From Tilletiopsis washingtonensis (taxonomy: Eukaryota; Basidiomycota; Exobasidiomycetes; Entylomatales): DNA of 64,000 nucleotides. The stretch covers positions 345,935 to 409,934 of the forward strand of contig NW_020312020.1 in the NCBI RefSeq assembly GCF_003144115.1. Direction: 5' to 3'. A program made the translations under genes and the position numbers. Below are positions 1 through 64,000 of the stretch, piece by piece (position 1 is the stretch's first letter; each line of letters begins with the position of its first letter). The notes under the pieces are model-generated. The model was not told the DNA's origin and did no database searches. It worked only from the letters and a program-made list of their open reading frames with translations.

Positions 1-752
1 TGATGATCGGGCCATGGGCAGTGTACCACTCGGTCGTCCAGGCAGGCTCAGCCAGTCCACGGTCGGATCCAGCAAAGGAGCCCTCGGTGAGCAGTACTTG
101 GAGATCTTGGATGCTCAAGACGATGTCAGAGCCCTCGACGAGCGCGGCAGGCGCGCAGCGCACGTCGGGCGGCAGCTCGCCCGGCCCTTGCTGTGCCACC
201 CAGCGCTCGACGTCGCCTGCCGCGTTCTCGAAGATGCTCTGCACCAGCGGCGACGAGAGCGACTCGGCAGGCGTATGCGCGTGAGTCGTAGGATCGTGGA
301 CTTCGGCAAGGCTGCGCGCAAGCAGGTGTCAGTGCTGAGCGCGACGGGCCATGTGCGCAGGTCACCGCTCACCCAACGCCGGACGAGGCTACGTTGGCGA
401 CCTTGAGAATGCCCAGCACCTCGAGCTGCTTTGCAGTCAGCTTGGCCGCGCCCAAGCTCTTCTTGACGCCCGTGTGATCCAGCACACTGCCAGACTCGCC
501 GTAGCAAAAGTCGGGGTCTTTGGCCAGCTGTACGAGGCGCGGCGATGCGGCGGCAGCGCTAGAGCTGGGCGGCAGACGGAGCTGCACCGTCCAGAAGTGC
601 CGCTTTCTGAGCCGCCGGCGGTCTGGCTCCACGGCCTGCGTCTCGCTGCCCTGTCCCTCCTCCGCCGCCTTCTCTTCGACCGTCCGAAAGCGCACAGCCG
701 AGGAGGTGCGGCCATCGGCCCTCAGCCGTGCCTCGGAGACGACACGGCCCAT
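1..752 (-). CDS. Kinase-like family protein, copy A (5' part, runs off left edge)
   Basis: Exons are 752..373 and 311..1, read on the minus strand; the 3' part, including any kinase-like domain, lies outside the window. The intron of 61 nt (phase 2) has a GTGAGC donor, an ACTGACAC branch and a GCGCAG end. The N-terminal module matches copies B and C further right. It holds LVQLAKDPDFCY near residue 85, VASSGV just before the intron, AAGDVERW after it, and TEWYTAHGPII at the edge. The start is the first ATG of the open frame that precedes the shared module. The intron falls straight after the SSGV motif at the same phase as in copies B and C, which supports common descent. The function is unknown. 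By analogy with copy C it should end in a protein-kinase-like domain, but that is inference. Confidence 0.72.
312..372 (-). other. Phase-2 intron of copy A, conserved in the family
   Basis: This 61-nt intron interrupts the codon just after the SSGV motif. The same place and phase are used in copies B and C, so it predates the duplications. Confidence 0.7.
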
Positions 753-2696
753 CGTCGCCGAGCCCGGGCGCGGCGCGCGCCCCGGCGCGCGCAGGAGCGT
801 CGGCGTGCGTGTGCGGCGAGTGTGCAAGGTGGGACGCACGCGGGCGAGGGGTGCGCTGCGCGAGTGAGGGCGTGCGAGCGGAAGGGGATCGGAGAGTGCG
901 GGTGCCGGCGGGAGTGATGAGAGTGAGAGGGATGCATTCAGCGATGCAGCCGCAGCCGCGCGGCAGCCGCCGCCAGACGCAGCAGCGGCAGCAGCGGGGC
1001 GGTGTTGGTTCGAACGGTTGCGGCACCTGCGCGCCGCGCGACGCCCCGCAGCCACATCGCCGGCGCAGCGGAGCCGCCGTTGCACCTGCCGCAGAGCACT
1101 CGCAGGCACATCGGCGGCTTCTCACGGAAGCCAGAGAGTAGGCAGGCCGGGCAGGAGCCTCGGCGCCTGCTCGCCAGGACCAAGCTCGAACATCGCGAGA
1201 GTGTGCAGAGGGCTGGCGGCAGGCGACGAGGGACAGCTGAGGGTCTGCATTCGAAGATGAAGAGAGGATGTGAAGGTGGCGGAAGAAGAGGGGAGGACAT
1301 GCGGCCCGCTGGCCCTCTCCCGCCAGCCTGACGCCGTCCAGCGCTCAGGGGTCGAGCCTCGGGAGAGCTCGTCATCGTGCGCGAGCATTCCGGCCCTGTC
1401 CATCACTCGGAGCCAGATGGCGAGCAGCAGATGAGCACGTCCCCTCACCATGCTCTCTCCCTGTGCTTGGGTCGGCTGCTACGCTGCTGCTGAAGGCCCC
1501 CGGGCTCACAGAGGGCATGAGGTTGTCCGTCGTGCGTGCGCCGAGGTCTGGACGAACGTGCAACCCTGTGGCGGAGCTTGGTGCCGCGAGGTCGCTGAAA
1601 GCGCTGAAAGCGGGTGAAGAGGCATGGCCGAGACGATGCGGAGATCCTGACGCAGAGCCAGCTCGGATCCAGACCTGCCTTGGCCACGACCCGCCTCGGG
1701 GAGTGCAAACGGCGGGGAAGCGCGAGCGTGGGAACAGGACTGGCCGCTGCTGTCTGGCCCAGCCGAGCGGCACTGACGGCGCTGAACGCTGTCACAGGGA
1801 GCGGCTTACGTCAAGCCTGCATGCTGCATGTGCTGGCCGCGGTGCCGGGCGGCATGAGACGAGGCCGAATGTGCGCACGTGCGTGGGCGAGGAGCGCGGC
1901 GAGCGGGCGGAGCGGCGGCCGAGGCTGGAGAGGGCAGCAGCTGCCCGAGCTCGTCGTGCCGGCGGCCGGCCGGCCGCGGCCGCGCTGCTGCCGGCGGCTT
2001 GAGTCAGAGTGGCCTCGCGCCAATTTTGGCGCGCCGCGCTAGTGCGTCGGACCTTCGCCTTGCCACACCATCCGCCATCAGCGCAGCGCAGCCCCTCTCG
2101 CCGCAGAGATGCGGCCGGCGTTCTGCCTGAGCGGCTGCTCTGTTGCCGAGCGACGCTCCGCCGTCCATGCGCTGCCGCGGTGCATGCTGCGACGCTGAAT
2201 GCTGCGCTCAGGCTGTGAGACGCGGTGCCTGGCGGCCAGGCTAGCGCCGGCCGTGGACGCAGCGGTCGGGGCCCGAGGCGTGCACGTTGTCTCTCGTCCC
2301 TCGCGGGACGAGAGCGAGGGGCGAGCCGTGTGTGCGAGAGGATGTGGCACCACTCACTTGCGAAGTATGCACGCGAGGAGTGTCCGCTCGCGCAGGATCA
2401 AGATTAGCGGCGAGCCCCTCGGCGCCGCGTTCCTCTCGCGTGCGGTGCGCGCGCATGTGCTCAAAACCCCAGGTGCGAGTGGCGCACTACGTCCTTCCCT
2501 CCCCCATCCGCTGCCTAGCCTCGTCTAGCACACCTCAAGTACACGCCCGCACACTTCCAGCACGCGACAGCCGTCTCGCAAAGTCAAAAGCTCGCAACGT
2601 CTGGGCGCCACACGCAGCCAGACTCGCCGAGCCGAGAACCGCACCTGTCACCCGCCACGCCGAGCCACGCGCGCCGAGCTCAGAAGCACTCCCGCC
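753..2696. other. Gene-free stretch between two divergent genes
   Basis: This is 1.9 kb between the 5' ends of copy A and the Git1-like transporter. Open frames here are short, arginine-rich and overlap on both strands, as expected of GC-rich noncoding DNA. I recognise no protein motif, tRNA or repeat. It should hold both promoters and 5' UTRs, and is the longest gap in the window. Confidence 0.5.
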
Positions 2697-4699
2697 ATGT
2701 CGGCCGCAGACGTCATCACGCCGACGGCCGAGCATCCCTCGCCCATCGAGGAGAAGCCCGTCGTGACGTCGCGCAGCGACTCGGAGCTCGACGTGCAGGC
2801 GCCGCGCAAGCGCAAGCTCGGCGAGCTCGGCCCTGTTGCGAGTGAGCGCAGGGATGGCCCGTGTCTTGGCATCTCGTTGACCCCCACGCCCCAGTGATCT
2901 TCGCCTGCGGCACTGCCCTCTTCAGCGACGGCTACATCAATGCCAGTGCCGGCCCCGTCAACACGATGCTGCGCCGCATCTACGCCGACTACCCGCACGT
3001 CTCGCAGGCGGCGTCGCTCTTCAGCTCGCTGGCGTTCGCTGGAACAGTGGTCGGCATGCTCGTCTTTGGCGTCCTGAGCGACCGCATTGGCCGCAAGTTC
3101 GGCATGATCTTCTGCTCGCTCTGGCTCACGCTCTTCTCGATTCTCATCGCCGGCGCGTGGGGCGCGGGCGGCAGCACGGGCGGCCTCTTTGCCGCGCTGC
3201 AGGCCTACCGCTTCCTCCTCGGCATCGGCATCGGCGGCGAGTATCCGTCGGGCTCAGTCGCCTCGGCCGAGTCGACCGAGGCCAAGGGCGTGAACCCCAA
3301 GCGCACGCAGTCGCTGTTCATTCTGGCTACCAGTGAGTCGAGCTCGGGGAGGCCGACGGACCTATACGGCGCCAGATTACACACGCTGACGATTCCACTG
3401 TTGCCGCTGTGTAGACACGGCCATTGACTTGTGAGAATGTCGAGAAACGGTGCGGCAGCGCAAGCGCGTGAGCTCACCATCCCCCGACGCGCAGCGGCTT
3501 CGTCATCGCGCCCCTCGTCACCGCGATTCTCCTCGAAATCTTCGGCGAGCGCCACCTGGTCTGGGTGTGGCGCCTCACTCTCGGCCTCGGCGCCATCCCG
3601 CCGGCACTCGTGCTATTTTTCCGCTTCCGGATGCAGGAGCCCGCGCAGTACAAACGCGGCGCGATCCGCCACAAGCTGCCTTGGGGGCTCATCCTTCGCA
3701 AGTACTGGGTCCGCCTCACCGCTGTCTCGATTGCCTGGTTCTGTTACGACTGGGTTTCCTACCCGTACTCCACATTCCGGAGCGTCTGAGAGCCTCAGAA
3801 AGCTGACAGGGACCTTCCAGGGCAGGTTTGCTTAGCAGTCTCTTCCTCTCGGGCCTCGTGGGGGACTCCCTGCAGAAATCTCTTTGGTGGAGCGTCGTCA
3901 TCAACCTTTTCTACATCCCAGGTGAGCACATCCTGTGCAGGATCGATCCTGCTACGTCTCTGATCAAAAGCTTTTCGCAGGGACCCTGATTGGCGCCTGT
4001 GAGTAGGATGCGCGGGTAGCATGACCATCGCCGCGACGCGCTGACGCGCCGTGCAGACGTGAGCGACCGCCTCGGCCCCAAGTACACCTTCATCACAGCG
4101 CTGCTCGTGCAGGCCGCCTTTGGCTTCGGCCTCGCCGGCGGCTTCCCGCATCTGCGTAACAACCTCGCCGGCATCATAATGTAAAAAAGCGTGCCAGGAC
4201 CGCGGGCCGCGTCGCGCGGATCTCGTGCCCTTCGCTGACACTCCCCTTTCCCTTGCGCAGTCTCTACGGCTGCTTCGTCGCCGCCGGAGAGGCGGGTCCG
4301 GGCAACAACCTCGGCCTGCTCGCAAGCAAGGCCGTGGCTCCCACTGCGGTCCGCGGCCAGTTCTACGGCATCGCTGCCGCCATTGGCAAGGTTGGCGCCT
4401 TCACGGGCACGTATGCCTTCACGGCTATCCAGTCGTCCGTCTCCGGAGGGAACACGGATGCGGATATTGCTTACGAGACGCCTTTCTACATTGGAGCGGG
4501 CCTCGCCCTCGTCTCGGCCGCGATCGTGTATCTCTTCATCCCTCCGGTGACGCACGACGGCATGGCGCGCCTCGATGCCGAGTTTGAGGCGTACCTGGCC
4601 GAGCACGGCTACGACATGAGCCTCATGGGCCTCAAGGATGCTGCAGCCGACAGCGAGGCTGCACCGGTTCGCGAGTCTGACGAGAAGGCGTCGCGCTAG
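2697..4699 (+). CDS. MFS transporter, Git1-like (glycerophosphoinositol/phosphate family)
   Basis: Exons: 2697..2841, 2895..3332, 3415..3430, 3495..3764, 3821..3921, 3981..3998, 4057..4180, 4261..4699, giving 516 aa. It is a plasma-membrane proton symporter of the phosphate/Git1 branch of the major facilitator family, expected to take up glycerophosphodiesters or phosphate. Visible marks are the early helix CGTALFSDGYINAS, the loop motif GVLSDRIGRKFG, the helix LLGIGIGGEYPSGS typical of this branch, and YVSDRLGPKYT in the second half. The C-terminus after IVYLFIPP is acidic and cytosolic. All exons join in phase. Two are very small (16 and 18 nt). The join at 3764/3821 restores SYPAGLLSSLF; without splicing there the frame ends early. 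The start has a CCGCCATG context. The exact substrate cannot be told from sequence. Confidence 0.85.
3415..3430 (+). other. 16-nt microexon of the Git1-like gene
   Basis: It adds N-T-A-I-D and part of a Phe codon between two introns. It follows a GTGTAG acceptor and precedes a GTGAGA donor. Leaving it out breaks the frame between LFILAT and GFVIAPLV. Confidence 0.7.
3981..3998 (+). other. 18-nt microexon of the Git1-like gene
   Basis: It contributes T-L-I-G-A in the conserved IPGTLIGAYVSDRLG region. It lies between a TTCGCAG acceptor and a GTGAGT donor. Confidence 0.75.
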
Positions 4700-5312
4700 C
4701 CAGACATCAAGGGCTCCGGCTCGCGGCTCGGACGAGGAGGTGTCGCGCCGAATGCTTGCACATGCGCGTCTGCTGTCGCTCTTCCTATATACCTCGTCTT
4801 GCAATCCATCTGTCTTCGCGGTGCTCTGCTGCTTGTAGCACTACCGGGTATGCCCGTGCTGCCTTCATTGTGGCACACCTTCCGTGTGAGCCGAGCTGCG
4901 TGTGTCGCGAGGTGCGGAGGGATGCGTGCCATGGCGCGAGCTGCCGGAGGCCGTGGGAGCAAAGGCATCGTGCGCCGCCGTCCGTGCGCCGCCGCCGCGC
5001 GCCGCTTGCCCTTCGACCACATCGTCCTGCTCCCCTCCTGCTCACTGACACCGTCCACTTCGCCTATTCCGGCCCTTCATTGCACCTTCTCCAGCTCTCT
5101 GCACCTGCTCCAGCTCTCTGCACCTGCTCCAGCTCTCTGCACCTCCCTCAGCCAACAGCTCACCGGCCGGCCTCTGCAGCGCGGCTCAGCCACTGCCCGG
5201 GCCAGCTGCAGGCCTGACCCTCGACAGTGCGCAGCAGCTGCCGTGGCCCGGCCTAGACACTCGGGCACCTCGCACAGCGCAGCCCGCAGCCGCGCTCGCT
5301 CGGGTCCGCGCC
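4700..5312. other. Intergenic region with promoter of the lipase-like gene
   Basis: Holds the 3' end of the transporter transcript, then a pyrimidine-rich stretch with a 19-bp tandem repeat (5082-5150) and the 5' UTR of the lipase-like gene. No gene was recognised. Confidence 0.5.
5082..5150. repeat. 19-bp tandem repeat, three full units plus a partial
   Basis: Unit GCACCTGCTCCAGCTCTCT at 5082-5100 (one mismatch), 5101-5119 and 5120-5138, then a degenerate partial unit. It lies 160-230 bp before the ATG of the lipase-like gene, in its promoter or 5' UTR. Confidence 0.85.
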
Positions 5313-6773
5313 ATGTCTGCCGCGGCCTCGAGCAGCGCAGCGCCGCCGGGTGCGCCACACGACCAGCGTCCGCCTGAGGCGCACTGGGACGGCGACGCCG
5401 ACAGTGTCGATGAGAAGCACCTCGGCGGCGGCAGCAGCTCCGGCTCGGACGACGACGAGCCGCGCACGCCGCGCATCGGCGTCCTGCTGCTGGTCTGGAT
5501 CCACGGGTGAGTCCGCTGCGGCGGCACAGAGCGCCCTGCCTCTGACCTGCTTCACCAGCTTCAAGGGCTCGGCGACGTCGACGTTCGGCGACTTTCCCGC
5601 ACGCCTGGCACACATGCTGCAGGCCTCGCACCCGCACGTCGCCGTCGCGTCTGAGATCTACCCGACGTACGACACGCGCGGCTCGCTGGCGCGCGCCTCG
5701 GACGCGCTGCTCGAGTGGCTCACGACACGCACCGTGGAGCTCGAGTGCAAGCCGGCGGTCGACGCGGCGGGCGTCGAGGTGCCGGCAGCGCGCTCCGGGC
5801 GCGGGCTGGGCGCCGGCTCGGTACGCCTCATCCTCTGCGGGCACTCAATGGGCGGCCTCATCGCCGTCGACGCCGCCGTCAGCTCGGCCAGCTCGGCGCC
5901 GCCGGGCCCGCACCGCCACGACCAGCTGTGGCCGCGCATCTGCGGCGTCGTCGCCTTTGACACGCCCTACTACGGCGTACACCCAAAGACGTTTGCCAAC
6001 GCGGCAAGCAAGTACGGCAGCTACCTCAAGACGGCGCACAGCATCGGCTCGCAGCTGGCGCCGCTGGGCGCCAGCCTGGGCTTCTGGGGCGCGTCGCAGG
6101 CCGCCGCCGCTAGCTCCTCGGCGCGCAAGGTCAAGGACACGCCGCCGCAGGAACAGAAGAAGGCCGCATCGGGCTGGTCCACGGCGCTGCTGGCGGGCAG
6201 CGCCGTGGCGCTCGCGGCGGGCGGCGCGACCGCCGGCATGTGGTACGGCGGCGGCTACGACTATCTGAAGGAGCACATGCTGTATGTCGGCAACCTGTGG
6301 GACGAGGAGGGCCAAAAGGCACGGTGCGTCGAGAAGCCGGTGTGCTTCCGCTTGCTTTCTGGCTGACTGCTGCTGCTGTTGCAGGCTAGAGCGGCTTGTC
6401 GAACAGCCCCAGCTGTTCTTCAGGGCGTTGTACAACCGCCTGCCGCCCGCGAGCGGAGCGCGCGACAAGCGCACCTTCATCGTGCTGCCGCCCGCCGCGT
6501 CGCCCGTGGCCGACTGCTTCGAGGCCGTCGAGGAGAGCGGCGCCGCCGACGAGGTCGACGCGCACACGACGATGTTCACGCGCTTCTCGCCGGGCTACGT
6601 GACGCTGGGCCTTCGTGAGTCTCGCGTAGTGTTCCTGCTAGCCTCGCCGCGCTCACACGCTGCCAGGCGCCGCCGCCATCATCTCCTTCGCGCTCGACAA
6701 CGAGCAGGAGGTCAGCGGCAAGGCGCAGACAGCCGCGTGGCAAGCACCCGACGTCAAGGCAGAGGCCGCTTAG
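5313..6773 (+). CDS. Alpha/beta-hydrolase, lipase-like (GHSMGG serine hydrolase)
   Basis: Exons: 5313..5506, 5559..6323, 6385..6614, 6667..6773; 431 aa. The N-terminal 50 residues are acidic and Ser-rich. The fold then starts with IGVLLLVWIHGFKG, the first strand and oxyanion loop. The nucleophile elbow GHSMGG lies near residue 174 and is followed by VVAFDTPYYGVHP, as in DUF676-type lipases. A glycine/alanine-rich hydrophobic stretch (about residues 287-308, LLAGSAVALAAGG) could be a membrane anchor. The last exon carries IISFALDNEQE and a short tail. The substrate, probably a lipid or ester, cannot be told. Fungal relatives of unknown role are common. Its stop lies 93 bp from the stop of the convergent STRIPAK gene. 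Confidence 0.83.
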
Positions 6774-6866
6774 GGGTGCTGTACAAAAATCATGATACCC
6801 TTGTCTCGCCGCACGCAGCAGCACACAGCACAGCTGAGCAGGCAAGTGTGCATTGCTCGCCAGCCC

Positions 6867-9800
6867 TTAGACCGCCCAAATGTGCTCGACCTGGAGTGAT
6901 GCCGGAGTGTCAGCGGACGCAGCATGCAGAAGGACACGCGACGCACCTCGTCGATGCCGCCCGCCTGCGGCTTTACGGGCGGCTCCTCTGCGACCTGCTC
7001 GCCCTCGTCGTCGTCCTGGATCACCTCGTCCTCGAGCAGCTCGGGCCCGAACGACAGCACCGGGCGCAGCGGCGCCGAGTCGGAGTTGGAGCGGCTCAGC
7101 GGGCCGCTGCCGGCGCTGCTCGACGAGCGCCGGCGCGCCGCGGGCGAGCCCGGCCCCGCCGCCAGGAAGCGCATCTCCTTGGGGCTCAGGTTCTCCCACG
7201 ACTGCGCGCCTTCCGGCGGCGGCGGCGCGCTGAGGTCGTCCTCGCTGGCGCCTTCTGCTGCGCCGGAGCCCTCCATGTGGAGGTCGATCGTGCCCACGCT
7301 CTCCGAGTCCGAGATCGACTCAGCCTCCTGCAGGAAGCGTCAGCACTGCTCCCCGCACCACCTCGCACACTACTCACGCCGAGGATCTCGCCCAGGCGGG
7401 CCCACGCCGTCTGCGAGCCGTCCTGCGTGAGGCCCCACTTGCCGCTGCTCCAGCCGTCGCCAAGCGTGCCCTCGCCGCCGAACACCTCGCTGAGCACGTC
7501 GTCGTACTCGTCGAGGTAGCCGTCGAGCAGCTCGTCGGGCAGCGAGTAGCGCAGGCTCGTGGCCGCGCCCTCGGCGTTGCGCCGCAGCGGCGGCAGAATG
7601 TCCGTCTCGAAGAAGCTCGCCATCTGCCGGCCGGGCGACATGGGCGGGTGCAGGCCGTTTGCGGCGCCGGCGCCCTGGCCGAGCCCGCCGGCGCCGCCTT
7701 CCTGGCCGGGCGCAGCCTGCGGCAGGCCCTCGGCGAGATTGGTGCTGAGCGAGCGCCGATGCCCGTGGCCCTGGCCGGCAGACGGCGGCCCAGCGGCCAC
7801 TGGCGGGCTGAAGCGCGAGGCGTTGTAGTACTTGACGAGGCCGCGCAGCGCCTGCTCCTGCGGCAGGCTCTCCTCGACCTCGGCATCGACGTCGCCGCCG
7901 GACAGCCAGTCTTCGCGCAGGTCCGGCCGCAGGTTGAGGTAGATCGCCGTGATGACCTTCATGTTGCTCTGGCGCCACTTGCGCCCGCAGAACGGCACCT
8001 GGCTCTTGATCACCTTGAGCGCGTAGCGCTGCAGCGCCGGGTGCGGCACCTTGAGCGTGCGCTTGAGAATTGCACTCGACTTGTACTGCACGAGCAGCAG
8101 CACGCGGTGCACCTTGCGCTTCGTGAGCTTCTGCAGGATGCGCGTAAAGTGCAGCGCGCTGAAGAGATTGCGGAACGAGAAGTTCGTCACGTACTCGATC
8201 TCCTCGCCCTTGACGCCCAGGTTGGCGACGCCGCCGAGCGGCGGCGGGCTGCCGGCGCGGCCGCCGAGGCCGATGCCGTACTGCGGACCGGGCAGCGCGT
8301 CCTCCGGCTGCGGCTGCCGCATCTCCTGGCCGCAGTTGAGCTCGCAGTAGCGGAAGAAGTTGAAGTTGGGCGCCTCGTTCTGCGCGCGCACCGTGTTGCC
8401 GACCTCCTGCAGCCCGAACATCTTGAGGATGAGCAGCAGGCAGTTCGAGTCGACGAGGAGCTGGCTGAGATAGTGGAACTTCATCGCGTGCGACGCCTTG
8501 AACCACTGCAGGCACAGCAGCAGGATCGCGCTGACGGCCTTCGACGTGATCTCGCGGTGCCGGACAATATCGATGTCCTCGAGCGTGGGCGGCGGCGTGT
8601 CGTCGGGCGCCATGCCCTCGGCGACGGCCTGGGCGTGCGGGCTGTTCGTGCTGCTTTGCTGCGTGACGGTCGCCAGGAGCAGCTTGAGCAGCACGACGAC
8701 GCCGTTCTGCAGCTGCGGCAGCACGGCGCGGTAGAAGGCATCGACGCGCTGCAGGCGGCGCGTGTCGGCACGCTGCTGCCGCAGCGATGCGACATTCGCC
8801 ATGTAGCGCGGATTGTCGAGCACGGCCAGCATGTGGTCGGCCTCGGCACGCGTGAGCTCAGCTTCGATGTCACTCTCGAGCTCTTGCAGGCGCTCCAGCG
8901 TCGGCTCGCCGCGCAGCTTGAAGCCGTTCGGGCCGGCGCGGCGCGAGCGCTCGGTGGTGTGCGACAGCGGCGCGCCGACGGAGCTCGGGCTCCGACTGCC
9001 GCTGCCCGACGAGCCGTCGTCGCCCGTCCGGTCGAGGCGGGACAGCGGACTCAGCGCCGCAGCGCCGTGTGTCAGCAGCGATGGTCCGGCGCCTCCGCTG
9101 GCGCCCGACGAGTCGCTGCTGCCTTTCCGCGGCGGCGTGGAGCGAGCTGGCGCAACGCCGAGCCCGACGCGCTGCCCGTCCGGGTTGCTGCCGACGCCGC
9201 TCTCCTCGTGGATGCACTGCTCGCGCAGGCGCCACGTCTGCCAGAGCTCAAGGCTGACGTGCATGTTCTCCCGGAACAGCCGCCCGGCCTCGTCGATGCT
9301 GAATGGCACCAGACGTGCGCCCTGCACGGAGCGCGAGTACGGAAAGACGAACGGCCGGTTCTGATCCGTCTGGTACTTTTGCTTGTTCGGCTTCGGCGAT
9401 GGCGGAGGCGAGGGCGCAGGCGTGCCCGGGAACGGCCCATTTCCGGGGGCACCTGGGGCGCTGCCATTCGCGCCATTCGCTGAGGTCAAGCTGCTGTCGG
9501 CCTGGCCGAGCGGCCGCCGCACAGGTATCGGCGACACGGCCGAGGCAATCTTGTCCGTCGGCAGCTCGCCAGGTGCGCGCCGCGGCTGCTCGAAGGTGGG
9601 GTACTTGACCGTGATCTCTTCTTGGAAGGCCTGGAAGTCGAGCGGCGTGGCCTTGGTCGACAGCCCTGCAGCAGATCTAGTCAGCTCCGGCTGTGCATGG
9701 GCATGGGGCTACTTTGCTCACGCGGTGCCGGCTGCACTGCATCGCGCAGGCCCTCCAGCTCGCGTGCGAGCTTCTTGCAGCGGTCAATGTCGGCCGAGCC

Positions 9801-11595
9801 GCCCATGCAGCACAGGATCGACTTCCACAGCAGCAGCAGCAGCTTCTTGACCGGATAGCCCTTGGCGTTCTTCTCGCGCAGGCTGGCCACGAGGCCGAAG
9901 AGGTAGATGGGCATCGGCGGGTCCAGGCTCACTGTGCGCAAGTCAGCAACCGCCGAGATGAGCTTCGCAGAGCAGAGACACGTACTCAGCTCGTCGCCCC
10001 ACTCCTCCTCGCCGCGTGCCGTCTCGACGAGAATGTAGAGCTGCGCAAAGTGCAGCGCGAGCTCGAGGTTGATCTCGTCGAGGTAGTCCAGCTTGGCCTG
10101 CGGCGTGAGCAGCGGCTCGACGGGCGGCTCGCCGGGTGCCGGCACGGTCGACGACAGAATGTGGTCTGGCAAGGCGCTGCGAGAGGCATCAGCAGCGGCT
10201 CTTGCCGCCCTCACATCGGCACGCACCTGAGCCAGTCATGCTTCCAGCCAGCGAGCCGCAGCGCGCCGTAGATCATCTCGACGCCGCCGAGATTCCGCAC
10301 CATGCGCGCGTTCTGCCCCATCCACTGCAGCTGGTGCTCGGTGCCGCTCGTGTCGGCAAAGGCGCCCTGCAGTAGGTAGAGGAGCGCGCGGCTGGCGCGC
10401 TGGCGCGTCGCAGGGTCGCGCACCTCGAGCTGCGAGAGGAGCAGCGAGATGGCACGGCGCCGCGAGGAGGAGGGCTGCGATGTCCACTCTGCAGCGGGCG
10501 CATCAGTACGGCAGCAGCGCGGAGACCTGTTCGCTACTCACCAGATGGGCTCGCTTTCCCGCTCGCTGTCCCCGGGCCAAGACCAAGGCCGAGCGCTCCG
10601 CCATCGGGCTCGCTCTCGCGCGGCTTGCGCTCGTCCGACTCGCCCTCGCCCTGCGCCGCGCTCGGCGCGCCGCCCGTCTCGCACCACTCCTCCCACGCCG
10701 CGCGGTTCTCGGCAATCTGCGGCGCCTCGACGTACGAGTAGAACTCGTCGATCTCGCGCGGCAGCTCGTCGGCGTCGGCCTTGCCGTCGAAGGCATACTG
10801 CTTTGGCTGCGCGGGATGTCAGAGGCGCACAGCGCGACGCACGGCTGCCTCGCTCACCCGCATTCGGTTGGCGGCCTGCATGGCGCGCAGGTTGGCCACC
10901 GCCGAGCCGGCATCCTGCACGCCCTGTGCGCCGCCCGTCTGCTGCATCGCGAGGCTCTGCTGTGCCTGCTGCTGAGCCTGCTGCACGGCGCTGCCCGTGC
11001 CCGCCGCGCCGGCGCCGCGCCCCCAGAGGCGGAAGTTCATCACGCGGCCCGGCTCGTGGCGCCAGGCGCTGGCTGGCTGCTGCGCGACCTGCGGCGCCGC
11101 AGGCTGCTGCGGCGATGCCATGGCCGCGGCCTCCTCCGGCGGTGCGGTGGGCGCCGGCGCGGCGGACGCGGCAGCGCTGCCGATCGGCTCGGGCTCGGGC
11201 GGCTGTGACGTGAGCTCCATCTGGCCGCCGTCGGGCGCGCCGGGCCCCGAGACGAGCGCCTCGCTCAGGTCCGAGCTGCCGTGCGCGGCCAGCGTGCCCT
11301 CGCTGGCCTCGTCGCCGGCGGCGGCCGTGACGCCGAGCGCGCCGCCGGACATGGGCAGCGGCTCGAAGTCACCGTCGCCCGGCAGCTGTTCCTGCGCGGC
11401 AAACGCGGCGTCCTCGTGCTCCAGCGGGGGCGCGACGCTGGCAGCCTCGAGCAGGCCGTCGGGCGAATGCTCGGGCGACGAGTCGAGCGGCGCGCCGTCG
11501 TCGTCGAGCAGCAGCTCGGGCGCCCGCGGGCTGGCCGGCGGCAGCAGCGGCCGCTCGTCGGCCTCGGCATCGGGCGCTGGTGCCGCCGACGCCAT
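6867..11595 (-). CDS. STRIPAK complex subunit, Far11/STRIP1 family
   Basis: Exons (minus): 11595..10858, 10806..10542, 10488..10227, 10176..9986, 9931..9722, 9665..7378, 7327..6947, 6890..6867; 1452 aa. Far11/STRIP proteins scaffold the striatin-interacting phosphatase and kinase complex (PP2A, striatin, Mob3, GCK kinases), which controls cell fusion, mating and septation in fungi. A disordered Ala/Pro/Gln-rich N-terminus of about 230 residues leads into the N1221 domain (YAFDGKADADELPREI, LLYLLQGAF). Further on, LMSLDPPMPIYLF, PVKKLLLLLWKSIL and the C-terminal DUF3402 block follow (LQWFKASHAMKFHY, NFFRYCELN, IYLNLRPDLREDW). The last exon encodes only VEHIWAV; reading through its intron instead would give a tail with no family resemblance. 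All phases agree. Confidence 0.9.
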
Positions 11596-12443
11596 GGCGC
11601 GCGGGCCACGCTAGGCCGGGAGGCGACTGATTTCGAGCAAGCAGTGCCAGCTGGCCTGCACCACTGGCGGTATGCGAAGCTGGCCCTCGAGAGTTGTGTG
11701 CCCGATCAGAGGCGAGAGGAGAGGGGCGACGCGCGGGCCGCCGAGGCGCCAGGGCGGCGCAACGGGCGAGACGGCGCGCTGGGCGGATGCGCGACGGAGC
11801 GTCAGAGAGGAGAGGAGCGAGCGAAGCAGGAAGCCTGTCGTGTTGAGGCACCGTCTGTGCGCCGGAGGGGGATGGTGGGCGAGAAGGAAGGCGCCGCTGC
11901 CCTCCGCTGCCAGCGCACCCCGCTGCTGGGCGGCGCATGCACGTGACGTCGCACGCCTCGGTGGTGGCCTGTGCGGATGCGGCGATCCATCTCTGCTTCC
12001 AACACAAAGACACCTGCTGCCATCCAGGCGTCCTGCAAGCACCTGCTCCAGCGACGCATCAGCAGAGGCTACGTTGCAGAGAGCTTCAGATATTGCCATG
12101 AATACCACATCGCTGTGCGGCAGCGCACGGCGCCCAGAAGGTGCTCGAGCGACGACGGCGAGCGTGGGAACAAGCCACAGGCGAGGCGCGCCTCCGAGCT
12201 CCCACCCCCCTGCCCGCTGGCGCGCGCCGCACCTGTGAGGGTGCATTGCACCTTCCCGACCACAGCGCCCGTCTCGTCACCGTCCGCGTCACCGTCACCA
12301 ACACCGTCTCCGTCTCTGCAGTGCTCTCGGCGCCCGCCGTCCCTCTCCCAGCGCTCGTCCGCCTGCCGCCCGCCGGCGCCGTGCGCGCTGCGCCTGCTGC
12401 TCGGGGCCGACCCGACGCCTCCTGGCGTTGAGCACCGCCCGGC
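11596..12443. other. Divergent promoter region, STRIPAK gene and FHIP-like gene
   Basis: 848 bp between two divergent starts. The right half (12240-12400) is pyrimidine-rich, with repeated GTCACCGTC units, and looks like a 5' UTR or core promoter. No gene seen. Confidence 0.5.
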
Positions 12444-15400
12444 ATGGACTACATCTCGCGCCTGCGCCGGGTCAGCGGCGTGCCGCGCGGCGCCGTGCTG
12501 CCGCCGGCGCCGCCGCTCGAGCGCCTGGCGCGCCACTGGCGCGTGCTGGCCGCCGAGCTGCGCCAGCCGCACCAGGCCGCGCTGCACCACGGCGTCGGGC
12601 GCAGCGACGTGCCGCGCCGCATGCGCAGCCTCGGCGACGAGCTGCTCGACCAGGCCGAGGGCGACGATGCGAGCGCCGAGGGCCTCACGTGGGCGCTCGA
12701 CGAGAACGGTGAGTGGGCGCAGGGCATTGGAGAAGCAAGCGCGGCAGTGAGGCGACTGCGGCAGGGAAAGTGATCACAGGAGATGGGCGATTGGGCACAG
12801 GCGCGATGACGCTCGCAGCACAAGCAAGAGCTTGCAGCAGGACAGCGCATGAGGTCTAGAGGCGATTGCAGCAGAGTCACACCCGCAGCCGAGCGGCGCT
12901 CGCAGCAGAGCGCTCGCAGCAGAGCGGCACGATAGCAGATCAATGGGCAGCAGAGAGGCGATGGCAGCAGAGCGGCCCGCAGCCGAGCACCTTGCTGACA
13001 TTGGCCGCAGTCTTCCATGTGCTGGTCCAGCTCACCGCGGCCGACCAGCCGCCCGGCGCACTGGCCGAGACGGTGCAGTTCTTCTCGCGCCTCTGCGGCG
13101 AGCTGCCGGCCGCGTTCCTTGCCTCGCCGCGCCTGCACGCGCCGCTGGCCCGCCTGATCCGCATCTGCACCGGCGATGCGCAGCGCGGCCCGCGGCGCGA
13201 GGACACGCAGTCCGACGAGAGCAGCTCAAGCGACGACGAGGAGAGCGCGCCCGTCGCAGTCAAGGCGGGCAGCGCCGAAGAGCGGGCACTGGTGGAGCTG
13301 CTGTGCAAGGTCGCGAGTCGCCTGCGCAACACGCCCGAGCTGCTGCCGGTCTTCTTTCGCGAGAAGCGCGCGGCGCCTTCCTCGGCGAGGGCAGACGCTG
13401 CGGTGCCGGCGCGGCCGGCGAGTCCGGCTGAGAGCACCGCCAGCGCAGAGACTGTACGTGCCACAGACGTCGCCGACGACGCCAAGGCTCCGCGCGCCTC
13501 GACGCCGCCGCCGGCACGCACGGGCTACGACTTTGCTCTGCTCTCGAACCTGCTGCGCTACGCCCATCGCGAGGAGCAGACCGGCGAGCTTGCCCGCTCC
13601 GGCCTCTTCTTCCTCTTCTCGCGCGCATTTGCACCGACGCACAACCTGCGGCGGCGACGTGTTAACCCCAACGCCGAGCGTGTCGAGGCGGAGGACGAGT
13701 CAGAAGCGGTGCTCGGCCGGGCCCTGGCTGCGTACATTCTGGAGGGAGACTTTGCCGATGTGCTGGGCGCCGGCCTCGGCGCGGTGTACGGCCTGCTGCC
13801 GCCTCGCATCTGCATCAAGGAGCCCGGGCCCGGCGGCGAGCAGAGCGACGCCGGCTCGAGCATGCTCGGCGCCGAGATGAGCCTGGGACTGGGCCTGGGC
13901 AGCGACGAGCAGATGCGTGACGCCAATCGCGTGCGCGACGGCGACCTCGTCGAGTCGACATCGCCAGAGGTGCAGACGCACCTGCGCACGCTCACCGAGC
14001 TGCTCGGCTTTGTGCAGCACATTCTGCGCACTGCGCACGCTGCGTCATTGGGTGCAGATGCCGAGCTGGCACGCACGGCACGGGCACTCAAGACACGGCT
14101 GGCCGACGCGGTGCGCAAGAGCTTCCTGTGCAACCTGCTCAGCCCGACACTGCTCGAGTGCACCGACGCTGACGGCAGCGCAGTGGCGGTCCTGAGCTAT
14201 CTCGATGTGCTGCTGAACGCCATCGACGACGACGGCCCGCTCGCAGACCTCATCATCGGCTGGCTTGTCGGCGACAGCGACGCCGAGGGCTCCACCGGAC
14301 GCCTGGCAGACAACGTGCTGACGCTCGGCGGCTCCGCGACTGCGCGGCGGCGGGCACGACGCAAGAGCTATGCGCTGGACGGCCACGGCCGGCGCGGGAG
14401 CACCATGTCCACCGGCGCAGCGAGCGGCGACGACCGCTACGATCTGCGCGACTTCATCGTCGATAACCTCTCTGCGGACAAGCGCGCCGCCACGACGGCA
14501 GCGGCGCTCAGACTGACCTCGACGCTGCTCTCTCGCCACGGCCGCTTCACCATAGAGGGCTTCCTCTCGGCCGAGCCGGATGACCACGCCACTGCGTTCC
14601 CCTTTCCCTTCCCCGAGGCACTACCGGAGGACGATCTCGACGACGATTCCTCGGACGTGGAGCTCGCAGCGACGCCGCGGCCCGGCCTGAGCATCGCGCA
14701 GCACATGCACGAGCTCGACATCTTTCTGTCGCTCGCGTCGGTCATCGAACACGGCTCAGGGAGTGCGGCGTCGTCGAAGCGCACCGCCTGGACGCACAGC
14801 TACTCGCAATACCTTCAAGACGCAGAGGACGCTCTTGTCCGCGAGAGCACGTACATCGACGGCGTTCGCGCATTCGAGGCTGCGAGCGCGAAGCGCAGCC
14901 CTGCGGGCGTCTCCGAACCCTTACGCCTGCGCGCCAGCTCTCTCTCCACGAGCGAGCCGCCGTCGCCGTGGCAGGAGATCTCGGACCTTCAGGCAGAGGC
15001 TGCCACCTCTGCGCCCTTCCCGCACCGTCTTGCGCCGCCCGACCGGGTGCTGCAGGCACTGCTGCACGTGCTCTCTCGTTTCTTCCAGCACACGCCCGCC
15101 GTCAACGTGGCGCTGACCGGCGTGCTGGCCAGCCTCGCGCTGTGCCCGTATCGCAGCCTCGAGGGCTGGCTCGTCTTCGAACGCGGCGTCGAGCTGGGCC
15201 CGGACGCAGAGGCCCAGGGCGACGCTGCACGCCCGCCGACAGGCGCCTCGATGACGCGCAGCACTTCGGGCACGTCGAGCCGCTCCGACGGCGACTCCGA
15301 CGACGACTCGTCCGGCGACGAGGAGGAGCACGAGCTGGCGCAGCTGGCCTCGTTCTGGGGCCGCGGCACCGACTGGACCTCGCGGCAGGAGCGTGTCGAC

Positions 15401-16330
15401 TCGAGCGCGCCCGCAGCCGGCAAGCGCTCGGCACCTGTGGTGCTCGCCCTGCTGCGCTCACTCGTGTCGCAGGTGTCCTACTACCGCGCCACGGTGCCCG
15501 GCTTCGACGCGCTGCTCGCCGAGCGCCGGCGCGGCCTGACCTACGTCGACAATCTCAGCGACGCCATCGCGCCTGACTCGCTGACCGCCGGCCTGGACGG
15601 CCTGTCCGAGAAGAGCGAGGCGATGCCGAGCGCCAGCGTGCCGGCGGGCCTGCGTGACGAGCGCAGGCTGTGGGAGAGTCTCGGCGTGCAGCTCGAGAAG
15701 GAGGAGCTCTCGAACACGTCGCTGCCGCTGCCGCCCAGCGCCACGGCCTCGGTCGGCCAGCGCGACGCTCCGCGCACGCCCGGCAGCGAGACGGAGGCCG
15801 AGCCGGAGCTGCTGAACCCCAAGCGCGCCAGTGGCTTTGCACGCTGGTTCGGCGGACGCATCAACCTGGCGGCCGCTGCGGCGGCTGCGGCTGCCGCCTC
15901 AGCCACGGGCGCGCCCAGCTCGCCAAACCTCTCTGCGCGGGCGCCCTCGCCCGCTGCGGCGCCCGTGATGCCCTTTGCGCAGCACTACACGCACACTGCC
16001 GGCGTACTCCTCGAGGCGCGCGCGGCCCGCTATCCGCAGGGCTCGTGGGGCGATGCGCTCAAGAGTCCCGCGGCGTCGCCCGCCACGAGTGCGCTCTCGG
16101 GCTCGGGCAAGCGCACGCGCTTTGCGCAGGAGGGCACCCACGACGGCGGGCGCTTCGTGCTGCCGGGCGTCGACGAGGCGGCGGGCGAGAGCAGCCTGCC
16201 GCGCAAGGCGCAGAGCCTCTCGTGTCTGCTCGACAACGTCGTCATCCTTGAGGAGTGCATCAAGGAGCTCGTGGCCATCATCCAGGTGCGCCGCGGCGCC
16301 GGCATCGATGCGCTGCGCCTCACGGCGTGA
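12444..16330 (+). CDS. FHIP/RAI16-like protein (FTS-Hook interacting)
   Basis: Exons: 12444..12708 and 13011..16330; 1194 aa. In animals FHIP proteins link the FTS-Hook complex and dynein to early endosomes; fungal members do the same for Hook (established for the family; inferred here). The N-terminus MDYISRLRRVSG and DVPRRMRSLGDELLDQ belongs to the family's opening helix region. After the intron comes the armadillo-like part: VFHVLVQLTAADQP, AETVQFFSRLCGELP, DFALLSNLLRYAHREE. Acidic disordered inserts lie between helices. Near the C-terminus, SLSCLLDNVVILEECIKEL is the conserved closing helix. The single intron is unusually long at 302 nt; its end, TTGCTGACATTGGCCGCAG, has the normal branch and acceptor. 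The start is the first ATG before the family motif. Confidence 0.8.
12709..13010 (+). other. 302-nt intron built of degenerate GCAGCAGAG repeats
   Basis: It begins GTGAGTGGGC and ends CTGACATTGGCCGCAG. Its second half is made of imperfect copies of a GCAGCAGAGCG element (for example CGCTCGCAGCAGAGCG). It is about five times the usual intron length here. Confidence 0.75.
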
Positions 16331-17776
16331 CGCGACGGCGACGACGACTGCAAACGATATACCATTTTACGTCTCGCAAGCGCGGCGCAGCTGTGGCAGG
16401 GCGGGGCATGCGCAATCAGAGCGCAGGCCTGACACCTGACATTCTATTGGCTCATGTGCAGCGTCTCACTGCGCCCCGCAGCCACGTCGAGCACTGTCGT
16501 GGGACAGACGCCGGGCAGCCGGCGTTACCGTCCAGATGCGGGCGCCGTCGATCTCGCTCTTGGACGCCGCTGCGGCGCCGCCTTTGTGTTCTGCTGACGC
16601 CGATGTCTTGCGTGGATGCTGCTCCACCCGGCTGCGGCGGCGGACTGTGGGCCGGGCAGCGAATGCCGTGAGACCGGCAAAGCGCCACAGCACCAGAGCC
16701 ACAGCAGCAGCGGCAGACGCGGCGCCGCCGGGGCCAGCCCTGCGCGGCGACGCCGAGACGCAGCCGCAAGAGACCTGCCTAAAGCGGCGCGCCTCCTCCG
16801 CACACTCCGCCCGCCAACTCTCCCTCACGCGTCGCGTCCGCTCGTCAGTCGAGCATGAGCTGCTGCTGCCTGCGATGTCGTCGAGCGTCGAGGCCATCGC
16901 CCCGCGAGCTCATCGCCCCGCGAGGTCTGGCCTTGGGCGTGCTTCATCTGAGAGAGAGATGAGAGAAGACGCGGCCCAGGGCCTTATTAATCTGGCGGCG
17001 CCCCTGGGCCAGAAAGGTGCCTGGAGCGGCGCTCGCGGAGAGGGGCAGCTGAGCAGTGCGATGGTGCGGCACTCTCTCCTCTGCTGCTCTGCTGGGGCTG
17101 CGCCGCTCTGGGCTGGCGGCTGGCGCTGTCATGTGGCTGCGATGAGGTGCAGCACCAGCGCCGCCGCGCGCATTCTGATTCTATTGGCGCGCGGGCGGTG
17201 TGCGTGCGCGCTGAGCGGCTGCCGCGCTGCGTGCTGAGGCTGCCGCCGCCGGTTGCGGCACGCCGCTGCAGCCCCTCGCAGGAGGACAAGGCAAGGCGAG
17301 CAGTGTGCCGCTGGCCCTATGCCTGCACCTGCAGCTGGGCGGAGGAGAAGGTGCCGCGCCGCCGCGGCGCACTGCATCGGCTGCTGCCGCTGCCGCCGCG
17401 CTGCGCGCGCTCCTCGCACACGCTGCCGCGGCCACCGCTCACCGCCGCCGCCGCCGCCGCTGCCGCTCACCACGCCCTCACCACTCCCGCCCGCCTCTCC
17501 CTCTTGCTTCCTCCATCCATCCACTCCCAAGTTCGCTCCCAAGGCCGCCCTCCAAGTTCGCCCCGTCTCTCTCCGTGGCCCGTACGCAGTCCAGCCTGCG
17601 CCTCTCTCCTGCCCTGTAGCCCTCTCGCCGACGCCCACTCTCGCTTTCTCCGACCTTCTCTTCTCTGCCTCGTGCCACCGCCCGCGCCGCCGAGGCACCT
17701 CTGCTGCTTGCGACATCCACGCCGCACAGCTGGCTGCTGCTCTACTCCTCCAGCCACACACTCGTTCGCGCCCGCC
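16331..17776. other. Intergenic region before the coiled-coil gene
   Basis: 1.4 kb in tandem orientation. It holds the 3' UTR of the FHIP-like gene and a long promoter that turns pyrimidine-rich from about 17,400, with a short CCG run at 17,445. No gene, RNA or repeat of note was recognised. Confidence 0.45.
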
Positions 17777-20700
17777 ATGGACCAGAGCTCGCCGCGCACC
17801 GGCGTCGCGTCCGAGAGCGCCGTCGAGCGCGACCAGCGCATCATCAGCGCGCGCAAAAAGGTGCGTGCCGCCGGCGCGGATCGCAGGATGCGCCTGCAGC
17901 GCTGACACCTCGCCCGCGCAGCTCAAGTCGTACCGCGCCAAGCAGGCGCAGATGGAGAAGAAGCGCATCTCCATCGTCACGCAGCCAGCTGCCGGCAGCA
18001 GCCACGCGGCGATTGTGAGCAGCGCCGCCGAGCCGCGCGCCGACGAGGTCAGCGCGCAGCTCGAGCGCTACTCCATCTCGTCGCAGCCGGCAGCGCGCAC
18101 GTCCGTCGGCCCGCCGCCGGCTCACTCGCGCACCTCGTCGCGTGCCGGCCACGGGCGCGGCCATTCGCGCAACGGCTCCATCTCGCTCGCCGGGCCGTCG
18201 TCGGTGGGCGCTGCCGCCGCCGCGCCGGCGCCCGCCGCACGCCCCACCAGCACCATGGCCTTTGTCGCCTCCGCATCGCACAGCCGCCGCCACTCGCGCA
18301 GCGGCTCGCGCTCGGCATCACGGTCCGGCATCCGCCCGGCGAGCCTGCTCTTCGGCGCGCCGGCCGCTGCGCCGCACCGCCGCGACAGCGTCAGTGACGC
18401 GCAGCAGACCGCCTCGCTGGCCGAGCCCACTGCCGTCGGCTTCCCGCCGCGCGTGCCCAGCCCGCTCAGCGCCGAGGTGCTCAACACGCCGCAGACGTCG
18501 TGCAGCGCCGACTCGTCCACACCCGCCCAGACGCCCGTGGCAGTGCAGCCCACGCCCTCGTCGCACGCGCGCAAGCCGAGCCGCCACTCGCGGCGCACCA
18601 GCGTGAGCACGCGCCGCGAGAGCATGGAGATCATGGGCGGCATCGGCCTGGGCATCGGCGCTGCGGCCTCGGCCGACTCGGCGCTCAGCAACGCGACGAC
18701 AAAGCGCAGCAGCCGTCGCTTCAGCACCAACCGGCACAGCGGCATCCTCTCGGCCAGCGTGCTCTTCGGCGGCTCGCCGGACCCGGTGCCCGGGATGCTC
18801 GGCTCGCGCGCCAGTGTGCGCCGCTCGGGCGCGCGCAACGACTTCGACTGGCGCGTGTTCGCCACGGGCGCCGAGGAGCCGGCGCCAAGCGACGGCAGCG
18901 ACCGCCTCACCGCGCTCGAGAAGCTCGAGGGCCGCAGTCGCCCGGCAGCCGCATCGACGCAGGCGTCCAGCGGTCCCAGCAATGCCGCAGGCTCAAATCG
19001 CCGCCACTCGCGCCAGAGCAGCGTGCAGCTGCCGAGCTTCGACGACGTGCACGGCTCCGAGGCCATGGACCGGCGAGCCAGCGTGTCGCTGCTCGAGGCC
19101 AACGAGACGACGACCTCGTCCGAGCGCCCGCCACCACTGGCGCCGCGCCTGAGCCTTGCGCCGCCCGCCGCCGTGCTGTCGCTCTCGGGCGACGTCGTCG
19201 AGGCCCTGAGCGTCAGCGCCGCCGCAGGGCCCAACTCGCGACCCACCTCTATCCGCATCGCACCCGACGCCGCCTCGCAGCTCGAGGGCCTCGGCACATT
19301 GCTCGAGGAGGAAGAGGAAGAGGAGGACACGTCGCTACTGTCGCCTGTGCGCGAGCGGCCGTCGCTCGACCTCGACCAGGCCATCGAGCGGCGCCAGCGC
19401 AAGGAGGCCGAGGCCGAGACGATCAAGCAGAATCGCCGCGGCTCGCTGACGCCCAAGCCGCTCAAGCTCAAGAGCCGCCCGGCAAGCCTCTTCGTCGGCT
19501 CCAACATGGGTCTCGCCGCCGCCGCTTCGACGCTGCTCTCTCCCCGCGGCATGACGAGCAGCAACTCGCTGCCGCAGCTGGCTGCTCTCGCCGACGTGGG
19601 CGAGGAGGGCGAGGCGGCAGCCGAGGACACACCGGCCCAGACCGAGGCGCCGATCTCGTCGCTGCGGCGGTCGAGCGACTCGGAGACCGCGGCACCTGCA
19701 AGCGCCAAGCCGCGCGAGGTCTCGCTCGTGGATGCACGGCAGAAGCTCGCCGAGGCTCGCGCCAACGTCGTGCACGCCCAGCAGCACGGCGCCGTGGCCA
19801 CGCCCGAGATGAAGCGCAGCTGGCGCTCCTCGCTGCCGGCCGCATCTGCCGTGCCGAACCCGCAGTCGAGCACGCCGCCATCAGACACGCCCGTGCGCGT
19901 CCGCCAGGGCATGCGTGCCCTGCGCCTCGGCAGCGGCAGCGTCTCGTCCGGCCCCCACCACCAGGGCGCCAGCGACTCGCTCAGCTCCATCTCGAGCGTC
20001 GCGACGTCGTTGTCCGCCGGTCCTAACGCCGCGAGCAAGCGCCAGAGCATGTCCATGTCCGTCTCGACATCGCGCGACGACCTGCAGAGCGCCTCGGCGC
20101 ACGCCTCGCCGACCAGCCGCGACGGGCCGTCGCCCATCGGCCTGCGCAACCGCAGCAGCATCCACTACAAGCCGTCCAGCTCCACGCCGCTCTCGGCACC
20201 CGCCGCCGTCGGCGATGCCAACGCATCCTCTTCGCCGCTGGCCACCCACCAGGCCACCTTCGGCATGCCCAGCAGCAGCAGCAGCGCCGTGTCGCACGGC
20301 ATGTACGAGGAGGTCAAGTCGGCGCACGCCCGCACGACGGCGCTGCTCGAGGCCAGCCGCAAGCAGGCCGACCGTCTCGGCCGCGAGCTCGCCGTGGAGA
20401 GTGAGCGCGCCGCACGCGAGTACGCCGAGCTCGAGCGCTGGAGCGCCGAGGAGAAGCGCACGCTCGGCATGCGCATCGAGCACCTCGAGAGCGGTGCACT
20501 GGCGGCACAGCAGACGCTGCAGGCCCGCGAGGCCGACTGGCACGCTCAGCTTGCCGAGGTCCAGCGGCAAGTCAACGAGGCCAGCGAGCGCCTCGAGGAC
20601 GCCGAGGCCGAGCGCGACATGCTCCAGGAAGACGTCGATGGCTGGCGCACGCGCTGCAGCGACCTCGAGAAGTCGCTGCGCACCGAGCGTGCGGCGCTCG

Positions 20701-22652
20701 ACGAGGAGCGCCGCTTCCGCACCACGGCCAAGCTGCGCATCGGCGTGCTCACGCACAAGCTCGAGGAGGCCGGCCTCACGGTGCCGGCCTCTGCCAGCGA
20801 GGAGCTCACCTTCGAGGACAGCCTCCCGCACGACCTCGTCTCGGCGCTCCGCAGCCCTGCCCTGGGCTCCTCCAGCCCCGTGCTCGGCCCCGGCTACTTC
20901 TCGCCGGCCATCGGCGGCAGCGGCTTCCCCGTCAGCGATGCTGCGCCGCCGCCGCAGGCCGTCAAGCTGCTCAAGGAGATGCGCCAGCAGATCTTCAACC
21001 TCGCCGGCAGCCTCGAGCACGAGCGCAAGGAGCACCTCAAGGCGCAGCAGGAGGCCTCGTCGCTGCGCGCAGCGCTGCAGGAGCAGGACGAGCAGCGCGC
21101 CGCGGCGGCTGCCAGCCCCGCCGACCCGCCCTCGCCGAACGAGTGCGGCGACGACAGCCATGCCTCGAGCATGGGCAGCGTCACGAGCGGCAGCAGCAGC
21201 GAGCGGCACAGCCTCTCCGGCTTCGTGGCGCCCAGCAGCAGGAACAAGCGTCACGTCTTTGCCTACGACAGCAGCATGGGCAGCACGTCGATGGGCAGCG
21301 GCTCGATTGCCACGGGCGCCTCGAGCGTCGTGCCGTCCGAGTACGAGCACGGCTCGCGCTCGCTCGACAGCGCCGACAAGTTTGCCTTCCTCTCCGAGCT
21401 CGAGGCCGCCGCCGGCGGCCTGCAGCCGCTGGCCGAGACCGAGGAGGAGCAGGACGACCTCGAGGCGCTGAGCGACCACGCCAAGACGCCGCTGGCGCGC
21501 GCCTCGTCGTACATGGACGACGAGCCCGTCGACCTCGAGTCGGGCTGCTTCGGCGACGAGGAGGAGTACGACGACGACATCGAGGCGGCCAACCGCGCTT
21601 CGAACGTCGAGTCGTCGGTGCCGCCCACGCCCGGGCTCGACCACTCGAGCCAGGTCAAGTCGACGTTCGGCACCATTCCCGTGCTCGCCGTCGAGGGCAA
21701 GGTGCTGCCGCACAGCGCGCAGTCGTCGCTCGACAGCCGCGGCCCCACGTCGCCGGGCACGTCCACGTCGCCCGAGAGCGACGAGGTGCACACGCCGGCG
21801 ATGCTCGCCGCCGACGACTGGATGGACGAGCTCGATGAGGACGACGAGGAGGCGGCGGGCGACGCCACGCGCCCCGAGTTTGTGCGCGAGTGGTCCTTCA
21901 GCCTGGCAAGCGCCGCCATGGAGGCCAAGAAGCAGCGCGTGCTCGAGGCGCGCCGTGCTGCCGCCTCGGCCGCCAGCTTCGCCGCCGCGCCGGGCTCGCA
22001 GATGCGCAAGCGCATGCCGCGCCGCCGCAAGCTCAGCAGCACCGAGGACTTCTTCGGCCTGATGAGCCTCGACGTCAAGGAGCCGCTGCCGGCGCTGCCC
22101 GTGCCCGACGCCGCGCTCGAGATGCCGCCGGTGTACGTCGACAGCTCGAGCCAGTACAGCCCGCAGGCGTCGATCGACTACCGGCGCACGTCCGTCGAGA
22201 GCTACGACCGCTCGCCGCGCGTCAGCATGCGTGTGTCGAGCGGCGCCTCGCTCGCCCACGGCGCACGGCCGCCCGTGGCGCGCAGTGCGTTTGCGCACCA
22301 GCAGGACGTCTACGGCGGCGCCACGGGCATCCTCAGCGTTGAGGACGGCGGCATCGCAGCCATGTCGTCGCCCATCGGCGGGCTCATGGGCGGCGCGCTC
22401 GCGCGCATGTCGCTCGGCGGCCTGACGAGTGCGCTGGGCGGCCTCTCGGGCTACCTGCTCTCGAGCCAGTCCAACGTCGCGCAGGCGGCCGCGCTCGCCA
22501 CCAAGACGTGCGCCGCGGCGCCCGAGCTCGAGACGCCCACGGGCAGCATCAGCTGGAGCGCCCAGCGGCGTGAGGAGCGCGACGAGGAGGAGAGCCTCGG
22601 CTCGTACCACAGCTACGCCTCGCGTTCGCAGCCGCGCACTGCCGCCTGGTAG
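17777..22652 (+). CDS. Large Ser-rich coiled-coil protein, function unknown
   Basis: Exons: 17777..17860 and 17922..22652; 1604 aa. I do not recognise a characterised family. The intron splits a basic N-terminal helix, RDQRIISARKK then LKSYRAKQAQMEKKRIS. Residues 50-800 are low-complexity Ser/Arg/His-rich, with many basic kinase-type sites (RRHSRQSS, SRHSRRTS). Three copies of a short ASxLF motif lie in this part: PASLLFG, SASVLFG and PASLFVG. A coiled coil runs from about 20,300 to 20,790 (EVKSAHARTTALLEAS to LTHKLEEAGL), with a second short coil near 20,960-21,090. The C-terminal third is acidic and Ser-rich. The architecture suggests a phosphorylated scaffold or tether, which is inference only. 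The start is in a CCCGCCATG context and directly precedes the conserved basic helix. Confidence 0.78.
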
Positions 22653-23826
22653 CCGCCTCGCTGTCGTCTTGGTCTGGAGGCCTCCCTCACGCCCGCCCGG
22701 TGCCGCACGGTGCCGTGCCCATGTCTTGTTCTCGCTTCGTCTTCTGCCGCGCCACTGCCCGGCGCCGCGCTGCTTTGCCATATCACTATGCTCCCGGCTT
22801 CACCTTGTATCCTTGCCCCAACTCCCTCGCCGCGCCGCGCCCGACTGGCTCGGGGCCTGCGTGCGCTGTGCCACCCCTCTTGTTCCCCCCCATACACTCC
22901 TCACGATCTGCCACTGCGCGCTCAAGCCGCGCTTGCAAGCCAATGAAACAGCCATGCCCTCTCTTTTTCTCGCCGGCGGTCACTCGTGGTGACTGGTGGC
23001 TGCGCCCGATGGCGGTGCACGCGCCCGGCCGCAGCGCGGCGACCTGGGCCTGGCGCGCTGTGTCTTTGCCCGCGCGCAGCCATTCGCCCGTCCGGAGCAT
23101 GCACATGACTTCCTTCGCTGCAGCGTCTGCAGCAGCGTCTGCAGCAGCGGCAGGTGCAGCAGCGGACTTGCTGCGCCTGGTCCTCACTGGCTGTACATCG
23201 GCAAAAGCGCCGTGGCGCTGCGGCAGACGGCCAAGAACGACGCTCGCGACAGCCTGCGTCAGCGGCGCCCAGAGCAGCGCGCGAGGGGCTGCGCCGCCAG
23301 AGCGCGTTTGCTTGCCGTGGTGTGGCCGGCAGGGATGGCAAGCGCAGCAGTCCGAGCGAGAGTCTGAGTGTGCCAGCCCCAGCATCGCAGCGCCTCTTCT
23401 CACCCTCGCTGTCGTGTGCTGCTGCTGCTGCTGCTGCTGCTGCGAGCGGCGCCAGGCAGAAGCCCTCATGCCTCGATGGGCGCTTCTGGCGCCGGCGGGC
23501 GGAGCGGCGCGCGCACAGGCACCCGCCAGGCCGCCGCGCCGGGCGCGGGCACGGCGCCAGTGTGCGCGCGGCATGCCGCACCCTGCCGATCGAAGCGTCA
23601 GCGTGCATTCTCGATTTTTGCCCTCTGCTGCCATGCTCCGCATGCTGCGGTGCCGCCAGGCGTGCCAAGCGCCGCTCGAGGTGCTGCTGCCCTCGGCGAT
23701 GCTCCCCTGTCCCTCGGATGCGGCGGCGCTCCTCCACGCTCGCAGCAGCGCGTGCATCGGGCTGCCTTGTGCCAGCGGCGCCCGGCTCTCTCCTCTCCAC
23801 CACCTCAACGCCCGCCCGCAGCCGCC
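22653..23826. other. Intergenic region with CTG repeat
   Basis: 1.17 kb between genes in tandem. Contains GCAGCGTCTGCA-type short repeats near 23,120-23,165 and a pure GCT/CTG run at 23,418-23,443. No gene recognised. Confidence 0.45.
23418..23443. repeat. CTG trinucleotide microsatellite (about 8.5 units)
   Basis: Uninterrupted GCT repeats in the noncoding region about 380 bp before the ATG of the SLC4 gene. Confidence 0.9.
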
Positions 23827-26800
23827 ATGTCGGCCCCCACGGACCTCTTCCAGGCGCCTGCCGAGCCCGGCGCCGAGGCCGGCGTGCGGCGCCGCACCGC
23901 CGCCGCCGCGTCGACGGCGAGCACCTCGCACGACGCCGACGCCGACGCCAGTGCCGCGCCGGCCCGCTCCAAGGCCGCCGCCAACGACGCCGACGAGCAC
24001 GACGACACGCCCGGCCTCGGCTTCCCGCACTTCGCGCAGCACACGCCGTGGCACGAGCGCAGCTGGGCCTACCAGTTCCTGCCGTTCCGCGGCATGTACT
24101 ACGACGTGCGCCGCCGCGCGCCCTACGCAGTCGTCGACTGGACCACGGCCTTCCGCCCGCACAACTGGTGGACCGTGCTGCAGGGCATCCCGCGCATGTA
24201 CTTCATCAAGTGAGTGTCGGTGTGGCGCCAGGCATGGCAGCAGGTGTGGCAGCTCGCAGAGGGCGCTGCTGCCTCGACTCTGCCTCTCTGTCGCTCCGTC
24301 TCGGCCTGCGCTGACGCCCGCGCAGCCTCATGCCGGCCATCGCCTACGTGCTCGACATGTACCACCGCACCGAGGGCGCGTACGGCATCAACGAGGTCAT
24401 CCTCGCCTCGGCGCTCGCCGCCATCGTCTTCTCCGTCTTCTCGATGCAGCCGCTGACGTTTGTCGGCGTCACCGGTCTGATCAACCTGGTGCGTCTGCCG
24501 CGCCTGCCGCGGCCCGGGCGCGTCGCTGACGCCCGCCTGCGCAGGTCAACTACACGCAATACGACATCGTCGTGCAGTACTACGGCCTCTCGCAGATGGA
24601 CTACCTTCGCGTGCAGGCGTGGTCGCTCATCTGGGCTGCCGGCTTCCACTTCATCGTCGCCGCATTCAACATCTGCGACTTTACGCGCTTCATCACCGAC
24701 ATGACGTCCGAGACGTTTGGCTTCTATGTTGGGTGCGCCGCCCGCGGCTGAGCATTTCCTCGCAGGGCCACTGCTGACCCTCTCGCAGCATCGTGTACAT
24801 CCAGAAGGGCATCGAGCTGCTCATCCTCGAATTCGAGCCGCTGCCGCTCGACAATGCGACGGGCTGGCTCTCAGTGGTGATTGCCATCCTCTTCACCGTC
24901 TCGGTGTACCTCGTCTCGGCCGTGGGCCGCACGTCGGCGCTGCCGTTCAAGCTGCGCTCGTTTGTGGCCAACTTTGCCTTTACCGCCGGCATCCTCTTCT
25001 GGACGGGCTTCTCCAACATGCCCGAGAACAGCCTGCGCCGCGTGCCGCTCGAGCGCCTGCCCATCACGCGCGCCTTCTTCCCGACGATGGACCGCTCGTG
25101 GTTCATCGACTTCTGGAACATCGAGCTGCGCTGGGTCTTCGTGGGCGCCGGCTTTGGCTTCGGCATCGTCGTGCTCTTCTACTTTGACCACCAGGTCAGC
25201 AGCGTCATGGCGCAAGCGCGCAAGTATCCCGTGAAGCGCCCGGCTGGCTTCCACTGGGACTTTTTCCTGCTCGGCATCACGACGCTGGTCTCGGGCTTCC
25301 TCGGTCTGCCTGCGCCGGTGCGTCGCACCGAAGCCCAGTCTGCTGCCTCTGTTGCTGACCTCACTCCTCACAGAACGGCCTCGTGCCGCAGTGCCCGTGG
25401 CACACCGACTCGCTCTCCGTGTTCAAGCAGGTCTCCGAGCCCGTCGACGACGAGGCCGACCCGCGCGCGACGCGCATGCGCTCCAAGGCCAAGATCGTCA
25501 ACACGCGCGTCGTCGAGCAGCGCTTTTCGCACTTTGCCGTCGGCCTGCTGACGGTCGGCACAATGACACGCCCGTTGCTCGTCGCACTCGGCACGATGCC
25601 CCGCGCCGTTTTCGCCGGCGTCTTCATTCTCGTGGGCTGGATGTCGATCGAGGGCAACGCAATCACGACGCGCACGCTCGCGATCTTCCGCGACGACGCC
25701 ATGGTCGCGGCCGACGACCCGCTGCTGAAGCTGCGCCGCAGCAAGATTGCGCTCTTCGTCGGCATCCAGTGGCTCTTCTTCGCGATGACGTTTGCCATCT
25801 CGCAGACGATCGCCGCGATCGGCTTCCCGATCATCATCGTGCTGCTACTGCCGCTGCGCACGCTCGTGCTGCCCAAGTGGTTCTCGCCCGAGGAGCTGCG
25901 CATCCTGGACGCGCCGACGGCCGACTCGGAGGTCGTGCTCGCGAGCATCGGCGGTGGCTTTGGCGTCACCGGCAAGGGCGAGCGTGTGGCGCGCGACACT
26001 GGCATCGCCGGCGAGCTGTGGGACGGCGACGACGACGACAACAAGCACAGCCGCGGCGGCAGCAGCGACGAGAAGACGCGCCGGACTGCTGCCTCAGACC
26101 CCGAGAAGCAGAGCCCCTCTGTCGCGCTGACTGCTGCGCCCAGCAATGCCGGCTCGAGCCGCAGCGGCTCGTCCGCCGCACGGGAGCGTCCTTCTACCGT
26201 TGCTGCGCCTATCGCCGACGAGAAGGCGCACCAGCAAAGCGAGCCTTCCGAAGCGCGTCCGCCGGTCGTCGCGGCTGCGCAAATTGCCCCGGCGCAGGAG
26301 TCTCCGGCACCAGCAGCGCCGGCCAGCGACGAGCAGGCGCAGAAGACAAAGCCCGCCGGGCTCTGGGCGCGCATCCGAGGTGCCGCGGCTGCGCCCGTCG
26401 GCACGACCACGACGACGACGGTCACATCCACAACAGTGCCCGCCGCGGCCAATTCCTCTGCCGGCGGAGCGACCAGCGGCCCTTCGCCCGTCACAGCCGA
26501 GCAGCAAAGTGCGATGGACAAGCACGTCGATGCGATCGCAGCGGGCACCGTCGCAGCGAGCGCCGGCGCCGGCGCGCTCGGCTTCCTGGCTGGCAGCAAG
26601 GCTTCGAGCACCGAAGAGCGCGGCACAGACGACGCCGAGAAGAGCCGTCTGGATGACAAGGCTGCCGCGCTGGCCGAACGCGAGCGCGTAGTCGCCGAGG
26701 AAGCCGCACAGAGGGAGGCGGATGAGAGCCGCCGCCGTACCGAGGCAGCGGCCCTCGCGCAGCGCGAGCAGTCGATCGAAGAGCGCGCTGCGCAGGTGCA

Positions 26801-28049
26801 TGCGGACGATGAGAAGCGTGCGGCCGCGGCCGCAGAGCTTGCGGAGCGTGAGCGGGCCATTGAGGACCGCGCTGCCGAGGTCAAGACCGACGATGAGAAG
26901 CGGGCGGCCGAGGCAGCGGCTCTGATTCAGCGCGAACGCTCCGTGGAAGATCAAGCTGCAAAGATCAAGGCAGAGGACGAGAAACGCGCAGCCGAGGCCG
27001 CTGCTCTTGCCGAGCGCACCCGCGAGATCGAGGACCGCGCCGCCCAGGTGCATGCAGACAACGAGCGGCGAGCAGCAGAGGCAGCTGCTCTTGCCGAGCG
27101 GAATCGCCTGGCCGAGGCCCGGGCTGCCGAGCTGCGCGAGGAGGAGCGTCGGGCGAAGCAGCTTGCAAAGGAACACAAGGAAGAGCTCAAGCGGCAGTCG
27201 AAGGAGTTCAAGGCCGAGTCCAAGCGCAAGGAGCAGGAGCTGAAGGCGCAGCGCAAGCGCGAAGCGGACGAGGCAAAGGCTGCAAAGCGGATCGAGAAGG
27301 CTGCGGAAGCTGCCGCTGCGGTCGCCGCTGCCGCTGCGGCCGCCACAGCAGCGGCGGACGAGAAGGCCAAGCAGCACCGCGAGGCCGCGGAGGCCAAGCG
27401 CGTGCAAGAAGAAGAGGCGGTTGCTGCGCAGCGCCGTCAGCAGGAGGCCGAGGCGAAGGCTCGCGAGCAGGAGGCCAGCGCGGCCGCCAGTGCGGCCGCC
27501 GCAAGGACAGCCGTCTCTCACCAGGCCGTTCCGTCTCGCGACGGAGCTGCGAGCCCGCCAGTCCCTCCGAAGGACGCACACGACGGCGACGAGACATCCG
27601 GCGCCAAGACGACGGGTCTGCTCGGCCGCCTGTTCCACAAGCGTCTGGACGGCACGGACGACGCCGAGGAGACGCCGGCGGGCTCGTCGGATGCGCCTGC
27701 TGCAGCCGTCGTGGCAGCTGCCGCGCCGGCTACGCCGCGCAAGTCCGTCGACGCGAAGCGCAGCCGCAAGTCGTCGGACGCCGCTGCCCGCTCGGCGCGC
27801 AAGTCGACCGATGCATCGCGCCAGGCGCCGCCGGCAGACAAGCTCTCGACGGCGTTCTGGAGCGACGACGCGCCTGCTGCTGCTGGAGCGGCACCGAGCA
27901 CGCCGGCCAAGCGCTCGGCGCGTGCCGAGCCCGCCGAGCTGCCCGGCAGCCCGCGCGCCGACGGCTTCATCGAGCACGTCAACCCTCGCTTTGCGAGCCC
28001 CTCGGCGGCGCTGCCGCCGGCCGTGCAGTGGCGCGAGCCAGAGCTGTAG
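23827..28049 (+). CDS. SLC4-family anion (borate/bicarbonate) transporter, Bor1-like, with a long coiled-coil tail
   Basis: Exons: 23827..24209, 24326..24488, 24545..24732, 24789..25317, 25374..28049; 1312 aa. It is a plasma-membrane anion transporter of the Bor1 branch, which in fungi exports borate. The N-terminal 65 residues are disordered. The membrane domain runs from about residue 90 to 600, with SMQPLTFVGVTG, VYIQKGIELLI, GLVPQCPWHTDSL and FAGVFILVGWMSIEGN as clear SLC4 blocks. Yeast Bor1 is about 576 aa and ends near this point. Here about 700 further residues follow: a Ser/Ala/Pro linker, six tandem 28-residue charged repeats (residues 854-1021), a Lys/Glu-rich coil, and a Ser-rich end with several RKS sites. 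No stop or splice signal separates the tail from the transporter exon. All exon phases agree. Confidence 0.88.
26670..27173 (+). repeat. Six tandem 84-bp (28-residue) coding repeats
   Basis: Units start at 26670, 26754, 26838, 26922, 27006 and 27090. The consensus begins LAERER, continues IEDRAAQV and closes with DDEKRAAEAAA. Units 2-5 are closest; units 1 and 6 are diverged. 28 residues equal four heptads, so the array should form one continuous coiled coil. Confidence 0.9.
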
Positions 28050-28284
28050 TCATGCCTCCGGATCTGCCTCCTCCCTGCGACCCTCTCCCTCTCCTTTGCC
28101 CACGCTGCTCTGCTTTCTGCTTCCCGGTGCTTCCATCCGCGCCGAGCCTGCGCCATACCCTCGCACCACTGCTTGTCTTGCCCGACCCTCTCCGCGCGCC
28201 GCCTGCGCGGTCTTCGCAGCCTGAGAATGTCATGCTGTCTATTGGCCCAAGCGCTCCCTTTTGAATGCCGAGTCGGGCGCAGCC

Positions 28285-29830
28285 TCACAGGTCGAGCGCC
28301 TTGCGTGCCATCTGCAGCGCGCCATCGCGCGTCTTGTTGCCTGCGCACGCGTGGAGTGAGCAACGCGGCCAGGACCTGCTGCGCATCTGCGCTCACCGCC
28401 GATGAAGCCAGACGCGTGCACAAAGACGCAGCCGGGAATGCCGCTCTTCTCGCTTAGCTGCTCGTCGCGCACGCCGCGCCACTGCTCGGGCAGCGCGCGC
28501 CGCGAGTTGAAGCTGTCGGCGTGCTCGGGCACGGCCTGCACGCGGTACGAGCCGGCCTCGTCGGGGTAGACGACGTAGATGATCTGCTCGGCCTCTGGGA
28601 TGCTCAGGTCCTTCTCGAGAGCGTAGACGTGGTCCTGCGTAGAGGCGTCAGCTCACGCGGTCGCGGCATCTGCGGCTCACGCACCTTCCAGCTGGCGTAC
28701 TCGTCGAAGACCAGCACGCGCCCGCTCGGCTCGCCGCTCTTCTCCTTGCGCACGGCCAGCGCCCGCTCGACGATCTCGCGTGCCGGCAGCCAGGCCTGCA
28801 CCGTGTAGTCGAGGCGCTCCCAGAACTCGCCGCCGGCCAGCGCGGCGGCCTTCTCAAAGCGGCGGTCCGAGTCGGCGGCGCGCGCGGCGGCGTCGGCCGG
28901 CAGCTCCTCGTTCCAGCGCGGGTTCAGGCGCCCGACGCGCGCCGAGAGGTCCGTCGAGGACTTGTAGGCGGCCGTGGCGCCCGGATACTGCGCCTGGCCG
29001 TTGTCGATGCCGTCGATGGCCTCGACAAAGTCGTCGTACAGCTTGGTGTGCAGCAGCGGCAGCAGCGGCGACGCGTCGTCGAGCGAGAGCTTGGCGGCGA
29101 GAATCTGCGTGCCAAAGTGCCTGTGCCGCGTCAGTCATGGAGCCTGACATATGTATAGGCCGCTACGAGACACGGAGATGTCCACTGCTGCCAATCCTAT
29201 GGCGCAACGCAGTGCCAAGGCGTGACCCGCTCAAACGCAGACATCTACCGCTTGCGTCTCCGGAGCGCTTCAGCTGCATCTGCACGTCCGCTGCGTGATT
29301 GTGCCCCTCACGAGCCCGCGACCCGGCGCAGCTGCTGCTACCATCGCTGCACCGCTGCACGGACACACCACCGAGGGCCACGGCCACTCACTTCCACACG
29401 AGGCCCGCGCTGCTGAGCTTCGTCTTGTGCGCGGCGTCAAACGTCTCCTCGAAGCCGCGCTGGTGGTGGTCGAAGCGCTGGCGCGCGGCGTCGTACTCGG
29501 CGCCGACGTCGACGACGCAGTGCGCGGCGGCGATGCGCGCGGCGTCGCGCGTGCGCACGAGGGGCATGTCGGCAAAGCGCGGCAGAGCGCGCAGCAGCGA
29601 CACGGCCAGCGCCTCGTCGGCTGTGTGCGGAGGGTGAGCGGAGGGGCGGGTGCAGCGGCGGGCAGCGCGGCACACCGGCGCCCTGGACCAGCCGCCTCTG
29701 CCGCAGCTGTACGTGCTGCCAGAGCTGCGCGGACCTGCTACGCACCGTGATGCGTGCCCGAGTGCGTGACGAGAAACGGCGGCGCGTCTGCGGCGTCGCC
29801 GTCGAGGCGCACACGCTTGGGCGACGACAT
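28285..29830 (-). CDS. MYG1: MYG1-family exonuclease (UPF0160)
   Basis: Exons (minus): 29830..29746, 29620..29392, 29120..28685, 28634..28397, 28340..28285; 347 aa. MYG1 is a DHH-superfamily 3'-5' RNA exonuclease that in eukaryotes works on nucleolar and mitochondrial RNAs. The metal-binding motif THSGTHHADEALA is split by the first intron. The second, VDVGAEYD followed by RFDHHQRGF, is the DHH signature. Later blocks HFGTQIL, DNGQAQYP, VFDEYASWK, DHVYALEKD and GCVFVHASGFIGG all match the family. The length is typical of the family. A mitochondrial presequence is not evident after the chosen ATG. Introns 1 (125 nt) and 2 (271 nt) are longer than usual. It shares a 318-bp divergent region with MEF2. 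Confidence 0.92.
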
Positions 29831-30148
29831 GCTGCGGGCGGCAGCGGGCGGCAGGCGGCGGAGTGCGGTGCGCAGGAGCAGCGGAATGGCGAGCGAGCGT
29901 GCGGCAAAGTGCAAGGGTTGGCGAAGCGCAGGCAGGGGAGTAGAGTGACAGAGGCTGATGGAGGAGAGGAAGATGGCCGCACTTGGCAGGCGTGGGACTC
30001 TTAGCGCCACAAGGCGCCCCAGGGCGGCTGACGTAAGCGAGCGGCGCGCCTCCACTCGCTTCTTGTTCTCGCGCGGCCTTGTTCGAGCTCGCGCGGCGCC
30101 TGCCTCTGCTCCACGTCCTCCCTCACAAGTCACCTCTCCGCAGCGTCC
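29831..30148. promoter_or_regulatory. Bidirectional promoter between MYG1 and MEF2
   Basis: 318 bp between two divergent starts, too short for two independent long promoters. The MEF2 side is pyrimidine-rich with TCCTCCCTCACAAGTC before the ATG. No TATA box is obvious. Confidence 0.6.
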
Positions 30149-33049
30149 ATGCTGCACGGCACGGCGCACCGCTGCGCCCGGCTGCCGCGTGCGGCGCTGT
30201 CTGTGCGCGCCGCGACGCCGTGGCTGCGCCGCGCCGTCCATCGTGCGGCGGGCAGCAGCGCCGCCGCCGGCGCCGACGCCGACGACGCCGCCGTGCCCGC
30301 CGATGCGCCCGTCGCCGCGCTGCGCAACCTCTCCGTCTGGGGCCACATCGACGCCGGCAAGACGACGCTCACCGAGAAGCTCCTCTTCCTCGCCGGCGCC
30401 CTCGCGCCGCCGCCGCCGCCGGGCACCGACGCCGCCGCCGCGCCCGCCTCGTCGCGCGCGCCCGGCGCCGTCGACAGCGGCAGCACCGTCACGGACTTTC
30501 TCGAGGAGGAGCGCCGCCGCGGCATCACCATCCAGTCGGCCGCCGTCGGTCCCTTCCGCTGGCGCAGCTCGCTGGCGCCCGCCGAGTGTGCGCCGGGCCG
30601 CCGCGCCGCCGCCATCTCGCTCGTCGACACGCCCGGCCACATCGACTTTACCGTCGAGGTCGAGCGCGCCTTGCGCGTCGCAGATGCGTGTGTCGTGCTG
30701 CTCGACGCCGTCGCGGGGGTGGAGAGCCAGACGGAGGGCGTGTGGGCCATTGCGCGCCGGTGAGTGGGCGGTGTGGCGCGCGGCAAATCAGCAGCCATGC
30801 CGGTGCTGCTTCCCGTGGCCCGCAGCTCAACCTCTTGCGCACAGCTACAACGTCCGCTCGCACGTCGTCTTCGTCAACAAGCTCGACCGCGCAGGCGCAT
30901 CGCTGCCGCGCTCGCTGCGTGGCGTCGCGCGCCACCTGCACCCGCGCCCCGTGCTGCTGCAGCTGCCGCTCCTCGCGCCCGTCGAGCCGGGCCACGCGGG
31001 CGGCGGCATTGCCGGCCTCGTCGACGTCGTGACGCAGCAGCTGCTGCAGTACAGCGGCGCCGCTGGCGAGGTCGTGACGCGCACGCCGCTCGCCGAGGCG
31101 CTGAGTCTGGAGCTCGTGCCCGCCGAGCTGGCGGCCGAGGCGGCACGCGCGCGACATGCGCTCGTCGAGACACTTGCCGAGCTCGACGACGCCCTGCTCG
31201 ACGAGCTGCTCTCTTCGGAGGCCGCCGACGCGCACGCGACGCTCTCTGCCCGCTCGGTGCGTGCTGCACTGCGGCGCCTCGTCCGCACGGGCGCTGTGCT
31301 GCCGGTGCTGTGCGGCAGTGCAGCGCGCGGCATCGGCGTGCAGGAGGTGCTCGACGCCATCGTCGCCTACTTTCCCTCGCCCGACGAGGCCGGCGACGTC
31401 GACGCCGCACAGGCTCGCGGGCGCGACGGCGGCTGTGTGTGGGCCACGCTGCCGCCCGCGCCGGCAGCCTCGCGATCAAAGGCGGCTGCAGCGCCAGCCG
31501 AAGCGCAGCTGCCGCAAGCGCCGCCGCGTGTCGCCGTGAGTATCGATGACGCCGAGCTTGCGGCGCTCGCGTTCAAGGTCGTGTGGGACAAGCGGCGCGG
31601 CCCGCTGACCTTCGTGCGCGTCTACGCCGGTGAGTAGCATCGGCAACACATCTGGCGAACAGACGCTCACGCCTGCTCACAGGATCGATTACGCGGGCAT
31701 CCATGCTCTATAACACCACCACTGGCGCGCGCGAGCGGCACTCGAAGCTCCTCCTGCCATACGCGGACCGCTACGTCGAGACGGAGACACTGCGCGCAGG
31801 GCAGATCGGCGTTCTGCTCGGCCTGCGCGACACACGCACTGGCGACACTTTCATCGATGCGCGCGTAGCCAAGGCCAAGGCAGCGGCGGGCGGCAGCGCA
31901 GCGCCATGGGCAGCCCGTGCGCGCGAGATGCGCCTGCGCTCCGTCGACGTGCCGCCGCCCGTCTTCTCCATGTCCATCGAGCCGGCGTCGCGTGCCGACG
32001 AGGCGGAGACCTCCGAGGCGCTGGCGATGCTCGTGCGCACCGATCCGAGCTTGCGGCTCGACGACGGCGGCGCAGGCGGCGCCGGACTGGGCGCAGCAGG
32101 CACGGGCCAGATGGTGCTATCGGGCATGGGCGAGCTGCATCTCGACATTGCACGCGGGCGTCTGGCCGACGAGTTCGGCGCCAAGGCGCGTATGGGCAGC
32201 GTGCGCGTCAGCTACCGCGAGACGGTGCTGGGCCCGCAGAGCGCCCGCGTCGAGGAGCTGCTCGACCGCGAGATGCTCGGCAAGCAGGTCAAGGCCGGCA
32301 TCACCTGCGAGGTGCGGCAGCTGGCGGATGACGAGGCGGGCGACGAGCAGATGGGCGACAATCTCGTGCTCATCGAGCTCGACATGGCGCCCGACGAGTT
32401 CGCCGACGTGCCAAAGGCGGCCGCCAGCAACTCGAGCGGCGACGAGCTCTCGCCGACGGTGATGCGCGCTGCCCTCTTGGCGGGCGCGACGGCAGGCCTC
32501 TCGCGCGGCCCGCTCTCGGGCAATGCGCTGTCGCGGCTGCATGTGCGCCTCAGCGCGCCGCGCACGTTTGGCTCGGCGCTGACGCCGCCACGCGCGCTCT
32601 CGGCGGTGGTGCGCGCGGCGCTGCTGGCAGCGGTGCGCCAGCTCGAGCCCGGCTTGATGGAGCCGGTAATGCGCTTGCGCATTGCCTGCAAGGAGGCCAG
32701 CCTGGGCCGCATCGTCGCCGACCTGACCGGCGAGCAAGGCGGCACGGTGCTGGCCGTCGAGCACGAGGGCATGGACGACGGCGACGATGAGGCACGCACC
32801 GGCGCCGGCGCCGAGCTGTACGTGCCGCCAGACGACGCGGCACCGCCGCCGGGCGCCGACGAGGACGCGGCGGGCGGGCGCACCGTGATCCACGCATCGG
32901 CCCCGCTGGCGCGCCTGGTGGCCTACTCGTCGCGGCTGCGGGCGCTGAGCGCCGGTAATGCGGCGTTCGAGATGCGCCTCGACGGCTTCGCGCCCGTGAC
33001 GCCCGAGCGCCGCACCGAGATCCTGCGCGAGCTCGGCCGCGCGGCCTGA
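30149..33049 (+). CDS. MEF2: Mitochondrial elongation factor G2 (ribosome-recycling GTPase)
   Basis: Exons: 30149..30759, 30845..31629, 31683..33049; 920 aa. EF-G2mt splits mitochondrial ribosomes after termination together with mitochondrial RRF. The first 50 residues are rich in Arg and Ala with almost no acidic residue, as in a mitochondrial presequence. GTPase motifs are G1 GHIDAGKTT, the switch I element GITIQSA, G3 DTPGHIDF and G4 NKLD. Domain II begins near [21 protein letters not shown], and [10 protein letters not shown] marks domain III. The C-terminal domains IV and V hold PVMRLRI and LGRIVADL. Two Ala-rich acidic insertions, at residues 430-470 and 860-880, are not usual. The MEF2 label rather than MEF1 rests on the divergent switch and domain IV sequences and is less certain than the EF-G assignment. 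Confidence 0.88.
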
Positions 33050-33067
33050 GCGGCTGCCTGAGGCGCG

Positions 33068-34063
33068 CTACATGCCGCCCTCGACCTCGTGCTCCTCGAG
33101 CGCGCGCAGACGGTGACGCGTGCCGTCGAACTCGATCTCGCCGGCCTCCTCGCCGGCACGCACATCGCTGGCGAGGTCGAGGCCGTGTGCCAGGCGCGCC
33201 AGCACGAGCGACGAGGAGAGCAGCGCGTAGCCGCCGTAAGGGTTCGGCGGCGGCGCGCTGCCCTCAGCGCGGGCGCGCTCGACGGCTCGCGCGTAGGAGC
33301 GCAGAGGTGGCGTCGGCGCCGGATGGTACACGTAGCCCGTCTTGCTGCATCGCAAGTCAGCACACGCGCCACACACGGCAGTCGCATGCCCACTCACGCG
33401 GAGACGCGCAAGGCCGCGGGGTCAAAGGGCTCGCGGTACGTGCCGCCCCAGAGCAGGCCTGCGCTGCCGGTCAGCACCGGGCGTGCGCACGCGCCCGTCT
33501 GCGCCTCACCTTCGTCGCCGAGCTCGCGGTACACGATGGGCGTGGCGGCGGCGCGCAGCATGTTCAGCTCGCCCTGGCACGGCGAGACCTGCGCCGGAGT
33601 GCGTCAATATGCATATGTCACCCAGACGGCAGTGTCCGAGAGTGTTGCACGCAGTCCCGGAGCGCTGCGGCCTCTTGCTCTGATCGCCACTTGCTGCGGC
33701 AGGGCGCGTGCTGCCACATTGCGTCCACGCCCCGTCTCGCCCGCGCCCACTCACCCACGCATACGCGCCCTGCCCGTCGCCGCCCTGCTGCTGCGCCAGC
33801 GCGAGCTCGGCGCCGGCGCGCTGCACGCGGCGCACGCGCGCAAAGAAGAAGTCGAGGAAGCGCGCGTCCTTGAGCGCCGAGGTGATGTTCTGCGGCTGCG
33901 TGGCGGCGAGGAAGAGGAGGCCGTGGGTGCTGATGTTGTAGTGGTAGACGCGCGGCGCGGGCGCGGCGGCGGCCGAGGCGTGGCGGCCGCCGGCGCGCAG
34001 CTGGCTGGCGCCAGTGCTGGCGCTCGGCGGACGCAGCAGGCCACGCAGCGCAGCGGCACGCAT
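33068..34063 (-). CDS. UPF0598 (C8orf82-like) mitochondrial protein
   Basis: Exons (minus): 34063..33755, 33588..33398, 33344..33068; 258 aa. UPF0598 is a conserved eukaryotic family of unknown function; the human member is mitochondrial. Family blocks in order are YHYNISTHGLLFL, NITSALKDARFLDFFFARV, VSPCQGELNMLRAAATPIVYREL, LLWGGTYREPFDPAALR and TGYVYHP. The N-terminus MRAAALRGLLRPPS is a good mitochondrial presequence. A Gln/Gly-rich insertion sits between the FFFARV and SPC blocks. Intron 1 is long (166 nt) and intron 2 is 53 nt. Its stop lies 18 bp from the MEF2 stop, and its start is 239 bp from that of ALG12 on the other strand. Confidence 0.85.
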
Positions 34064-34302
34064 GGCAGTAGGCGGCCGAAGGAGAGAGTGAGGCGCTGTG
34101 GTGGTGGTCGCGAGGCAGGAGCAGCACGGGCAGCGAGGCGAGGCGAGGCGCGCGCCTCCACACGGCGCACGGCCCGGCGCGCGCGGCGAGCGACGCCCAC
34201 GCTGCCATCGGCATGCGCCAGACAGACGGCGAGCTCGGCAGCGGCCTGCCTCCCAGCCACCACACCCGCCGTGCGGGCCCTCAACACCTGCGCTGCGCCG
34301 CC
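34064..34302. promoter_or_regulatory. Divergent promoter region, UPF0598 gene and ALG12
   Basis: 239 bp between divergent ATGs. Contains the direct repeat GGCGAGGCGAGGCG at about 34,135. No TATA-like element was seen. Confidence 0.5.
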
Positions 34303-36260
34303 ATGTCTGCAGCCCTGGCGCTGCTCGCGGCGCTGGCGACGCACGCCGCCGCTCCCTGCCTCGTGCCGCACTCCAAGGTCGAGGAGAGCTTTGCGCTGCA
34401 GGCCGTGCACGACGCCCTGGCACACGGCCTGCGCCGCCCGCAGCACTGGGACCACGTCGTCTTCGCCGGTGCCGTGCCGCGCAGCTTTGCGCCGCCGCTG
34501 CTGCTTGCCGGCGCTGTGGCCGTGCCGGTGCGTGTGTTCGGCCTGGCGGGCGAGGGCGCGCAGGTGGCCGGTGAGTGGAGTGTGCAGATGGAGCGCGGTG
34601 GCAGACGATGGCCGCGGGGATGGCATCCCTGCTGCTGGATGCTGCAATGTGGCTGTCAAGATGTGAAAGCGCTGCCGTACATCAGCAACACCACTCACCA
34701 TCCGGCGCTGACTCGTTGCCCGCCAGTGCGAGTCCTGCTCGCCGTGCTCTACGTGCTCTCGCTTGTGCCGCTGCAGCGCACCCTGGCGCCCGGCCGCTCG
34801 CCGCGGGCGCGCCAGACGCGTGCAGCGGCCCTGCTGCTGCATGCGCTCAGCTTTGCCGGCGTCTTCTGGGCTGGGCGCACCACGCCTGGCAATGTCGTGG
34901 CGCCGGCGGGTGAGTGAGAGGTGCCTGGGCGCAGATGGGCAGGCGGGACCGCGAGACGTGTGCCCTTGTGCTACTACCTCTGCTGCTGCACTGCTGCCGC
35001 TCAGACGCTGTCGCCGCTGACACGGCGCCGCCAGTCAATCTCGCGCTCGCCTCGCTGCTCTCTCCACGCCCGACCGTGTGGGCCCTCGTGCTGCTCGCCT
35101 CGCTCGCGGCAATTGCGCGGGCCGAGCTTGTCGGCCTTGTGCTGCCTCTGCTGCCGCACCTGCTTGCCGCACTCGGGCTGCGGCGCTTCTTCCTCGCAAC
35201 CGTGCTCAGCGTGCTGCTGCTCGGTGCCAGCGTCGCGCTCGACACCTACCGGTGGCAGCGGCCCTTTGCCCTGGCGCGCGGCGGCCTGCTCTGGGCGGAG
35301 GCCGAGGCGGCGCTCTTCAACGTCGTCGACGGCCACGCATCGGATTGGGGCGTGCTGCCGGCGCACGCGTATGTCACGCGCTTCCTGCCGCGCCTGCTCT
35401 CTGGTGCGCTGCTGGCACTGCCGTTCGGCATTACTTCTCTTCTCTCTGCCCCACGCGAGAGCGCGACAGCCGATAGAAGCGCACGCCGAGCTCTGCTTGT
35501 GGCTGCGGCTCACGTCGCGCTCATGTCGGCGCTGCCGCACAAGGAGGCACGCTTCGTCGCGCATACGCTGCCGCTCTGGCTGCATCTGGCTGCGCGCGGG
35601 CTCGTGACGCTGTGAGTGAGGCCGTGCGCCTCGTACTTGCGTCTGCTCACTGGCCGCTCAGCACGCATGGCCCGCTGCCGCTGCCAAAAGCGCTCTCCGC
35701 GCAAGGCTTCGTGCGCTTCGGTGCGCGACTTGGGGCGGGCATCGTGGTGCTGCTCTGCATGCTGCATCTCGGCATCGGGCACGCCGCCAGCGCAGCCAAC
35801 TATCCCGGCGGCGAGGCGCTGCGCTGGCTGCACGAGCATCCCCCTGCTGCACCCGGTGCGTGCATTTCCTAGAAGCAGCTTAGACCTGCTACTGACGACG
35901 AAGCTGCGTGCAGTGCATCTCCACATCGAGCCGGCGGCCGCACAGAGCGGCGTGACGCTGTTCAACTCGCGCTTCCTGCCACGCCCGGCCGACGCCTGGC
36001 TGGCCGCGCCGCCGCAGCAGTGGGTGTACGACAAGCGCGAAGGCGTGCAGCCCGACGACGAGGCGTACTGGCGCCGCGTGACGCACCGCCTCGCCGATGC
36101 GCCGTGTGCCAGCCTGGCGGCACCGCACGCCGGCGTGCGCTGGCGCGACATGCGCCCGCCGGCGACGGACTTTGCCGGCTGGCGGCGCAGCGGCTGGCGC
36201 CTGGAGCCGCGGCGGCATGCGCGTGTGTGGGTGTGCGAGCGTGCCGACCGCGAGCGGTGA
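34303..36260 (+). CDS. ALG12: ALG12 dolichyl-P-Man alpha-1,6-mannosyltransferase
   Basis: Exons: 34303..34570, 34727..34909, 35035..35611, 35662..35855, 35914..36260; 522 aa. ALG12 adds the eighth mannose to the dolichol-linked N-glycan precursor in the ER lumen (GT22 family). The first lumenal loop carries the family motif HSKVEESFALQAVHD and then WDHVVFAGAVPRSF. Later blocks are TYRWQRPFALARGG, LFNVVDGHASDWGVLPAHAYV, LPHKEARFVAHTLP and ANYPGGEAL. About ten hydrophobic helices are present, and the C-terminus is a soluble lumenal domain. The length fits the family (human 488, yeast 551). The upstream in-frame ATG at 34213 lacks family sequence, so I chose 34303 with its CGCCATG context. Confidence 0.92.
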
Positions 36261-37435
36261 GGCGCCGTGTTAAGAAGAATGAATTGAGTCACCCGCGCTT
36301 GCGTATGCGTTCGCAGGCGTCCGGGAATTGTGTGCGTCGACCCTGTCGCTGGTGCGTTGCTGCGGCGTGCCTCACTCGGCAGCGCCAGCGTGCAGGTCGG
36401 CGGGCAGGCCAGATGGGCTGCTCAGAGAGGCGTTACAACTGAGTCAAAGGCTGCTTACGTGATGGCCACAACAGGCCAACTACCGTGGGAACAGACCGGA
36501 GTTAACGGTGTCATCCTCACCCCCCGGACATAGGCGGTGCGGCCCGCCTCCTGAAACCTGCGTCGCGGCGCCGGTCGGTGCTGCTTCTGCTTCCGCGCCA
36601 GCTCTAGCGCAGGCGCAACACACAAGATGTGTGCGGCTGCATCAGGCCGCAGCCTACGGCGCCCGCGATGTGCAAGGAAGAACACACAGCCCGCTGCCAG
36701 TCTTAGTGCATTCGCGGCGGCAGGACGCGGCGGCCGCCTCGAGCTCGCCGCGCTGAACAGCCCAGAGATGCTGGCCGTGCGCCGTCTCGTGCATGAAAAT
36801 GGGACGTCCTCTCGCCATAGCTGCGTATTCCGACAAGCACAAGCTGCGTCTGCGCTGCTGCATGTGCCTTCATGCTCGCAAGCGCAGCTGCAGCGCATGC
36901 GCTCGACGGCAGCGTGCGCGGCGCCATGCGATTGCGGCGCCCCACGCGGTGCGCCGCGCAGCAGGCGCAGCACGAGGCGCTGTGCCGGCGTGCGTGCCGC
37001 TCGTGCTTGCCTCACCGCGGGCGGCGTCGATGAGTCAGAGGGCAGCGTGCTTCCCAATGCGAGCCTGGCTGAGTCTGAGTACTCGACTGCCGGCGCCTGC
37101 CGCAGCACCCAGAGCAGCGAGAAGGAAGGAAGGCGCTCCTGGCTGCGTGGCCCATGCGCGGCACGCGCGCCCTCTCAAAGCCGCGCGCCGCGCGCGTCTG
37201 TGCCTGGCGTGCTCTGCTGAGGTGACTTGACGAGCGCGCCGCTGCCGCTCCTTGCTTCTCAACCACATCAACCAGCGCAACGCACCGCAGCGCACCGCCG
37301 TCGCGCCTCGCTCCGCTGCATTTGCGCTGGACATCTGCTGCGCCTGACCGGTCTGCCGTCTGCGCCTCGCTGCGCCCGCCCGCGTGCCCTGCCCGCTCTG
37401 CCGCACGGCGCATCCCACACACGCATCCCGCCGCC
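36261..37435. other. Intergenic region, ALG12 to bZIP gene
   Basis: 1.17 kb in tandem orientation. Slightly less GC-rich near 36,270-36,520. Open frames are short and unlike proteins. No gene or RNA recognised. Confidence 0.45.
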
Positions 37436-39558
37436 ATGTCGCTCGCGCCCACGCCCGACGCCGCCGCACAGGCGCAGGCGCAGGCCGTCGCCATGGTGCA
37501 GCGCCGCCGCGCGCAGAACCGCATGGCGCAGCGCCGCTACGTGAGTCAGGATCGCCCAGCTGTGCCTGCCTGCTGCTGCTGACCGCCGGCCAGCGCGAGA
37601 AGATGCGCGCCGCCGCCTCGGGCAGCGCTGCCGCACCTGCCGCCGCCAGCTCCAGCAGCAGCGGCACCTCCTCGGCCGCGGCAGCTCCGGCGCAGGACGC
37701 GCCCGTTCTGACGCAGCCCTCGCTTCTTGGCGCCCTCGCAGCGGCCGACGCGCCCGAGACGCAGACGCAGGCCGCTGGCGTGGCGGGCCTCGCGGCCGCT
37801 CCGCTTGTGCCGAGCGCAGCGGCCTTCTCCGCACTGCCGCCGCCCCCGAGACCGCTGGAGCAGCACGCCTCGCTCTTCCTTGCCACGCAAGAGGCACGTC
37901 AGGCGGCGCCTGTCGCACTGCGCCAGGATGAGGCTTCGTCGTCGTATGGCACACATGCTGCGCGCGACGTCTCAGACGCCGCCTTCCACTCTGCCGGCGC
38001 GCCTGACCTCGACTGGCTGATGCACGACCACTCGCCGCTGGCCGCGGCGGCCAGCAGCCTCGCTGGTCTCTTTCCTCCGGCGCCCGCGCCATCAGTGCAC
38101 GCAGGCGCCGCCAGCGCAACCGCACCTGCGCTGCAGTCGCCGACGTCTCTGCTTGAGCTGCACAGCGCCCAGCTCTACGGACCTGTCCCTCCTGCCACGG
38201 CCAGCGCCAGCACCTCGTCGAGCGCCGCTGCGGCGGCTGTCTCGCCGTCGTCCGACTGGGCCCGCATCCTCTCCTCGTACGTGGCCACGCCCTCGCCGAC
38301 GCCGTCCGGCACATCCGAGCTGCCGGACAGCACGGCGCTGAGCAGCTGGCTGGCGGCGTCGCCGCGTCTACTCTCTCCCTCGCCCGCATCGCGGCCGAGC
38401 GGCAGCAGTCTCGACTCATCGCCCACCTCGGTGGCGTCCGCGAGTGACGTCGGCAGCGCCGCCTCTGCCAAGGCGCAGGACGAGTGCCGGGAGGTCTCTG
38501 TCGCTGGATCGGCACACTTCTGGAGCTGGACCTCGGCATTGCGCTCGTATCCCATCGAGCGCGATGAGCAGAAGCGCCGCCTAGCCGAGCAGCGTGCCCT
38601 GCTCGGCCTTCTCGTCGACGGCGACCCTATGGGCGACTCTTTGATTCTGCCGCGCCAGGACTTCCGCAGAGCGATCGTGCTCAACTCACTCGCGCTTGGT
38701 ACGTGGCGGGGTGCGGACGGGCACCGCTGCAAGTCACTGATGCGTCTCGTCTCCGTCGCAGGCTTCGACGAGCGCGACTTCCACAACTGGACGACGCCTT
38801 CACGCATTGGCAAGCTGTGGTACGGCTCGGCGCCAGACGGGAGCATGATCAGCGAGGTGGTCACCAGCCCGACTGAGCGGAACGAGGGCGCCCAGCAGCC
38901 GGCCGGACGTCTGAGTCTGCTGCCTGGTGACGCTCAGCTCAAGCTGTCGCCCATCGCCATCGAGGACGAGCCCGTGGAGGATGAGGCGCGGCGGCGTGAG
39001 AGACGAGAGGGCGTCCCGCGCAACATGTGGCCCACCAAGCTGCAGCTGAGCGTGCCGCACCCGACGATCATCGTGAGCAGCCCTCAAGCGCCAATAAGAC
39101 CGCACGCTGACCCCTGCAACACAGGACGCGCTGCCGTGGCCCGCGGTGCGCGATCGTCTCATTGCCGCATCGTCGAGCGGCATGATCTGCATCAAGACGG
39201 CCAAGAGCGACGCCGTCAAGGGCGGCGCGTGCGAGGGCTGGCACAACACGGCGTTCTGCGTGCACGGCGCTGAGCCGGAGGACAACTTCGACGAGGCGTG
39301 CTGGGAGGTGGCTGAAGGTGCGTCTGCTCGCGGCAAGCCCGGGCATCGGGCGCTGACAAGCGAGTGCTCACCGTATGGCAGACTACGCCATGAAGTACTG
39401 GTTCTTGTTTGACGAGGTTAGTAGCCGCTGCTCTCTGCTTGCCGTGCTTGCTCTGACGTGCCGCCGCTGCTCAGGCCACGATGAGGACCACCAACCGCTG
39501 GCGGCGCGCACGAGGCGTCGCGCCGATCCGTCTGCCCGGCACGGGCGCGGGAGCTTGA
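37436..39558 (+). CDS. bZIP-type transcription factor with DUF3425 C-terminus
   Basis: Exons: 37436..37540, 37594..39072, 39125..39317, 39382..39416, 39475..39558; 631 aa. The first intron falls inside the basic region: QRRRAQNRMAQRRY joins REKMR, the AP-1-like DNA-contact pattern. No clear leucine heptad follows; instead there is an Ala/Ser-rich stretch of about 300 residues. The C-terminal DUF3425 domain is plain: LQLSVPHPTIIDALPWPAVRDRL is built over an intron, then ICIKTAKSDA, CWEVAEDYAMKYWFLFDE and TTNRWRRARGVAPI. Proteins of this architecture are fungal nuclear regulators, mostly uncharacterised. All joins are in phase. The target genes and stimulus are unknown. Confidence 0.85.
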
Positions 39559-39694
39559 CGCCGCCGCCGGCCGCGCACCGCCCAGGCAGACCCGCTCCGC
39601 TCGATCCCAATTTTATGTCACCAAGCCCCTCGCTGTATCATATCCGCCCTCGCCACCACTCAAGCGCGTCTCTGTGTAGCTGTGCATTGCGCCC

Positions 39695-42600
39695 TCAGGC
39701 GGCTGTGAGGTTCGGAGGCGCCCACTGCATCTCTCCGCTCTCGCGCTCGCGGCGTCGTTGCCGTGCGGCCTCGTCGCGCTCGTGGTCCCTCCGTGTCTCG
39801 CGCTCTCGGCGGCCGAGAGCGTCGAGGCGCGCCCGCAGAGCCGCGCGCAGCGCACTCGCGAGTTCCCGCGTGGCCGTGGCCGAGGTGCTGCCGTGCGACG
39901 GGCGCGATGCTGGGTCCTCGGCGTGGCTCAGAAGCGCATCGAGCGTGCTGTAGGGCAGCCACGTGCTGCCGGCCTTGCCCGTCAGTGGCCCGCTGGCAGC
40001 GGTGCTCTGCGCAAGTGTGAGCCAGCTGTCCGACGCCTGTGCTTCAAGCCCACTCACGCGCTGTACCATGGCGATGGCATGCCGCAGCGCCTCGTCCGTC
40101 AGGCCACAGCGCACGCATGCCTGCACGAGCACATCTGGCTTGTTGCTCTGCGCAGCGTCAGCACCATGGAACGGCGATTCCGCGTGCCGCCTCGACTCAC
40201 TCTGAACCAGTCCATGAGCCATGCCGGGACCGTCTCCTGTGCGCCGAGGCCAAGCACCCGCTCGAGCACAGCCAGGTGGTACTTCCACTGCAGCGCCTCG
40301 GAGTCCTGCGCCTCGAGGTGCGCGCGCAGATAGCGCCATGCCCGCTCCGATGCCGGGCCCTCCCACGAGGCGCTCCGCTCCGAAGCGAGCAGGAACGCCG
40401 CCTCGCCCTCGTCGTCGTCGGCGTCCTCGTCGTCACGCAGAGCGGCGAGCACAGCGTGGGGCGCAGAAGCCTGGCCAGCCGCCTCGCTCTCCTGGCGCGC
40501 GGCTCGCGCACGCGTCAGCGCCACGCACTTGGTCGTGAGGCTGGCAAAGATGCCAGACTGGTCGACGCCAAGCACCTGGGCAAGCGAGATGGCCTTGTCG
40601 TAGTGGTCGTGCCGCACGTACAGCAGGACGACGTTGGGCGCATCAAGGCGCGTGGCAGTCGAGGCGACCTCCGGGTACTGCTGCAGCAGCTCCAGTCGCG
40701 CGAGCACAAGGCGGTACTCGCGCCGGATGTCGTCCATGCGCACGATGCGGATTGCCTTGGCGCCTTGCCGGAAGAGGCGCTCCGGCAGATAGGCGCCCAG
40801 GCGCGGGCGCTTGTGCTTGCTCAGCGCAGTGAGGCGCGCTGTGAGTGGCAGCTCTGTAGCCTCGTCCTGGCCGCTCTCTGCGGCGTCGGCGAACCAGGCG
40901 TTGCTCTCGCTGACCAGCGCGAGCGCGTTCATCGCCGCAAGGTAGCTGCGTGCCTGTAGCACGGCCATATCCGCATGCTGTTCAGACGCCGCAGCCGAGG
41001 CGGCCGCGTCAGCCAGTCGTGTCGACGAGAGGCGCTGCTGCAGCTCGCCAAGGCGGTGTGCATGCTGATACATGACCGCGCCAGCTGCACCACGTCAAGC
41101 GTCAGCTGCGACCGACTGCACGGCGTCATACTCGCACTCACCGCTCTTGAGGTCGCCGCGGTGCATGTGGTATGCGTAGAGGATCCGGTAATAGTTGGGC
41201 TCGCCCAGCGGGTCGGAGTTGCGTGCCTTGAAGCTGAGCGTCCGCTCCATCTCTGCCTGCATCCCCGGGAAGGACAGCGCGAGAAGATGGGCAACCTCGC
41301 CGGCCTCGCACATGGTGCCGACCAGTCCGCGAAGACACTCGCGCCGCACCGCCTCGGTCGGCGCGGTGACGACGCACTCGTGAGCCCCTTCGAAGTCGCC
41401 GGCGGCAAGGCGTGCACGGAAGACGCGGTGGTGTAGCTCAGTGGTGCGCTCCGACGGGTACGCCAGCGCCAGAGAGGCAAAATTGGCGGCGTCCAGCGGG
41501 GAGACGGACGCGAAAAGGTCGGAGATGTGGGCGTGATACAGGGCAATGGTGCGGGAGGGGTCGCTTTCCTCACGTACCGCGCGAGGCATTAGAGCAAGCA
41601 GGCCTGTGCCCGAGGCGCCGAGCTCCTCATCCTGCAGCAGCATCTGGTACGAGTCGAGCATAGGCGCCACTGTCGCGAGCTCGACCGACGCCTCGTCGAG
41701 GGCACCAAGCGCCAGCAGTGCCCGTCCGCGCACGTAAGCGCGAGCAGCGCATGGCGCGTAGTGGTCGAGCAGCTGCATGGCCGCGCTCGGGTGGCCGAGC
41801 AAAAGCAGCTCGTTCGCTAGAGTGCACAAGGCGCGGTTCAGCTCCGCCTCGGTGCGAAGTGCAAGCGTTGGCGCGGGGCGACTGTGCCACTGCTCGCCCG
41901 CAGGTGGCGGGCCAAGCAGGCCAGACGCGGCAATGAGATGGGCTGCCGCTGCGTTCGGAGCCTCTGCGTCGAAGAGCGGCAGCAAGCGGCGCAGCAGAAG
42001 AAGATGCAGCAGGTTGCGCGCTTCGCCGTTCGCTTCTTGCGCCGTCCCATCAGAGCTTGGCGCGTCCATACTCATGCGCCCGAGGCTGTTGGCCACCGCA
42101 TCGTCCTTTTCGTCTTCCGAAGGCTCTCGCACATCGACTTCGCGCACTGCTGGGAGCGCGGCAATGTCGAGCAGGCCGACGAGGTCATGAAGTGAGACGA
42201 GAGCGCGACTCGTGAGGGCGCTCCGGGCGTCCGGGTCGAGGTCCAGCGCGTCCGAGTCTTCAATCGCGAGGAGTACCAGGCTGAGGAGCCGGGCGAGCTG
42301 CCGGCGTGCATGCAGCGAGCGCAGCGTTGCGTCCGCGAGCAGGGCGATGCCGAGAGGGCTCTGGCTGCCGGCTGCCTCGGGCACGCCGCTGCCACCGGAT
42401 ACCACGGCATTGCCAAGCGCCCAGAGCGCCGGCTCGAGGTCTTCGCCAAGGCGTCCGCAGGCTGCGCGCGCGGCCTCAAGGGCAGACTCGTCCACAGCCA
42501 GCTCGGCAAAGATGCCGCTGCCGACGTCGAGCAGCGCGTCGTCTGCGCCAGGAGCCAGTGCGGCCGCCACCAGCTCCTCGAAGTCCTCGCAGCTGCCCGG

Positions 42601-44624
42601 CGGCAGCGCGCTTTCGAGCCGCGCACCTGCGCTCACAAGCAGAAGCATGGCGCGCGAGAAGCTCTCATCCTCGGAGAGCGTGGCTGAGCGTGCGGCGTCG
42701 GTGATGAAGGCGTCTCGTTGAGCAAGCGCTCGGTCTGCGGCACGGCCGCGAGCCCGCGCTGCGGCCGCTTCCAGCTGCACGGCACGCACGAGGATGCCCG
42801 CTGCGTCTGGCAGCGACGGCACCACAAGTGCACCAGCGGTCAGAATGTGTGGCGCGACGCCGGCGGCGCGGGGCACGAGGCACAGAGGCGCGAGCGACTC
42901 GCTCTCCGCTTGCTCCAGAGAACTGACGAACGCAGTCCACTCGCGCCGCAGCGCGGCTTCGTACGCCTCGACTTGCAGCGCTCCCGTCGACGGATCGCGC
43001 TCCAGACCGACACCTGCGCCGACGGTTGCGGCGACCTCTTCTTGCAGAGATGCGTAGCGCGCATCGGGTGAGAGTACCGCGGGCCGAGGCGCCTCGGGCG
43101 AGATCGACGCCTCGAGCCGGTCGAGGTATGCGTCCAACACAGCCGGCAGATGCTCTAAGAAGCGGCCGCCGTGGAAGAGGCGGGGCACAAGGAACTCTGA
43201 TAAGTCGGCGCCGGCGTCTTGCAGGGCAGCGTCGAACGCAGCGCCGTGAAGTGGCGGATGGCAGGGCTGTGTGGAGCAAACTTGCCAGCCGCGCGCCTCG
43301 TCGCTCGTCGCCAGCTCTGCAGCGTCGGTCTGCTCGCTCTCGTCGACGGCGAGCGAGGCAAGCAGCGGCTCGCCCTCACCCTCCCACAGGCCCCACAGCG
43401 TCGACGGCGCGCCCTCGTCGAGCCACGCATCGCAGAGCGACGCCCTGCGCGTTGCCTCGCCCTCTTCGCGCGCCCACAGCAGCGTGACGTCGGCCACGGC
43501 TGCCGCGCCGTGCGTCTCCTCAGTGAGAGCAACGTCGTAGGCCAGGAAGAAGCGGCGCGCGCTCAGCGGCGCATGGACGAGCAGCCGGATGCCGCCATCG
43601 GTGGCGTAGGCCTTGAGCAGCGGACGGGCGCCCGGCGCAAAGGCCTCCAGCGCCTCGCCTGCGGCCGACGAGTGCGCGGCCGACGAGGCCGGCAGCTCGA
43701 TCTCGCGCACGCACGTGCATGAGACGAGGTCCCAGATGCGCAGCCGCGCGTCGGCCGCAATGCTGAACGCCAGCGAGCCGGCGTGGTGCGGCAGCTCGGT
43801 GCCGGCGCTCCGCACGAGCGCGGTGCTGGAGGCCGGCGCGGCGCGCGTCACGCCGGCGAGTGCGAGGGTGCGCTGGCCGCCGGCGCTGGGCGGCGCACTG
43901 GCGGCGCTCTTGGCGGGAGTCGTGCCGCTGGCGCCGGCCGGAGCGGCGCGCGAGAAGAAGCGCGACACGGAGCGCAGGAAGGAGTGCGCCCGCAGCGCCG
44001 TCGTCTTCCACTGGTCTGCACGGCGCGGCGCTCAGCATCGCGCACACGCCACGCACGCGGAGCCCACTCACCCTCGAAGAGGCCGCTGCCGTCGCCGCGG
44101 CGCGCCTGCTCGGCGAGCACGAGGCCGGCGTCGCACTGCAGCAGCACGCAGCCGGCGTGCACGGCCCACATGCGCTCGATGCCCGGCAGCGCCAGCTCGG
44201 AGCACGCCGGCGGCGGCAGCGGCGCGGCGGCGGCGGCGGGCGCGGCGAGGGCGGCGAGCGGCAGCGACACGCGGTGCAGCGCGCCGGCCGAGGCGGCGAG
44301 GAGGTGCAGCATGCCGTGCGCGCCGTCGGCATACAGCGCCGGCGCCGCACACACGGGCGCCACGAGGCGCACATGCAGCACGCGGCTGCGGCGCGCGGCG
44401 ACGAGGCGCAGCTCGAGCGTGCCCGGCGCGGCGGCGAGCGTGCGCAGCAGCAGCAGCTGAGCGCCGGGCAGCACGAGCGCGGCGCCGAGCGGCTGGGGCG
44501 GCGCATCAGCCTCGCCCGGCGGCGGCGGCGGCGGCGGCACGGACGAGGGCACGCCGACGTCGGCCGCGCCTGCCGCGCCGGCGAGGAGCAGCAGCGGCGC
44601 GTAGCTCAGGTGCAGCGGCGCCAT
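39695..44624 (-). CDS. Nucleoporin Nup120/Nup160 (Y-complex)
   Basis: Exons (minus): 44624..44072, 44015..41142, 41084..40201, 40147..39695; 1587 aa. Nup120/Nup160 is a core member of the Nup84/Nup107 Y-complex of the nuclear pore. The N-terminal half reads as a beta-propeller (FSIAADARLRIWDLVSC is a WD-like blade). The C-terminal half is helical, with FHGGRFLEHLPAVLDAYLDRL, FASLALAYPSERTTELHHRVF and MYQHAHRLGELQQRL, then LMDWFRSNKPDVLVQACVRCGLTDEAL near the end, all fitting Nup160. The last 50 residues are highly charged (Arg/Glu). In the last exon a 51-nt segment at 40057..40007 looks like an in-frame intron, so the protein may be 17 residues shorter. It shares a 290-bp divergent region with MEX67. 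Confidence 0.85.
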
Positions 44625-44914
44625 GGCGGGCGCGGGCGCAGGCGAGGGCGCAGCAGCGGCAGGCAGAGGGCAGAGCGGGCCGGCAGGCAGGCGGGATGAG
44701 TGGGAGTGGTAGCGAGAGAAGAGCAGGAAGCACGACGGCGCGTCCGTGGCAGCGCGAAGCCGGCCAGGCAGCGTGGGAGCAGCAGCGTCACGTGTTGCGT
44801 GCCGTGGGAGCAGCGAGCGCAGCGCTTGGGCGCGACTTGGCCGCGCTCCGCCTGCGTCTGCTGGCTGCGCGTGCGCCGCTCGCGGCCTTGCCTCTGCTCC
44901 TCCCACTCCGCAGC
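44625..44914. promoter_or_regulatory. Bidirectional promoter of NUP120/NUP160 and MEX67
   Basis: 290 bp separate the two divergent ATGs. The region is GC-rich with CT-rich flanks (CTTGCCTCTGCTCCTCCC before MEX67). It must drive both genes unless one has a remote promoter. Confidence 0.6.
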
Positions 44915-47419
44915 ATGCCCGCCGCCGACGCCTTCATCAACCCGCTCACCGGACAGCCGGCCGTGGCGCAGCCGTCGCTCGGCGCACGCATCGCCGGCAG
45001 CGCGCCGCGCACCACGCCGCCGCGCCGCGGCGCGCGTGCCGGCGGCGTCGCCGGCGGCGCCCTCAAGCGCGCCGGCCTCATCGACGAGGACTCGGGCATG
45101 CGCGACGCCAGCGGGCCCTCGCGCCGCGGCGGCGGCGGCGCAGCCAAGGGCGGGCGTGCGGCGGGCGGTGCGGGCGGCGGAGCGGTGAGTGGCCGCCGTG
45201 TGTCGAGCTCCACGGCCTCGCGTCCCGACTGACCACGCCGCATGCAGGCTCGCGAGCGAGCCAACCCGCTCGCACGCCCGCCGCCACGCACGCCGTCGTC
45301 GCGCCCCGGCGGCAGCGGCGGCGCCGGCAGCTCCGGCGCGCAGGCCACGGGCGTCGTGTACGGCATCCGCGGCAGCGCCGCGGGCGCGGGCGCGCCGGGC
45401 AAGGGCAAGAACCGCGTCGTGGGCGAGGCACAGGGCGCGCCCGCCGTCAACGCCAAGACGGCCGGCGTGCTGCGGCAGTTTCTCGCGAGCCGCTGGAGCG
45501 AGCAGGCGCAGTTCCTCAACCTCGAGGTGAGTGCCACGCCGGGCGCCTGGCCGCCGCACACGCATGTGGAGGTGCCGTGCGCCCAGGCGGGCGTTGCGCA
45601 AGCTCTGGGCTGACCGACATGTGCGCCAGGCGATGGCCGAGGACCCCATCCTGAAGCGTGCAGAGCTGCGCCCTCCCGGCGCGCCTGGCGCGCCACGCGA
45701 CCTCGGCAGCGTCATCTGGAAGCTCTGCGCCGATGCGTACCCCAACGTGCGTGATGCGCAGCAGCCCGCGCGCGCCGCGCCATCTCACCCGCTGTGCCTC
45801 TGCAGTGCGTCACCATCTCCCTCGCGAAGAACGACTTCAAGACGCTCGTGCCTGTCGGCACGCTGCCGCAGTTCCTTCCGCGCCTCAAGGTCAGCCGTGC
45901 GGCCGCCCGGCGTTGTGCTCCTGCGTAGCTCATCCTCTCTGCGCATCAGAATCTCTCGCTCGAGGGCAACGACCTCAAGTGGACGCGCGACCTTGTCTTC
46001 TTTGCCTCGTCCAAGTCACGCGCCACGCCGCGCTTCGAGGCGCTGCACGAGCTCATTCTGCTCGACAACCCGATGCAGCAGAATGCCTGTGCGGCAGGCA
46101 ACGAGGCTGGCTACCGCCAGGAGGTCCTGGCGCGCTTCGCCGATCTGACGATGCTCGACAAGCAGCCAGTGTCGGAGCAAGAGCGCGAGACGGCGCGCCG
46201 CAGCAAGGGCAGCAATGCAGCTCCGCCGGCCGTCACTGCCGGCGTCGAGACAAGAGTCTTCCCCGTGGCCATGGGCCCTGCCTTTCACTCGCCGGAGAGC
46301 GGCGACATCCCGGCACAGTTCCTGCAGAAGTGCGTCGTCTGCTGTGTACGTCTCCGGCACACACGCTGACAAGGCGGACTGCAGGTTCTTCTCTCTGTAC
46401 GACACCTCGCGCGCCGACCTGCGCCCGGCATACGCCGCCAACGCCACCTTCTCCGTCGTGCAGCTCAACGCCATTCCGCCGAGAGCCAGGGCTGCGGGCT
46501 ACCAGTCGTCGCCCTCGCTGCCGCGCCAGCGTGATCTCAACTGGCGAGGCTACGCTACCGTGCCGTCCCACAACATCATGCAGCTTTCCAACCGCCCGGC
46601 CACCAAGGGCTTTCCGCGCGGGCCCAACGCCATCATCGGCACGCAGGCAAAGCTGCCGCGCACGATCCACCCGCTCACCGACCCGAGCAAGTTTCTCGTC
46701 GACTCGTGGCTGCTGCAAAACGCGGCACTGGGCGCAAAGATCAACGCGCCCACCGCACAGCACGGGCACGCGCTCAAGCAGCAGCACCCCCCTGTGCCCG
46801 AGCCGGATGCCGTCTTGTTCATCAGTGTGCAGGGCGAATTCCAGGAAGGTGAGCTGCGCACGAGGCCGAGAGTCCGCCTCACGCTGACGCCCAGTCTTCA
46901 GCGCCGTCCCAGGGCGTGCGCTCCTTCACGCGCACCTTTCTCGTGGCGCCCGCCGCGCCTGCCTCGCCGTGAGCACTGCCCGCAGCGGGTTCGTGCTGCC
47001 ACAGCCTGCTGACGCCGGCCGTGTTGCACAGTGCCGCAGAGTCGGGATGGCCGTGCATCATCGTCTCCGACCAGCTCACGATCCGCAACTACATGGGCAC
47101 CAAGGCTTGGGCGGCAGATGCGCTGCCAGTCGAGCAGGCATCGGGCGCCGGTGCCAGTGGCACAGCTCCTGCGCCTTCGTCCGCCACGGCAGGCACTGCC
47201 GAGCTGCCGGCCCGGCTCCGAGACGTGCAGCCGCAGCCCGGCCTCTCGGCCGCGCAGCACGACCTCGCGCTCCAGCTGAGCGCCAAGAGCGGCCTCACAT
47301 ATCCGTTCGCCGTGCTGTGCCTAGCTGAGAATGCCTGGGAGGGGCAGCAGGCATGGCAGAGGTTCGAAGAGCTCAAGGCGGCCGGCGCCATCCCCGCCGA
47401 GGCCTTCGCAGGGCCCTAG
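44915..47419 (+). CDS. MEX67: mRNA export receptor MEX67/NXF1
   Basis: Exons: 44915..45184, 45248..45526, 45630..45746, 45806..45889, 45950..46329, 46385..46848, 46902..46968, 47032..47419; 682 aa. MEX67 carries mRNPs through the nuclear pore as a heterodimer with Mtr2. The N-terminus is Gly/Arg/Ala-rich and disordered. Leucine-rich repeats follow (VTISLAKNDFKTL, NLSLEGNDLKW, LHELILLDNPM). The NTF2-like domain starts at YRQEVLARFADLTMLDKQP and includes the substrate-loop block FVPs-like FFSLYDTSR, VRSFTRTFLVAP and CIIVSDQLTIRNY. The C-terminal UBA-like TAP-C domain begins QHDLALQLSAKSGLTYPFAVLCLAENAW. Exon joins are all in phase. The 67-nt exon 7 restores RTFLVAPAAPASP then AAESGWP. Confidence 0.93.
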
Positions 47420-47635
47420 TCCAGCGCGTCGTCCGCGCCCGCCCCGCATTCCTCTGGCCCTCGCAGCTGCACAGCGTGTGCCCGTCTCCACATATCCGCA
47501 TCCACTACGCGCCCGCGCCATTTCTGGCACAGCCAGCTCTCTTAATCACAGCATTCTTCCCGTGCCTCGACGAGTGTCCTACGCGTGCATTGCGAGACCG
47601 TGTGCGCTGCAGCGGTCTAGTTGCCTGGTGCGAGT

Positions 47636-49870
47636 CTAGTACGCCGATGCGCGTCCCTCCTTGCGCGAGTCGCTGGCGGCAAAGACCTTGGCCTTGCCCG
47701 GCGGGCCCTGCTCGCGCATGACTGCCTGCACCTCGGCGACGGCCATGTTGATGTCGACCATGTCGACGTCGTGGCCGCGCGCCCGAAGAGCCTCCACGAG
47801 CTCCTCGTTAATCGTCGTCTCGGCCGACACGGACGCCGGCAGCAGCTGGTGGTGCAGCCGCGGCCGCTCGATGGCGGCGGAGAGGTCCATGCCCCAGTCG
47901 AGATTGTAAAGCACCTGGGCGACAGCTCCGAAGATGCGCGAGCCGCCCGAGCCGCCGATTGAGAGGAAGAAGGAGCCATCCGGGTGCTCGATCTGCCAGG
48001 AAGCGACACGTCAGCAGCACGCTGCCGCGTGCACGTGCAGTCCACTCACAATCGTCGGCGACGTGCTGCTCAGCGGCCGCTTGCCCGGCGCAGGGTAGTT
48101 GAAGGGGCTGGGTCGCAGGCCAAAGGCATTCGGCACGCCAGGCGTCGAGGTGTCGTCCATCTGAACAGGCACGTCAGCACATGCGGCGACGCCGAGCAGC
48201 GGACAGCTCACCTCGTCGTTGAGGATCACGCCCGTGACTGGGTCGAGGACACCGCTGCCAAAGATGAGGTTGACGGTGCTCGTCAGCGCCACAGCCTGGC
48301 CGTTCATGTCGACGGTGCTGAGGTGCTGCGAGGGGGCAGTCAGCATGTGGGCGACGGGTGCGCGCCGGCGCGCGGCGGCTCACCTGCGTGCCGTGGTCGT
48401 CGGTGATGTCGAACAGCGGCTCGTAGTACTCGAGGCGGTGCGTGCGGTCGTCGTCGATGCGGCCGCGGATGCGCTGCGCCTCGTGCATGCTCGGGATCTG
48501 CGCGACGACGCGCAGGCTCGACGCGTTGAGGAACGCGGGGTCGCCGATGTGCGTGCGCTGCGCAAAGGCAAACTTGCTCGCTTCGACGAAGCGGTGGGCC
48601 GAGAGGCCGTCGTCGGCGCCGTCGCGCTTCCACTGCGGGTACAGCGCGGCGACGTTGAGCAGCGTGAGCAGCGGGCCGCCGCACGCGGGGGCCGGCGCCG
48701 TGTAGACGGTGCGCTCGCCCCAGCGGCCCTGCAGCGCCTCGCGCTCCTCGACGCGGTACTCGGCCAGGTCGCGCAGCGTGAGGATGCCGCCGGCGTTCTG
48801 CACCTTGGCGACGAGGGCCTGCGCGACGGGCCCGTGGTAGAAGGCGTCGGCGCCGCCGGCGGCAATGGCCCGCAGCGTCTCTGCGTACGCCGGGCGGCGC
48901 ACCGTCTCGCCCGCCTGCAGCAGGACGCCCGTGTCGGGGTTGACAAAGACGTCGGACCACTCGGGCAGGTCGTACATGTACAGGCTGCCGAAGAGCTGCG
49001 CGGCAAGTCAGCATGCGGCGTGGAGCATGCCTGTGGGCGCGACCACCCACCTTCAGACGCCGCGCCAGCTCGCGGCTCACGCGCGCCGACTCGGCGAGGC
49101 GCACGCTCGGCGCCACGAGGCGCGCCCACGGCAGCGAGCCCCAGCGCCGGTGCGCCGCCCACAGGCCCGCCACCTCGCCGGGCACGCCGACGCTGAGCCC
49201 GCCGAAGCGCGCGTCGCCGGGGCGCCCGGCGTACATCGTCGCGTTGGCCGCGCGCGGCGCCGTCTCGCGGAAGTCGATGACCGTCGTGCGCGAGCAGTGC
49301 TGGCGCCGCGGCAGCCGCCGGTGTGCTGCTGCGTCGGCGTGCTCGGCGGGCGACGAGGCAGTGGCATTGCCCGCCGCGCCGCACGGCACGGGGTCGCGCA
49401 CGAGCATGAAGCCGCCGCCGCCGATGCCCGACGAGAACATGTTGAGCGTGCCGACGCAGAACGCCGTCGCGATGGCCGCGTCGACGGCCGTGCCATTGTC
49501 GCGCAGCACTGCGGAGCGCGCGGCGTCAGCATGCTTGGCAAGGCAGCGGCGGCGGCGGCGACGCCTCACCGTCGACGCCGACGTCGGAACACACGCCGTT
49601 CTCGCTCGCCACGGCGCCGCGGCGGCCGCGCGCCAGGTGCGGCGTGCCGTTGAAGCGCCCGCGCGCCCAGCCGGCGTGCTCGCGGCGCTCGGCGCGCTCG
49701 CGGCGCACGACGAGCACGACGAGGAGCAGCAGCAGCGCCGCCGCGGCCGCCGCCAGCAGGCGCCGCAGCAGCGTCTCGCACGCCCGGCGCCGCGGCGGCG
49801 CCGCCCGCGCGGCGCGCGGCGACGGCGGCGGCAGCAGCGCGCTGCGCTCGCCCGGCGGCGCGGCGGACAT
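47636..49870 (-). CDS. Gamma-glutamyltransferase (membrane-anchored)
   Basis: Exons (minus): 49870..49570, 49508..49051, 48995..48384, 48325..48212, 48160..48050, 47992..47636; 650 aa. GGT cleaves the gamma-glutamyl bond of glutathione and its conjugates. A single hydrophobic anchor near residues 35-56 ([18 protein letters not shown]) makes it a type II vacuolar or surface protein. Family blocks follow: [34 protein letters not shown] and [10 protein letters not shown]. The catalytic Thr of the small subunit lies in HGTQHLSTVD, at an exon junction. [20 protein letters not shown] and [12 protein letters not shown] complete the active site, and GGSGGSRI and RLHHQLLP follow. The residues for maturation and glutamate binding all appear present. 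The first in-frame ATG giving the anchor was chosen. Confidence 0.93.
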
Positions 49871-50873
49871 CGGCGACACGGAGGCAGGGGACGGGGCGCC
49901 AGCTGCTGCTGCGGCGGCGGCGCTGCTGGGCGATGTGCTGTCGTGCTGCTGCTGCGGCGGCGGCGGCGGCGGCGGCGTGCGATGCGACGATGCGGCGATG
50001 CCGGCGCTGATGGATGCGGCGAGGGTTGTGGAGGAGCGGATGCTGCACGATGGACGCTGGCGGCTGCGCTCTATGTCTGTCGCTGGGCAACGGCCGCGCG
50101 CGCCGCGCGGGCTTGCGGCCGAGAGCAAGGCAAGCCCCGTCGCGGCGGCCAGGGGCGCGTCCGCCTCGATCTCGCCAGCCGCAGCCGCGGCGAGCGACCG
50201 CAGCGCATGCGCACCGCCAGCGACTCGCCGGCAAGGGCCAGCACGAAGCAGCGAGTGCAGAAACAGCGCCAGCGGCAGCAGCGCTGTGCCCGCCGCGCTG
50301 GACCGCGGCCGCCCCGGCATCCTGCGCTGCTGCTCCTGCTGCGGTGTCAGTGTACGGCAGGCGAGGCGGCGCGAGCAGCGTCGTCCGGCCCCTGCAGCGT
50401 CAGCTGCCCTGCGCTCTGGCAAGTGTACAGCTGGCATCTTGCTGCACCTGCCTCTGCCGCCAATGAGCATGCAGCATGCAGCATGCAGCATGCAGCATGC
50501 ACACGAGAGACCGCATCCCGACGCTGACGCTTGCCCGGGCCAGTCTTGCTCGCCGCCACGCCCGATGCGGCGCTCTGACTCGCCCGGCAGCGGCAGCAGC
50601 AGCAGCAACGTCTGCCACCCACCGCTGCAGCGCAGCCAGGCGGGCCCAGCATCCAGAGGCAGCCCAGCGTCGACTAGCCTTCAAGACGGCAGCGTCTGCT
50701 GCTCCCGCCTCTTTCGAACCACCACCTCCGCCCGCTGCTTTCCTTTGTGTGGCACATCTGCCGCCGCGCACCCCTCGCTCGTCTGCCGCCGACGGAACAA
50801 GCGGCGCCGAAGTCGCCACCCTCCTGAACGCGTGACAGACCGGGGCTCGCGCCTTGTCGCTGCATCCAGCACC
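49871..50873. other. Divergent region, GGT gene and copy B
   Basis: 1 kb between divergent starts, with short GGC/GCT runs at 49,900-49,980 and a perfect five-unit heptamer at 50,467-50,501. No gene recognised. Confidence 0.5.
50467..50501. repeat. Heptamer tandem repeat GCATGCA x5
   Basis: Five perfect units of GCATGCA, each containing the palindrome GCATGC. Lies 373 bp before the ATG of copy B and about 600 bp before that of the GGT gene. Confidence 0.9.
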
Positions 50874-53447
50874 ATGCAGCGCCCACTTGACGATACATTC
50901 CCTTGGGACCGCCCACTTTTCACCGACGATGCATTCGAGGCCAGGCTCTTCGGCGAGCCCGCGGAGGCGTACTCTCCCTCTGGCTCCCGCCATGTCGTCA
51001 TCCGCCTTCCGCCCGCCGTCAGCGACGCCTCTCTGCCTCCGCCCGCAGATGCCGCGCTGCTGCGCCTGGTGCGGCTGGAGCAGGCCGCCGCATTCGGCAG
51101 CGCGTGGCACTATCCTCACGGCCGCTCCCGGGCCGAGACGCTGGAATTTCGCCGCCAGGCACGCGAGGCGGAGCGGCACGGCGCCCTGCTGCGGCTGCTC
51201 GGCGTGAGCCTGACATCCTCGGGCGTCCGCTGCGGGTGCGTCTCATCTCCTCGCTCTCCCCTCGCTGCCGCAGCTGCCGATACGCGCGCGGCCTGTGGCA
51301 GTGCGCAGCAGCGCGTCAGATGCGCCGCCGTCCGGCCGCGGCCGCCGTCGTCGTCGCCCGAAGAGCTCCTACTCGAGGCTGCGCGCTGCGTCGAGCGCTG
51401 GGCCGAGTCTCAGACCTCCACCACCGAGTGCAGTCGCCGTCTGACCCTGAGCGTCGAGCAAGGCAGCATCGTCATGGCTCTGTATGATGCCAACGTCCAG
51501 CTTGGCTCTGATGGACGCATATGGCCTTCCCCGGAGCGGTTCTGGCGCCAATACGACATCTGGATCCCCTCCTGGTTCGAAGCCAACGGCCCAGTCATCA
51601 ACGCTATCCTCACACTGGTCTCCGTTGCGCAGAGCTCTCCGTCGTCACCGCCGAGTCCGCCTCTACGGCTCGTCCAGCACGACAGTGCAGCGCGTCGCGG
51701 CCGTGCGCACCTCTGGGACCTGGTTGTGCCTGCCTACGTGCTCTTCCAAGGCGAGTGGGGCTTGTGCGTCGGCTCTGCCCTTCCCTTGCTGACTTGCGTC
51801 TGTGGCTAGGCGACGAGGCAGTGGCTTTCATTGAAGTGGACAATCGCGACCGGACAGCGTTGGCGCGCACCACACAGCCAAGCGTCGGGCCGTCCGAGAC
51901 GACGCTTCTCAAGGAGGACAGACACCTCATACAGCTTTGTGCACCTGTGCGGTGCAGATGTCGCGTACGGTGCAGTACTGGGCGACTTCGGGCGTGCGTT
52001 CATGCCCTTCGAGCTCCATGCGGGCGACGAGGGGCGTCATCATCTGTCGTTCGCAGACGAGGCCGTCTGGACAAGAGTTCTTCCGACCCACGCGCCGCAA
52101 AGGCGGAGCGTCCAAGGTTCGTCGTCGCAAGTGCAGTGGTGCTCGGGGGCAAACATCATCATGTCGCTTGTCAAGTGGGCGCTCTTTGCCGCGCACCAAC
52201 ACGGGGAGCACGGAGCGCCCCTCGCTCAAAGTGTGCCCTTGGAGGAGCGTCCAGGCGCGGAAGACTTGTTCTCTGCCGAGCTGCGCAGTCGTCTGCAAGC
52301 TGCGCGGCAAAAGGAGGAAGACAGCACTGGACCGCCGCGCAAGCGAGTACGCTCCGAGGCACCTGAGCTGCCCGCTGCGAAAGAAGAGGGCAACATGAGC
52401 GCATCCACAAGCGCCGCACTCTTAGACGCTGATGCACCTCCGAGGGCGTCAAGCAGCGTCTCAGCGCACGTCGGCGTGGACGATCACGCCGCCTCGACGA
52501 CGGGCACAGCAATCCAAGCTCTCTCGTCCGGGCCAGGTGTCCGTGAGAGAGATGCAGAGCACGCAGGACAACAGGGGCGCAAGGCCGTGACACCCGACAC
52601 CGCAGGATCCCAAGCGCCGGGCAGTCCTCCCGTTCCGGCCGTGAGCGCCAGCGACACCGAAGCAGATGCGCCAATGCGAGACGGTGGTAGTGCGCGACGG
52701 TTCATCTACGCAGGTTGGCTCCCGCATCTGGTGGATGACCTCTTTGAGTTCTATCCCGGCCGCATGTCGTCCCACCTCAGCGAGCCCGAGCCGGACCTGC
52801 CTCAGACCTACCTGCGCTCAGCGGCGCCGGCCGACGCCGAGCCGTGTGTGATCAAGGTGCCGTGCGCGCTGCCGTCGGACGACATCTACTTCTCCGACGA
52901 GGGCGAGTTCGACGAGGCCTTCAACGCCGTGCGCCTCCGGGAAGCGCGCGAGAAGATTGCGGTTCTTGCTGCCGACAAGGACGCCGAGCAGCGCCGCCTG
53001 CTGCAGCGCGAGGTGGCGGCGTACGAGGCGCTGGCGGCGCTGCAGGGCACGGCCATTGCTAATCTGCTGTACGTCGGCCCGCTGCGTCTGCGCCTGCGCG
53101 GCGACATGGATTGTGCGCTGGTCATCGACAACGAAGGCACGCCGCTCGATACGCTCGACGCCTCGGCCGTCGCGGACATGTCGCCGGCGGAGCTGCCAGC
53201 GGCTGTCGAGCACGCCCACGCCCAGCTGCACGCGCACGGCTGGTGCCACGGCCAGGTGCAGCGCTGCAACATGCGGCTCTTTGCCGACACCAAGAGCGTG
53301 CGCCTTGTGGGCCTCGAGTATGCCGAGCGCACGGACAGGGCGGCGGACCATGCGGCCGAGATGCGCGAGGTGCGGGTGCTGCTCGACGAGTGGCTCGGCA
53401 AGGTCGGCGAGGCGCGGGCACGTCGCACGGCGCACAGAACCAAATGA
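50874..53447 (+). CDS. Kinase-like family protein, copy B (pseudokinase, apparent frameshift)
   Basis: Proposed exons: 50874..51235, 51320..51750, 51810..53447. The N-terminal module matches copies A and C: RLVRLEQAAAFGSAWHYPHG, LTSSGV, AARCVERWAES, WFEANGPVINAIL, AYVLFQG. The kinase-like part keeps the ATP-site lysine (PCVIKV) and the hinge-like LRGDMDCALVIDNEG. But the catalytic loop reads HGWCHGQVQRCN, with Gln where copy C has Asp, and the later Asp is Gly (LVGLEYA). Near 51,931-51,941 the frame that encodes EVDNRDR and EDRHLIQ must shift to the one that encodes FVHLCGADVAYGAVLGDFG, compared with copy C. So the gene is either broken, mis-sequenced, or spliced in a way I do not see. Intron 1 (84 nt) is a multiple of three and uncertain; intron 2 has a GC donor. 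Confidence 0.65.
51751..51809 (+). other. GC-AG intron of copy B
   Basis: Donor CCAAG|GCGAGT, branch TTGCTGACTT, end TGGCTAG, 59 nt. Copy C has a GT-AG intron at the same codon and phase (55043-55098). The protein on both sides, VLFQG then DEAVAFIEV, aligns with copy C. Confidence 0.7.
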
Positions 53448-54084
53448 TTGCTGCAATAAGAATGATGTTGCAGCCAGGCGGAGCACCGTCGAGTGTCGAC
53501 GACCGTGGTCAGGTGCCTGGCACCTGCACCTGCGACTGCGACTCTGGCCTACGCGTCTTTTGAAGTCCCAGAGTGAGAGTGGGCTGAACCCCGACGCTGC
53601 GACAGCCAGACGAGAACGACAGACTCAGAGTAGAGTCCAGTGCGGTCTAGTCGAGTGGCGACTCAGAGTGAGTCCAGTGCAGTCTAGTCAAGTGGCGAGT
53701 CTTGGCTGTGACCAGGCCGACAGAGGGCAACGTCCGTTCTCACGCCAGTCTAGCCCCACTTTGCTTTCCTCTCAGCCGCTTCCGGCGTCGCGGCCGAGTG
53801 CAGCCGCCGACCGCAGCGAGTGACCGTTGGACCCGCTCGGCACTCTTACTGCCTGAGCCTCCCACCACGATTCCATCCGCAACCCGACCCCATCCGACAA
53901 TCTCCCGCGCTGCCCGACAGTCGCGCCTCCGCCACAACTCGCGACCCATGCGCTCGCGCCCCTTCTGTCATCCCCCGCCACAGGCTCGCATGCCCACATA
54001 CATCGCTCTCCGCGCTGCCGCTGCACTCGGTCCCTCTTGTAGCCGTCACTTCGTCATTGCGCCCGCGCCCGCGCACCACCGAGC
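53448..54084. other. Intergenic region between copies B and C
   Basis: 637 bp with a two-unit tandem repeat at 53,622-53,702 and a pyrimidine-rich promoter-like stretch at 53,750-54,080. The base composition is less GC-rich than the average. No gene recognised. Confidence 0.5.
53622..53702. repeat. Two-unit tandem repeat of about 38-40 bp
   Basis: Units start GACTCAGAGT at 53,622 and 53,660. They share GAGTCCAGTGC, GTCTAGTC and AGTGGCGA with a few differences. Lies about 400 bp before copy C. Confidence 0.8.
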
Positions 54085-54889
54085 ATGAGCAACGCCGGCG
54101 CGGAGGCGCCGCCCCCCGCGGGCGCGAGCACCTTCTCCGCCACCAGCGAGGCCGTGTTCGACGAACGAGACTCAGAGGATGTGGGTCAGGAGCTCGAGGT
54201 CCGGCTGCACGGTGCTGCTTCCAGCACTCTCGACCCTGCGGCAGCACGCACGGAGGATGCTGCGCGCTCTGCTTCGTCGCATGCTGCACCGCCGCTGCGC
54301 CTTTTGCAGCTCGCGCAGGACCCCACCTTCCTCTATCGCCAGGACAACACGCCGAGCGATGAGAGACGTGCAGGCGGCATCGGTGGCTGCACCAAGCCCA
54401 CCGACAACCAGGAGAAGATGCTGGAGACCCTCGGTGTGGAATTGGCTTCCTCGGGCGTGTGGTGAGTGCTGCTTTCTTGTGGTGGATGCAGAGCTGACCC
54501 GGCTTTCGTTGCGTCCAGTCCTGATGGCGCCGATGCCTCCGTGCCTCCTCTGCGCCGGCCCGCCGCGTCGATCTCGTCGTCCGACGTGCAGCAGCCCTTT
54601 CGCGAGGCGGCTCGCGACGTCGAGACCTGGGCCCAGACCACCGGCGAGTCGTCCGCGCGAGACGCTCCGGCTCCGACGACCTCCGCCGTGGCCTTGCGCG
54701 TCGAGGCGGGCGACATTGTCATGCGCCTGAAGAACACCACCTGCCTCATGGGGCCGAGCCCCAAAGCGCACGCTCTGCCCGGCCCGGCACAGCGCATGTC
54801 CGAAGCGGACTGGACAGAGAAATGGTTCCGCGCAAACGGCCCAATCATCAATGGCCTGCTGGCGCTCACTGCGACAGCGCAGAGCCACA

Positions 54890-54920
<31 letters not shown>

Positions 54921-56477
54921 GGCGTCGTCATCGTCGTCGTCAGTTCGTCGCCCGCTGAAGCTCGTCGAGATCAGCGCAGCCGCGCAGCACGGCCGCGCGC
55001 CCCTGTGGCACCTCGTGCAGCCGGACCTGGTGCTCTTTGCGGGTGAGTAGTTGTAACGCGGCTGCGCATGCTTGCGGCATTGACGTTTTGCCGCGCAGGA
55101 AGCGAGGTTGTTGGAGGGATCTCAATCAAGAACCGCGAGCGCGAGGAGCTGGCTCCTGCGACCCGGCCGACACTTTCGCCCCTGCAGACCAGCAGCAACC
55201 TGCAAGAGACTGAGCGCAAGCTCCTTCACCAGCTCTTCGTGCAGACGGCGGGTCTCAACGTCGCATGCGCTGCAGTGCTGGGCGACTATGGCCGGGTCTT
55301 GATGCCGTTCGAGCTGCAAACCCAGGACCGCTCCTCTGTCGCCGCACACATCTCCTTTGCGAACGAAGGCGTGCGTGCACAGTATCTCGATCGTGCGACG
55401 GGACTGGAGCCGAGCGTGACATTGGCTGCGCCGCAGGTGAAGTGGCGCAAGGAACACAACCAGATCCTCTCAATCGTCGAATGGGCGCTCTACGCAGCCA
55501 AGAAGCACTTCGAGGAGCCGCCGCCCTTCGCTCGGTCGTTCAGGACGGAAGAGCTGCTGGAGGTGCGGCCGCTGCTGCCACCAGACGGGCATAAAGCGCT
55601 GCGAACGGAGGGAAAAGCGGCGGCGGAGGCAGCCGACGCCGGGCGCACTCGCAAGCGAGCTCGATCGTCCTCGCCGACACTTGCAGACCCCGGCAGCAGG
55701 CCGCCTAGTGGTGTCCCGACGAGCGGACTCGGCGACAGCACAACCATTGCGAGCGGCTCGTTGGTCGCTCGTGACGACGATATGGTTCCGTGGCAGGGTC
55801 TGCACGACCCGCAGAGGGGCCTGTTCCTCTACATCACGCTCTGCCCGCACTGGCAGAGCGACTTCGCGCGCGTCTACCGCGCGTGGCACTCGCCGCACCT
55901 CAGCGCGCCGGTCGCCGAGCTGCCGCAGCCGTACTTGCGCACCGCGCCGCCGCCCGACGCCACGGCCTGCGTCATCAAGACTGTGCGCGAGATCGACGAG
56001 GACGAGGGAGAGCTGTGGACGAACGCGGACGCGGCGAAGCTCGCACGGTGCGAACGAGCGGCCTACGCCGCACTGCAGCCGCTGCAGGGCGCGGCCTTGC
56101 CCCGCCTGCTGTACTGCGGCCCGCTGGAGCTGCGCCTGGATGGCCGCGTGCCTGTCCTTGTGCTCGAGCACGCCGGCACGGCGCTCAGCACACTCACGCC
56201 CGCCGCGGTGGCGGCGGCGGGTGTGCGCGACGCTGTTGTCGCGGTGCGTGCGGCCGTCGCCGCAGCGTTCAGCCAGCTGCACCGCCACGGCTGGTGCCAC
56301 AACGATGCGACGCTGTGCAACATGCTTTTTGACGTCCGCAGCGGCCGCGCGTGCATCATCGACCTGGAGAGCGCGGCGCCGTGCTGCAACGGCGCGGCGG
56401 AGTGTGTCGTCGCGGCCAGGGAGATGGAGGAGGTGCACGCCGAGCTCGACCTGTGGGAGGCCGAGGCCCGCGACTGA
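54085..56477 (+). CDS. Kinase-like family protein, copy C (intact)
   Basis: Exons: 54085..54461, 54519..55042, 55099..56477; 759 aa. N-terminal family module: LRLLQLAQDPTFLY, LASSGV, EAARDVETWAQ, WFRANGPIINGLLAL. A possible nuclease-like core follows: VQPDLVLFAG then GGISIKNRERE. CAAVLGDYGRVLMPFELQ and HNQILSIVEWALYAAKKH come next, then a basic linker (TRKRARSS). The C-terminal kinase-like domain begins after DPQRGLFLYITLCPHWQ. It has ACVIKTVRE (ATP-site Lys), ALQGAALPRLLYCGPLEL, VLVLEHAGTAL (hinge), HGWCHNDATLCNML (catalytic Asp at 56304-56306) and CIIDLESA (metal Asp). No named family is recognised with certainty; the loop resembles aminoglycoside-phosphotransferase or RIO-like kinases. The substrate is unknown. 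Confidence 0.8.
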
Positions 56478-56876
56478 TACCCTCACCATGCGCTATCCCC
56501 CAATGACACACGTCTGAGGCGACGGAGCGCGGTGAGACACAGATGGATGCGACAACGCAGGGAACAGCATGCTCGGCGAGAAGGAAAGAGGAAGCAGCCG
56601 CCGCCGCGCGCCGCGGCGGCGCGCCACGCGGCGCACGAGCCATGCCCGTCACCGCCGCGCGCGCGCGCCCCTGTCATCGTGCTCCCTGCTCTGACGCGGC
56701 TGCCCTGGCGCGGCGTGGCCTGACTTCCGACCCTCACCTCCCGCATCTCCTGCTCGCCTCGCCTGCCTCGCACACCACCTGCGCCCGTCTGCCTCCCGCA
56801 CTGCGCACGCCGGCCGTGCTGCCCTGCCCCGCGGCGCACAGGCGTGCCGCTGCCTGCGCGCGCCGCCGCCTCCGCC
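56478..56876. other. Intergenic region, copy C to SEC10
   Basis: 399 bp, with a GCCGCGCGC-rich patch at 56,600-56,640 and a CT-rich stretch of short TCGCCTC units before the SEC10 start. No gene recognised. Confidence 0.5.
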
Positions 56877-59800
56877 ATGGACGTGCCCGAGCTGGCACGC
56901 ACCGCCTCGCCGCGCCCGCGCGGCCACCGCCCGGCACCCGTGCTGCCCGGCGGCGCGGCGGCGCCGGTCTCGTCGCCGCCGCCGCCGCAGCCGCCGCAGT
57001 CGGGCCTCTTCCACGATGCGGCGCTCGACGATGTGTGCCGCATGCAGACGTTTGAGAACCAGGCGTTTGCGACGCGCGACTTTATGGCGGCGATGAGCGA
57101 GCGCCTCATCAGCCGCAGCAAGGCGGACCCGGGACGTGAGTGGCCGGCGTGTGGCGTGGCATCGGCGCCTGCGGCGGGCGGCGTGGCGTGGCCAGCGGTG
57201 CTGAACGGCACAGAGCATGGGCGGTGCTTGGCGGCGCAGAGCATGGGCGGTGCTGGGCGGCGTCCGGCGTAGCATGATCAGCGGTGCTGACACGCCGCCT
57301 GCCGCGCAGCGTTCAACCCGCGCCCCTTTATCCGGCAGTTCGAATCGTCCGTCGATCGCCTGCTCGCCCTGCGCGCCACCCTCACCGCGCAGGAGTCGGC
57401 CGAGGCGTCGGCGGTGCGTGTCTCCGAGTCGGCGTACGCGTCCAAGCTGCGCGACCTCTCGTCCAACTTTGCCAGCGTCGAGTCGTCCTTCGCCGGCCTC
57501 GAGGAGCGCTTCACCGACGTCGGGCGCACGGCGCTGCAGACCGGCGAGCAGCTGCAGACCGTCGACCGCCTCAAGACGCGCGCTGCCGAGGCGAGCGACC
57601 TCATCGAGTACTACTACCAGTTCGCCCGCGGCGACACGGCGCGCCTCGACCGCCTGCGCAAGGAGGGCGGCCGTGAGGGGCGCCTGCGCACTGCCGTGAT
57701 CGCACGGCGCCTGGCGGCCATCGCGCGGGAGGTAGACATGCCCGGCGCCGAGCAGGTGAGTGGCGCCGGTCCGACTGGCCCGTCCGGCTGCTCACGCCGC
57801 AGCGCAGACGCGCGACACCATCGATGCGTTTGCGGAGCGCTTCGAGCGCGACATGCTCAAGCTCTTTGACAAGTTCTACCGCAAGTCGGATCCCAAGATG
57901 ATGTCGCACATTGCCAAGGTGCTGCAGAACTTCAACGGCGGCCACAGCTGCGTGCAGATCTACGTCAATCAGCACGACTTTTTCATCTCAAAGGACCGTA
58001 TTGGCGGGCGCGAGGGCGTCGCGACGAGTCCGATGTGTGTTGCGACCAGGCGCGCCTTGTGATGTCTCCTGCTGACGCACGCACGCAGATGGAAGAGCCT
58101 CACCGATCCCGATGCGCCGCCGCCGCGGACTGAAAAGGGCCTCGACGAGCTCTTTACGGAGATCCGCCAGACGGTCGAGATCGAGGCGCAGATCATCGGC
58201 GCCGTCTTTCCGTCGCCGCTGCTCGTTATGACGACGTTCCTGCAGCGCGTCTTTGCGCAGAGTGTGCAGGCCTACGTCGAGGTGCTCATGGACAAGGCGT
58301 CCGAGGTCGGCGCGGCGAGCAGCGGGCGCGATGCGGCGGGCACAGGTGGCGATGCCGGGCCTGGCGCAAGCAGCCTCGCGTTCCTGCGCACGCTGCACTT
58401 GGCGCGCACCATGGCTCTCTCGCTGGTGGCTGAGCTGAAGATGTACGACTTCCGCTCGAGCGGCACTGCTGCCGCCGCGAAGAGCGCCTTCAGCCTGCAC
58501 GAGACAGGCAGGCTTCTCGGCGGCTCGACTACGCTCGACGCGCTGGGCTCGGCCGCCCACGCCAGCAGCGGGAGTGCGCTTGGCGGCATGCTGGATCAGG
58601 CCGTGGAGGAGCTCTTTGTGCCGTATATGGAGGGGGTCAAGTACGTCGACCGCGAGGGCAGATCGCTCACGGACCTGTACGCGGCGTACTTGCTGCCCTT
58701 CTCGAACTACCACGTACGCACATGCGGCCCTGCGAGCCAGTCCTTGATGTTCACATCGCTCTGCAGCGCGCCACGCATCAAGTCAAGACGTCCACCATCT
58801 TCGACCGCGTCCGGGCACAGGTTCAAGCGGCTTCGATTGCTGGTGGCAGCGCCGGGGCTGGCGCAGCAGCGGCGCCTGTTCCGGCCAAGACGTCGGGCTT
58901 TGGCTTCAGCAAGCTGTCTGGCTTCGTCGACCGCGCCCGCGGAGGCACCACTGCGGCACCCGCTGCGGTGCCAGCCGCGCTGGGGCAAGACGCGGCTGCG
59001 GCGGTCGCTGGTGTCGAGGGCGAGCAGGTCGAGGAGAGCGACGGCGAGCTGAGTCTGGAGGTGGCCGAACGCATGCTGCGCTGGCACGCGGAAGCCATTG
59101 GTCGTTGCGTCGACCTGAGCACCTCCTCGGAAGTGTCAGTGCATCGTCACGCGCCGAGCTGCTTGACGCTGACGCACCGCAACCCAGCCCGAAGAACGCG
59201 TTTGCGCTTCTCAAGGTCCTCGCTGAAGCCTTCATCAAGTCGTACCTCGAGACTGCCCTCGCCTCGGCGCAGAAGCTCGTCGACTCGCAGGACGTGCGCG
59301 GCGCCACGCTGCAGGACATCAGCCCGCTGGGCGAGGTGCGGCAGGTCGAGCTGATCGTGCAGCTGTGGCAGCACTACGTGACGACCGCGCTGCTGCCGCT
59401 TGCCGGCTCGAGTGTCACGGTGCGCCGCGAGATGGCCATCTACAACAACCACTCGCTCCTGCGTGTCGAGGGCAAGTGCGATGCGATCTTGCAGAAGGCC
59501 ACCGACAGTGAGCAGGACGCAGGCATGCTGCAGCGGGCTCTGGCTGATCCCGCGCCGTCCAGACATCGTCGCCTATCTGGCTGCTCGCCTGGCCACACAG
59601 AAGCGCAACGACTATGCGCCCAAGAACGACGAGCTTGCCTTTGCGCGCATCAACACGGATCCGTGCGTCTCGTGCTGCGAGGCACTCGAAAAGGTGCAGT
59701 CGGTTGCGCGGGCGACCAACGGGCTTGGCGGCGGCAAGAATGCCGAGGCATTCCTGACCGAGGTCGGCGTCACGTTTCACGGACTGCTGCTCGAGCACCT

Positions 59801-60420
59801 CAAGAAGCACACGGTCAGCGCCGCCGGCGGCATCATGCTGGGCCAGTGAGTGTGCCTGGCGCGCATGCACGGCAAGCCCAGTCAGCTCACAGCCGCCCGC
59901 AGAGACCTGTCCGCCTACCAAAACGTGATCAGCACCTTTGGCATCCCAGCGCTGTCGGACCGCTTCGACATGCTGCGCCAGCTCGGCAACCTCTTGTGAG
60001 TGCGGGCTAGGCGTGATGCTGACCGTCGACTGACACGCCGGCGCCACCACAGCATCGTGCAGCCGGCCGTGCTGAAGTCGTACATGCGCGAGGCACACCT
60101 GGTGAGTGCGACGTCCTCTGCGTCTGCGCCTCGCTCATCGCGTTACCCTCGCAGGCGCGCATCGACGAGCGCCTGCTGCGTCCTTACCTGCTGCGCCGCA
60201 GCGATTACAAGGTGCGTGGCCCGGCCCGATCAGAAGGCACCGCATCTGACGCAGCAGACTCGCCCGCCAGGATGTGCGCGATCTCGACGTCGCCGACCTG
60301 GCGTCGCCGGCGGGCGCGGCAGAGCCAGTGGCAGCTGTGCACGTCGGCGGCAGCGAGGCGCGTCTGGCCCAGCTGATCGCATCCGTCACACCCGCCGCAC
60401 TGGTGTCCGGCGCCTCGTAA
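56877..60420 (+). CDS. SEC10: Exocyst complex subunit Sec10
   Basis: Exons: 56877..57135, 57310..57755, 57808..58034, 58089..58713, 58767..59134, 59188..59507, 59563..59845, 59903..59995, 60053..60101, 60155..60211, 60271..60420; 958 aa. Sec10 is part of the octameric exocyst that tethers secretory vesicles to the plasma membrane. Visible family blocks: PFNPRPFIRQFESSVDRLL, LIEYYYQFARG, VQIYVNQHDFFISKDRI, GLDELFTEIRQTVEIEAQII, FLQRVFAQSVQAYVEVLM, LVELKMYDF-like, LWQHYVTTALLPLAG, DPCVSCCEALEKVQ and, at the end, ISTFGIPALSDRFDMLRQLGNLFIV. The protein is largely helical. The joins at 58034/58089 and 59134/59188 were chosen for phase and family fit; other joins are firm. Intron 1 (174 nt) contains a two-unit AGCATGGGCGGTGCT repeat. 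Confidence 0.9.
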
Positions 60421-60500
60421 TGTCACCCGCATGTCACCGTCTCCTCTCAGGCCGCTCCATAGCACGCGGTAGATTGAAGCATCTCTGCCGAGCGCAGTCC

Positions 60501-62924
60501 TCAGTCCTTGGCCTCTCCGCTGAGGCGCTCCACGCTGCCAAGCTTCTCCAGCTGCTCGGCAATGAGCTGCTGCTGGATGCGGAGCGCGCGTGCGCGGTCG
60601 CGCTCGCCCGTGCGGTCTCTGAATGGGGGGAGGTCAGCGTAGGCCATGCGGTGTCGCATCTGGTGGCGCACTTGAAGACGTTATCGAGCTGCTCGAGCTG
60701 TGGAGAGGCGCGGTGAGCCAGTGACACGCCGCGGCATCGCGCGCGGGCCACGCACCGGAACGCCCGCCGTCTCCGGGCATGCCCAGAGGACCCAGAAGAT
60801 CGACAGGAACGCAAAGACGCAGAAGAAGACGAACGCGCCGTACGACGTACCCTCCACGAGCGGAGGCGTGATCAACCCAACGGTGAAGTTCTGTGCCGCG
60901 AAGGAAGCGTGAGATGATAGCGCCTCGCTGACCGACACGCAGACGCACGAAGAACCAGTTGCTGAGCGTGCTCAGCGCCACGCCCTTTGCGCGCAGCGAC
61001 GAGGGGAAGATCTCGGCCGGCATGGCCCACGGCACGGGGCCCCAGCTGAGCCCAAACACGACCATGTAGACGAGCAGCATCGAGACGGCCACCCAGGCGT
61101 CGACCTGGTGGGCCGGCCAGTTGCTCGCAAAGCTGTGGATGGAGGCGGCGCTCAGCTGAGTGCGACGTGCGCTCGTTGTCGGCGCACTCACAGTGCCGTG
61201 AGGACGGCAGTGATCAGGAGGCACACCGTCGTGCCGATGCTGCCGAACGCCAGCAGCGGCTTGCGCCCGATCTTGTCGATGAAGAAGAACGAGAGGACGA
61301 CGCCGAGCAGCTGGCACAGGTTCGCCACGCCTGCCATGATGAGGGAGAGGTCGTAGCTGAGGCCCAGTGCAGCGAAGAGCGTCGGTGCGTACTGCGGAAG
61401 GGTCAGAGAGGGGTGACTAGCCGCATCGTGCTCATCCTCACGTAGATTAAGGCGTTGATGCCGACCAGCCTGCGCTCGGGGTCAGCTTTAGGCCGAGGAG
61501 CGGCCGGGGCGCACATACTCACTGCTGGAAGAACATGACGCACACGCCGACACCGGTGCGCCGCACACAGCCGGCGCGCAGGCAGTCGACCCAGCTCCAG
61601 AACTCGCGCATGAAGCCGTTGGCCCCCGGATGCCGCTCCTCGCGGATCTCGGCGTGCAGCTGTGCCTCGGCAAGAATGTCGATGAGCTCGGCCTGCACGA
61701 GGCTGTCGTGTGGCGGCCGGTTGCGCAGGCGCGCGAGCACGGCCAGCGCCTCGGTGCGGCGCCCGCGAGTGGCGAGCCAGCGCGGCGAGTATGGCAGAAA
61801 GTACACGCCCACCAGGAGCAGCAGCGCCGGTGCGATCTGCAGCAAGAAGGGAAAGCGCCATGCCCACTCGCTGTCCTGGCAGCCTTAGCAAGCGTCTCGT
61901 TGCATGCCTCGCGTGTCTCACCTGGCGATATTGCGCGAGCCGTAGGTGATCTGCAAAGGGTGAGTGAAAATGCAGCGAGGGCTGCTTGCGCACTCACGTC
62001 TGCAGAGAGTCAGCCGATGCGCACACGCTTTGGTGCCGAAGCGCTCACAGTATGCGACGCAGATGCCGAACACGATGCAGAACTCCTCGAGGCCGAGCAG
62101 CACGCCGCGAATCGACGGCGGCTGCGAGGGGATGACATGTCGTCAATATAGCGAGGCCTCCGGCGCTACGCTGAGGATCACACACCGAGATCTCGGACAC
62201 GTAGAGCGGCGCGACCATGCTCAGTGTGCCGATGCCGATGCCGCCGAGGAAGCGGCCGACGACGAGCATGGCATAGTTGACGGCGCCCTGCGGCACGGGT
62301 CAGCGTGCTCGGGCATGCGAGCGTTGCGGGGCGGCGACGCACCGTCTGGATCGCAGAGCCGAGCACGAACCACGCCACGCCGGCGAGGATTGCTGTGTGG
62401 CAGCCAGAGTGAGCATCGCCGCGCCCCACACACAGCACCGGCACGCACCGCCGCGGCGGCTGAAGCGGTCGGCCACGTAGCCGGCGCTCACGGCGCCCAG
62501 ACACGCGCCGAGCTGCAGCAGCGCCGTGAGGAAGCCCTTCCAGAAGCCGGCCGACGGGTGGCCGTCGGCGATGCGCGGCACGACGGCGATGAACTGCGGC
62601 ATGACGAGCGTGACGCTCACGACGCCTGCGCGGCGGGAGTGAGCAGCGCAGCGGCGGCAGGCATGCAAGCATGCACACCTTGGTCGTACTGCGCCGGCGG
62701 GTCAGCAGCAGCACTGCCAGGCAGCTGCCATGCACACTCACGCCGAAGAGCAGGCCGCCGAGACAGGCGACGGCGGCACAGAGCACGACGTGGGCGTTGG
62801 CCGCCAGCCCCGCGAGGCCCACGCGCCCGTAGGCATGGCGCAGGCGCTGCGGCTCGGCGGCGAGGGCGCGCAGGGCGGCCGCCGAGCTGTGCGGCGGCGG
62901 CGAGCGCCGTCCGGTGCTGTCCAT
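60501..62924 (-). CDS. MFS sugar-porter family transporter with microexons
   Basis: Fifteen exons (minus): 62924..62742, 62688..62679, 62625..62449, 62392..62343, 62287..62186, 62121..62049, 61999..61998, 61950..61922, 61870..61523, 61469..61442, 61391..61192, 61150..60949, 60890..60756, 60697..60672, 60618..60501; 560 aa. It is a twelve-helix sugar:proton symporter or facilitator of the plasma membrane. Signatures: LLFGYDQGVVSV in helix 1, GYVADRFSRR, the helix-4 block GRFLGGIGIGTLSMVAPLYVSEI, YYITYGSR, SPRWLATRGR, LVGINALIYY-like, IDKIGRKPLL, FGLSWGPVPWAMPAEIFPSSLRAKG and NWFFNFTVGLITPPL. The usual PETKG reads PETAG. The C-terminus is a charged helix. Joins are in phase throughout. The acceptor of exon 12 (61150) is weaker than the rest. 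The substrate cannot be told. Confidence 0.85.
61998..61999 (-). other. 2-nt microexon of the sugar-porter gene
   Basis: Minus-strand sequence reads CTCTGCAG|AC|GTGAGTGC. The upstream intron (62048..62000, 49 nt) has GTGAGC, CTGAC and TGCAG. The downstream intron (61997..61951, 47 nt) has GTGAGT and TTTGCAG. The AC completes a Tyr codon begun by T, giving VAYYITYGSR, the normal family sequence. One merged intron would leave the frame off. Confidence 0.72.
62679..62688 (-). other. 10-nt microexon of the sugar-porter gene
   Basis: Encodes Y-D-Q and the first base of Gly in the LLFGYDQG signature of helix 1. It lies between GGCGCAG and GTGTGC splice sites. Confidence 0.82.
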
Positions 62925-63338
62925 GTTGCGTGGTGGTGGGAGGGGTGCGGCGTGCGAGGGGCGTGCCGGTCACGCGAGGCGCCCGAGAGCATCACGGGTG
63001 CAAACTGTGCATCTCGCTGTCGAGGTAGCGCCGGCGTTTTCGGCGGCGCGCGGCGCCGATCCTGCTCCCACGCTGTCGCGCGCCCAAGTGGCCGGCGCCG
63101 CGGCGTCCGCGGCGCCGAAAAAGTGCGGCGGCGCGACGAGGGGCGGCCGGCGGTGGCAGTGCGGCCGCGCCTCGCCTGTGCCTTGCATCTCCACCCTGCT
63201 CCCTCCTCGCCCTACCGCGCTCTTCGATTGCCACCTGCTCTTGCCGCCCTTGGTCGCCACGCCTGTACACGCCTGCTCTCTGCCGTCTGCTGCGCTGCGC
63301 CTCGGCCCACCTGCCCGGCCCGCGCCGCCGCCGCCGCC
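62925..63338. promoter_or_regulatory. Divergent promoter region, sugar porter and BUD23
   Basis: 414 bp between divergent ATGs. The BUD23 side is pyrimidine-rich (CTCCCTCCTCGCCCTACC). A small direct GGCGCCG pattern occurs at 63,050-63,110. No TATA element is clear. Confidence 0.5.
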
Positions 63339-64000
63339 ATGTCGCGCCCCGAGCACATTGCGCCGCCCGAGATCTTCTACGGCGATGCCGAGGCGGGCAA
63401 GTACACCAGCAAGTGCGCTGCCGTCGCTGGGCCCGCGGATGCGCATCCGCTGACGCCTCACCCGTCCCTTCAGCTCGCGCGTGCAGCACATCCAGCGCTC
63501 CATGACGGAGCGCGCCCTCGAGCTGCTCGCGCTGCCGCCCTTCTTTGCCGACGGCGGCGCGCTGCTGCTCGACATTGGCTGCGGCTCGGGCCTCTCGGGC
63601 GCCGTGCTCACCGACGCCGGGCACGAGTGGGTCGGCGCCGACATCAGCCCCGCGATGCTCGAGGTCGCGCTCGAGGAGGAGGCCGAGGGCGACATGCTCC
63701 TCGCCGACGTCGGCCAGGGCCTCGGCTTCCGCGCGGGCATGTTTGACGGCGCCGTGAGGTGAGTGCGGCGGTGTGCGAGGCGGGGGCGGTGTGCACTGCT
63801 GCTGCGGTGGCTGTGCAGGGCGCAGCGTTGCGGCGGCGCATGCGGCGGCAATGTGCCAGTGCGGCCCAGCCTGCTGTGGCAAGGATGCTCCGGGCCTGGC
63901 GACGCCGCGTCCGTCCAGCTGCTGACGCCGGCGGCCGCAGCATCTCTGTCCTGCAGTGGCTGCTCAACGCCGAGAACCCGCGCACGTCGCCGCTCTCGCG
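63339..64000 (+). CDS. BUD23: 18S rRNA methyltransferase Bud23 (5' part)
   Basis: Exons: 63339..63412, 63474..63758, 63941..beyond 64000; the gene is cut by the right edge. Bud23 (human BUD23/WBSCR22) makes the m7G in 18S rRNA together with Trm112 during small-subunit maturation. The start MSRPEHIAPPEIFYGD and KYTSNSRVQHIQRSMTERALELL are typical. The SAM motif I is LLLDIGCGSGLSG, then EWVGADISPAML, and after the third intron join SISVLQWLLNAE. Intron 1 is 61 nt; intron 2 is 182 nt, longer than usual, with a CTGCTGACGCCGGCGGCCGCAG end. The start has a CCGCCATG context. Confidence 0.9.

What the first reader, a model, noticed from the sequence alone, without database searches (positions are those of the whole stretch)
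61951..62048. Two-nucleotide microexon between two minimal introns in a sugar-porter gene
Seen: minus-strand order is ...GCATACT|GTGAGC...CTGACTCTCTGCAG|AC|GTGAGT...CCTTTGCAG|ATCACC. Both introns (49 and 47 nt) have the size and signals of the other introns in the window. The 2-nt exon gives VAYYITYGSR, which is the expected sequence after helix 4 in this family; one fused intron shifts the frame. Exons of 1-3 nt are very rare in any eukaryote, so exon definition here must work by intron definition alone.
Basis: partly seen in the sequence, partly recalled or inferred. Interest (0 to 1): 0.8.

Follow-up and report, generated by a model that had tools for sequence, protein, structure and literature searches.

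The report
Two-nucleotide exon in fungal transporter gene
A sugar-transporter gene of an unidentified, probably fungal, genome seems to carry an exon only two bases long between two tiny introns; one- to three-base exons are rare but already known in plants and fungi, and RNA reads are needed to confirm this one.

Summary
On the minus strand: intron 62048..62000 (49 nt), exon AC at 61999..61998, intron 61997..61951 (47 nt), inside an intact 15-exon, 554-aa sugar-porter gene, 62924..60501. A gene finder trained without this gene returns exactly this structure, 2-nt exon included; the best parse without exons under 3 nt is 17 nats worse. The inner acceptor-donor pair is the best of 4,553 such pairs in the window, and 0 of 20,000 shuffles of the 98-nt stretch reach its score. 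Skipping the exon shifts the frame; including it gives VAYYITYG, which aligns without gaps to 10 prokaryotic homologues and the five PDB alignments shown. Likely mechanism: two ordinary short introns, each recognised by intron definition and removed one after the other, because two splicing complexes cannot sit two bases apart (inferred). No RNA evidence and no fungal orthologue could be reached. One-nucleotide exons are proven in plants and in Fusarium, so this is a new member of a known kind.

The parts
60501..62924 (-). sugar-porter gene, 15 exons, 554 aa; exons 62924-62742, 62688-62679, 62625-62449, 62392-62343, 62287-62186, 62121-62049, 61999-61998, 61950-61922, 61870-61523, 61469-61442, 61391-61192, 61132-60949, 60890-60756, 60697-60672, 60618-60501
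   Evidence: hand assembly, Pfam PF00083 383.1 bits over residues 50-515, gene finder trained without this gene gives the same exons
62049..62121 (-). exon 6 (73 nt), ends GCATACT in phase 1
62000..62048 (-). intron 6, 49 nt, GTGAGC...CTGCAG, branch-like motif GCTGAC whose A is followed by 10 nt
   Evidence: donor 5.75 (35th percentile of 81 other introns), acceptor 5.97 (78th), branch 7.10 (52nd)
61998..61999 (-). exon 7, two nucleotides (AC), completes the TAC codon of Tyr199
61951..61997 (-). intron 7, 47 nt, GTGAGT...TTGCAG, branch-like motif ACTCAC whose second A is followed by 10 nt
   Evidence: donor 7.39 (64th percentile), acceptor 6.55 (94th), branch 4.26 (17th)
61922..61950 (-). exon 8 (29 nt), begins ATCACC in phase 0 (ITYGSRNIA)
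62679..62688 (-). exon 2, 10-nt microexon (TACGACCAAG) of the same gene, encodes YDQ and the first base of G in LFGYDQG

Best explanation
The site is a constitutive, coding 2-nt exon (AC) between two minimal U2-type introns (49 and 47 nt) in a sugar-porter gene. Each intron carries its own donor, branch-like motif and acceptor and is recognised across itself (intron definition). U1 bound at the second donor and U2AF/U2 at the first acceptor would overlap, so the two introns are most likely removed one after the other: after either is gone, the two bases simply become the edge of a normal exon (TAC|GTGAGT, or CAG|ACATCACC). The product keeps the frame and the family's spacing at the end of transmembrane helix 5. 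Shown: sequence, frame, family spacing, strength of the four splice sites. Inferred: that the splicing happens, that it is constitutive, that it is sequential. Which intron goes first is not determined.
For: Gene finder trained from scratch on window 1..60399 (17 genes, 76 introns; target unseen) returns the 15-exon model with the 2-nt exon at 190.3; best parse with exons of 3 nt or more 172.9. With the training: 188.2, against 172.1 without the donor at 61997 and 170.2 without the acceptor at 62000. 0 of 20,000 shuffles reach the score of the inner site pair; first of 4,553 pairs in the window. No gap in residues 178-207 against 10 of 10 aligned prokaryotic homologues (2 of 12 fetched were dropped) nor within VAYYITYG in the 5 PDB alignments shown of 53 hits; these five are three proteins, STP10, GlcP and XylE. 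Profile score 355.2 bits with the exon, against 349.6 (donor GTCGCA), 346.6 (both introns kept) and 333.3 (donor GTGTTC). The same gene has a 10-nt exon supported by the conserved GYDQG. Precedents with RNA proof: APC11, CYP621A. In Arabidopsis an artificial 2-nt exon (TT in place of the 1-nt A) was spliced in correctly.
Against: No transcript data. No fungal orthologue in the collections reached, so conservation of the exon is untested. The gene finder also predicts exons of 3, 4, 5 and 9 nt elsewhere in the window with weak sites, so it can invent tiny exons; the case here rests on strong sites plus homology. It has no prior against very short exons; a prior of 1 in 100,000 would cost 11.5 of the 17.4 nats (my arithmetic). 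The profile margin over the GTCGCA form is only 5.6 bits. The branch motif of intron 7 is at the 17th percentile. Tiny exons can be spliced badly: the TT exon was mis-spliced in rice, and a 1-nt version of a potato exon was skipped in 33% of transcripts.
Confidence: 0.88

Rival explanations
1. One intron with a different, frame-keeping donor (GTCGCA at 62058 or GTGTTC at 62073) spliced to the acceptor at 61951, giving a protein shorter by 4 or 9 residues in helix 5.
For: Both keep the frame. The GTGTTC form is the best parse when the inner acceptor is forbidden (170.2 against 188.2). The GTCGCA form loses only 5.6 bits against the profile.
Against: Donor scores -6.59 and -0.70 against a median of 6.77, while a donor GTGAGC scoring 5.75 lies close by; profile scores 5.6 and 21.9 bits lower; the deletion falls inside a helix that is ungapped in 10 of 10 aligned homologues.
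Confidence: 0.04
2. The true gene has one 98-nt intron here and a sequencing or assembly error (an indel in a flanking exon) makes the 2-nt exon look necessary.
For: Only this one sequence is at hand and its read support was not seen. 10 of 95 predicted introns are 98 nt or longer, so the length alone is not abnormal.
Against: An error in an exon would not create an inner acceptor, branch-like motif and GTGAGT donor two bases apart: 0 of 20,000 shuffles. Residues 178-207, on both sides of the junction, match 10 of 10 aligned homologues without gaps.
Confidence: 0.04
3. The stretch is regulated by retention: keeping both introns adds 99 nt in frame without a stop, giving a 586-aa protein with a 33-residue insert at the end of helix 5.
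For: The unspliced frame is open.
Against: Profile score lower by 8.6 bits. A 33-codon open stretch is expected about half the time at 70% GC (my estimate from base composition, no call). Four usable splice sites would go unused. It could exist as a minor form.
Confidence: 0.03
4. A stwintron: one intron splits a splice signal of another, so that no exon lies between them.
For: Two introns lie head to tail with almost nothing between, as in stwintrons (abstracts seen).
Against: Both GT and both AG dinucleotides are intact and contiguous, and I found by eye no external donor across the inner intron that gives the right frame and keeps residue 199 (read; not enumerated by script).
Confidence: 0.01

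Closest known systems
One-nucleotide exon of Fusarium CYP621A (Nelson and Syed 2026, PMC12940212; parts 1 and 2 of 3 of the text read)
   Same: Fungal gene; tiny exon inside a conserved motif; restores frame between phase-incompatible exons; short flanking introns (139-nt stretch in F. graminearum).
   Different: One nucleotide, not two; ascomycete; shared by 20 orthologues and seen in 18 RNA reads, by that paper; here neither could be tested.
One-nucleotide exon of Arabidopsis APC11 (Guo and Liu 2015, PMC4674806; parts 1 and 2 of 3 read) and plant VPS55 (PMC8831610; passages)
   Same: Exon far below the size that exon definition could handle; one-after-another removal by intron definition proposed by Guo and Liu.
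   Different: Longer flanking stretch (422 nt in APC11); proved with constructs and RT-PCR; conserved in land plants. Replacing the 1-nt exon by TT worked in Arabidopsis and was mis-spliced in rice.
Microexons of basidiomycete P450 genes (Phanerochaete chrysosporium, PMC1184071; passages)
   Same: Frequent small introns (45-55 bp) and microexons.
   Different: Shortest exon reported there is 6 bp.
Two 3-nt exons in lipS of Dactylellina haptotyla (PMC5639578; one passage)
   Same: Exons of a codon or less in an intron-rich fungal gene.
   Different: Ascomycete (recalled), 3 nt each; the passage gives no RNA evidence for them.
Stwintrons (search listing and abstract openings)
   Same: Two head-to-tail introns that must be removed in succession.
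   Different: In a stwintron a splice signal itself is interrupted by the inner intron; here both introns are complete and two coding bases remain between them.

Membership tests
Ultra-short internal microexon (1-3 nt) | bounded by AG and GT with complete splice signals on both flanking introns | tested here: met
   own acceptor plus branch 13.1, own donor 7.4, upstream donor 5.7, downstream acceptor plus branch 10.8
Ultra-short internal microexon (1-3 nt) | needed to keep frame and protein family spacing | tested here: met
Ultra-short internal microexon (1-3 nt) | present in mature mRNA | not testable with these tools
   no RNA data held
Ultra-short internal microexon (1-3 nt) | conserved in orthologues | tested here: inconclusive
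MFS sugar porter (Pfam Sugar_tr PF00083) | profile match above the curated cut-off over the domain | tested here: met
   383.1 bits against a cut-off of 22.3, profile 2-452 of 452
Stwintron | internal intron interrupts a splice signal of an external intron | tested here: not met
   both introns have uninterrupted GT and AG and their own branch-like motif

The most novel reading that the evidence does not exclude
A constitutive 2-nt exon in an intron-dense, 70% GC fungal lineage (probably a basidiomycete), one of the smallest exons known in fungi, spliced by obligatory one-after-the-other removal of two minimal introns whose total flanking length (98 nt) leaves no room for two splicing complexes at once. 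It would set a lower bound on how close two functional U2-type introns can lie, without any exon-bound helper.
Probability: 0.6. Interest if true: 0.55.

Novelty: new member of a known kind. Interest (0 to 1): 0.45.

Why it matters
If confirmed, it adds a 2-nt case to the handful of 1-3 nt exons with evidence, with flanking introns near the minimal size, which makes the order of intron removal and the steric limit of the spliceosome testable with a short minigene. It also shows how automatic annotation could break this transporter: without the 2-nt exon my gene finder deletes nine residues of helix 5 or shifts the frame of exon 8.

Tried and rejected
The first run of the home-made gene finder ran away (567 exons in one gene) because introns cost too little; it was replaced by a penalised version and then by one trained from scratch without the target region. 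In one search one table row, for the GTCGCA donor, was placed two bases off; the correct value (-6.59 at 62058) is. The runs with exons of at least 11 nt (160.6, 162.0) also lose the 10-nt exon 2, so their drop is not due to the 2-nt exon alone; I rely on the runs that forbid only exons under 3 nt or single sites.

Stwintron, U12-type and GC-AG readings of the junction were considered by eye and gave no frame-keeping alternative with good sites. Origin by duplication of one intron from the other: similarity of introns 6 and 7 is at the 43rd percentile of 3,081 intron pairs, and neither has a match elsewhere in the window longer than 15 bases (blastn-short, E up to 10). So no sign of tandem duplication or of a repeated intron within this window.

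Hidden microexons in the 11 other predicted introns of 86 nt or more: none has a comparable inner pair (best sum 6.7 against 20.46). The second-best pair in the window (4057-4058, AC GTGAGC, 18.96) is the start of a predicted exon whose coding letters read YVSDRLG in another transporter, not a second 2-nt exon. It shows that a good acceptor can be followed by GTGAGC by chance.

Relatives: the search for related loci in viral contigs gave nothing; a DNA pattern for GPVPWAM gave 1 viral contig and 25 prokaryote contigs, none encoding a relative by tblastn at E 1e-3 (38 loci searched). No tRNA, no Rfam match at gathering threshold.

Full report
What was checked. The minus strand was read from 64000 to 60000 and the transporter gene was assembled by hand from splice signals and frame. 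The model has 15 exons from ATG at 62924 to the stop ending at 60501 and encodes 554 residues without an internal stop. Pfam gives Sugar_tr at 383.1 bits over residues 50-515, profile 2-452 of 452. In the PDB, 53 distinct sequences match, led by the plant sugar transporter STP10, bacterial GlcP and XylE.

The site. Exon 6 ends ...GTC GCA TAC T in phase 1 at 62049. Intron 6 is 62048..62000, 49 nt. The next two bases, AC, at 61999..61998, complete the TAC codon of Tyr199. Intron 7 is 61997..61951, 47 nt. Exon 8 starts ATC ACC in phase 0. The position is the end of the fifth transmembrane helix, not the fourth: Tyr199 follows directly on the sixth of 13 hydropathy peaks (residues 180-198), of which I take the second to be a loop because the family has 12 helices (recalled), and the stretch aligns with XylE's fifth helix (helix numbering recalled).

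Independent prediction. A simple semi-Markov gene finder was written for this window. Trained on 18 other predicted genes with 81 introns, it returned exactly the hand-made structure, 2-nt exon included. Because that training had started from the target gene, it was repeated from scratch on window 1..60399 only, seeded with 12 long open frames (of 44 candidates) and generic splice motifs. It found 17 genes and 76 introns, then returned the same 15 exons for the unseen target at 190.3 nats. Forbidding exons under 3 nt costs 17.4 nats and gives a 6-nt exon with exon 8 in another frame (protein of the same parse). In the version, forbidding only the donor at 61997 costs 16.1 nats and forbidding only the acceptor at 62000 costs 18.0 nats and deletes nine residues of helix 5. 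The finder has no built-in penalty for very short exons, which favours the reading. It also predicts exons of 3, 4, 5 and 9 nt in other genes. Those have weak sites: own donors -0.5, -1.1, 5.2 and 0.4 and own acceptors (with branch) 4.9, 4.0, 1.3 and 9.1, against donor 7.4 and acceptor 13.1 here. They are probably false, and they are a reminder that such a finder alone is not proof.

Chance. Of 4,553 AG-N(1-12)-GT pairs on both strands of the window the pair around AC scores highest (20.46). The runner-up (18.96) is the start of an ordinary predicted exon in another transporter, where coding letters happen to read GTGAGC. When the interior of the 98-nt stretch was shuffled 20,000 times with dinucleotides kept, 5,060 shuffles had some inner pair with both halves at least 42 nt, and none reached the observed score. 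Of 18,246 sampled 104-nt stretches of the window itself, 2 held a pair as good; since the full scan finds only one, both must hold this site. Both introns have a CT[G/C]AC motif whose A is followed by 10 nt. In this gene 13 of 14 introns have a CTNA[C/G] motif in that region, at distances of 10 to 24 nt.

Frame and family. Skipping the exon shifts the frame, with the first stop after 511 residues; the printed stretch no longer reads as the family, though it was not scored. Keeping intron 6 alone or intron 7 alone also shifts the frame; keeping both leaves a 586-residue open frame with a 33-residue insert. Twelve plasmid-borne prokaryotic homologues were fetched out of 671 records with a match; 10 gave usable proteins. 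In all 10 there is no gap opposite residues 178-207 of the microexon form (three rows have a gap at residue 208). A profile of these 10 scores the microexon form 355.2 bits, against 349.6 (donor GTCGCA), 346.6 (both introns retained) and 333.3 (donor GTGTTC). The margin over GTCGCA is modest, but that donor scores -6.59 where the median of 81 introns is 6.77.

Mechanism. With introns of about 50 nt (median 56 of 95 predicted) intron definition is expected (established knowledge of fungi, recalled). Two bases cannot hold U2AF/U2 at the first acceptor and U1 at the second donor at once, so removal one after the other is the most economical scheme. Guo and Liu proposed a combination of intron definition and recursive splicing for the 1-nt exon of APC11, citing the 9-nt potato invertase exon, where the second intron goes first. 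This is inference: the order here is unknown. Their data also warn: an artificial 2-nt exon (TT) was spliced correctly in Arabidopsis but not in rice, and a 1-nt version of the potato exon was skipped in 33% of transcripts. How the pair of introns arose is unknown. The introns are not unusually similar to each other (43rd percentile of 3,081 pairs) nor repeated in the window. Nelson and Syed's idea of a base loss rescued by a cryptic exon could be tested with orthologues.

Place among known things. One-nucleotide exons are supported by RNA in Arabidopsis APC11 and plant VPS55 and in Fusarium CYP621A. [quoted passage not shown] Three-nucleotide exons are noted in Dactylellina lipS. Exons down to 6 bp are reported in P450 genes of Phanerochaete chrysosporium. 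Three searches of the open PMC library for phrases on 1- and 2-nt or smallest exons (15, 17 and 2 papers listed) showed no 2-nt exon in a fungus in titles or abstract openings. The library holds only open-licence papers and phrasing varies, so this is weak evidence of absence. I file it as a new member of a known kind.

What is not known. The organism is not identified: no genome is held and no tRNA or Rfam family was found in the window. Fungal, probably basidiomycete, is my inference from the intron style, eukaryotic gene content (MYG1, DUF4505, an elongation-factor GTPase) and recalled fungal sugar-porter sequences. No transcript and no orthologue from a fungus was seen. The claim 'spliced 2-nt exon' therefore rests on sequence alone, at about 0.88.

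Noticed in passing
window 62688..62679 (minus): The same gene has a 10-nt exon (TACGACCAAG) in the conserved LFGYDQG start of the transporter; other exons of 26, 28 and 29 nt also occur.
   Followed up: yes
window 3415..3430 and 3981..3998 (plus): A second MFS transporter gene (2697..4699) is predicted with 16- and 18-nt exons; own acceptors 11.7 and 10.7, own donors 4.5 and 7.3.
   Followed up: partly
window 12765..12769, 12872..12875 (plus), 33693..33691 and 29257..29249 (minus): Predicted exons of 5, 4, 3 and 9 nt with a weak donor or acceptor; probably gene-finder artefacts, though the last two lie in genes with DUF4505 and MYG1 matches.
   Followed up: partly
window 57195..57262: A 26-nt tandem repeat (2.6 copies) overlaps a predicted 36-nt exon with a weak donor (0.7) in a 12-exon gene (56877..60420); the exon model there may be wrong.
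   Followed up: no
window 53622..53698 and 5081..5144: Tandem repeats of 37 nt (2.1 copies) and 19 nt (3.4 copies).
   Followed up: no
window 54085..56477 and 52764..53447: Two neighbouring predicted proteins share kinase-like stretches (HxHGWCH); the larger matches Pfam Kdo/WaaP kinases weakly (25.9 bits, cut-off 21.3), the smaller matches no Pfam family. They look like paralogues, one perhaps a fragment.
   Followed up: partly
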